Below, in pieces: positions 1 through 40,129 of a stretch of DNA of 40,129 nucleotides. Position 1 is the first letter of the stretch. Each line of letters opens with the position of its first letter. The notes beneath the pieces are model-generated. The model was not told where the DNA came from. It was given only the letters and a program-made list of their open reading frames with translations, and made no database searches. The position numbers were made by a program, and so were the translations under genes. The stretch is from a virus: the IMG/VR virus record IMGVR_UViG_3300025102_000082, positions 1-40,129 of that record. The stretch is one strand, 5' to 3'.

Positions 1-1
1 A

Positions 2-400
2 GATGATACATCGTTAACAGCTAACGACTCAGGTGAAACTTTTGTATTTAACGATACATCTGCCACGTTTACTTTACCGGATTCAGGCAATGGTGATTTA
101 ACTGGAGTATATTTTCACTTTATAGTGTTAGACGATGCTGCTGGTACTAAAAGAATCCAATGCGCTGATTCTACAAACGAAGACTTAATTGGATCTGTGC
201 TCACCGTAGATACAGACTCATCTGATGCTAATGCTTCTTTTGCATCCCAAGTTGCAGATGAGTTTCATCAAATAACATTTAATGGAACTACGACAGGTAG
301 AGCCGGTAGTAAAGTAACAGTTACAAACATAGCTGCAGATAAATGGCATGTCGAAGGTACATTGCTATGTACTGGAGCTCCTGCTACACCATTTTCATAA
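2..400 (+). CDS. Partial virion structural protein, beta-rich C-terminal part
   Basis: The reading frame is open from the left edge, so the true start lies outside the window. A GTG at 125 is an internal codon, not a likely start. The 132 visible residues are rich in Thr, Ser, Asp and Gly with alternating hydrophobics (TFVFNDTSATFTLPDSG, then VYFHFIVLDDAAGTKRIQ). This pattern is typical of small beta-sandwich decoration or fibre-associated proteins in marine phages. No enzymatic motif is visible. The stop at 398-400 is followed after 7 bases by the next gene, so both probably share a transcript. The exact virion role is unknown; the structural assignment rests on composition and on neighbouring genes. 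Confidence 0.6.
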   Translation, partial: DDTSLTANDSGETFVFNDTSATFTLPDSGNGDLTGVYFHFIVLDDAAGTKRIQCADSTNEDLIGSVLTVDTDSSDANASFASQVADEFHQITFNGTTTGRAGSKVTVTNIAADKWHVEGTLLCTGAPATPFS

Positions 401-407
401 TTAAATT

Positions 408-782
408 ATGGCTTTTAAAATGAAAACTATACCAGAAGTGCTTGGCTTTAACGCTGAGCACTCTGAGCAAAGATCTATAGTTTTTGAAAAAAAGCTACCA
501 AAAAATGTCTGGGGTATGATCGATATGAACGGTGTTATAGAAATTAATAAAGATCTTAGCGCTAGACAAAAAGCAAAAGCTGTAATGCATGAGCGATTAC
601 ACTTACAACAAATACGTGACGGTGTTTTAAAGTTCGATAGAAACAACTACGAGTTCAAGCCCAAGCATAGCAATAAAATGATTAAAGTGCCTACTAAATC
701 AATAGACACTAGAAGAAGAGATCTTCCTTGGGAAGTATCAGTAGAACAAAAAATAAAAGAAATATATAAACGTAAAAAATAA
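408..782 (+). CDS. Small HExxH metallopeptidase-like protein
   Basis: This 124-residue protein carries an HExxH zinc-binding motif at residues 61-65 (MHERLHLQQ), with the catalytic Glu expected at E62. Downstream, LPWEVSVE has W108, E109 and E113. A Trp-Glu-x-x-x-Glu patch about 45 residues after HExxH is where minimal gluzincin-like proteins place the third zinc ligand. The chain is far shorter than ordinary secreted metalloproteases and has no signal peptide. It therefore probably acts inside the cell or in the virion, for example in virion maturation or host-protein cleavage. It ends in a basic tail (YKRKK), as do several neighbours. The start at 408 follows an A/T-rich leader with no Shine-Dalgarno. 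The motif is seen directly; peptidase activity is inferred. Confidence 0.55.
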   Translation: MAFKMKTIPEVLGFNAEHSEQRSIVFEKKLPKNVWGMIDMNGVIEINKDLSARQKAKAVMHERLHLQQIRDGVLKFDRNNYEFKPKHSNKMIKVPTKSIDTRRRDLPWEVSVEQKIKEIYKRKK

Positions 783-787
783 ACAAA

Positions 788-1096
788 ATGCCAGAAAAAA
801 ATGATATAACAGGAAGTGTAAAAGAGTCTTCTTATATGAAACCTAGATTAGTAGGCAAGCAAGAAAAAATAGACATGAATAAAGACGGAAAAATAACTAA
901 AGAAGATTTTTCTATGTTAAGAGCTAAAATGGCTATGCCTAAAAAAGATAGTCCTATGAACTTTAAAGCAATGGACTATGAAATGGCTAAAGCTATGGAT
1001 TACAATCAAGGCAAACCTATGATGTACGGTGATATGCCTAAAATGGATCACGGAGCTAAAATGTATAAGCCAAAAGCTTACCACAATAAAAAATAA
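788..1096 (+). CDS. EF-hand-loop, Met/Lys-rich small protein
   Basis: A 102-residue protein with one canonical EF-hand calcium loop at residues 29-40 (DMNKDGKITKED). D29, N31 and D33 sit at loop positions 1, 3 and 5, G34 at 6, I36 at 8 and D40 at 12; Asp rather than Glu at position 12 is tolerated. The rest is very rich in Met and Lys, with repeated MDY/KAMDY/KMD patches and a KK end, and looks disordered. A single EF-hand could dimerise or could help stabilise a virion part in calcium-rich seawater. It lies 5 bases after the metallopeptidase-like gene. The loop is seen directly; calcium binding and role are inferred. Confidence 0.6.
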   Translation: MPEKNDITGSVKESSYMKPRLVGKQEKIDMNKDGKITKEDFSMLRAKMAMPKKDSPMNFKAMDYEMAKAMDYNQGKPMMYGDMPKMDHGAKMYKPKAYHNKK

Positions 1097-1098
1097 TT

Positions 1099-1347
1099 AT
1101 GCCAGCTAAAAGACCTACTTGGAAAGACTCTAAGTATGCTGATGCAAAAGGTAAATTTAAAAGTTTATCACCTGGAGCATTAGCAACATGGCTTATTAAA
1201 TCTAGACGTGGTAACAAGCGAGCTATTATTGGTAGCTTAAATCAACAAATTGTTTTTAATAGAAACAAAAAGCCTAGCTATGCACGTAAAATGATTACTA
1301 CTAGAAACATAGTAAATAAAAGATTAGGTACTAAAAAGAAAAAATAA
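1099..1347 (+). CDS. Small basic protein, Trp/Lys-rich
   Basis: An 82-residue, strongly basic protein ending in KKKK. It begins PAKRPTWKDSKYADAKGKF and has a central segment LSPGALATWLIKSRRG that could form an amphipathic helix. No catalytic motif is visible. Highly basic proteins of this size are common in marine phage structural regions and may bind nucleic acid or coat internal virion surfaces, but I cannot assign a function. The start ATG lies 2 bases after the preceding stop, and its own stop TAA shares a base with the next ATG at 1347, so translation is probably coupled. Confidence 0.6.
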   Translation: MPAKRPTWKDSKYADAKGKFKSLSPGALATWLIKSRRGNKRAIIGSLNQQIVFNRNKKPSYARKMITTRNIVNKRLGTKKKK

Positions 1348-1673
1348 TGAGTGTAGAAAAACGTAGAGCTAAGATTATTAAGAGAAGAAAAATATCTAAA
1401 ATTGTAAGAGCTGTAAAAAACAAACAAGCGTTTGAGTTTAAAAGAAAAGATGATATTTATAAAATAATTTTACCTATTATAAATCAAGCTGGTAGAAATG
1501 GAGTTACTTCAACTGACTTAAGAGAAGCACTTATAGAGAAGCATTCTATTAATATAAGTATCGAAAGACTTGTTGAAATTTTAAGAAATCCTATTAAAAA
1601 TGGTGAAATAAAGAAAAAAACAGATAAATTAGACAATTTACTTTTTGTTATTGGAAAGCCATCAAAAAAATAA
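1347..1673 (+). CDS. Basic protein with winged-helix-like segment
   Basis: A 108-residue basic protein. The N-terminal 35 residues are dominated by Lys and Arg (KRRAKIIKRRKISKIVRAVK) and could contact nucleic acid. Residues about 45-95 alternate predicted helices and end in a short strand pair (ITSTDLRE-like turn, IERLVEILRNPIKNGEIKKK, LLFVIG), which resembles a winged-helix arrangement. It ends in SKK. The ATG overlaps the previous stop by one base, an arrangement that recurs in this window. Function is not known. A DNA-binding or virion-internal role is an inference from charge and apparent fold. Confidence 0.6.
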   Translation: MSVEKRRAKIIKRRKISKIVRAVKNKQAFEFKRKDDIYKIILPIINQAGRNGVTSTDLREALIEKHSINISIERLVEILRNPIKNGEIKKKTDKLDNLLFVIGKPSKK

Positions 1674-1683
1674 ATAATAAAAA

Positions 1684-1854
1684 ATGAAAAAACCAGGTAA
1701 AACATATAGAGGTGTTTTAAAGGCTAGAATTAGTAAGTTATACGGCGGGGATGTAACTATAGCTAAAGCTAAAAAGCTTAAAGCTAGAAAAACAGCAACG
1801 TCTAGAGACAAGCAGCTAGCTAACTGGTTTATTAACATGCATAAAAATAAATAA
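1684..1854 (+). CDS. Very small basic hypothetical protein (56 aa)
   Basis: This frame runs from ATG 1684 to TAA 1852-1854 and encodes 56 residues, MKKPGKTYRGVLKARISKL at the start and NWFINMHKNK at the end. It is about one third Lys/Arg and has no acidic stretch. Its position in an unbroken series of small basic genes and the 1-base gap to the next ATG support it as real, although it is short. I do not recognise a family. A nucleic-acid-binding or virion-internal role is possible from charge alone. Confidence 0.5.
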   Translation: MKKPGKTYRGVLKARISKLYGGDVTIAKAKKLKARKTATSRDKQLANWFINMHKNK

Positions 1855-1855
1855 T

Positions 1856-2005
1856 ATGAAAGTAAAAGCGCCAAAAGGTTTCCACTGGATGAAGTCTGGT
1901 AAAGGTATGCCTAAGTTAATGAAAAATCCCGCTGGCGGATATAAGCCACATAAAGGAGCAAGTTTATCTTTTAATTTTCCAACACAGAAAGTACATAAAA
2001 AGTAA
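1856..2005 (+). CDS. Very small basic hypothetical protein (49 aa)
   Basis: ATG 1856 to TAA 2003-2005 encodes 49 residues starting MKVKAPKGFHWMKSGKGMPK and ending FNFPTQKVHKK. It is Lys- and Gly-rich with His, Trp and Tyr scattered through it. The pattern MKSGKGxPKLMKNPxGGYKPHKGA looks like a conserved compact motif rather than random coding. The next gene starts on the last base of its stop, consistent with coupled translation. Function unknown. Confidence 0.5.
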   Translation: MKVKAPKGFHWMKSGKGMPKLMKNPAGGYKPHKGASLSFNFPTQKVHKK

Positions 2006-2304
2006 TGCCTGCTAAAAGAAAACCAGATCCTAAAAAAGGTACTGGTAAAAAACCAAAAGGTAGCGGCAGACGTTTATATACTGATGAAAATCCAAAAGAC
2101 ACAGTAAGTATTAAGTTTAAAACCCCTGCAGATGCTAGAGCTACTGTAGCTAAAGTGAAAAGAATTAGGAAACCATTTGCTAGAAAAATACAAATATTAA
2201 CTGTATTAGAGCAGCGAGCTAAAGTTGCTGGTAAACCTCAACAAGCTGCAATAGCTAAAAGAGGTAAAGAAGCTATAAGAAAAAAACATAAAGCCAAAAA
2301 ATAA
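2005..2304 (+). CDS. Conserved small basic protein (marine phage/algal virus type)
   Basis: A 99-residue, extremely basic protein. It starts with a Pro/Lys/Gly-rich leader (residues 1-22), followed by RRLYTDENPKDTVSIKF and a helical second half (VAKVKRIRKPFARKIQILTV, then EQRAKVAGKPQQ) with a KAKK end. From memory, similar short proteins with a GSGRRLYTDENP-type motif occur in marine phages and large algal viruses, often near structural genes. That recollection needs a database search. A role in DNA condensation or as an internal virion protein is plausible from charge. It overlaps the previous stop by one base and is followed by a 49-base gap with no recognisable signal. Confidence 0.65.
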   Translation: MPAKRKPDPKKGTGKKPKGSGRRLYTDENPKDTVSIKFKTPADARATVAKVKRIRKPFARKIQILTVLEQRAKVAGKPQQAAIAKRGKEAIRKKHKAKK

Positions 2305-2353
2305 ACCCGGCACGGGAAGTGCAAACCAAATAATAACAATTAAACCAAAAACT

Positions 2354-2641
2354 ATGACGTTTTATTATCAGACTCAATCGTGGAGTAGTCAACCACAAAT
2401 ATCCGATGAAACCAAACAATTATGGGAGCATGTATCTAATAAAGCCAGTTGGCGTATAGTGCAACTACCTAATGGATTTTATCAAACCGAGTACCAAGAC
2501 CCTAATAAAGAGACTTGGATCGACGTTACTCGTCGAGAAACTATTGAAGGCGCTGAGCAAGCAATTGACAGTTCAGTTGAGCATTACACGAAAAAGCTTG
2601 ACTATTTAAAAGGCCCAAAAGTAGTTAAAACATTTAAGTAG
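2354..2641 (+). CDS. Hypothetical protein, 95 aa
   Basis: Unlike the preceding basic proteins, this one is roughly neutral and well folded in appearance. It is rich in aromatic residues (MTFYYQTQSWSSQ, WEHVSNKASWRIVQL, NGFYQTEYQD) and ends with a helix and a basic tail. The pattern WRIVQLPNGFYQTEYQDP suggests a small beta-hairpin domain. No motif assigns a function. It sits immediately upstream of the chaperonin gene across a 28-base gap that contains a perfect 10-bp tandem repeat. It could belong to the chaperonin transcript. Confidence 0.6.
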   Translation: MTFYYQTQSWSSQPQISDETKQLWEHVSNKASWRIVQLPNGFYQTEYQDPNKETWIDVTRRETIEGAEQAIDSSVEHYTKKLDYLKGPKVVKTFK

Positions 2642-2650
2642 TATTTTTAA

Positions 2651-2670
2651 TTTAATCTAATTTAATCTAA
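2651..2670 (+). repeat. Perfect 10-bp tandem repeat at the groEL start
   Basis: TTTAATCTAA occurs twice back to back (2651-2660 and 2661-2670). The last A of the second copy is the first base of the groEL ATG. The repeat occupies the position where a ribosome-binding site would lie, and contains no Shine-Dalgarno core. It may affect initiation, or be a slippage-prone duplication. Confidence 0.6.
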
Positions 2671-4214
2671 TGCAAAACTCACAAGAAATAGTGAAGCATT
2701 TAAATTTTGGCAGCGATGCTCAAAATAAAGTGTTCACTGGTATTACTAAACTCACAAAAGCCGTTAGCTCTACACTTGGAGCTAGCGGTAAATGTGTTAT
2801 TCTGGAAGACTTCATGGGAAGACCTATGATTACAAAAGACGGTGTTACTGTTGCTAACTCAGTAAACCTTCACGATCCAGTTGAAAACATAGGCGCTACA
2901 CTTATAAAAGAAGCGGCTAGAAAAACAGTTAGCGAAGCAGGTGACGGTACAACAACAGCTACAGTTCTTGCTCAAGCTATATTAAAAGAAGCTAAAGACT
3001 ATAAAGGATCTTTACGTGATATTAAAAATGATATTAATAAAGCATACGAAGAAACTATAAAGTATTTAGACAAAGTGTCTATACCTGTTGAAGGTAAAAT
3101 GATAGATCAAGTAGCTGCAATATCTTCAAATAACGATAAAGAGCTTGGAGATATTATAGGTAAAGCATTTAAAAAAGTTGGTAAAAACGGTACGGTTTTT
3201 ATGGATCCAGACGGTGCAGAAGAAACTAGCGTTGAAGTTGTATCTGGTTCTCAGATAAATCAAGGCTTTGCAAATCCTAACTTTGTTACAGATGTTACTA
3301 AACAAAATGTTACACTAGAAAAACCTCTAGTATTATTAGTATCATCACCTATAACTACTGTGAGAAAAATACAAACAGTATTAGAATACGCAGTAACAAA
3401 TAACAGAAGTATACTTATAATAGGTGAACTAGAAAAACAACCTATGAGTGCTTTAGTTATGAATAAAATTAAAGGCAATATTAAAGCTAATGTAGTTGCG
3501 CCTCCAGGATTTAACTTCTGGAAAAAAGACTTTTTAGATGATATTGCTGCAGTAACGGGTGCTACTCATATAAATGAAGAGTACGGCGATGATGTAGATC
3601 TTATTACACCAGATATGCTCGGTGAATGCGAAAGAGCTATATCTGATAGTAAATCAACTGTACTTAAAGTATCTAGCATACCTGATGTTGCTAAAGAAAG
3701 AATTAAGACAATAGAAGATCAACTAAGTTCTAGCGCGCCAAGTTTAAAAACCGAAAAACTACAAGAACGTTTAGGCGTTTTATCAGGAAATGTAGCGGTT
3801 ATAACTGTGGGCGCAAACTCTGATGTAGAGTTAAAAGAAAAGAAAGACAGAGTTGATGACGCAATACACGCTACTAAAGCAGCTATAAAACAAGGTATAG
3901 TTTCAGGTGGTGGTGTTGCTCTTTTAAATGCTGCACAAAAGTTAAATGGTAGTAATGAAGGTGAAAATATATTTATTAAAGCAATGAAATCACCATATCA
4001 AACTATACTTAACAATGCAGGTTTAGAAAACATACCTGAGCCTAGTAAAAAAGGCTGGGGCACAAATGTTGTTACTGGCAAATCAACAAACATGATTAAA
4101 TGTGGTATTATAGATCCAGTGCTAGTAACTAAAACGGCTTTAAAAAATGCCGTGTCTGTGGCAACTACAATATTATCGACTGACTGTGTAATTAATAACA
4201 TGAGAGAACAATGA
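2670..4214 (+). CDS. groEL: Phage-encoded chaperonin GroEL (Cpn60)
   Basis: This 514-residue protein is a group I chaperonin: an ATP-driven ring that encloses and folds substrate proteins in the cytoplasm with a GroES lid. The nucleotide-binding motif DGTTTAT is at 92-98 (D92 matches E. coli D87). The TLGASGK loop is at about 35-41 and KDGVT at about 56-60. RVDDAIHATKAA follows R394, with D397 matching E. coli D398, then GGGVAL and GIIDPVLV near the C-terminus. The apical region retains APPGFNFWKKDFLDDIA. It is shorter than the usual ~545 residues: a segment before the last equatorial helices is reduced and the Gly-Gly-Met tail is absent (it ends NNMREQ). Key ATPase residues appear intact, so it is probably active. 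It overlaps groES by 4 bases; bacterial operons have the opposite order. Confidence 0.97.
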   Translation: MQNSQEIVKHLNFGSDAQNKVFTGITKLTKAVSSTLGASGKCVILEDFMGRPMITKDGVTVANSVNLHDPVENIGATLIKEAARKTVSEAGDGTTTATVLAQAILKEAKDYKGSLRDIKNDINKAYEETIKYLDKVSIPVEGKMIDQVAAISSNNDKELGDIIGKAFKKVGKNGTVFMDPDGAEETSVEVVSGSQINQGFANPNFVTDVTKQNVTLEKPLVLLVSSPITTVRKIQTVLEYAVTNNRSILIIGELEKQPMSALVMNKIKGNIKANVVAPPGFNFWKKDFLDDIAAVTGATHINEEYGDDVDLITPDMLGECERAISDSKSTVLKVSSIPDVAKERIKTIEDQLSSSAPSLKTEKLQERLGVLSGNVAVITVGANSDVELKEKKDRVDDAIHATKAAIKQGIVSGGGVALLNAAQKLNGSNEGENIFIKAMKSPYQTILNNAGLENIPEPSKKGWGTNVVTGKSTNMIKCGIIDPVLVTKTALKNAVSVATTILSTDCVINNMREQ

Positions 4215-4471
4215 AGGCGGTCGGATTATTTATAGTTGTAGAAGAAATAAAAGAAAAGCCTACTAAGACAAAAGGTGGTTTACTTTTAACAGATAAAATA
4301 AAAGAAGATATTAGATACCGCAAGGGTATTATTAAATCTGCTGGAAGTTTGGTCGAAGGTGTTAAAGATGGTGATAGTATATATTACGATAAACACGCGG
4401 GCTTTAACGTAGAAGTAGATGATAAAGTATTTTTAGTTATAAAACAGCATGACGTTGTTATAGTATTATGA
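4211..4471 (+). CDS. groES: Phage-encoded co-chaperonin GroES
   Basis: The 86-residue protein matches the GroES lid of the chaperonin. It has an N-terminal strand (GLFIVVEEIKEK), a mobile loop with the GroEL-binding hydrophobic tripeptide in KTKGGLLLTDK, the strand RKGIIKSAG, then GVKDGDSIYYDK and a C-terminal VFLVIKQHDVVIVL. Bacterial GroES is about 97 residues. The missing length falls between KSAG and VKDGD, where bacterial GroES has the roof hairpin. T4 gp31 is reported to lack that hairpin as well, giving a roomier chamber suited to the capsid protein. Start ATG and groEL stop form an ATGA overlap, and the next gene repeats that arrangement. The identity is firm; the larger-cavity idea is inference. 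Confidence 0.93.
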   Translation: MKAVGLFIVVEEIKEKPTKTKGGLLLTDKIKEDIRYRKGIIKSAGSLVEGVKDGDSIYYDKHAGFNVEVDDKVFLVIKQHDVVIVL

Positions 4472-4914
4472 GAAAGCTAGAAGCCAAAGACGTTAAAGAT
4501 ATTGGCTTGTTTAAACACTATCGTATAGTTAGAAAGTGGGCTTGTAAAAATAATAACTTAAATGATGCTGATCTAGAGCTTTTAATTTATTTTGATTGCA
4601 TGGATCTTTTCACACGTCAAGACTTTTTAAACGGAACTTATACATATTCTTGGGATAAAAGAAGATGGCAGAGGCTAGTTAGAGAAGGTTGGATCGTTGT
4701 TTGGAGACATAAAAATAACACAACACAGAAATATAGCTTGTATAAAACCTCGGTCAAGTGCAAGCTTTTAATAAACAAAATATATAGAATATTACTAGGT
4801 CAAGAAGATTTGCCTACAAGTAAACAGCGTAATGTTATTATGCAAGGTAAAACATACACTGACAAAGTAATGAAAAAAGCAATAGAACTAATTAACAAAG
4901 ATAAAACTAGATAA
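4468..4914 (+). CDS. Winged-helix-like protein in chaperonin operon
   Basis: A 148-residue protein whose start overlaps the groES stop by 4 bases. Its layout suggests a MarR-like winged helix: helices in FKHYRIVRKWACKNNNLND and DLELLIYFDCMDLFTRQDF, a recognition-helix-like stretch WDKRRWQRLVREGWI, then the beta wing VVWRHKNNTTQKYSLYKTS, followed by basic C-terminal helices. From memory, related proteins sit among structural genes in many marine phage genomes, so it may be a conserved late protein rather than a repressor. Role in transcription or in assembly cannot be decided from sequence. It is confidently coding given length, overlap and composition. Confidence 0.7.
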   Translation: MRKLEAKDVKDIGLFKHYRIVRKWACKNNNLNDADLELLIYFDCMDLFTRQDFLNGTYTYSWDKRRWQRLVREGWIVVWRHKNNTTQKYSLYKTSVKCKLLINKIYRILLGQEDLPTSKQRNVIMQGKTYTDKVMKKAIELINKDKTR

Positions 4915-4926
4915 AAAAAAATTAAA

Positions 4927-5547
4927 ATGGCATACGGAGATATAAATACCGCGGATCGCTCAAGAAACAGAACATACAGAGAAAAAAACGGTGTAGAAAC
5001 TGTTAACAGAGCTGTATTATTAAAAGATTCAAGCACTAAAGGTAGTGCTGGAATAAACTTTTTAAATGACAACCTTAATTTAGAAAACAACGGTCTTGTT
5101 GACGCTTCTAATAGAGCCGGAGTATATGTAGGAACCCAAGGTGATCTATGTGTATTACTTTCTGGGCAAAGTCAACCTTTAGCTACAGGAACAGCAACAG
5201 CTACGGTTGCTAATTCTTTACAAGACAGCAGTAAAGTTTTTTCTATTACTATAAGCTCTACAGGAAATGGAAATGAAGTTAAAATACAAAAAAGAGATAT
5301 AGTTGTCAACACTACAGACGGGACAGCTGCTTTTGTAAAATCAGTAAGTGGTGGAACAACTGGAATCACGCTTGATTTAGCAGATATTAATAATTCTGCT
5401 TCTAATATAATGGCAAGTGGTGAAACTTATGAAATATACAGAGCTGTAATGTTTCAAAATGTAGCAGCTGGATCTTTTCTACCAATACAAGTAGATAGAA
5501 TATTTGCTTTAGGTACAACTGCAGATGATATAATTGCAATATATTAA
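4927..5547 (+). CDS. Virion structural protein (decoration/tail-associated type)
   Basis: A 206-residue beta-rich protein. It starts MAYGDINTADRSRNRTYREKN and ends with a hydrophobic region (GSFLPIQVDRIFALGTTADDIIAIY). Marine phage structural proteins often finish with a similar V-x-x-I/V-x-A-x-G-T-T-A-x-D-I-I-A-x-Y motif. The middle, residues about 85-160, is a Thr/Ser/Gly-rich beta domain (TATATVANSLQDSSKVF, TGITLDLADINN). The leader is A-rich with no Shine-Dalgarno. It lies just upstream of a short ORF and the tail fibre gene, so it may be a tail- or capsid-surface protein. Structural nature is well supported; exact location in the virion is not. Confidence 0.7.
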   Translation: MAYGDINTADRSRNRTYREKNGVETVNRAVLLKDSSTKGSAGINFLNDNLNLENNGLVDASNRAGVYVGTQGDLCVLLSGQSQPLATGTATATVANSLQDSSKVFSITISSTGNGNEVKIQKRDIVVNTTDGTAAFVKSVSGGTTGITLDLADINNSASNIMASGETYEIYRAVMFQNVAAGSFLPIQVDRIFALGTTADDIIAIY

Positions 5548-5550
5548 GCG

Positions 5551-5694
5551 ATGAGTTTAATAGGTAATAAAATATTTTTAACATACTGGCGAAACGTTCG
5601 TAATCTCGTAGAAGAAGTTTTTCAATTACTTGCAGATAACACTGAAATAAAAGCTGACAGCACTATATTTTCTGCTGACGATACAATAATGTAA
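5551..5694 (+). CDS. Very small hypothetical protein (47 aa)
   Basis: ATG 5551 to TAA 5692-5694 gives 47 residues, MSLIGNKIFLTYWRNVRNLV then an acidic C-terminal half ending SADDTIM. It starts 3 bases after the preceding stop and ends 16 bases before the tail fibre start. The helix-like N-terminal part is amphipathic rather than a clear membrane segment. Without it there would be a 163-base gap in an otherwise packed region, which supports it being real. Function unknown. Confidence 0.45.
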   Translation: MSLIGNKIFLTYWRNVRNLVEEVFQLLADNTEIKADSTIFSADDTIM

Positions 5695-5710
5695 AAAATT
5701 AAAACAAAAA

Positions 5711-8410
5711 ATGGCTAAACAATCAATAAATATAGGCTCTTCCGCTAATGACGGCACCGGAACACCTTTGAGAGATGCGTTCGATATATGCAACGACAAC
5801 TTTACAGAAATATATGCTGTCAACGGTGGCTCAGCTGCCTTTCCTACATTAGGTTCTGCAGGACAAATATTACAAGTAAACTCGGGTGGAAACGCATTAG
5901 AGTTTGCGGCTGCTTCAAGTGGTGCAACAGATTTAAATGGATTAAGTGATGTAAGTATAGATCTATCTAATGACTCCGCTTATTTTATTAATATACCAGC
6001 TGGACTTTCAGGAGATAGTAAAAATTTAGTTATTGGTGAAGGAGCTGCAAATGGTTTTGTAAACTCAAATACAAGTGTAGTTATAGGTTTTGATGCTTTA
6101 AAAACTAATACTAATCAACTTACGGGTAATGTAGTTGTTGGTACTGAAGCAATGGAAAATGTTACATCAGGTCAAGCAAAAAACTTAGTTGCTATTGGAG
6201 ATAGAGCTGGTAAAGGCGTAGGAAATCCTTTTAATGCTGTTATAATAGGATCAGAAGCTGCAGCTAACAATGATAATGGATATGAAAGTGTTTATATTGG
6301 TAAAGAAGCTGGAAAATCTGCAAACTCTAATTATCAAGTTTTTATAGGCACAAAAGCTGGAGAAAATGCGAATGGAGCAACAAGAGCTGTAGCTGTTGGT
6401 TGGAATGCTGGTTTATCAGCTACGGGCGATGATTTTGTTGCAATAGGGTACCAAGCTGGTAGAAGCAATACATCAAATACTGGTATTATATCAGTAGGAT
6501 ATCATTCTGGTTATTCAAATACTTCTGGTTCAAATAATACAAATGTAGGTTATAGAGCTGGGTATAGCGCCACAACAAATTCTAATAGAACGTATTTAGG
6601 TTATGAAGCAGGAAATTTAAATACAGGAGCGGCAAATACAGGGGTAGGATATCAAGCCTGCAACGGGATAAGTAGTTTTGGAGTTGCAAAAGGTCAAGGA
6701 TCTAACAACACAGGTGTTGGTTATCGAGCACTTCATGCAATGAATGGAATTGGGGCTTCTAGTAATACCGCTGTTGGAACAAACGCTTTATCAGGTGTTT
6801 TAACTGGCGCCAATAATACTGCTTTAGGTAAAGATTCGGGATCAACTATAAGTAGTGGTAGTAATTTAACTGTTTTAGGTTTTGATGCAGAGCCAAGTTC
6901 AAATTCTGCAACAAACGAAATAACATTAGGTAACTCAAGTGTAACCGCGTTAAGAATACCTGGTCTACAATCAGGCGCATCTAATGGCGATGTACTTACG
7001 TTTAATTCTGGAACTGGTAAAATAACACTAGCTGCTGCTTCAGGCGGCGGCGGGGGTGCATCTAGTTTAAATGGTCTTTCTGATTGTTTAGTTGATACAG
7101 CTAGTTTATACGTCGCAGAAGTACCGTCAGGCTTAAGTGGTAATCCACAGAATAACACTATATTAGGTATTGATGCTGGAACAGCTTTAACTACAGGAAC
7201 AGATAATACTTTTATTGGTCATCAAGCTGGAGATTCTTATACAACTGGTATTGATTCTGTAATGATTGGTAATAAAGCTGGTCAAGCTACAAACGGAGCA
7301 CAAAATGTTTTTATTGGAAATCAAGCAGCAGAAAATTCTACAGGTTCTATGCATGTTGCAATTGGTCATAGAGCATCTTCAAGTGGCGGATCTTTAGGAG
7401 TTGTTATTGGTCGTGAAGCTGGATTAAGCAATACTGGGGATCAGGGTGTAATAATTGGCTCAAACGCAGCAAGACAAGGTAATTCAGCTCATAATCATAT
7501 TTCTATAGGTCGTGAAGCTGGATATTCAAATACTTCTGGAGGTGAAAACACAAATATAGGTTATAAAGCTGGATATTCAAATACGACTTCTTCAAACAGA
7601 ACTGCAGTCGGATATGGTTCTTTAGAATTTAACACAGGTAGTCAAAACACTGCGTTTGGTCAATACACTTTAAGAGGAACATCAGGAGCTTCAAGCGGCC
7701 AATTTAATACTGCTGTTGGTTATACCGCTGGTGAAGATATAACTACAGGACAAACAAATAGTTTATTTGGATGGGGAGCTGGTAAAGATATAACAACAGG
7801 TAGTAATAATACTGTATTAGGTTATTTTGCTCAACCATCATCTAATACTGTTTCTAATGAAATTACTTTAGGTAACTCAAGTGTAACATCATTAAGAATA
7901 CCAGGTTTAGACATAGCGTCTGCTTCTACCCTTAGACTACATTTAAAAAATCATACAACTAACACAAGCACGTCTACTATACTAAAAATAGAAAGAGGCA
8001 ATGGAAGTAGCCCAGATAAAGTAATTGGATTTTTTACTACAACTGCTGAAAGAGGCTCTATAACAGTTAATGATTTTGGTACTGCATATAACACTTCTTC
8101 AGATTATAGATTAAAAGAAAATGTAGCAAATATTACTAATGGAATTACTAGAGTAAAACAACTTAATCCTAAAAGATTTAACTTTATAGGTAGCAATCAA
8201 GTTGTTGATGGTTTTTTAGCTCACGAAGCTCAATCTGTAGTTCCAGAAGCTGTAATTGGCGAAAAAGACGCTGTGGACTCAGACAACAACGCTATTTACC
8301 AAGGTATTGATCAAGCAAAAATAGTTCCTTTGTTAACAGCGGCGTTGCAAGAAGCAATAACAAAAATAGAACAGTTAGAAACTAGAATACAAACTTTAGA
8401 AAATAATTAA
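5711..8410 (+). CDS. Tail fibre/spike with C-terminal S74 intramolecular chaperone
   Basis: This 899-residue protein is the likely host-recognition fibre. The N-terminus (SINIGSSANDGTGTPLRDAF, then DNFTEIY) matches a common phage fibre attachment segment. Two beta-roll modules follow, at about 73-420 and 450-733, built from repeats like NTxVGYxAG resembling YadA-type heads. Each opens with LNGLSD and closes with NEITLGNSSVT, and a GGGGG hinge separates them. The C-terminus is a peptidase S74 chaperone: SDYRLKEN places S797 and K802 with the Ser/Lys spacing of endosialidase-type self-cleaving domains. Cleavage before S797 would release about 103 residues, including a terminal coiled coil. It would trimerise the fibre and then be shed. 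Neighbouring small genes may encode partners. Confidence 0.88.
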   Translation: MAKQSINIGSSANDGTGTPLRDAFDICNDNFTEIYAVNGGSAAFPTLGSAGQILQVNSGGNALEFAAASSGATDLNGLSDVSIDLSNDSAYFINIPAGLSGDSKNLVIGEGAANGFVNSNTSVVIGFDALKTNTNQLTGNVVVGTEAMENVTSGQAKNLVAIGDRAGKGVGNPFNAVIIGSEAAANNDNGYESVYIGKEAGKSANSNYQVFIGTKAGENANGATRAVAVGWNAGLSATGDDFVAIGYQAGRSNTSNTGIISVGYHSGYSNTSGSNNTNVGYRAGYSATTNSNRTYLGYEAGNLNTGAANTGVGYQACNGISSFGVAKGQGSNNTGVGYRALHAMNGIGASSNTAVGTNALSGVLTGANNTALGKDSGSTISSGSNLTVLGFDAEPSSNSATNEITLGNSSVTALRIPGLQSGASNGDVLTFNSGTGKITLAAASGGGGGASSLNGLSDCLVDTASLYVAEVPSGLSGNPQNNTILGIDAGTALTTGTDNTFIGHQAGDSYTTGIDSVMIGNKAGQATNGAQNVFIGNQAAENSTGSMHVAIGHRASSSGGSLGVVIGREAGLSNTGDQGVIIGSNAARQGNSAHNHISIGREAGYSNTSGGENTNIGYKAGYSNTTSSNRTAVGYGSLEFNTGSQNTAFGQYTLRGTSGASSGQFNTAVGYTAGEDITTGQTNSLFGWGAGKDITTGSNNTVLGYFAQPSSNTVSNEITLGNSSVTSLRIPGLDIASASTLRLHLKNHTTNTSTSTILKIERGNGSSPDKVIGFFTTTAERGSITVNDFGTAYNTSSDYRLKENVANITNGITRVKQLNPKRFNFIGSNQVVDGFLAHEAQSVVPEAVIGEKDAVDSDNNAIYQGIDQAKIVPLLTAALQEAITKIEQLETRIQTLENN

Positions 8411-8411
8411 A

Positions 8412-8669
8412 ATGTATAAAAACACAATTACATCAGAAAACACACCAGATAGTCATAAAGCAATTATAATAGGCCAAGTAGACGGTCAATTAGCAGAAGC
8501 TGCAGATTCAGAAACTTCAGCAGAGCAATTGCAAATAATTAAAGATCACTTTAAGTGGTTACTATCAAACGATTTTTATAAAGCCGAATGTAGTGCTGAA
8601 CAAGTAAGTGGCATGGAGTCATATTTACCAGCTGATTACAAAAATGACTACGAAGATCTTCCATCATAA
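8412..8669 (+). CDS. Hypothetical acidic protein, 85 aa
   Basis: An 85-residue acidic protein starting MYKNTITSENTPDSHKAIII. It has a helical middle (SAEQLQIIKDHFKWLLSNDF) and an acidic end (DYEDLPS). It begins one base after the tail fibre stop, and its stop shares a base with the next ATG, so it is embedded in a coupled transcript. It has no recognisable domain. A fibre-assembly helper is conceivable from position, but nothing in the sequence shows it. Confidence 0.6.
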   Translation: MYKNTITSENTPDSHKAIIIGQVDGQLAEAADSETSAEQLQIIKDHFKWLLSNDFYKAECSAEQVSGMESYLPADYKNDYEDLPS

Positions 8670-8941
8670 TGTCTAAACTTAATAAAAAATCTATGGCTTG
8701 TAATAAGCCTAGAAGAACTCCTAAACACCGAACTAAGTCTCACGTAGTTAAAGCTTGTTCTGGTGGAACAGAGAAAATTATAAGGTTTGGTCAGCAAGGT
8801 GTTACAACAGCCGGCAAGCCTAAAAAAGGTGAGTCAGCTAAACAAAAAGCAAGACGTAAAAGCTTTAAAGCTAGACACAGAAAAAACATAGCAAAAGGTA
8901 AATTAAGCGCAGCTTACTGGGCTAATAAAGTTAAGTGGTAA
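8669..8941 (+). CDS. Conserved small basic protein, Cys-containing
   Basis: A 90-residue strongly basic protein with conserved-looking blocks: MACNKPRRTPKHRTKSHVVK, then ACSGGTEKIIRFGQQGVTTA, KARRKSFKARHRKN, and the aromatic end SAAYWANKVKW. Similar small basic proteins with a RFGxQG...FKARH...YWANKVKW layout are, to my recollection, widespread beside structural genes in marine phages. Two cysteines (in MACNKP and KACSGG) and several His could bind a metal, but spacing is not a standard zinc finger. It overlaps both neighbours by one base. Function unknown; virion or nucleic-acid association is a guess from charge. Confidence 0.65.
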   Translation: MSKLNKKSMACNKPRRTPKHRTKSHVVKACSGGTEKIIRFGQQGVTTAGKPKKGESAKQKARRKSFKARHRKNIAKGKLSAAYWANKVKW

Positions 8942-9405
8942 TGAGCAAAGACAAAAAGAAGTTTAAAGATACAACCGTAGGTAAGCTATTGTTAGGGGCG
9001 GCTGGTGTAATAAATCCAGCTCTTGGTAATGTCTTGCAAGGCGTTATGTCGCCTAAAGAGGCTATAGCTGAAATAACTAAATCAGATGTGTCTAACGAAG
9101 ATAAAATTAAATTACAACAGCTAATATACGAACAACAAAATAAAGAAATAGAGGCAATAACAACTCGTTGGCAAGCAGACAGTATGTCTGACTCGTGGCT
9201 TTCTAAAAACGTGCGCCCACTAGTTTTAGTGTGGTGTATATGTATATTTTCTTTAGCTGGAATATTAGACAGCGTTGAGTCTATACCTTTTAACATAGGT
9301 GTAACATGGAACGACACTTTCGAGAAGGTTATGATGGCGGTCGTGTTAGCCTATTTCGGCGGACGCACGACAGAAAAAGCTACAAATGTTTTTAAAAGTA
9401 AATAA
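8941..9405 (+). CDS. Holin-like membrane protein (3TM/GTA-type)
   Basis: A 154-residue protein resembling the three-transmembrane holin family seen in marine phages and gene-transfer agents. The N-terminal part has a weakly hydrophobic stretch (GKLLLGAAGVINPALG, about 14-30), then a charged helix (about 40-78) with MSDSWLSKNVRPLV. Clear membrane segments are at about 91-110 and 130-141, followed by GGRTTEKATNVFKSK. Holins form inner-membrane lesions that time lysis and release endolysin; no endolysin gene is visible in this window. I chose ATG 8941, which shares a base with the previous stop, over an upstream GTG at 8935. It is followed by a 57-base gap holding a candidate regulatory motif. 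Confidence 0.65.
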   Translation: MSKDKKKFKDTTVGKLLLGAAGVINPALGNVLQGVMSPKEAIAEITKSDVSNEDKIKLQQLIYEQQNKEIEAITTRWQADSMSDSWLSKNVRPLVLVWCICIFSLAGILDSVESIPFNIGVTWNDTFEKVMMAVVLAYFGGRTTEKATNVFKSK

Positions 9406-9409
9406 AGCA

Positions 9410-9420
9410 TATTATAAGTG
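9410..9420 (+). promoter_or_regulatory. Candidate regulatory 11-mer, copy 1
   Basis: TATTATAAGTG lies in one of the longest gaps of the window, 43 bases upstream of the next start. An identical 11-mer sits in the gap before 19912, about 50 bases from that start. It contains a TATTAT/TATAAG core that could act as a -10-like or phage late-promoter element. Two copies among A/T-rich gaps are suggestive only. Confidence 0.25.
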
Positions 9421-9462
9421 ATTAGTATATAGTAAATTAAATAATAATTAAATCAAATAAAA

Positions 9463-9723
9463 ATGAGTAAAAAAATAGAAGAAAAAGAGTTAGAGCAGTT
9501 AAAAGCTCAAGAGTCTGTTAAGTTAAGATTAATATCTGACATAGGCGCTGTAGAAGCTCAAAAGCACGAACTGCTTCATGCGTTTGCAGAGGTTGTAGGT
9601 AAGTCAAAAGAGTTAAACAATACTCTTGAAGAAAAATACGGTAAAATAACTGTAAACCTTGAAGACGGATCTTACGAAGAAATAGTAGAAGAAGAAGTTG
9701 AAGAAGATGGCGAAGCTAATTAG
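9463..9723 (+). CDS. Coiled-coil protein, 86 aa
   Basis: An 86-residue protein almost entirely predicted as helix. Heptad-like hydrophobics run through residues 1-60 (EKELEQLKAQESVKLRLISD, AQKHELLHAFAEVV), followed by EEKYGKITVNLEDGSYE and a Glu-rich tail. It has no signal peptide or membrane segment, so it is not an obvious spanin, although it follows a holin-like gene. It probably forms homo- or hetero-oligomers. Its end overlaps the start of the next gene by 17 bases. Function unknown. Confidence 0.6.
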   Translation: MSKKIEEKELEQLKAQESVKLRLISDIGAVEAQKHELLHAFAEVVGKSKELNNTLEEKYGKITVNLEDGSYEEIVEEEVEEDGEAN

Positions 9724-9934
9724 AAAAATAAGTATAGGCGCAGATTATAAAAATGAAGCAATGCACTACTCCGTAGGTCAACAAGTCTACGGAGGTCATT
9801 GTATTTGTGATATATTGCACGATCAAAAAGACGGATCTTATAATATATATATAGAAAAAAACAATGAAATAATACCTTGGAAGAAATTTAACTCTAACAT
9901 GGCTGTTTCAATTGAGTATAATCTAGAGTATTAA
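9707..9934 (+). CDS. Hypothetical small beta-rich protein, 75 aa
   Basis: I start this gene at ATG 9707, inside the end of the coiled-coil gene, rather than at an upstream TTG at 9698. The protein, 75 residues, begins MAKLIRKISIGADYKNEAMH and continues HYSVGQQVYGGHCICDILHD, SYNIYIEKNNEIIPWKKF, SIEYNLEY. It looks like a compact beta-barrel or SH3-like fold. The pattern VGQQVYGGHCICDIL, a strand turning back on itself, is typical of small barrel proteins. It overlaps the next ATG by one base. The following gene looks co-chaperonin-like, so a shared complex is possible, but nothing proves it. Confidence 0.55.
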   Translation: MAKLIRKISIGADYKNEAMHYSVGQQVYGGHCICDILHDQKDGSYNIYIEKNNEIIPWKKFNSNMAVSIEYNLEY

Positions 9935-10557
9935 TGAAAAGCTTATATAACTTTATTATAGAACCTGAAAATAGCAGGTATAATAATGAAGTAAATATTA
10001 ACGGTAAAAAGCTTATTGTTAACACAACTATGGACGATCACAAGTTTGTTAATAGAGTTGGTATAGTAAAATCAATACCTTTGGTTGGTAAAACAAATAT
10101 AAAAGTTGGTGACAAAGTAATAGTGCATCATAATGTTTTTAGAAGGTTTTATGATATAAAAGGTAGAGAAAAAAACAGTAGTTCATATTTTAAAGAAGAT
10201 ATGTATTTTTGTTATTACGATCAAATATTTTTATACAAGCAAAATAACGAGTGGAAAGCTCCTTTAAACTACTGCTTTGTAAAACCTATACTTAATAATA
10301 AAAAAGACATTATAACGACTGAAAAAGAAAGAAAACATATTGGAGTATTAAAATATGGTAATAAGTCGTTAGAGGCGTTAGGAATAAACGAAGGAGACTT
10401 AATAGGTTTTAACCTTAATAGCGAATATGAGTTTGTTATAGATAATAACAGACTATATCGTATGCAGTCTAAAGACATTACAATTAAATATGAATACAAA
10501 GGAGACGAAGTTGAATATAATCCAAGCTGGGCAAAAGGCTGTGGAAGAACTTATTAA
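9934..10557 (+). CDS. Tandem GroES-like (co-chaperonin-like) protein
   Basis: A 207-residue protein that appears to contain two GroES-type barrels in a row. Repeat 1 (about 1-105) starts SLYNFIIEPEN, has NRVGIVKSIPL then NIKVGDKVIVHHN, and ends MYFCYYDQIFLY. Repeat 2 (about 110-190) starts NYCFVKPILNN, has KHIGVLKYGNK then GINEGDLIGFNLN and ends RLYRMQSKDITIKYE. This mirrors the GroES order: first strand, G-x-V strand, VxxGDxV strand, terminal strand. The bacterial mobile-loop hydrophobic tripeptide is not obvious. It is separate from the true groES at 4211 and precedes the packaging genes, so it may modify the phage chaperonin or be a virion protein using the same fold. Coding status is firm; the fold is inference. 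Confidence 0.6.
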   Translation: MKSLYNFIIEPENSRYNNEVNINGKKLIVNTTMDDHKFVNRVGIVKSIPLVGKTNIKVGDKVIVHHNVFRRFYDIKGREKNSSSYFKEDMYFCYYDQIFLYKQNNEWKAPLNYCFVKPILNNKKDIITTEKERKHIGVLKYGNKSLEALGINEGDLIGFNLNSEYEFVIDNNRLYRMQSKDITIKYEYKGDEVEYNPSWAKGCGRTY

Positions 10558-10765
10558 GGTTGCAAAAGAACCTATAGTTGATTCAGATGATGATATATCT
10601 GCTGATCGTTTAAAAAACGCAGCGGCAACAAAAAAGCTAGCTATATTCGATGCCTTTGAAATACTTTCTCGTATACAAGAAGAAGAAAATATGTTAAATG
10701 ATAAACCTAAAGAAGTTAAAGAACAAAGAGCTTTTAAGGGTTTTGCTGAAGGTAGATCAAAATGA
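10490..10765 (+). CDS. Putative small terminase subunit
   Basis: A 91-residue, mostly helical protein encoded just upstream of the large terminase, overlapping it by 4 bases (ATGA). This position is standard for the small terminase, which recognises phage DNA and feeds it to the motor. Sequence shows helices in IIQAGQKAVEELIKVAKE and DRLKNAAATKKLAIFDAFEI, the latter also suggesting a coiled-coil core. The ATG at 10490 makes it overlap the preceding gene by 68 bases; a TTG at 10511 is an alternative start. There is no clear helix-turn-helix, and it is short for the family (typically 120 or more), so the assignment is mainly positional. Confidence 0.5.
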   Translation: MNTKETKLNIIQAGQKAVEELIKVAKEPIVDSDDDISADRLKNAAATKKLAIFDAFEILSRIQEEENMLNDKPKEVKEQRAFKGFAEGRSK

Positions 10766-12972
10766 GTTACGAACAAACTCTAGTAAAGACACTAAAAGAC
10801 TACATAAAGCCTAAAACATTAAATAAAAACAACAGGTATAAAAAATGGGATTATGGTTATAATGACGAGTACGATATGGTTGTTATATCTAAATCAGGTA
10901 AAATAGATCAAGTAATTGAAATACAAAACCTTAAAATAGCTTTACCTAAACCTGTTGATATAAAAAAATTTAATTCAAATACTTGGGAATATACAGAATA
11001 CCCTAAAGTATTAAAAAGAATAAAGTCTGTTTTTGATTGGGAACAATATCCTGTAGAATTTAAAGAAGAGTGGTATGATTACATTGATAATGAGTTTACT
11101 AGAAGGGAAGAAGGTTTCTGGTTTTATAACAAAAACGTTCCTACTTATGTTACTGGTACTCATTACATGTACTTGCAGTGGAGTAAAATTGATGTCGGTC
11201 AACCAGACTTCCGTGAATCAAATAGATTATTTTACATATTCTGGGAGGCTTGTAAGGCCGATTATAGATCCTATGGAATGTGTTATCTTAAGAACAGACG
11301 TTCTGGGTTTTCCTTTATGGCGTCCGGGGAGTGCGTTAATATGGCAACAATATCAAGCGACTCTAGGTTTGGGATATTATCAAAGTCTGGTCCTGATGCC
11401 AAGAAGATGTTTACCGACAAGGTTGTACCGATATCGGTTAATTACCCCTTCTTTTTCAAACCGATTCAGGACGGAATGGACCGCCCAAAGACAGAGCTTG
11501 CGTACAGAGTACCAGCGAGTAAGTTTACCCGCAAGAAGCTTGAGACCAACGAGAAATTACAAGAGCTCGACGGTCTCGACACCACGATCGACTGGAAAAA
11601 TACCGGTGACAACTCGTACGACGGTGAGAAACTTAAGCTACTCGTCCACGACGAAAGTGGTAAGTGGGAAAAGCCGAACAACATCCTCAACAACTGGAGG
11701 GTTACGAAAACAACGTTAAGATTAGGTAGTAAAATTATAGGCAAATGCATGATGGGTTCAACAAGCAACTCATTAGATAAAGGCGGTGATAACTTTAAAA
11801 AACTTTACTATGACTCAGACGTTACAAAGAGAAATCGCAATGGACAGACTGCTTCAGGATTATATTCTTTGTTCATACCTATGGAATGGAACTACGAGGG
11901 ATATATTGATATGTATGGAGCACCTGTCTTCGAAACTCCGGACAAACCGGTACTCGATGCAGTTGGGGATAAAATAAGACAAGGCGTAATTGACTATTGG
12001 CAAAACGAAGTAGAAGGTTTAAAAAACGATCAAGACAGTTTAAATGAGTTTTACAGACAGTTTCCAAGAACTGAAAGCCATGCTTTTAGAGACGAAGCAA
12101 AGCAATCGCTTTTTAACTTAACAAAAATATATGAGCAAATAGATTATAACGATGAATTAGCTAATTCTAGTATTATATCTAAAGGCTCGTTTCAGTGGAA
12201 AAACGGTGTAAAAGATACTACAGTAGAGTTTATGCCAAATAAAAATGGTAGATTTAAAATATCTTGGGTACCAATATTTGAAATGCAAAACCGTATGCGT
12301 TTAAAAAACGGTGTTAAATATCCTGCTAATGATCACATAGGAGCATTTGGTTGTGATAGTTATGACATATCAGGTACTGTAGATGGTGTAGGTTCAAACG
12401 GTGCATTACATGGACTTACTAAGTTTTCAATGGAAGAAGCACCTTCTAATCAGTTTTTTTTAGAATATGTTGCTAGACCACAAACTGCTGAAATATTTTT
12501 TGAAGATGTGCTTATGGCTTGTGTATTTTATGGCATGCCAATATTAGCAGAAAATAATAAACCTAGACTTTTATATCATTTTAAAAGAAGAGGTTATAGA
12601 GGTTATTCGATGAATAGACCAGACAAGATTTATAATAAATTGTCTGTAACTGAAAAAGAAATAGGTGGAATACCTAATTCATCTGTAGATATGAAACAGT
12701 CTCATGCTGCAGCTATAGAGTCTTATATAGAAAAACATGTAGGGCAAAATGAACAAGGCTACGGCAATATGTATTTTAGTAGAACACTAGAAGACTGGGC
12801 TAAGTTTGATATAAATAATAGAACAAAATTTGATGCTTCAATAAGTTCTGGGCTTGCTATAATGGCTTGTAATAAAAATCTTTACGCGCCAACACAAGAA
12901 AGACAGGTTGTAAATATAAATCTTGGAATAAAAAGATACGACAACAAAGGATCAAGATCAAAAATAATTTAA
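10762..12972 (+). CDS. terL: Terminase large subunit (DNA packaging ATPase/nuclease)
   Basis: A 736-residue packaging motor that binds the portal, hydrolyses ATP to pump DNA into the head and cuts concatemers. A deviant Walker A is at 177-184 (KNRRSGFS, with no GK pair). Walker B is at 293-298 (LLVHDE, catalytic E298), and a coupling-type GST lies at 332-334 in CMMGSTSNSLDKGGDNF. The nuclease half begins near GCDSYD (D532), with further acidic residues toward the C-terminus (SVDMKQSHAAAIESYI). A stretch over residues about 165-318 has much higher GC and different codons from the rest of the gene, although the reading frame is intact. The putative small subunit precedes it and the portal follows 4 bases later. 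Confidence 0.88.
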   Translation: MSYEQTLVKTLKDYIKPKTLNKNNRYKKWDYGYNDEYDMVVISKSGKIDQVIEIQNLKIALPKPVDIKKFNSNTWEYTEYPKVLKRIKSVFDWEQYPVEFKEEWYDYIDNEFTRREEGFWFYNKNVPTYVTGTHYMYLQWSKIDVGQPDFRESNRLFYIFWEACKADYRSYGMCYLKNRRSGFSFMASGECVNMATISSDSRFGILSKSGPDAKKMFTDKVVPISVNYPFFFKPIQDGMDRPKTELAYRVPASKFTRKKLETNEKLQELDGLDTTIDWKNTGDNSYDGEKLKLLVHDESGKWEKPNNILNNWRVTKTTLRLGSKIIGKCMMGSTSNSLDKGGDNFKKLYYDSDVTKRNRNGQTASGLYSLFIPMEWNYEGYIDMYGAPVFETPDKPVLDAVGDKIRQGVIDYWQNEVEGLKNDQDSLNEFYRQFPRTESHAFRDEAKQSLFNLTKIYEQIDYNDELANSSIISKGSFQWKNGVKDTTVEFMPNKNGRFKISWVPIFEMQNRMRLKNGVKYPANDHIGAFGCDSYDISGTVDGVGSNGALHGLTKFSMEEAPSNQFFLEYVARPQTAEIFFEDVLMACVFYGMPILAENNKPRLLYHFKRRGYRGYSMNRPDKIYNKLSVTEKEIGGIPNSSVDMKQSHAAAIESYIEKHVGQNEQGYGNMYFSRTLEDWAKFDINNRTKFDASISSGLAIMACNKNLYAPTQERQVVNINLGIKRYDNKGSRSKII
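11281..11700 (+). other. GC-rich recoded tract inside terL
   Basis: Hand counts give 197 G/C of 420 bases here (about 47%), and 122 of 240 (51%) over 11461-11700. Flanking 60-base lines inside the same gene are near 22-35%. Codons such as CTC, ACC, CGC, GAC and TCG replace the A/T-ending codons used elsewhere. The tract covers the Walker A to Walker B part of the ATPase, and the protein frame remains intact. This is consistent with gene conversion or recombination from a GC-richer relative; a metagenomic assembly chimera is also possible. Confidence 0.75.
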
Positions 12973-12976
12973 ATAA

Positions 12977-15400
12977 ATGGTTAACAAAGCTATAAAAAGT
13001 TCTTTTCCCAGCCAAGCGGTTAGTGATTTAGAGAAAATGACATCTGAGTATGGCGCTAAAGTTGGTAGAGCTATTGAGCATGAGTGGTTTAATAATAAAA
13101 CCGATTATAACGACAAAAACGGATCTGGTAGATATGGTTCGTCTAGAAGAGCTTTTAACTCTCTAAGACTTTATGCTAGAGGTGAGCAATCAGTTAGAAA
13201 ATATAAAGATGAGTTGTCTATTAATGGTGATTTGTCTTATTTAAATTTAGACTGGAAGCCTGTACCTATTATACCTAAGTTTGTAGACATAGTTGTTAAC
13301 GGTATGGCAGATAGATCTTATGATATAAAAGCATACTCACAAGACCCAGCTTCTATAAAAGAACGTACTGATTACGTTACTAAAATAGCTGAAGACATGC
13401 AGTCTAAGCCTTTTAATGATGCTGCTGCTAGCCAATTAGGTGTAGATATATATCAAACAGATCAATCAAAGTTACCTGAATCTACACAAGAGCTTGAGCT
13501 TCACATGCAGCTAGATTACAAACAGTCTATTGAAATAGCAGAAGAGGAAGCTATTAATAGTGTTTTTGATAAAAACAAATATGAATATGTATCTAAAAGA
13601 ATAAACAATGATTTAGTTGTTTTAGGTATTGGTGCTGCTAAAAGCTCTTTTAATAAGGCTGAAGGTATTAAAGTAGAATATGTAGATCCAGCTGATCTTG
13701 TATACTCTAATACAGATTCACCTTATTTTGATGATATTTATTATGTAGGTGAGATAAAAGAAATATATTTAAATGAGCTTAAAAAAGAGTTTCCTGAGCT
13801 AACAGACGATCAGTTAAAAGAATACGGTGGTTATAAAGGCTATAATAATATAGCTTATAAACATAATTCAAAAGCTGAAGAGGAAAACAGTGTATCTGTA
13901 TTATACTTTGAATATAAGACATACGCTAATCAAGTTCATAAAATAAAAACTACAGCCACTGGCGGTAAAAAAGCTATTGAAAAAAACGATACTTTTAATC
14001 CTCCACAAGCAGAAGATTTTGAAAAAGTAGATAGAGCTATTGAGGTTATATACGAAGGTGTTAAAGTAATTGGTAGTAAAGATGTTTTAAAGTGGGAGCT
14101 AAAGAAAAATATGATGCGACCAAAAGCAGATACTACTAAAGCTCAAATGAGTTACGCTATATGCGCGCCGCGTATGTATGAAGGTCGTATTGAAAGCTTA
14201 GTTAGTCGTATGACTAGCTTTGCTGATATGATACAAATAACGCATTTAAAGCTACAGCAAGTGTTATCACGCATGGTGCCAGATGGTGTTTACTTAGACG
14301 CTGACGGTTTAGCTGAGGTTGACCTTGGTAATGGAACAAACTATAATCCACAAGAAGCTTTAAATATGTATTTCCAAACAGGTAGTGTTATTGGTAGATC
14401 AATGACGCAAGATGGTGATATGAATAGAGGTTCACTGCCTATAAGAGAAATAAATACAAATGGCGGTAACAATAAAATAGCCTCTTTAATAAACACGTAT
14501 AACTATTACTTACAAATGATGCGTGATGTTACTGGCTTAAATGAAGCTAGAGATGGTAGTATGCCAGATAAAAACGCATTAGTAGGTATACAAAAAATTG
14601 CTGCTGCTAATTCTAACACAGCAACAAGACACATATTGCAATCAAGCTTGTATATAACCCTAACAATGGCAGAGTGTATTGCGATGCGTGTTTCTGATGT
14701 AATAGAATATTCACCAACTAAAGAGTCGTTTATTAAGACTTTAGGTAAGTTTAATGTTTCTACTTTAGAAGAAATGGCTAACTTACATTTACATGATTTT
14801 GGTATATTTATAGAATTAGCACCTGATGAGGAAGAAAAAGCAATGCTTGAAAATAATATACAGCTTGCTTTAAAATCTAATCAAATAAATCTTGAAGACG
14901 CTATTGATATTAGAGAAGTTAGAAATTTAAAGCTAGCTAATCAATTACTTAAAATAAGACGTAAGAAAAAACAAGAGCTAGACCAACAACAGGCTCAAGC
15001 GAATATACAAGCGCAGAGTCAAGCTAACGCACAAGCAGCTCAAGCATCAGCCGCAGCTGATATGCAAAAGCAACAAGCTCTTACAGAATCAAAAGCTCAG
15101 TTAGAGCAAATGAAGTCACAGCTTGAAATAGCCAAAATGGAAAGAGAAGCTGCAATTAAAAAAGAGTTAATGCAGTATGAGTTTGAAATTAATAAACAGC
15201 TGCAGCAAGGGCAAATAGCTATTGCTAAAGAAAAAGACAAGTTTAAAGAAGATCGCAAAGACGAAAGAACTAAAATACAAGCTTCACAGCAAAGTGAGCT
15301 TATAAATCAAAGAAAAACAAACGCGCCGCCTAAAAACTTTGAGTCCGCAGGTATGGACACATTAGGTGGGTTTGGACTTGAACAGTTTGAGCCGCGTTGA
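12977..15400 (+). CDS. Portal protein
   Basis: An 807-residue protein directly downstream of the large terminase and upstream of scaffold and capsid genes, the usual portal position. The dodecameric portal forms the head vertex through which DNA enters and leaves. The central part contains helical and wing-like segments, for example MTSFADMIQITHLKLQQVLS and the phage-portal-like YYLQMMRDVTGLNEARDGSM near residues 510-535. From about residue 660 a long Gln/Ala/Lys coiled coil runs to about 775 (QAQANIQAQSQANAQAAQAS, then LEQMKSQLEIAKMEREAAIK), consistent with an extended portal barrel reaching into the head. It ends GGFGLEQFEPR. Podovirus portals are often 500-800 residues, so length fits. Confidence 0.8.
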   Translation: MVNKAIKSSFPSQAVSDLEKMTSEYGAKVGRAIEHEWFNNKTDYNDKNGSGRYGSSRRAFNSLRLYARGEQSVRKYKDELSINGDLSYLNLDWKPVPIIPKFVDIVVNGMADRSYDIKAYSQDPASIKERTDYVTKIAEDMQSKPFNDAAASQLGVDIYQTDQSKLPESTQELELHMQLDYKQSIEIAEEEAINSVFDKNKYEYVSKRINNDLVVLGIGAAKSSFNKAEGIKVEYVDPADLVYSNTDSPYFDDIYYVGEIKEIYLNELKKEFPELTDDQLKEYGGYKGYNNIAYKHNSKAEEENSVSVLYFEYKTYANQVHKIKTTATGGKKAIEKNDTFNPPQAEDFEKVDRAIEVIYEGVKVIGSKDVLKWELKKNMMRPKADTTKAQMSYAICAPRMYEGRIESLVSRMTSFADMIQITHLKLQQVLSRMVPDGVYLDADGLAEVDLGNGTNYNPQEALNMYFQTGSVIGRSMTQDGDMNRGSLPIREINTNGGNNKIASLINTYNYYLQMMRDVTGLNEARDGSMPDKNALVGIQKIAAANSNTATRHILQSSLYITLTMAECIAMRVSDVIEYSPTKESFIKTLGKFNVSTLEEMANLHLHDFGIFIELAPDEEEKAMLENNIQLALKSNQINLEDAIDIREVRNLKLANQLLKIRRKKKQELDQQQAQANIQAQSQANAQAAQASAAADMQKQQALTESKAQLEQMKSQLEIAKMEREAAIKKELMQYEFEINKQLQQGQIAIAKEKDKFKEDRKDERTKIQASQQSELINQRKTNAPPKNFESAGMDTLGGFGLEQFEPR

Positions 15401-15431
15401 AAATAAACAAACAATTATATAATATTTTATC

Positions 15432-16625
15432 ATGTCAGAACAAACACAACCGATCGAAGAGATCAAAGATGAAGTTGTAGATCAAGTTGAAGCTACAACT
15501 GAAGAGCCTAAAAAAGAAGAAGTTACCTATAAAGAAAAAACAAAAGACGGTACAATAAAACTTGATTTAGGTAAATTTAAAAAATTTCAAGAACAACAAA
15601 ACGCTGAAACAAATGTTGAAAAAGAAGTGCCAGTGCAAGCACAAGAAGAGCCGAAAGACTCAGACAATAAAGAACAGGTTAAACAGCAAGTTGAGGAGCA
15701 GGTTATACAAGAGATAACAGAAGAAGAAACTGTTACAGAAAAACCTGTTGTAGAGCAACCTGTTGTAGAAGAAACAAAACTAGTACAAGAACAAAAAAAA
15801 TTACCAGAAAATATTGAAAGTTTGGTAAAGTTTATGGAAGATACTGGCGGTAGTATAGAAGACTATGCAAGATTAAACGCAGACTATACTAACGTAGACA
15901 ATAATACATTATTAAAAGAATATTACAAGTCAACTAAATCTCATCTTGATAATGAAGAGATTAACTTTTTAATTGAAGACAGTTTTTCATATGATGAAGA
16001 ACTAGACGAACAAAGAGATATTAGAAAGAAAAAGTTGGCGTTGAAAGAAGAAGTTGCGAAAGCTAAAAAGTTTCTTACCGGTTTAAAAGACGAATACTAC
16101 AAGGAGGTCAAGTTGAGTTCTAAGTTGTCTAAAGACCAGCAAGATGCTATTAACTTTTATAACGAATACAACCAAAAACAAACCACTGCCAATGAAATCC
16201 AACAAAAGCAGTATAAGCAATTTGAGCAAACTACCAATAATGTTTTTAACGAAAACTTCAAAGGTTTTGATTTTAGAGTCGGAGACAAAAAATATAGGTA
16301 CAATGTAAAAGATGCCGCTGCTGTTAAGGATTACCAGAGTGACATATCTAATTTCGTTAAGGAGTTCTTAGACGAAAATAATATGATGAAAGACGCTGCT
16401 GGTTATCATAAAGCTTTATATGCTGGTAAAAATATTGATAAAATTGTATCGCATTTTTATGAGCAAGGTAAGGCTGACGCAATAAAAGAAACCGCTGTAA
16501 AGTCAAAAAATATTGACATGGGTGCTAGAACTGTAAAACCAGTTGTAGACACTAGCGGTATGAAAATTAAAGTGTTAGGTGGTGAGAATAGTTCTAGGTT
16601 AAAATTTAAAATTAGAAAAAAATAA
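15432..16625 (+). CDS. Putative scaffolding protein
   Basis: A 397-residue protein between portal and capsid genes, where scaffolds are normally encoded. The first ~130 residues are highly acidic and low-complexity (Glu, Gln, Val, Lys: EEPKKEEVTYKEK, QQVEEQVIQEITEEETVTEK). The middle is helical (residues about 135-270). The C-terminus is basic (KIKVLGG, SSRLKFKIRKK), suiting capsid contact as in other scaffolds. T7 gp9-type scaffolds share the acidic N-terminus and interacting C-terminus, although homology is not shown here. It would direct procapsid assembly and then leave. A protease role is not indicated. A leader with TATATAAT lies a few bases before the start but is too close for a normal promoter. 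Confidence 0.6.
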   Translation: MSEQTQPIEEIKDEVVDQVEATTEEPKKEEVTYKEKTKDGTIKLDLGKFKKFQEQQNAETNVEKEVPVQAQEEPKDSDNKEQVKQQVEEQVIQEITEEETVTEKPVVEQPVVEETKLVQEQKKLPENIESLVKFMEDTGGSIEDYARLNADYTNVDNNTLLKEYYKSTKSHLDNEEINFLIEDSFSYDEELDEQRDIRKKKLALKEEVAKAKKFLTGLKDEYYKEVKLSSKLSKDQQDAINFYNEYNQKQTTANEIQQKQYKQFEQTTNNVFNENFKGFDFRVGDKKYRYNVKDAAAVKDYQSDISNFVKEFLDENNMMKDAAGYHKALYAGKNIDKIVSHFYEQGKADAIKETAVKSKNIDMGARTVKPVVDTSGMKIKVLGGENSSRLKFKIRKK

Positions 16626-16645
16626 AAACTTAAAAATTTAAAAAA

Positions 16646-18127
16646 ATGGGATTTAACACATCTTTAGGATTAGGTGGATCATTTTCACTTACTCCACACC
16701 CAACAGCAGATGTTTTGTCTACAAACTATATTAGCTTTGTTGACGGAAGTGCTGATTGGTCACAACAATATCTACCTGAGTTGTACGAGCAAGAAGTAGA
16801 GCGCTACGGAAACCGTACTATCAGTGGATTTTTACAAATGGTAGGCGCTGAAATGCCTATGAGTTCTGATCAAGTTGTTTGGTCTGAGCAAAACAGATTA
16901 CACATTGCATATAAAAGTGCAGGTGCTGTAGATAGTGCTACGAGTGTGCAAGTTGCTGATACAGCAGCTAGTACTATTTCTCTTGGTACTGGATTAAATA
17001 ACGCGTTAAGAGTTGGTGATACAGTTCTTATTACAGACGCTGCTACTGGACTTAAAACAGTAAAATGTTACGTGTCTACTACAGCTGCTACTGCTACGCA
17101 AACTGCTGGTCAAGGTGGAAACAACACAGATGCTACGTGTCTGCCTTATTCTGCTGCACACTTAACTAATGCTGGTTTTGCAACTGATGAGCAAATTAAT
17201 ATATTTGTTTACGGTAAAGAATTTGCAAAAGGCACAGCTAGTCAATCAGGTGAAATCAAGCCACAGTTCCAACAGTATAACAACAAGCCAATAATTATTA
17301 AAGATCACTTTAAAATTAATGGTTCTGATACTGCTAGAATCGGATGGGTTGAGACTACTGACGAAGCTGGACAAGTAGGATATTCTTGGTATTTAAAGTC
17401 TGCTGGAGAAACTAGACTACGTTTTATGGATTATTTAGAAACTTCATTAATTGAAGCTGAAAAAGGAGTTAGCTCTTCTAATATCCATGATGCAGCAGGT
17501 GGTTTAGGAGTAACTCAGCCAGGTGATGTAGGTACAGAAGGTTTATTCTCTGCTATTTCAACTAGAGGTAACGTATTTGAAGATTTAGCTTCTCTTGGAG
17601 ATTTTGACTTATTGTTAAAAAATCTTGACAAGCAAGGTGCTATCGAAGAAAATATGTTATACTTAAACAGATCAATGGCCCTTACTTTTGACGACATGGT
17701 AGCTGGTATCAATGCTAACTATCAAGGTGGTGCTTCTTTTGGAGTATTTGACAACGACGCTGACATGGCATTAAACTTTGGTTTTTCTGCTTTCAGAAGA
17801 GGATCTTACGATTTCTACAAGTCTGATTGGAAATACTTAAACGATGCTGCTGCTCGTGGAGGATTTGGAGACATCTCAGGAGTATTAATTCCTGCTGGAA
17901 CTTCAACTGTATACGATCAGTCACTAGGTAAAAACATGACACGTCCTTTCTTACACGTACGTTACAGATCTTCAGAAACTGATGACCGAAGAATGAAATC
18001 TTGGGTAACTGGTTCTGTAGGACAAGCTAGCTATGTAGGAGATGACTTCATGGAAGTACACTATTTGTCTGAAAGATGTTTAATAGTTCAAGGGGCTAAT
18101 AACTTTGTGTTATTAAAAGAATCATAA
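16646..18127 (+). CDS. Major capsid protein
   Basis: A 493-residue protein after the scaffold gene and before two small surface-protein candidates, the position of the major head protein. It starts MGFNTSLGLGGSFSLTPHPT and has the compact mix of loops and strands expected for an HK97-fold shell protein, with a central Thr/Ala-rich insertion at about 90-170. A conserved-looking C-terminal part includes HVRYRSSETDDRRMKSWVTG and ERCLIVQGANNFVLLKES. The last third uses more C-ending codons (TTC, CTC, TAC) than flanking genes, consistent with high expression. It would form the icosahedral shell and is a plausible main client of the phage GroEL. HK97 fold and client status are inferred. Confidence 0.75.
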   Translation: MGFNTSLGLGGSFSLTPHPTADVLSTNYISFVDGSADWSQQYLPELYEQEVERYGNRTISGFLQMVGAEMPMSSDQVVWSEQNRLHIAYKSAGAVDSATSVQVADTAASTISLGTGLNNALRVGDTVLITDAATGLKTVKCYVSTTAATATQTAGQGGNNTDATCLPYSAAHLTNAGFATDEQINIFVYGKEFAKGTASQSGEIKPQFQQYNNKPIIIKDHFKINGSDTARIGWVETTDEAGQVGYSWYLKSAGETRLRFMDYLETSLIEAEKGVSSSNIHDAAGGLGVTQPGDVGTEGLFSAISTRGNVFEDLASLGDFDLLLKNLDKQGAIEENMLYLNRSMALTFDDMVAGINANYQGGASFGVFDNDADMALNFGFSAFRRGSYDFYKSDWKYLNDAAARGGFGDISGVLIPAGTSTVYDQSLGKNMTRPFLHVRYRSSETDDRRMKSWVTGSVGQASYVGDDFMEVHYLSERCLIVQGANNFVLLKES

Positions 18128-18152
18128 TATTAACCCTTAAAAACTAAAAAAC

Positions 18153-18509
18153 ATGGACAAATTTTTATATTTCTCAACTGGAGATGGTGCTGACGCAACA
18201 ACTGAAGCTGCTGTTTATCCTTTGAGTAGAATGGTTGGAGTAGATCCAATATCTGCGACAACAACTGAGATGAAATTTTTATCTGCAGATCCAAAGCTAG
18301 GTGGAACAACGGCTGTTTATTACGACGTAATTACATTTACACATACTTCTGCGGCTAACTTAAAAGTAATTAAAGATATTTTTAAAGCAATAGGAAAAGA
18401 AACTTTCAAAGATAGTACACCTTTGGTTGTTATTTGTGATAAAGATAATTCTGAATTTGCATCTCCTGACATTAGTGATTGCACTATTGAGCTTGGTCAA
18501 GCAAGTTAA
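18153..18509 (+). CDS. Small virion protein, paralogue A (decoration candidate)
   Basis: A 118-residue protein starting MDKFLYFSTGDGADATTEAA. It resembles the 132-residue protein encoded next at 18577. Both open M-D/E-K-F/Y-L-Y-F followed by an acidic Ala/Thr stretch, both have V/F-x-P-L/I-S, and both carry a middle strand (TAVYYDVITFTHT here, SVTLTLVTANTH there) and a helix before a terminal beta segment. Placement right after the capsid gene and small size suggest a capsid decoration or head-stabilising protein made at high level. It is followed by a strong hairpin terminator. The paralogy is seen in sequence; the decoration role is inferred. Confidence 0.65.
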   Translation: MDKFLYFSTGDGADATTEAAVYPLSRMVGVDPISATTTEMKFLSADPKLGGTTAVYYDVITFTHTSAANLKVIKDIFKAIGKETFKDSTPLVVICDKDNSEFASPDISDCTIELGQAS

Positions 18510-18524
18510 TAAATAAACCACTTT

Positions 18525-18564
18525 AAACCTACGGGCGTCTTTACGGCGCCCTTAGGTTTATTTT
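18525..18564 (+). terminator. Rho-independent terminator after paralogue A
   Basis: The arm AAACCTA-C-GGGCG-T-C pairs with G-G-CGCCC-T-TAGGTTT around a loop of about 5 bases. The result is roughly a 15-position stem with one C/T mismatch and one G-T wobble, ending at 18559 and followed by ATTTT. It lies in the 67-base gap between two paralogous genes. It would reduce transcription into the downstream genes relative to the capsid region. Confidence 0.8.
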
Positions 18565-18576
18565 AAAAAAACACAA

Positions 18577-18975
18577 ATGGAAAAGTATTTATATTTTAGA
18601 AAAGCTACCGATGTTGCGAACGATGACGACGACGCAGATTCAGTTTGTTTTCCGATTTCTAGTCTTCTTAGTATTAAACCAAAAAACGCAAATGATTTAG
18701 CGTTGTTTTTTATACCTGCAGTTAGAATTTCTGGAGGTGTAGATAATGGCGAAGATTTTACAAACGCCGACAGTGTTACTTTGACTCTTGTAACGGCAAA
18801 CACGCATAAAGAAGCTATGAAAGGTTTAATAGAGGGTTTTAATAGAGCTTCAAGCTTTGTAGGCGAATCATCAGATAATGATTTTATAGTTGTTGGTGAT
18901 AATGCAAAAAACATTTTTATTGCACCTGAGATTGCTTCTGTGGCTACAATAAATGTCGCAGATCCGTTCGTTTAA
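18577..18975 (+). CDS. Small virion protein, paralogue B (decoration candidate)
   Basis: A 132-residue protein (MEKYLYFRKATDVANDDDDA at the start, INVADPFV at the end). It shares its architecture with the 118-residue product encoded just upstream: the M-E-K-Y-LYF start, an acidic run, the FPISSLLSIKPKN strand-turn, a beta pair around RISGGV and SVTLTLVTAN, then a helix (HKEAMKGLIEGFNRAS) and a terminal strand. An Asp run at about 15-19 adds negative charge. It is followed by a second terminator almost identical to the first, so the gene and its terminator were probably duplicated together. A capsid surface role is inferred from position. Confidence 0.65.
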   Translation: MEKYLYFRKATDVANDDDDADSVCFPISSLLSIKPKNANDLALFFIPAVRISGGVDNGEDFTNADSVTLTLVTANTHKEAMKGLIEGFNRASSFVGESSDNDFIVVGDNAKNIFIAPEIASVATINVADPFV

Positions 18976-18991
18976 AATTACAACAAACCTT

Positions 18992-19031
18992 AAACTTATG
19001 GGCGTATTAAAGCGCCCTTAGGTTTATTTTT
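18992..19031 (+). terminator. Rho-independent terminator after paralogue B
   Basis: AAACTTA-T-GGGCG-T pairs with G-CGCCC-T-TAGGTTT (a T/G wobble at position 5 and one T/T mismatch), with loop ATTAAA and a following ATTTTT tract. The right arm AGCGCCCTTAGGTTTATTTT is nearly the same as in the terminator at 18525. Together they bracket paralogue B and insulate the tail genes from capsid-level expression. Confidence 0.8.
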
Positions 19032-19056
19032 ACAAACTATTTAATTATATTATATC

Positions 19057-19845
19057 ATGGAAACAAAAACAAAAAAACAACCTAAACAGGTTGAAGTAAA
19101 AAATATTCCAAGCTGGGAAATAAAAGACAGGCAATATTATTTAACAGGCAATGGTAATCCACTTAGCTATGTTTTAACCTCAAAGTCAACACCTAGAAAA
19201 CCATTACTTTGGTTTGATGAAGAAAAAGGTTATAACAGAGAGTTAAGATATGCTAGTAATCAAAGATCTTGTTTTATAGACGAACAAGACAGTAATGTAA
19301 TATTAGATCATATTATATTTGAAGAAGGTGTATTACACGTGTCTAAAAAAAATCAAGCATTACAAAAAATGCTATCATTATATCACCCTAAAAAAGGTTA
19401 TATATATGAAGAAAAAGACGAAGTAGCAGAAGCTAAAGATGATTTAGTAAGTATAGAGGTTGAAATGGAAGCTTTAAATACTGCTATGTCAATTGAAGTT
19501 GATCAAGCAGAAGCTATACTAAGAGTTGAATTAGGATCTTCTGTAGACTCAATGAGTTCAGCAGAACTTAAAAGAGACTTATATATGTTTGCTAGAAATA
19601 ATCCTATATTATTTTTAGAACTAGTTAACGATGATAATGTACAGTTGAGAAATTTAGCTATTAAAGCTTCAGGCTTAAACATTATTAAGTTATCACAAGA
19701 CCAAAGAACTTTTGCATGGGGTTCAAACGGTAAGAAATTAATGACCGTGCCTTTTGATGAAAATCCATATTCTGCATTTGCTGCTTTCTTAAAAACAGAT
19801 GAAGGTGTAGAAGTTTTCAAATCAATAGAAAAAAAGCTAAAATAG
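19057..19845 (+). CDS. Putative virion-assembly protein, 262 aa
   Basis: A 262-residue protein, first gene after the second terminator and so possibly the first of a new transcription segment. The N-terminal half looks like a beta domain (PSWEIKDRQYYLTGNGNPLS, YVLTSKSTPRKPLLWFDEEK). Residues about 120-155 are acidic and helical (EEKDEVAEAKDDLVSIEVEM), and the C-terminal half is helical (AELKRDLYMFARNNPILFLE). From memory, similarly organised proteins lie between capsid and neck genes in several marine podovirus-like genomes, but I cannot name the family. The next 66 bases hold a stem-loop and a repeated 11-mer. Virion role is inferred from position only. Confidence 0.55.
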   Translation: METKTKKQPKQVEVKNIPSWEIKDRQYYLTGNGNPLSYVLTSKSTPRKPLLWFDEEKGYNRELRYASNQRSCFIDEQDSNVILDHIIFEEGVLHVSKKNQALQKMLSLYHPKKGYIYEEKDEVAEAKDDLVSIEVEMEALNTAMSIEVDQAEAILRVELGSSVDSMSSAELKRDLYMFARNNPILFLELVNDDNVQLRNLAIKASGLNIIKLSQDQRTFAWGSNGKKLMTVPFDENPYSAFAAFLKTDEGVEVFKSIEKKLK

Positions 19846-19851
19846 CGTAAC

Positions 19852-19862
19852 TATTATAAGTG
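19852..19862 (+). promoter_or_regulatory. Candidate regulatory 11-mer, copy 2
   Basis: TATTATAAGTG is identical to the 11-mer at 9410. It lies about 50 bases upstream of the start at 19912 and its last bases run into a perfect-looking stem-loop. Both copies lie in the largest late-region gaps. A shared promoter or processing element is possible, but two occurrences in A/T-rich DNA are weak proof. Confidence 0.25.
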
Positions 19863-19894
19863 GTATAGCCATCTATAATGTTGGCTATACTACT
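19859..19894. other. 12-bp stem-loop without a T tract
   Basis: AGTGGTATAGCC (19859-19870) pairs with GGCTATACTACT (19883-19894) over 12 positions with one G-T wobble, around a 12-base loop. No run of T follows on the + strand; instead A-rich sequence leads to the start at 19912. That is unlike the two terminators upstream, so an RNA-processing, stability or translational control element is more likely. Confidence 0.6.
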
Positions 19895-19911
19895 ATAATA
19901 AAAATAAAAAT

Positions 19912-20682
19912 ATGGCAATTGACGTAAATAAAGTATATACTACAGTATTATCTATACTAAACAAAAAAGGTAGCGGCTATATGACGCCAGATAATTTTAA
20001 CAAAATTGCTGCTATATCTCAAATAGAGCTTTTAGATAGAGCTTTTTATGAATATAATCAAGCTGTAACTAAACAAACAAATGGTAGAGCTGCACAAGGA
20101 GCTGGTGATATACCTAGAAAAATAAAAGACAAGCTTGATCCATTTTGTGATTTAACAACTTTAACAATAGATTCTACAAATAGTTACTTTGAACCACCTG
20201 GATATAACACTCAAATATTAGACCTAGATGGAAATCCTATTGGAACACAAGCTTTAAATAATATATATGCAACTTTAAGTTTAAAAATAAACGGAACGTT
20301 TACAGATATAGAACGCGTAGACAAATCTAAAATACCGTTTTTATTTTCTTCAAAATTAACAGCACCCTCGACAACTTTTCCAATGTATTATTATTCTGCA
20401 GAATTATTATATGTTTTTCCAAGCACTATAAACAAAGTAGACTTATATTATATAGCTAGACCTAGAGATCCGCTATGGGCTTCAAGTATTGATACATCAA
20501 GTTTTGGTACTCCTGTTTATACTTATGATGCTATTAGTAGTAGTAATTTTAGATTACACTCTTCAGAGTTTCCAGACCTTGTAATGTCTATATTAAAGCA
20601 TTTTGGGGTTACAATAAAAGATCCACTTGTTATTCAAGCGGCTCAACAAGAAGAACAACAAACAACACAATTAGAACAATAA
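19912..20682 (+). CDS. Neck/ring-type virion structural protein
   Basis: A 256-residue protein. It starts MAIDVNKVYTTVLSILNKKG and has the motif SGYMTPDNFNKIAAISQIEL, a hydrophobic strand pair (MYYYSAELLYVFPSTINKVD, LYYIARPRDPLWA), then FRLHSSEFPDLVMSILKHFG and a Gln-rich tail. This matches the pattern, as I recall it, of a widespread structural protein family of marine and crAss-like short-tailed phages that lies between capsid and nozzle genes, often described as a ring or head-tail connector. It would join the portal to the tail. The stop is one base before the next start. The connector role is inferred from pattern memory and position. Confidence 0.6.
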   Translation: MAIDVNKVYTTVLSILNKKGSGYMTPDNFNKIAAISQIELLDRAFYEYNQAVTKQTNGRAAQGAGDIPRKIKDKLDPFCDLTTLTIDSTNSYFEPPGYNTQILDLDGNPIGTQALNNIYATLSLKINGTFTDIERVDKSKIPFLFSSKLTAPSTTFPMYYYSAELLYVFPSTINKVDLYYIARPRDPLWASSIDTSSFGTPVYTYDAISSSNFRLHSSEFPDLVMSILKHFGVTIKDPLVIQAAQQEEQQTTQLEQ

Positions 20683-20683
20683 T

Positions 20684-21790
20684 ATGGGATTAATAGGAAC
20701 AGTTACAGAAGAAAATTACTACAATGGATCTCAAACTTTTATTGGAGACGGAACAGCTTTTTCTTTTACATTAACATTTGAAACACTACCTACTACTAAT
20801 CAAGTAAGGGTTTTTTTAAATAATACAGAAACTTTTGAATTTACTATATCTGGAGCTACAATTACTTTTTCAGGATCTGCAAAGCAGCTTCTTGAAACAA
20901 ACGAAAATGTTGTTGTTAAAGTTGAGTTATTAGATAGTACTTTTGGTAGTTATCAATATACATCGATAAAAGATATTGTTGATAATTTTATGATAGCTTA
21001 TGTAGGTGACGGTAAATTAATAGGTCATGTAGCAAAATCTGACGTTATATTTCATGCTAAACGTGGTTTACAAGAATTTAGCTATGACGTGCTTAAAACA
21101 GTTAAGTCACAAGAAGTTGAGCTAGGAGCGTCATTATCTATACCTATGCCGCAAGACTATATTAACTATGTAAAACTTTGTTACATAGATAGCTCAGGCA
21201 TAAGTAGAATTATATATCCAACTAGACTTACAACAAACCCAACAGAGCCAATGCTACAAGATAATAATTATAATTATGTTTTTGATGCTGATGGTAATGC
21301 TGTTGAAGGTAGTTCAATAACAGAACAAAGATATAGCAATTTTGACACTACAAGAGTTTCAGGTAATTTATCTTCTGAAGATAGTTTATACTTAACTACA
21401 AATGATTACATTAGAAGTGATTACGGGCAAAGATATGGAGCTACACCAGAAACTACGCAAGTAAATGGGTTTTTTACAATAAACGAAAGAACAAGTAGTT
21501 TTAATTTTAGTAGTGATTTATCTGGTAAAATTATTGTATTAGAATATATTTCAGATGGCTTAGGTACAGACGCTGAGATGAAAGTAAATAAACTTGCAGA
21601 AGAAGCTTTATACAAGCACATTGCATATAACGTTCTAGCGGTTAAAAGAAATATATCTGAGTATATAGTTCAAAGATATAAAAAAGAACGAAGAGCAGCG
21701 CTTAGAAACGCTAAGATCAGGTTATCTAACTTAAAATCTGCAGAGCTTGCTCAAGTAATGCGAAATAAATCGAAACGAATTAAACACTAA
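20684..21790 (+). CDS. Head-tail adaptor-like protein with N-terminal beta domain
   Basis: A 368-residue protein. The first ~90 residues (NYYNGSQTFIGDGTAFSFTL, then NQVRVFLNNTETFEFTISGA) form a short beta domain like those at the start of some phage fibres. From about 95 the sequence is typical of a neck/adaptor family: IKDIVDNFMIAYVGDGKLIG, DVIFHAKRGLQEFSYDVLKT, then SLSIPMPQDYINYVKLCYID. The C-terminal ~70 residues are basic helices (YIVQRYKKERRAALRNAKIR) ending RNKSKRIKH. The adaptor portion would sit under the portal. The fused N-terminal domain may give an outward contact. Role is inferred from family pattern and gene order. Confidence 0.6.
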   Translation: MGLIGTVTEENYYNGSQTFIGDGTAFSFTLTFETLPTTNQVRVFLNNTETFEFTISGATITFSGSAKQLLETNENVVVKVELLDSTFGSYQYTSIKDIVDNFMIAYVGDGKLIGHVAKSDVIFHAKRGLQEFSYDVLKTVKSQEVELGASLSIPMPQDYINYVKLCYIDSSGISRIIYPTRLTTNPTEPMLQDNNYNYVFDADGNAVEGSSITEQRYSNFDTTRVSGNLSSEDSLYLTTNDYIRSDYGQRYGATPETTQVNGFFTINERTSSFNFSSDLSGKIIVLEYISDGLGTDAEMKVNKLAEEALYKHIAYNVLAVKRNISEYIVQRYKKERRAALRNAKIRLSNLKSAELAQVMRNKSKRIKH

Positions 21791-21793
21791 TAA

Positions 21794-24700
21794 ATGGCTG
21801 AAGATAAAAAGACGTTTCTCCAAGGTAAAATGAACAAAGATATTGATGCTAGGCTTTTACCAAACGGAGAATATCGTAGTGCTCAAAATATACAAATCAC
21901 GACTTCAGACGAAAAAGACGTAGGAGCTATTACAAACTTGAAAGGTAATACTAAGATTATTAATGGAAGTTCTACTTTTATAAGTGATTTTTTTGTTAAT
22001 GATTTAAGTTATTTTAGTGGTTTAGAAACAATAGGCTGTTTTTTTGATGAAAAAAATAATAGAATATTTTACTTTGTTACAAACTATACGTGCATAAATG
22101 TACATAGACAAGGTTTAGTAGGTGACAGTGATGGTCCTACAATGGCGGCTGATTCTGGATTAGACGATTTGCACTGTGCAATATATGTGCACTCTGGAGC
22201 AGGCACTCCTAGCTCTTCTATCGTAAAGCTTGTAGATGGTTTATTTTTAAATTTTAGCAAAAATAAACTTATAACAGGAGTAAACTTATTAGATAATTTA
22301 TTATTTTTTACAGACAACTTAAATCAACCTAGAAAAATAAACATAGAAAAAGCTCTTCAAGATTCTAATTTTTATAATTCTGAAGATAAAATAAGTGTAG
22401 CTAAGTTTGCGCCTTTTATGCCGCCTTTGCTTCTTAACTACGATACAACTACATTTAACAGCAACACGCCTAGTGTTACTGAACCAACGGCTTCAATGCA
22501 AGACTCTTCTCAAAATACTTTTTCTGAAGATTATTTAAGAGAAAAGTTTGTTAGATTTTCTTATAGGTTTAAATACAATGACGGAGAGTACTCTACAATA
22601 GCGCCGTTTACTCAAATATGTTTTATACCAAAAACTACAAGTTATAGCATAACAAATGCTCAAAAAATATTTAAAACAGGTTCTGTTTATTATCAAGACG
22701 ATAATGGTGACGGAGACGGAATGGTTAATAGTGTTACTGCTGTTAATTTAAATATTATACTTCCTTCGCACACACCTAAAAAAGATTTTGAAATATCTAC
22801 AGTTGAAATATTATACAAAGAATCTGATAATAATTTAGTTAGATCTGTTGAAGAAATAATTATAGAAGACTCAAATATAACAGACGGTGTTTTACAATAT
22901 TTATATAAATCAACATTACCTTATAAAACTCTACCAAAAGGTCAATTAGTAAGAGTGTATGACAATGTGCCATTAGCTGCGTTAGCTCAAGAAGTTGTTG
23001 GTAATAGAATAGTTTATGGTAACTTTGTTCAAGACAGGGCTTTGCCAGCTAAAAGAAATAAAGTTGCTGGTTTAGATTTTAGCGTTGGATTAAGTGCTAA
23101 ATATGATACTACAAATGATTTAGGTAATGCTGATTTCAATAATTATTATTTACATAAAGAATATCCATTTCATTCTGTTAAACAAAGAAGAAGTTATGAA
23201 ATTGGCGTTGTATTGTCTGATAAGTTTGGAAGACAGTCGCCTGTTTTAACTTCTAACACAAGTTCTAGCTCTGTAGAAGTACAAGCGAAACCAGCTAATT
23301 TTCATAGTAGCTCTTGGTCTTCTACTGAGAATTTTATACACGACGCGTCTCCTGGTAACCAAGATTATTGTGGTGACGCTTTAACTATAACTTTTAATAG
23401 CGAAATACCAAACGCATATTCTAAAAGAACTTTAATACCAATTAATCAAGGGGCTACTTCAGTGTATCAGTTTCAGCTATTTAAAGCTAATTTTGGAACT
23501 GAAGTGTTATTGACTGATGGTAGTCCACAAAGCACGGCTACAGGCGTAATGATTAATAACTTGTATTTTTATGATGAGTTTTCGTCAGCACAGGGCGTTG
23601 TTGGTGATTATTTTTATACTAGTTCTACATTAATTGAAACTTCTATAGTTACAGGATATAGCGCTTTATACTTAAATACTGGATCTATTGATTTAACTAG
23701 TAATTCTTATGTTATTAATAAATTTAATTTGAATCCAGACACTGGAGAAATACTAAGTCACGAGTATGTATCTCAAAGTTTTGGATTTATTGATAACGTT
23801 GTTTTGATAAATCAACCTGTTTTAGTAGCTAATCAAGGTGAAGAGTTTTTTATTGGAGGCACTCAGGATGTAACACCTGATCAAACAGTTTTTAATCACC
23901 CTCAATTAGGTGAAGTATTTAAGTTAACTATAACAAACTTCACGCAAACAGATTTATTTTCTGTAGGTGATTATTTAAAAGGTCAAACAAAAGACTTTGT
24001 TGAAATATTAGGAATATTAATTGAAAATGGAAATATTGTTTTATTTTGTGAAGACAAGCCAAGTTTAGAATATTCAAACTCTGGAGTAGATAATTATAAT
24101 TTTAATAAATACAAAATAGTACCGCACGGATGGTACTCTTATAGAGTTGTGGTAAAACAATTAGAACAAGACTACCATAACGTTTATGTGCCTAGTGTTA
24201 TAACTATAGATAAAGATGACGAAAGTCACAAAAGTTACATCCCTATTGTTGCTGATAATATAAACAAAATTACAAGAGATATTGAGTTTTCTAATATACA
24301 AGAAACTGGATTAAGCACAAGTAAGGCTCAAATATATCCTAAAATACTTCCTTTAACTTCTGCTACTACAATAAGCGGAGTTTCAGTAAGCTCATCAAGA
24401 TCTATACAGAGTGATAAAGATTTAATAGATGTAATTAGCATTGGTACAGCTAAAGAACAAGATTTAAAAGACAAAAACAACAATGTTTTATCTTTTATAT
24501 ACGAAACAAATAAAAACCCTTTAATTGCTCAAATACCATACGGTAACAGTTCTTTAAATATAGGTGAAGATATTACTTCTGGTTTTGCAGGTATAGAGTT
24601 TGATTTTGCTGGTGCAGGTACATTAAGTCAAAACAATACTGTTCTTACTGTTGATAGCACTGCTTCTACTGTTTTCACTGGAGCTACAAATTCTGTTAAC

Positions 24701-26857
24701 ATAGGAGATTACATGTTTGGTAGAAACAAAGACTTAGTTAAAATATTAAGTATATCTAGTACTCCAGTTGTTATAAAGTGCGACGGTGAAATAAGCAATG
24801 ATTATGTAGATAGTCAAGCAATGGCTGATAATAAATTTTTTAGAAATAATTATGGTTTTCAAAATAGATTAAGTGTTTTTGAAACAAAACCATTTGAGTC
24901 TGTTTTAGATATATATTATGAAACTTCAACCGCTGGATATGTACACGAGTTAAATGAAGCTGTTTTAGTTATATCAGATATTCCAGAAGAAGGTGTTACT
25001 TTTATAAATACAGATGATTTTTCAGAAGACACTATTTTTTATGATGAATTTGGAAACTTTCAAAACGTTTTTGCTGGAGACTTTAATATATTAGACGAAA
25101 ATGGCAATAATGTAACTTTTGGAGATGAACTTGGCCAAATAAGTTCTGGAGGTTTAGAGATTTTAGAACAAAAAAATGTGTTTTTTTCAGATAATACAAT
25201 TCCATTTGATCAATTTTCAGAAGTTGAAGTTTTTAATCCTCCTGGTGTGTTTGGTTTTGAGGTTTTTGAAGATCAAAACACATCTAGTTTTAGATTAAAA
25301 CCAAGCCAATCACAAGGTTCTGGAAATGGTAATTTCTTATATTCGCCTATACTTGGAGGACCAACTAACATAGGATCTGTTTTTCCTGAAGGCTCAGGTC
25401 CTTTTAAATATATATTTAAAATAAGAATTACATTAAATGGAGATGGTAATAACATACCTGATGAGGTTTTTATTATTAATAACGTTGAGTTAACCTTAAA
25501 AAACACCGCGCCTATTATTACAAGTAGCCCTGATGTTGTAGCTGAACAAGATTCTGAAGATCCAACATTTACACCAATACATACTGTTACAGCAACAAAC
25601 GGTAGTGCTGATGTAACTAGAAATCAAGAAGGACTAAGATTTAGATCTAAATTAATGGTCAGTCCTTATGTGCCTGTTGCTTTAAGTACTCCGGGGAGCT
25701 CTAATACACTTCTATTAGATGGAGATCAAGTTTTATATGATCTTGAAGGTGAACCTATAGAACAGCTTTATATTAATCCTGAAACAGGTGATATATACTT
25801 AACTCCTTTTTTCAATCAAGAAAGTTTTATTAAAACTTTTGAAATAAGAGTTAGTGATGCAAATGATTTTATTGACGATATAGATAATTCTTCAGTTGGA
25901 GGTTTGTTTTCAGATCAAACAATAACTTTAACCGTAAGCGACGGTTTAATTGTTTTAAATTCTCCACAATCAGTAGCGGTTGAAACTGATCTTATACAAG
26001 GGGTTGACATTTTTGCAACAGCAAATGAACGAGTAGTTCTTGAAACTGGAGCATTTTGGACAGGTTTGCCTACAAGTAATCAACTTGAATCTATGCCTCA
26101 GATAGCTACTATTAACTCTTTAACGCCGCCTAACGGTCTTGCTTATGGTGATTTTGGTATATTTTTAGCAAGTGAAGTAAGAAAACATCGTTATCCAACA
26201 AACTTTGTGCATAAAATATATGCCTTAAGAGTAATAAATAACGAGCCTAGAGTTGTTTTGTATAAAAAAATAATTGATCAAACAACTGTTGGTGAAAACT
26301 ATAGTGGAGCAAATATAAATATTGCAGCTATATATCAAAAATGGTATTTTAATCATCATTTGTATGTAGATAATGGATATATATTTTCTCTTAGATCGAG
26401 TGGATATTTTGCACAAGGAGGTTATAGTAATCAATTTAATGGACAATCTGAATTTGATATTGACGGAGTACCAACAATTGGAAGTGGTGCTGGTGTAAAT
26501 TATTCTCACCCTAACCGCGCAGATCAAAGTATACTTCAAACAACGGAATGGGATCCAGATCTACCAGGAGAGCATCCAACACTTGGATCTCCTGATGGGA
26601 CGGGTGGATCTTACAAATACTATACTACTGATTCATTTAATCATAATGGTAGTATTTCTAAAATGGTAGACAGAAGTGGACTAAACTCTTTTAATTCAAA
26701 TAAACCGTATTATTTAATGAAATGTCACGACGAACTTGAATTAAATGGTATAAACTATTCTATATTGTACGAATTTTATATTCACCCTTACGGTTATACA
26801 ACGGGTAGTAGTAAATGGTATATGGGTAGAGTGTTTTTGTGTAGAAAACCAGAATAA
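21794..26857 (+). CDS. Large tail nozzle/stabilisation protein, N-terminal component
   Basis: A 1687-residue protein. It begins with a nozzle-type signature: KTFLQGKMNKDIDARLLPNG, EYRSAQNIQITTSDEKDVGA, ITNLKGNTKII. This opens tail stabilisation proteins of short-tailed marine and crAss-like phages, functionally comparable to T7 gp12. The body is beta-rich with repeated Asn/Ser/Thr turns. Residues about 1237-1383 resemble cadherin/Ig-like repeats (NTAPIITSSPDVV, EIRVSDANDFID, TITLTVSDG), which may form an external appendage. The C-terminal 300 residues are another beta domain ending MGRVFLCRKPE. The following gene at 26876 seems to carry the matching propeller end, so the nozzle may be made from two chains. 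Confidence 0.6.
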   Translation: MAEDKKTFLQGKMNKDIDARLLPNGEYRSAQNIQITTSDEKDVGAITNLKGNTKIINGSSTFISDFFVNDLSYFSGLETIGCFFDEKNNRIFYFVTNYTCINVHRQGLVGDSDGPTMAADSGLDDLHCAIYVHSGAGTPSSSIVKLVDGLFLNFSKNKLITGVNLLDNLLFFTDNLNQPRKINIEKALQDSNFYNSEDKISVAKFAPFMPPLLLNYDTTTFNSNTPSVTEPTASMQDSSQNTFSEDYLREKFVRFSYRFKYNDGEYSTIAPFTQICFIPKTTSYSITNAQKIFKTGSVYYQDDNGDGDGMVNSVTAVNLNIILPSHTPKKDFEISTVEILYKESDNNLVRSVEEIIIEDSNITDGVLQYLYKSTLPYKTLPKGQLVRVYDNVPLAALAQEVVGNRIVYGNFVQDRALPAKRNKVAGLDFSVGLSAKYDTTNDLGNADFNNYYLHKEYPFHSVKQRRSYEIGVVLSDKFGRQSPVLTSNTSSSSVEVQAKPANFHSSSWSSTENFIHDASPGNQDYCGDALTITFNSEIPNAYSKRTLIPINQGATSVYQFQLFKANFGTEVLLTDGSPQSTATGVMINNLYFYDEFSSAQGVVGDYFYTSSTLIETSIVTGYSALYLNTGSIDLTSNSYVINKFNLNPDTGEILSHEYVSQSFGFIDNVVLINQPVLVANQGEEFFIGGTQDVTPDQTVFNHPQLGEVFKLTITNFTQTDLFSVGDYLKGQTKDFVEILGILIENGNIVLFCEDKPSLEYSNSGVDNYNFNKYKIVPHGWYSYRVVVKQLEQDYHNVYVPSVITIDKDDESHKSYIPIVADNINKITRDIEFSNIQETGLSTSKAQIYPKILPLTSATTISGVSVSSSRSIQSDKDLIDVISIGTAKEQDLKDKNNNVLSFIYETNKNPLIAQIPYGNSSLNIGEDITSGFAGIEFDFAGAGTLSQNNTVLTVDSTASTVFTGATNSVNIGDYMFGRNKDLVKILSISSTPVVIKCDGEISNDYVDSQAMADNKFFRNNYGFQNRLSVFETKPFESVLDIYYETSTAGYVHELNEAVLVISDIPEEGVTFINTDDFSEDTIFYDEFGNFQNVFAGDFNILDENGNNVTFGDELGQISSGGLEILEQKNVFFSDNTIPFDQFSEVEVFNPPGVFGFEVFEDQNTSSFRLKPSQSQGSGNGNFLYSPILGGPTNIGSVFPEGSGPFKYIFKIRITLNGDGNNIPDEVFIINNVELTLKNTAPIITSSPDVVAEQDSEDPTFTPIHTVTATNGSADVTRNQEGLRFRSKLMVSPYVPVALSTPGSSNTLLLDGDQVLYDLEGEPIEQLYINPETGDIYLTPFFNQESFIKTFEIRVSDANDFIDDIDNSSVGGLFSDQTITLTVSDGLIVLNSPQSVAVETDLIQGVDIFATANERVVLETGAFWTGLPTSNQLESMPQIATINSLTPPNGLAYGDFGIFLASEVRKHRYPTNFVHKIYALRVINNEPRVVLYKKIIDQTTVGENYSGANINIAAIYQKWYFNHHLYVDNGYIFSLRSSGYFAQGGYSNQFNGQSEFDIDGVPTIGSGAGVNYSHPNRADQSILQTTEWDPDLPGEHPTLGSPDGTGGSYKYYTTDSFNHNGSISKMVDRSGLNSFNSNKPYYLMKCHDELELNGINYSILYEFYIHPYGYTTGSSKWYMGRVFLCRKPE

Positions 26858-26875
26858 TAAGTAATATATAAATAA

Positions 26876-28693
26876 ATGCCTTTAAGTTTAAAAATAAAAT
26901 ATTTTAATACCTTTATATTAAGAGAAGAACCAACTTTTACGACGGCTGTTGTTACTGAACCTACGAAAAGTAGTGATGTACCACCTATTTTAGGTGAAGA
27001 CGAGCAAATAAATATAGAAGCAAACACTAGTGTTGTTGTAGGCCAAAGTGTTCATGGGCCTGGTATACTTGATGACGTTGTTGTTACTTCTATAAATAGT
27101 AGTGGTACTCTTGTAACTATAGATAAAGCTCAAAAAATAGAAAAAGGTGTAACTTTAACTTTTTCAGCGGCCTCACCTTACCCAGCGCCTGGCACTACTC
27201 AATTGGCTAACAATGAGTGGCATATAGAAGAATCTAGAATAAAAGGTGAGTTTAATGGTAAAACAGTAGACTTTGGGGCTAAAGCCTACGCTGTAGACAA
27301 AGAATATAATAGAAATCATAGAGAAAACGCTATGATATACTCTGGTATATACAACTCAAGAACAAGAGTTAACAATACTAACCAGTTTTCTATAGGTGAA
27401 AGCATTACAAAAGCTGTAGATAGAAACTATGGATCTATACAAAAACTTTATGCTGAAGATACAAATTTAATTATATTTCAAGAAGATAAAGTTAATGGCG
27501 CTTTAATAGATAAAGACGCTATATTTACAGCAGAAGGTGGTGGACTTAGCACAACTGCTAAAGTTGTAATTGGTCAAATAACGCCTTATATAGGCGAATA
27601 TGGTATAGGTACTAATCCAGAAAGTTTTGCTGTTTATGGGTTTAGAAAGTATTTTGTAGATAAAGACAGAGGGGCTGTTTTAAGGCTTTCTAGAGATGGT
27701 ATTACTGAAATATCATCTTATGGTATGAAAACATTTTTTAGAGAAAATTTAAAAAACACAATAAAAGCCTATGGTATGTTTGATATACATTCTAAGTCTT
27801 ATATATTAAACTTAAACTTAAATAGGCCTATACAACAAAACAAGCAAAGTTTTATTAAATCTACAACAGCTGTAGCTAGTTCTACATCTAGAGGTAAACA
27901 AATAAAAATAAAAAGTTTTAATTCTGATATACAAAAAAATCAATATATTGAATCTTCAAAAATAAAAAACAAATCAACAAGAGTTGTTTCGGTTAATGGT
28001 AAAACAATAACACTTAATAAAAATATTAGTGTATCTGAAGGTGAAACTTTAAGCTTTGTTTCTATAAGTGATTTTGGTTTACAACCTATAGAAAGATTAA
28101 CTAACTTTGCCACAATAGGTTTTGACGACAAAGTAAATGGTTGGACTAGTTTTTATACGTTTAATCCTACTTTTGGTGGTAGCGTTCAAGGTGGTTTTTA
28201 CACATTTAATAAAGGCAATTTATACAAACATCATTCAAATGTTTTAAGAAATACTTTTTATGAAGAGTTTGAGCCAAGTACAATTACATTAGTGAGTAAT
28301 CAAAATCCTTCGTTAGTAAAACACTATAAAACAATAAACTACGAAGGTACAAATAACTGGAAAGTTATAGACATGTTTTCACCTGCAGAAGACAATGAAA
28401 ACTATAACGCGTATCAAATACCAGGTAATATAACTGGAAGGTATTTTGACGAAACTAATTACGTTAAGTATGCAGGTTTTTGTCCTTTAGAAAAGAAATA
28501 TTTTGCGCATATTAAAATAAATGATACAAGCACTATAACAGGTATACAAGGCTTAACCACAACTGGTATTAAAGGGTTTTTTGCAGAAACAACTCTAGAG
28601 CATGAACCTGTAACAAACGACGGAAGAACAGACAAAACTAAACACGCTGAACTATTTTCAGTAGGTTTCAATTACGAACAATCTTTATATTAA
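26876..28693 (+). CDS. Tail nozzle/stabilisation protein, C-terminal component
   Basis: A 605-residue protein starting MPLSLKIKYFNTFILREEPT. An N-terminal beta region (1-110) is followed by the kind of propeller sequence found at the end of nozzle proteins: KLYAEDTNLIIFQEDKVNGA near 190-210 and YFVDKDRGAVLRLSRDGITE near 257-277. Later strands include RLTNFATIGFDDKVNGWTSF. In several related phages these parts lie in one protein with the signature seen at the start of the preceding gene, so the two genes probably encode one structure. The gene starts 18 bases after the previous stop. Function, DNA exit tube and tail tip formation, is inferred. Confidence 0.6.
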   Translation: MPLSLKIKYFNTFILREEPTFTTAVVTEPTKSSDVPPILGEDEQINIEANTSVVVGQSVHGPGILDDVVVTSINSSGTLVTIDKAQKIEKGVTLTFSAASPYPAPGTTQLANNEWHIEESRIKGEFNGKTVDFGAKAYAVDKEYNRNHRENAMIYSGIYNSRTRVNNTNQFSIGESITKAVDRNYGSIQKLYAEDTNLIIFQEDKVNGALIDKDAIFTAEGGGLSTTAKVVIGQITPYIGEYGIGTNPESFAVYGFRKYFVDKDRGAVLRLSRDGITEISSYGMKTFFRENLKNTIKAYGMFDIHSKSYILNLNLNRPIQQNKQSFIKSTTAVASSTSRGKQIKIKSFNSDIQKNQYIESSKIKNKSTRVVSVNGKTITLNKNISVSEGETLSFVSISDFGLQPIERLTNFATIGFDDKVNGWTSFYTFNPTFGGSVQGGFYTFNKGNLYKHHSNVLRNTFYEEFEPSTITLVSNQNPSLVKHYKTINYEGTNNWKVIDMFSPAEDNENYNAYQIPGNITGRYFDETNYVKYAGFCPLEKKYFAHIKINDTSTITGIQGLTTTGIKGFFAETTLEHEPVTNDGRTDKTKHAELFSVGFNYEQSLY

Positions 28694-28699
28694 TAAATT

Positions 28700-29386
28700 A
28701 TGGCAGTACCATTATTAGCTATGGCCGGTGGAAAAATATTAGGTGGACTTGGATCTGCTCTAATGGGTGGAAGCGCGGCTAGAAGAGCAAGAAGAAGACA
28801 AGCTAGGCTAGAAAGGCAAATCGCAGAGCTAGAAGGCTCAAGAGTAGCAATAACAAATCCTTATGCGGCTGCAGATTCTATACTTAGTAATCCATTTGCT
28901 AATTTAACAGTTGCAGATCAAGCTGCACAAATGCAAGCACAACAAACAGATTTAGCCTTAGCCAGCACATTAGATACACTTAGAGCAACAGGTGCTGGAG
29001 GTGGCGGTGCAACCGCACTTGCTCAAGCTGCGTTACAAAGCAAACAAGGAGTAGCGGCTAGCATACAACAGCAAGAAGCACAAAACGAAAGACTTAGAGC
29101 TCAAGGCGAGGCTAGATTACAACAACAATTATTTCAAGCTGACGCTAGAGGTAAACAATTTGTTTTTGAACAAACAGATAGAAGAGAAATGCAAAAATTA
29201 AACAGATTATCTGCGTTAGCTGGCGCTGCAAGTCAGCAAGCGGCCGCTGCTCAATCAGTGGCTATGGGTGGTATTGGTCAAGCTTTAGGTGGTATTGGTT
29301 CTGCCATAGGCGGTGGATTTAAAGGTGGTAAATTTAGCTTTGAAAACATGACAAATGCTGTAGTCGGCGATGATAGTGATAGTTAA
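28700..29386 (+). CDS. Internal virion protein, T7 gp14-like
   Basis: A 228-residue protein with a hydrophobic Gly/Ala-rich start (MAVPLLAMAGGKILGGLGSA, residues 1-25), a basic turn (RRARRRQARL) and a long Ala/Gln-rich helical core (residues about 70-190: QQTDLALASTLDTLRATGAG, QQEAQNERLRAQGEARLQQQ). A Gly-rich segment (GGIGQALGGIGSAIGGGFKG) near the end could cross a membrane. T7 gp14, which inserts in the outer membrane during ejection, has the same size and composition, and the two larger genes that follow match the positions of gp15 and gp16. No sequence identity to gp14 is claimed. Confidence 0.6.
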   Translation: MAVPLLAMAGGKILGGLGSALMGGSAARRARRRQARLERQIAELEGSRVAITNPYAAADSILSNPFANLTVADQAAQMQAQQTDLALASTLDTLRATGAGGGGATALAQAALQSKQGVAASIQQQEAQNERLRAQGEARLQQQLFQADARGKQFVFEQTDRREMQKLNRLSALAGAASQQAAAAQSVAMGGIGQALGGIGSAIGGGFKGGKFSFENMTNAVVGDDSDS

Positions 29387-29403
29387 AATTTAATTATAAA
29401 AAA

Positions 29404-31452
29404 ATGGCAAAACAAACAACAACATCTCCTTTTAGAACAGTAGCAGGCAGCTACGAAGCCCCTGTAGAAGGTATAGTAGATTACGGCGCTTTTGGTAGAG
29501 GCTTTGAAAAAGGGCTTGGAGACTTGTCTAAAATTAAACAAGAAGAAGACGTAGACTTAGGTGGATTAGAACAAAAACTATTTAAAACAGGTTCTAGTAA
29601 CAAGTTGCTTGATGGTGAAGAAGTTAATAAAGATATTTTAGGTGATAAGCTTTTAAATGATTATGCTAGAGAAAACAGCAGCTTGTTTAGAAAGGGAGAC
29701 ACAGAAGCCCAAAAAACATACTTGCAAAATTTAGCTAAAGTTCAAAATTCAAGAGGCAATAGGCAAACATATTGGAATAGAGTTGGTGATAGCGAGATGA
29801 ACGACACTAACTTTAATCACAATGTTATTGATGAAAATGGAAAAGAGATACCTGGCTTAACACCTGCTGTTATAAATAGAATACATAAAGATCCTTCTTT
29901 TGCTAAAAATAGACGCATTGGCGTAAAAGATATAATTGTTAACGGTGAATCTGTAGGAAGTGTAGCCGGTGAATATATGACTATTAGTATTCCAGATCCA
30001 ACAGGTAAAGGTGGTTTATTAAAAATGAAAGAAAAAGAAATTTTTATAAACTACGAAGACATGAATAAAGAGTGGCAAAATAAAACTTTTGAGTTAAATT
30101 ATAGTCATGAGTCTAGTCTTAGTAAAAATAAACCTAAAGGCTTTGAAAACAAAGTAGTACCTGGTCAAATGGAAGAAAAAAAATACGATAAAAAAACTAT
30201 TGTTAATGGCAAAGCTATAGACGCTGGTAGCACTAGAAAAATTATTAGTGATGACTGGTATAATGACACTGAAAACAAAATAAATTTAGCCGCTAATGAA
30301 GTTTTTAATTATGATCAAGGTGAAATGGGTGACGGTTATGAGTCTGCTTTTAGGCAGTTTATGGATCAAGATTTTGAATTAAGCCCAGAAACAATACAAA
30401 AATTTAAAGATCAAGGTTTAGATATTACAAACGCAAATCAAATAGATAAAAAATTAGGAGCTAATATTAAAGACGCAGAAAAAGTAAATATGCTTAGAGA
30501 CTGGTGGACGCAAAGCTCCTTAATAACAACAGCTAGTATAGGTTATGATAAAGATATAACTAAAGAGCTTAACAAGAAAGATTATACTAATGATGAAATA
30601 AAAAATGGTTTTGCTGTTCGTGATAATAAAACTATTGAGCTTTTTGAAAAAGATGGAAAATTATTTAAAAAAGGCACTAATAGAGCTGTAGCTAACCCTG
30701 TTAAAATAGATAGAAGATATAAAGAATCGCCGTTTGAAAAATCACCACCAGGTGATGGAGATGGCGGTGAAAGTTCAGAAGTAAAAGGAAGATTATTTAA
30801 TATAACTTCTAATTTAAATAATAGTGTTTACAACTTTTCTACACCAGGTCAAAGCAGTTATTTAAAAGGAGACGGCTATAAAGATATAAACGTTAAAGAA
30901 TTAACTGGTGGTTATTTTGCGGACATAGACGGTACTAAGGCTACGCTTACTAGTGGTAGAGTTGTTAGAGACGGTAATAATATGTTTTTAGAAATAAAAT
31001 ATGACGTTGGTCGTTCTGTAGCCGATGGGGAGAAGGTGGTGGATAATATGACTGAACAATTCCCTATTGCTCGTATAGAAAAAGATAAAAACGGTAATGA
31101 AAAAGCTGTTACAGACTTTTCTGGTAGAAAAAGATTTTCAGAAAGAATCTATAAAGCACAGTTTGGATCTAGCACCGCCGACACAGCTACTGATTTATTA
31201 ACCGGTGATGATACTGTTTATAACGATAGAACTCAAGTTCAAAAGTATTTTTTCCAAGCTGGAAAAGACGAAACAATGTTTAGAAGACTTGATATTATAA
31301 GAAAGTTTGAAGAAAATCCAAACGATCCTAGTGTTTTTGATAATTTGACTGAAGATGACAAAAAGCAACTAGAAAGAGCAAGAAAAAAAGGAACTATAGG
31401 ATATAAGTTTCAACAGGCTTACGTTGCTTCAAGAGATTTAAAACCTAAATAA
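29404..31452 (+). CDS. Putative internal/ejection virion protein, 682 aa
   Basis: A 682-residue protein between a gp14-like gene and the 2742-residue giant, so it may fill the gp15-type slot of an ejection complex. N-terminal ~40 residues read like an internal virion protein start (SPFRTVAGSYEAPVEGIVDY, AFGRGFEKGLGDLSKI). The rest mixes charged helices and beta segments (MLRDWWTQSSLITTASIGYD, VNGESVGSVAGEYMTISIPD) with no catalytic motif I recognise. A short GC-richer patch lies at about 31011-31075 with codons unlike its surroundings. Stop to next start distance is 9 bases. Assignment is positional. Confidence 0.55.
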   Translation: MAKQTTTSPFRTVAGSYEAPVEGIVDYGAFGRGFEKGLGDLSKIKQEEDVDLGGLEQKLFKTGSSNKLLDGEEVNKDILGDKLLNDYARENSSLFRKGDTEAQKTYLQNLAKVQNSRGNRQTYWNRVGDSEMNDTNFNHNVIDENGKEIPGLTPAVINRIHKDPSFAKNRRIGVKDIIVNGESVGSVAGEYMTISIPDPTGKGGLLKMKEKEIFINYEDMNKEWQNKTFELNYSHESSLSKNKPKGFENKVVPGQMEEKKYDKKTIVNGKAIDAGSTRKIISDDWYNDTENKINLAANEVFNYDQGEMGDGYESAFRQFMDQDFELSPETIQKFKDQGLDITNANQIDKKLGANIKDAEKVNMLRDWWTQSSLITTASIGYDKDITKELNKKDYTNDEIKNGFAVRDNKTIELFEKDGKLFKKGTNRAVANPVKIDRRYKESPFEKSPPGDGDGGESSEVKGRLFNITSNLNNSVYNFSTPGQSSYLKGDGYKDINVKELTGGYFADIDGTKATLTSGRVVRDGNNMFLEIKYDVGRSVADGEKVVDNMTEQFPIARIEKDKNGNEKAVTDFSGRKRFSERIYKAQFGSSTADTATDLLTGDDTVYNDRTQVQKYFFQAGKDETMFRRLDIIRKFEENPNDPSVFDNLTEDDKKQLERARKKGTIGYKFQQAYVASRDLKPK

Positions 31453-31461
31453 AATTAAATT

Positions 31462-34400
31462 ATGTACGAAATAAACGGAAATCAATATAGCTTAGAAGAT
31501 CTTCAGAAATCAGCTAAAAATTACGGTATGAGCTTTGAAGAATATATGCAAAACATGAAAGAAAAAGGCTTGCGTGAGGTAAAAAAGCAAGATACTACTG
31601 ATGAAAATTTTCAACAAGACGGTGTAGCGGGTGCGGATGCGCCGTCGGAAAGTGCAGCACCAGAGAGTATGGACTTAGACTCGGATCTTGGTTCTTCGGC
31701 TTTTACAGGAGCTGATCCATTTGCGTTACAACAAACTCAAGATATATTAGATACTGATATTTCAGGCGAAAAAGTGCAAAGCACTGCACCTGTGTATGAA
31801 GAAAAAATAGATCCGCCTAAAAAACAAACAAAAAAACAAGAGTTAAATAACACTTTAGGTGTTAATGTTTGGGCAGACGGTAGTATAGAACAAAGAGCAC
31901 AGCAAAACCAAATATTAAATAATTTTGCTGCAAAAGAAGGTAAAAGTACTATATTTCCTGATTATGAAAACATGTCTACTATGAGAGATAGAACTACTCT
32001 TTTAGGTCAATTTACAAATATACCAAAATTTGGTGATTTTGAAGTTGATGAAAACGACGTGTACCAACAAATACAACAACTTGATGCAAGTTTGAAAAGA
32101 GCAAGATCAGATAGACCAAGTAATTATTCTAATTTTTATGCTATTGATTATGAAAATGACGATACTTTATTAGAAAAATTTCCTGGCTTAAACATAGTAA
32201 ACATACAAGACGCTAGACTTCAAAGAGAAAATACAGTAACAAACCAAGCTAAAAATAATTTTAAGTTTACACCTGAAGGTATATTAAAAAGTGGTAAAGT
32301 ATTTTTAACACCTATTGAAAAACAAATATCTGATTTAAATGACAAATTAAGAACAGAAAAAGATTCTTTTAAAATTGAAAATATTAATCAGCAAATTGAA
32401 GGTTTAAAAGAAAAAATAAATAGCGGAGAAGATCAACTATATGACTTTACAACTGGACAGTTAGTTAACTATGATCAACTAAGCGAAGAACAGAAAGATC
32501 AAGGTGATTTAATAAACGCTAAAGCTCAAGATTTAGCTGATAACACAGAAATAGATGATCTAAATAATCAACTTGTAAATGCCTATTCTAAAGTTGTAGG
32601 TTTAGCTGGTGATGTATCTACTGTTGGCATAGGTAATGTACGAAAACAAGAATTTTCTGTTGAAGGATTAATTAGTTTTGTTGCGGGTGGTTCAGATCCT
32701 TTAGGCGAATATGACAGCCCATTAAGCACAAAAGCTGATTTTAATAAAATAAATAACATAGCAGAAAAAGGTATAATACCTTCAAACATTTCAAAGTTAG
32801 CAGGTAGTCATCCGGTTGTTACAGCTTATAACAAGGCTCTTGAGCAATACATTGTTTTAAACAAGGCTATACAGTTAAATCAAGATCCTTTAACTAAAGA
32901 AGCTCCTGGATTTTTTGATTTTGATTTTACAGCTATAAAGCAAGGCACTTTGGAAGCGCTTGGTGCAACATCAGCACAAGCTTCATCAAAAAATAGAGTT
33001 GCAATAAACAATGCTTTTATTGATAAATTAAAAGAAATAGATTACGTTCGTACAACACAAGACGCTTCAGGCAAACCAGTTGAAGATGAAAGATTTATAT
33101 CTGAAGCATTAGAGGAAAGTGGTGCAGAATTAGTTTCTGGTCATTTTCCAGCTTTAGCTAAGTTTATAGGTGAGCTTTATTTAACTAGGAAAGTAAGTGG
33201 TAATGTTATAAACAAAACTGGTAAAGTTATAAAAAATACTATAAACGGCTCAACTTTTGTTAAAAAGAGTAGAACAGCAAATAAAGTTGTACAACAAGCA
33301 CTAAAAACTGGCGTTTTTGCAGCTGAAGAAACAGCTATATTTAAACTTACTACAGAGCTTACAGAAGGTGTAACTACAGCGCGTGGTAGTGCTAAAAATT
33401 TTGATCCTAAGTTTGCTGCTTCGTTAGGTGTAGGTAATTCTTTTACAGATATGCTAATGAAAAGCAATAGAGTAGGTAAGTTTTTTAGTCCCTTTATGCA
33501 GTATATAAGTAAATCTAATTTTGCAACTAATCAAATAAATAGAGCTGTAGGCGCTGGTGCTGGTGCAACTTCGTTTGAATTTGCTAAGTTTATGACTACT
33601 AATTATGAAGATTATGAGTTTAAAACAAAAGATTTTTTAGCTGAATTTTATAAATTAAGAATTTTTGGAGCTAGTCAACAAAATCCTTTTGTAAGAGGTG
33701 GCTTCATAAGAGACATGAGTAACGATATATTAAGAATGCGAAACAGAACTGAAGGATCTGTTAAAGCAGCTAAATATTTTGGTGAAGAACATAAAAAATT
33801 TGAAAATGTAGGAACAAAAGATTTTGAAGGTGTTTTAGACAATCTTGCTTTGTCGGCTCAAAAAAAGCAACAAGAAATACTAGATAATCCTACACTTAAT
33901 ACAGAACAAAAAAACGAACTTTTAACAGAATTAAATAACAACTACGAAATATTATCAACTCAAGCTGAAATAAACCTAGCCAAAGCTGAAATAAAACTAA
34001 ATAGAGCTTCTGTTGATAGATATGGTGATAAAACGTTTCCAACAGATAAAGATATATATGTAATATCTAGAAAGTTTAGAAACGGTAATAAGTTAACGCC
34101 TGGAGAATCTGCTAAGTTAGCTAAAATACCAGAAGCTAAAATGCTTTTAGAGCTTGGTATAAAGCCAAATACAGATCAATACAGAGCTTTTAAGAGCACT
34201 TTTGACAGAAACACAGCTATAGATAATATATTAAATAATTCTGCTGAATATAAAACATATAATAAAGCTGATAGAAAAGCTGCTTATGATTTTATTACTA
34301 AAAAAGTTAATTTATTTTTAGACATACAACGTCAAGAAAGTTTAGCTGTACCTAGTAAAGATATTGCTTCAATGAAAAAAGAGTATGAGCCTTACAAAGA

Positions 34401-37400
34401 AACAGGTGACTTATATTTAAAACTACAAGAAAGATTAGATAATAGCACTGCGACTCTTTATGGTAAAAAAATACAAGAAGCACAAGAAAGAGCTAAAAGA
34501 ATAGGCGCTGACGCTCCAATAGAAGCACAAACACCTCAAGAGTTTCAAAAACTTTATAATGAAAACTTTCCAAATAAACCTGCTGACGCTACAAAAGAGT
34601 TAGGATTTTTTACTACAAACGGCCAAAGAGTAATAAATAAAGAAGAAGCTTTAAAACAAAGAAGTGTTACAGACGCGTTACACGAAGATATACATTTTGT
34701 TTTGAAAGGTAGTTTAAAAGATGTTTCAGGAAATGTAACAACTGAAGGTGTAAAAATTATTGATGACATATTAGATAGACTAACGCCTTCTCAAAAACGT
34801 TTATTAAACGAAGAAGTTGCTGCTAGATATGACGTTTCACAACCTAAAGAAAAATGGTATGAAGAAAACTTAACTGTATTAGGCGAGCTAATTAATGTAG
34901 AGAGAATACAATTTAGCGAAAAGTTAGGATCTGGACTTACAGGCTTAATACCAGGACTTAGAAAAGCTGGATTTAAAAACTTAGAAATTAGCTCAGAAAC
35001 AGGTGAAAACATGTTTGAAATGCTTAGAGGTTTTGCTAAAGGCGAAAAAGCTGCTGAAAATACAGCTGTTAAGTTTATAGAAGATAATTCTGAAAAAGCC
35101 GCTAAAGAAGTTTACAAAGAAGAAAATCCAAGTTTATCTGCATCTAGAAAAGAAAAAGTAAATGATTTAGGTGAAGATCTTGTTAAAATTAAAAACAAAG
35201 AAACAGAAAGACAAAAAGACTTTTTACAAGCTATAAAAAGGATGCGTGATCAAGGCAAAAATGAAATTGCAGATCGCATGGAAGCTGATTTAGGTAAAAT
35301 GGGTGAAAGAGAAGGTAAAGTAATATCTGACATTGTAGATCAATACAATGAAACTATTGGTAATGTTGTACTTAGATTAAAAAGTAAAAATCCAGCTATA
35401 TTCGAAACACCTACTTATCAAAGAAAAGAGTTTTTAAGAGAAGATGGCGGTTTAAATATGGCAAAAGTTATAGAAGCTATTGTTGAGCAAACAAGACCTG
35501 AGCTGATTAAGCATGTTAAAAACTTTGATCCAGCTAAAAACGAAGATCTTGATGCTTATATAAATTCTTATTTAGAAAGAAAAATAGGTACAGCTACATC
35601 AAAGAAAAACTTTAAAAGAGAAAGATTTGAAGATACTATTGAACGAGAAGATGGTACTGCTAGAGACTTTGAGGTTTCGGGTAATATAGAAGATGCTATT
35701 GATCTAGGTTTTAAAAGATCTGCATACGAAAGACCCAAATCTGTTATAGCTGAAGAACTTACAATAGGTGGTAAAAAGTTTGTTGATCAATCTTTAGAAG
35801 ATTTTATAGAAACAAATACTTTTGAAATATTTGAAGGAGAAAGACCAGATGTTTTTGAAAAAGGCTTTCAATTGTTTGTAAAACAAGCTGGCCAAGAAAA
35901 AGCTTTTAAACCAGTAAAAAACAAACTAAAAAATTTAAATAGTTTTTTACAAGAAAATCATCAAACATTATTTGGTAGTAAAAATCTGCCTATAGGTGTT
36001 TTAGTGCAACTTGAAAGAAGATTAGCTCCAGAAGATAAAATATTTACTAAAGTTAAAAAACGCTTAACTACTCAAAAAGAAATAGACGAAGCTATAAATA
36101 AAGGCGAAGAGCTATACGTTGAAAATGAAAAACAAGGACCTACTGTCTACGAAAGATTAAAACCATCACCTGAACAAGTTAGAGAGTTTTTTAATCCACC
36201 TGCTGTTACGGCTGAAGGAAAAAGATCTGGTCTAAAAGGTACTAGAAAAGATGCTTTTGTAAACGCTATAACTTTTACTTTAACTAAAGAAAAGTCTCCT
36301 GGCGTAATGAAAGCTATAGATATGACTACGCAAGAAATAGCTAAAGCTTCGCAAAAGCTTATTGTAGATCCAAATATTGATTTTTCTAGAAGTAGAAAAG
36401 AGCAGAGAACAATGCTTACAGAGCAACGTAGGTTATTTAAAGAGTTATACGAAAGTCAAGGTGATAAATCTTTACCTCTTGAAGATGCTTTAGTTGATAG
36501 ATTTTCTGAAAAAATACAACAAGGTATAGATAAAGATTTTAGCACTAAAAAGATTTTAGATGATGCATACCAAGTGGCAAGTAAGTTTTTAGTTACTAAC
36601 GAATCTAAAATAGCTTTACAAGAAATAATAAATGCTAGTGCTAAAAAATATGATGGTATTAATAAAAAATCATATTTAGAAATAGTAAGTAAACTAAGAG
36701 AGCTTAGCGATACTGAAACTAAAACATTAGGTTTTGAAGCTAGTAAAGAATTGTTAGAAAATATTAACGCAAAACCAGACGGCTTTAATATAAAACAGCT
36801 TGATAGATTTGAAATGGCAGACGTTGTTTCTAGAAGAAGTTTTGATAAAGATTATAAAAACTTAACTGACTCTCAAAAAGAGCTTGTATTAAAAGAAATG
36901 AGAGCTCAAAAACTTTCGCCTGCTTTTGAAACAAAAAAAGAACAAATTGTATCTTGGATTAAAAACCACTCTAGACAAATAAGAACTTTTAGAGGATTAC
37001 CTTTTATAAATAGAAACGATCAATTTGTTAGAGAAGTATTAAAAAAATCTGGCATAGATATTAGTAAGTTTGGAATAAAGCTTAGCAAAAACAAACAAGG
37101 TAAAAACATAATAACTGTAGACGGAGAAAAAATTGATGGCTATTTAGAAACTGAATTTATTAAAAGAAACTTTGAAAATTCTAGATTAGCTATTGAAGCT
37201 GAAGCTCAACAAGCTAGAGAGCATATGTTAGATCAAGTTGAATATTTTATTGAAACTGGTCAAGTTGAAAAAGGTAAAGCATACATGAAGCTTATGTTTG
37301 TAGATCAAAGAGGTGTTGGTAGAAAAGTATCTAGACCTGGACTTCAAATATTAGGACCTAAAGGTGAAATATTAAAAGGTAAAAACGAGGTTATACTAGA

Positions 37401-39690
37401 GCACGAAACAACTGCTAATGATTTATATTTAAAAACAGTAGATGCTTTAGATGGTAAAATCACTATTGAAGAGCTTAATGGTTTTTATGAAAAATCCAGA
37501 GTTAATGTTGTAACTAAAGAACTAGATAATTTGCTTAATAATTTAGGTTTAAGACATACTGGTGAAAATCGTATGCAACACCCTGAAGTTATTAAGTTAA
37601 TGCAAAAATATGGAGACCAAAGAGTTTTATTTGCAGAAAGCGTTTATGGTAATAACGTTCCTTTTAGTGCGTCAAGAGAAAATAGATTAAATGCAGAGTT
37701 TAATAGAATAATTGAAAGATCTGTTGGTATTAGCGCAAAAACAAAAGTAGGAGAGTCTACAGCTAGTATTCAAGGCGCTAAAAAAGGTAAGTTTGATTTA
37801 TTTATATCACCATCAGCAGAAGATTTTGTAGGTTTATTATATAAAACATTAGGTAAAGGTAAACAAGGTGATGCAGATTTAGTTTTTTATCAAGAAACTT
37901 TACTAAAACCTTACGCTAAAGCAATGGATAGAGTAACCTCTGAAAGAATAGCTTTAATAAACGATTATAAATCTATTAAAAAACAAATAGGTATTGTCCC
38001 TAAAAATTTAAGAAAAGAAATACCTGGTGGTTTAGGTTTTACAAGAGAGCAAGCCGTTAGAGCTTATGTATGGTCTAAGCAAGGCATGGAAGTACCTGGT
38101 CTTACTAAAGGTGAATTAAGACAATTGCTTAAAGAAGTTAAAAACTCTCCTGATCTTATTAAATTTGGTAATCAGCTTATAAAAATAAACAAAGGTGATG
38201 GCTACGTAAAACCAGAACAAAACTGGATAAGTGGTAGCATAACTACAGACTTGTTACAAGGAATAAATACTACTAAAAGAGCTAAACACTTGCAACAATG
38301 GCAAGCTAACGTTGATGTGCTTTTTTCTAAAGAAAACATGAACAAACTAGAAGCGGCTTATGGAACTCAATATCGTAAAGCTATGGAAAATATGCTATTA
38401 CGTATGAAAACTGGTAGAAACAGAACATATGGCATGGATAGTTTAACAGGTAGGCTTACAGACTGGGTTAACGGATCTGTTGGTGCTATAATGTTTTTTA
38501 ACACTAGATCTGCCGTGCTTCAAACTCTTTCAGCAACAAACTTTATAAATTTTAAAGATAATAATATATTTGCTGCAGGTAAAGCTTTTGCTAATCAAAA
38601 ACAATACTGGAAAGATTTTGTAAAACTATTTAACTCTGATTTTTTAGTATCAAGAAGAGATGGTTTACGTATGGAGATTAACGAAGCTGATATAGCTGAA
38701 ATGGCTAAAAAAGGTGGCGTTAGAGGTGTTATAAATGAAATACTAAGAGTTGGTTTTACACCTACACAATTAGCTGATAGCTTTGCTATCGCTTCTGGTG
38801 GATCTACTTTTTATCGTAATAGAATTAAAACATACGAAAAACAAGGTTTTGAAACTGCTGAAGCTCAAAGAAAAGCATTTGAAGATTTTAGAGAAACTTC
38901 AGAAGAAAGTCAGCAGTCAAGCAGACCTGATAAAATTAGCCAACAACAAGCTGGTTCACTAGGTCGTTTAGTGCTTGCTTTTGCTAATACACCATCTCAG
39001 TACGCTAGAATAATAAAAAAGTCTGTTCTAGACCTTAAAAATAGCCGAGGAGATGCAAAGACTAATATATCTAAGATAGTTTATTATACTTTTGCACAAA
39101 ACTTATTATTTAATGCTCTTCAGCAAGGTGCTTTTGCTTTAGCATTTGGTGACGATGAAGATGATGAAAAGAAAAAAGAAAAAACTATAGATATAGCTAA
39201 TGGTATGGCTAATTCTTTATTAAGAGGTATGGGCTTTTACGGAGCCGCCGTTGCCGCCGTTAAAGACGCTGCGCTTAGAATATATAAAGAGTCTGGTAAA
39301 AAACAACCTAAATACGAAAAAGCATCTATAGATTTTTTAGGCATAACTCCGCCTATACAGTCTAAGTATAGAAAAATAGCTTCTGCTGGTAGAGCTATAC
39401 AATTTGCTAAAAAAGGTGAATTTGAAGATTTTAGTATTGACAATCCAGCTTTAGAGGCAGGATCAAAAGTTGTTACAGCTACAACAAACTTACCGCTTGA
39501 TAGATTATTAGTTAAAAGTCAAAACATAAATGATGCTTTAAATCAAGATCTAGAGTATTGGCAACAAACGGCTTTATTATTAGGTTGGTCAGACTGGCAG
39601 CTTGGTATTGAAGACGAAGAAGATAAAAAAGAAAAAGGTAGAACTATTAAAAGAAGAGAAGTTAAACGCCGAGAGGCAAAAAGAAGATAA
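31462..39690 (+). CDS. Giant polyvalent virion protein with HExxH motif
   Basis: A 2742-residue protein, probably packaged and injected. N-terminal region: [20 protein letters not shown], then acidic linkers. An HExxH motif is at 1074-1078 (LHEDIHFVL, Glu at 1075), followed by a helical stretch with NEEVAARYD and NLTVLGELI that could supply a third zinc ligand. A sigma-factor-like helix pattern, [20 protein letters not shown], starts at about 1355. The last ~400 residues (from about 2338: [29 protein letters not shown], later [20 protein letters not shown]) match my recollection of a conserved end of giant virion proteins in marine phages. Hydrophobic helices near 2540-2610 may contact membrane. 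The C-terminus is Lys/Arg-rich ([12 protein letters not shown]). Gp16-like ejection is a possible role; motifs are seen, activity is inferred. Confidence 0.65.
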
Positions 39691-39694
39691 TATT

Positions 39695-39826
39695 ATGCCA
39701 AAAGACGCATGTTACCACAAAGTAAAAAAAAGATATAAAGTGTTCCCATCAGCTTATGCTAGTGGTGCTATAGCTAAGTGCCGTAAGGTCGGTGCTAAAA
39801 ACTGGGGCAATAAAAGTAAAAAGTAA
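39695..39826 (+). CDS. Small conserved basic protein (43 aa)
   Basis: I start this gene at ATG 39695, after the giant gene has ended, not at an upstream in-frame ATG inside it. The 43-residue product begins MPKDACYHKVKKRYKVFPSA and continues YASGAIAKCRKVGAKNWGNK with a SKK end. The motif DACYxKVKxRYKVFPSAYASGA...CRKVGAKNWG is, as I remember it, conserved in marine phages and large algal viruses. Two Cys might pair. Its stop shares a base with the next start. Function unknown; the basic charge resembles the small proteins near the left end. Confidence 0.6.
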   Translation: MPKDACYHKVKKRYKVFPSAYASGAIAKCRKVGAKNWGNKSKK

Positions 39827-40080
39827 TGGCTGTTAGAAAAACAAAGTCAGGATTAGCTCTTAAACGTTGGTTTAAAGAAAAATGGAAAGACGAAAAAGGT
39901 AATGTCTGTGGTTCTTCTAAAAACAAAAAAACTAAAGTTTGTAGACCATCACGTAAAGTTAACAGTAAATCACCTAAAACCTGGGGCCAAATGACTAAAG
40001 CTGAGCGTAGTAAAGTTGTGCGCGCTAAGAAAAAAGTAGGTATGGGCAAACGTAGAGCCTCAAGTAGTAACGTATCATAA
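39826..40080 (+). CDS. Small conserved basic protein (84 aa)
   Basis: An 84-residue, very basic protein starting MAVRKTKSGLALKRWFKEKW, followed by KGNVCGSSKNKKTKVCRPSR and SPKTWGQMTKAERSKVVRAK, ending KRRASSSNVS. Two Cys separated by nine residues lie in a Lys-rich linker, and SPKTWGQMTxAERxKV is a plausible conserved helix. Similar short proteins accompany the preceding 43-residue type in marine phages, in my recollection. The ATG overlaps the preceding stop by one base. A nucleic-acid or virion-internal role is conceivable from charge; no function is proven. Confidence 0.6.
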   Translation: MAVRKTKSGLALKRWFKEKWKDEKGNVCGSSKNKKTKVCRPSRKVNSKSPKTWGQMTKAERSKVVRAKKKVGMGKRRASSSNVS

Positions 40081-40090
40081 AACAATAAAC

Positions 40091-40129
40091 ATGAAAAAAC
40101 TATTATTAGTAGTGCTAGCTTGCGTGTAT
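40091..40129 (+). CDS. Start of a secreted or lipoprotein gene (partial)
   Basis: The last 39 bases open a frame MKKLLLVVLACVY that runs off the right edge. It has a two-Lys start and a hydrophobic core typical of an export signal, and VLAC is close to a lipobox with the Cys as the lipidated residue. An 8-base gap in the A-rich leader separates the preceding stop TAA (40078-40080) from the short AAC before the ATG. An outer-membrane or lysis-related lipoprotein (o-spanin) is one option. Only 13 residues are visible, so this remains tentative. Confidence 0.4.
   Translation, partial: MKKLLLVVLACVY

Follow-up and report, generated by a model that had tools for sequence, protein, structure and literature searches.

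The window analyzed here, a single 40,129-base record of a marine virus from IMG/VR, was read as encoding a group I chaperonin system dedicated to the phage, in a podovirus lineage with Flavobacteriia hosts, comprising GroEL, a one-domain GroES, and dES, a tandem two-domain (Cpn20-like) protein. The probability of this reading was put at about 0.75. On its predicted structure, dES is a second co-chaperonin made of two fused GroES units; it was missed by an earlier note on this DNA. What the analysis adds is a divergent GroEL accompanied by two predicted lids, a one- plus two-domain layout otherwise known from chloroplasts. The finding bears on why some phages carry a whole chaperonin and on why chloroplasts use fused lids.

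The groEL-groES locus

The groEL gene (2670..4214, + strand) encodes a phage group I chaperonin of 514 aa, and groES (4211..4471, + strand) encodes a one-domain co-chaperonin of 86 aa. The stop codon of the former and the start codon of the latter overlap in the sequence ATGA (4211..4214, + strand), through which the translation of the two genes may be coupled; the ORF after groES begins at 4468 and overlaps the groES stop. The coordinates, the strand, both protein lengths, and the 4-base overlap proved exact. The earlier note's identification of a phage-encoded GroEL/GroES pair was also borne out, as both proteins matched their Pfam (above the cut-offs) and PHROGs families. For GroEL, these were Pfam Cpn60_TCP1 across residues 28-510 (198.8 bits; cut-off 34.3) and PHROGs groEL (E=1.6e-135); for GroES, they were Pfam Cpn10 across residues 7-85 (44.7 bits; cut-off 21.1) and PHROGs GroES (E=1.3e-11). 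The description of such pairs as rare in phages held for isolates, in which a groEL match was found in 282 of 50,697 records (many of the 282 being redundant and some plainly bacterial), but one query of IMG/VR yielded 122 virus contigs. Rfam and tRNA scans gave no match. A Bacteroidota-type promoter pattern was uninformative, with seven matches versus 3.1 expected and none upstream of groEL.

Gene order was compared across related phages. All 104 related virus loci that were read had groES directly downstream of groEL with an overlap of 1-20 nt, well beyond what chance would give; some of these loci are overlapping extracts of one contig, and divergent relatives (GroEL 52-57%) are included. 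The 80 virus contigs having a GroEL 76-100% identical to that of the window all featured groES after groEL, overlapping by 1, 4 or 7 nt. The groEL-first order was also present in Elemovirus, in ctfjg026, and in Maribacter phage Panino, where a 45-aa ORF separates the two genes; phi38:1 and immuto have groES first, i.e. the bacterial order. The reversed order that had been pointed out is present, but it was overstated: groEL-first is a trait of the phage lineage, annotated in Elemovirus, and not a peculiarity of the window contig. Gene order is an already known sort of variation; divergent marine virioplankton GroELs, whose gene order correlates with their phylogeny, have reportedly been described. 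Because the groEL-first phages all fell on one side of a branch in the GroEL tree (support 85, not starred), a single flip of the order in phages is possible.

The one-domain GroES

The AF2 model of the window GroES had a pLDDT of 88, and its best PDB fold matches were GroES/Cpn10 structures. The Cpn10 domain and a mobile loop bearing a hydrophobic triplet (GGLLL) place the protein in this family; G23 and L24 of the loop were invariant in 35 sequences. The roof (E. coli G44 to G62) has 8 residues in the window, a length shared by 67 of the 68 distinct sequences of the lineage. It has 17 residues in E. coli, 10 in T4 gp31, and 12 in Flavobacteria and in most members of the likely host phylum; over 37 bacterial sequences, it had 12 residues in 24 and 16-18 in 13. 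Thus, the hairpin is short, as had been noticed, but the loss amounts to about 4 residues compared to the likely host phylum, not the 9 suggested by E. coli.

The mobile-loop segment had 28 residues in the window and 27-28 in the lineage (68 distinct sequences); bacteria have 25-26, and gp31 has 30. The gp31 likeness that had been proposed was borne out by a short roof together with a longer mobile loop over the 68 distinct sequences. Kinship with gp31 was not found: the two proteins are 19% identical, and the likeness is limited to the lengths of loop and roof. In gp31, the longer loop accompanies a chamber that is only 8% larger, and the missing roof results in a wider opening (PMC6318259). 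By analogy, a gp31-like effect of the window GroES on the chamber is plausible. T4 gp31 and RB49 CocO offer a further parallel in that help with capsid folding is presumed here as well; T4 differs, however, in using the host's GroEL.

The GroEL protein

The window GroEL is 39% identical to that of E. coli. It has the full-length Cpn60 domain and the ATP-site residues of a group I chaperonin: 14 of 14 positions checked were conserved, and D52, D87, D398, and the GGG loop were kept in 27 of 27 lineage GroELs. Judged from these residues, ATPase competence is the best explanation. A C-terminal tail of the GGM type is usual in group I chaperonins, but it is not essential. Its absence, reported in the earlier note, was confirmed and is lineage-wide; 6 residues follow the position of E. 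coli V521 in the window, 5-12 in the lineage, and 4-12 across phage relatives, against 21-26 within the Bacteroidota and 20-30 in bacteria outside that phylum.

The earlier note had not mentioned changes at the ring-ring interface and on the apical binding surface. Y203 was replaced by N or H, and L234 by Q, in 27 of 27 lineage GroELs; from established GroEL mutagenesis, we take these residues to lie on the apical surface that binds clients and GroES. In the window protein, the salt bridges D83-K327 and R197-E386 were lost, and deletions mapped to E. coli positions 104-106, 428-430, 432-434, and 465-469, which lie at or near known contacts between the rings. Positions invariant in bacteria were retained at a fraction of 0.48 in the apical domain versus 0.68 in the equatorial domain. 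When compared to general drift, neither the apical nor the inter-ring substitutions were significantly enriched (Fisher p 0.16 and 0.14, respectively); the salt-bridge losses (p 0.02) were the sole significant category. Because no other single category reached significance, altered ring stacking is offered as a suggestion only, with single or re-arranged rings being conceivable.

The predicted tandem co-chaperonin dES

The gene for dES (9934..10557, + strand) encodes 207 aa and was assigned using a match to phrog_13932, “co-chaperonin GroES” (1.9e-24), the fold match of its AF2 model, and homologues having Pfam Cpn10. The model, made with 63 sequences, had a pLDDT of 84 and a pTM of 0.79. Its best PDB fold match was Cpn20 (7ekq_R; E=3e-5, 205 columns, TM 0.55), followed by chain Q of 7ekq (Chaperonin 23) and then by single Cpn10 chains; the best 35 PDB fold matches were co-chaperonin chains throughout. 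Two head-to-tail GroES-type domains were found, on the predicted structure only. In domain 1, the hydrophobic triplet L27-I28-[LVI]29 is followed by N30 (97-100% hydrophobic in the 63 sequences). Domain 2 has a short, variable loop and lacks a conserved mobile loop.

The window dES had no Pfam Cpn10 match; its homologues in phi46:3 and phi38:1 passed that threshold. A profile search against PDB sequences found no co-chaperonin, and the hhalign comparison of dES with GroES, in which domain 2 was aligned, gave a probability of only 40%. Because the sequence-profile searches were weak, the kinship rests on the fold match, the PHROG, and the better-scoring relatives. A C-terminal extension of 23 residues (10486-10557) is conserved (KYEYKGDEVEYNPSWA..) and is absent in isolates; an ORF at 10490-10765 begins inside it in another frame. 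Recoding in the dES genes of two records (L171 and L172), considered for their internal stops, was rejected in favor of natural ends and tblastn run-on. In a literature search of partial coverage, no paper describing a tandem co-chaperonin in phages was found. Database records already label the dES gene “co-chaperonin GroES”.

Co-occurrence with groEL and groES

Relatives of dES are located at, or about one gene before, terL in phi38:1, Elemovirus, Panino, and ctfjg026, with phi46:3 more distant. Nineteen virus contigs extend 12.5 kb or more upstream of dES, and 18 of them carry groEL there on the same strand. Of the 77 phage records with a dES match, 68 are elemo phages and 7 are of the phi38:1/Calle type, the other two being ctfjg026 and Panino; a representative of each type was found to carry groEL. 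The one-domain GroES was also present in 5 of 5 dES-bearing phages and in 8 of 8 groEL-bearing virus contigs checked. In Cellulophaga phage phi46:3, both lids are present and groEL was not matched; Gundel lacks all three. Hence, dES can occur apart from a phage GroEL. The co-occurrence of the lids, together with the case of phi46:3, suggests that GroES and dES belong together and that a lid-only state also exists, which may act on the host's GroEL as T4 does.

A different phage type had been considered for the clade with GroELs of 76-80% identity, in whose flank dES and terL were apparently absent; it was rejected after a 77-kb record was found to have dES 10.8 kb downstream and the same genome plan. 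A 22,212-base record (L131) carries dES and, in the 15.7 kb upstream, neither groEL nor a Pfam-detectable groES, which may reflect natural loss or another gene place. The Panino GroES (L170:3982-4245) is annotated “hypothetical protein”, although Pfam Cpn10 was matched at 36 bits; a single sentence of the paper on this phage mentions homologues of GroEL and GroES (PMC11590407).

Comparison with known systems

Elemovirus and ctfjg026 resemble the window in having groEL first and then groES, dES upstream of terL, no GGM tail, and an 8-residue roof. Their GroELs, however, are only 35-36% identical to that of the window, and the groEL-groES pair of Elemovirus is on the strand opposite the structural genes. 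The terminase of ctfjg026 (L084) is 65% identical to the window's, and its GroEL only 35%; its chaperonin either diverged fast or came from another source. Cellulophaga phage phi38:1 (Pervagoviridae) likewise has GroEL, a one-domain Cpn10, and dES before terL, but its groES precedes groEL with one gene between them.

Chloroplasts pair Cpn10 with the tandem Cpn20, and the two most likely assemble into hetero-oligomers of seven-fold symmetry (PMC5780408); one-domain and tandem two-domain lids are likewise found there within one system. Unlike Cpn20, the phage dES lacks a conserved mobile loop in domain 2, and it is probably an independent fusion. The phage chaperonins EL, OBP, and AR9 are also virus-encoded GroEL-like ATPases, but they are co-chaperonin-independent, with a similarity to GroEL of only about 25% in the case of EL (PMC9598537). 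The presence of two co-chaperonin genes argues against such a mode of working for the window system.

Origin, selection, and alternative explanations

A tree was built from 81 GroELs; its 27 rows from the window lineage formed one clade (starred support of 99) outside the bacterial clade (starred support of 98), and a union of this lineage with Bacteroidota was rejected (p-AU 9.1e-7 and 1.7e-5). Five phage groups have dES beside terL, and all of their GroELs were on one side of a branch (starred support of 99); four of these groups are long branches, and the internal detail is unsure. Against seven relatives, dN/dS was 0.055-0.126 for groEL, 0.046-0.138 for groES, 0.035-0.185 for dES, and 0.061-0.090 for the terminase, which shows purifying selection on groEL, groES, and dES. 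Given its own deep clade, the rejected union, and the low dN/dS, the window GroEL appears to be an old, functional phage chaperonin. The contrary account, in which a host groE operon was recently captured and is now decaying in the phage, could draw on the lost tail and the partly lost roof. It was ruled out by the tree, the AU test, and dN/dS values far below 1, and it sits poorly with an intact ATP site and with reading frames that are open in relatives; we give it next to no weight. The earlier note had named capture from a single recent host clade with simple degeneration as the outcome that would refute it, and this fails, as the changes in tail and roof are common to the closest relatives.

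Two further alternatives concern the role of the system. dES might be no lid but a protein of the head or of packaging that is built on two GroES-type barrels, leaving groEL-groES as the whole chaperonin. The place of its gene within the packaging module, directly at terL or one gene earlier, fits this notion, as do the lack of a conserved mobile loop in domain 2 and of a Pfam Cpn10 match in the window copy. We nevertheless hold it to be unlikely in view of the uniformly co-chaperonin identity of the best 35 PDB fold matches, the loop triplet kept in domain 1, the relatives that pass Pfam Cpn10, and the linkage to groEL in 18 of 19 long contigs. Rather improbable is a service mainly to host proteins (stress tolerance or metabolic take-over) instead of virion proteins: although viral chaperonins from the Southern Ocean have been proposed to support growth at low temperature (PMC8407431), the chaperonin genes here sit among structural genes on one strand, and dES is fixed beside terL across phage families.

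The proposed machine

In the favored two-lid system, GroEL and its cognate one-domain GroES would be translated from the same mRNA, and dES would be supplied from the head/packaging module as a second co-chaperonin. The GroEL rings would bind unfolded phage proteins, most likely late head and tail proteins, and would be capped by GroES and/or dES; virion proteins are thus probably what the machine folds. With its short roof and longer loop, the lid may be more spacious or more open, as for T4 gp31. The polar apical-surface changes could lead the ring to prefer phage lids or clients to those of the host, and the changes at the ring-ring interface could weaken or re-arrange ring stacking. A tentative and rather doubtful extension is a mixed seven-domain lid of three tandem dES and one GroES (2+2+2+1) on the phage GroEL ring. 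If true, a virus would have independently reached the chloroplast Cpn10/Cpn20 solution, perhaps to offer capsid proteins a chamber that is asymmetric or more open. Elemovirus, phi38:1, Calle, and Panino are cultured lineage members, and phi46:3 provides a natural comparison case; the ideas of a mixed lid and a bigger cage are directly testable.

Genome surroundings and host

The neighborhood of groEL-groES is a phage structural module on the + strand. The terminase large subunit (10762..12972, + strand; phrog_6681, 5.2e-163) is the second gene after dES and is followed by the portal protein (12977..15400, + strand; phrog_6547, 9.4e-144). A virion structural protein of 493 aa (16646..18127, + strand; phrog_13704, 8.4e-92) occupies the position of the major capsid protein and is a candidate GroEL client. 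Terminase matches were confined to phages of Flavobacterium, Cellulophaga, Maribacter, and Tenacibaculum, or unassigned phages, and the host is therefore probably a member of Flavobacteriia.

Between groES and dES lie an 899-aa tail fibre with a C-terminal Peptidase_S74 intramolecular chaperone (5711-8410, + strand), in which motifs of the N-T-x-[IV]-G type are repeated, and a holin-like gene (8935-9405, + strand). Small, very basic, lysine-rich proteins are encoded at 1099-1347, 1684-1854, 2005-2304, 8669-8941, and 39826-40080, the last being DUF5872 (Pfam 1.8e-13); they are possibly DNA-condensing virion proteins. A 2742-aa protein (31462-39690) with an HEDIH (HExxH) motif, for which there was no Pfam match at E 0.01, is likely a virion or ejected protein. 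A 124-aa protein (408-782) has an HERLH motif and weak matches to metallopeptidase families (DUF6782, phrog_87), and the small protein at 788-1096 has one EF-hand/dockerin-like calcium loop (DMNKDGKIT) that scored under the Pfam cut-off.
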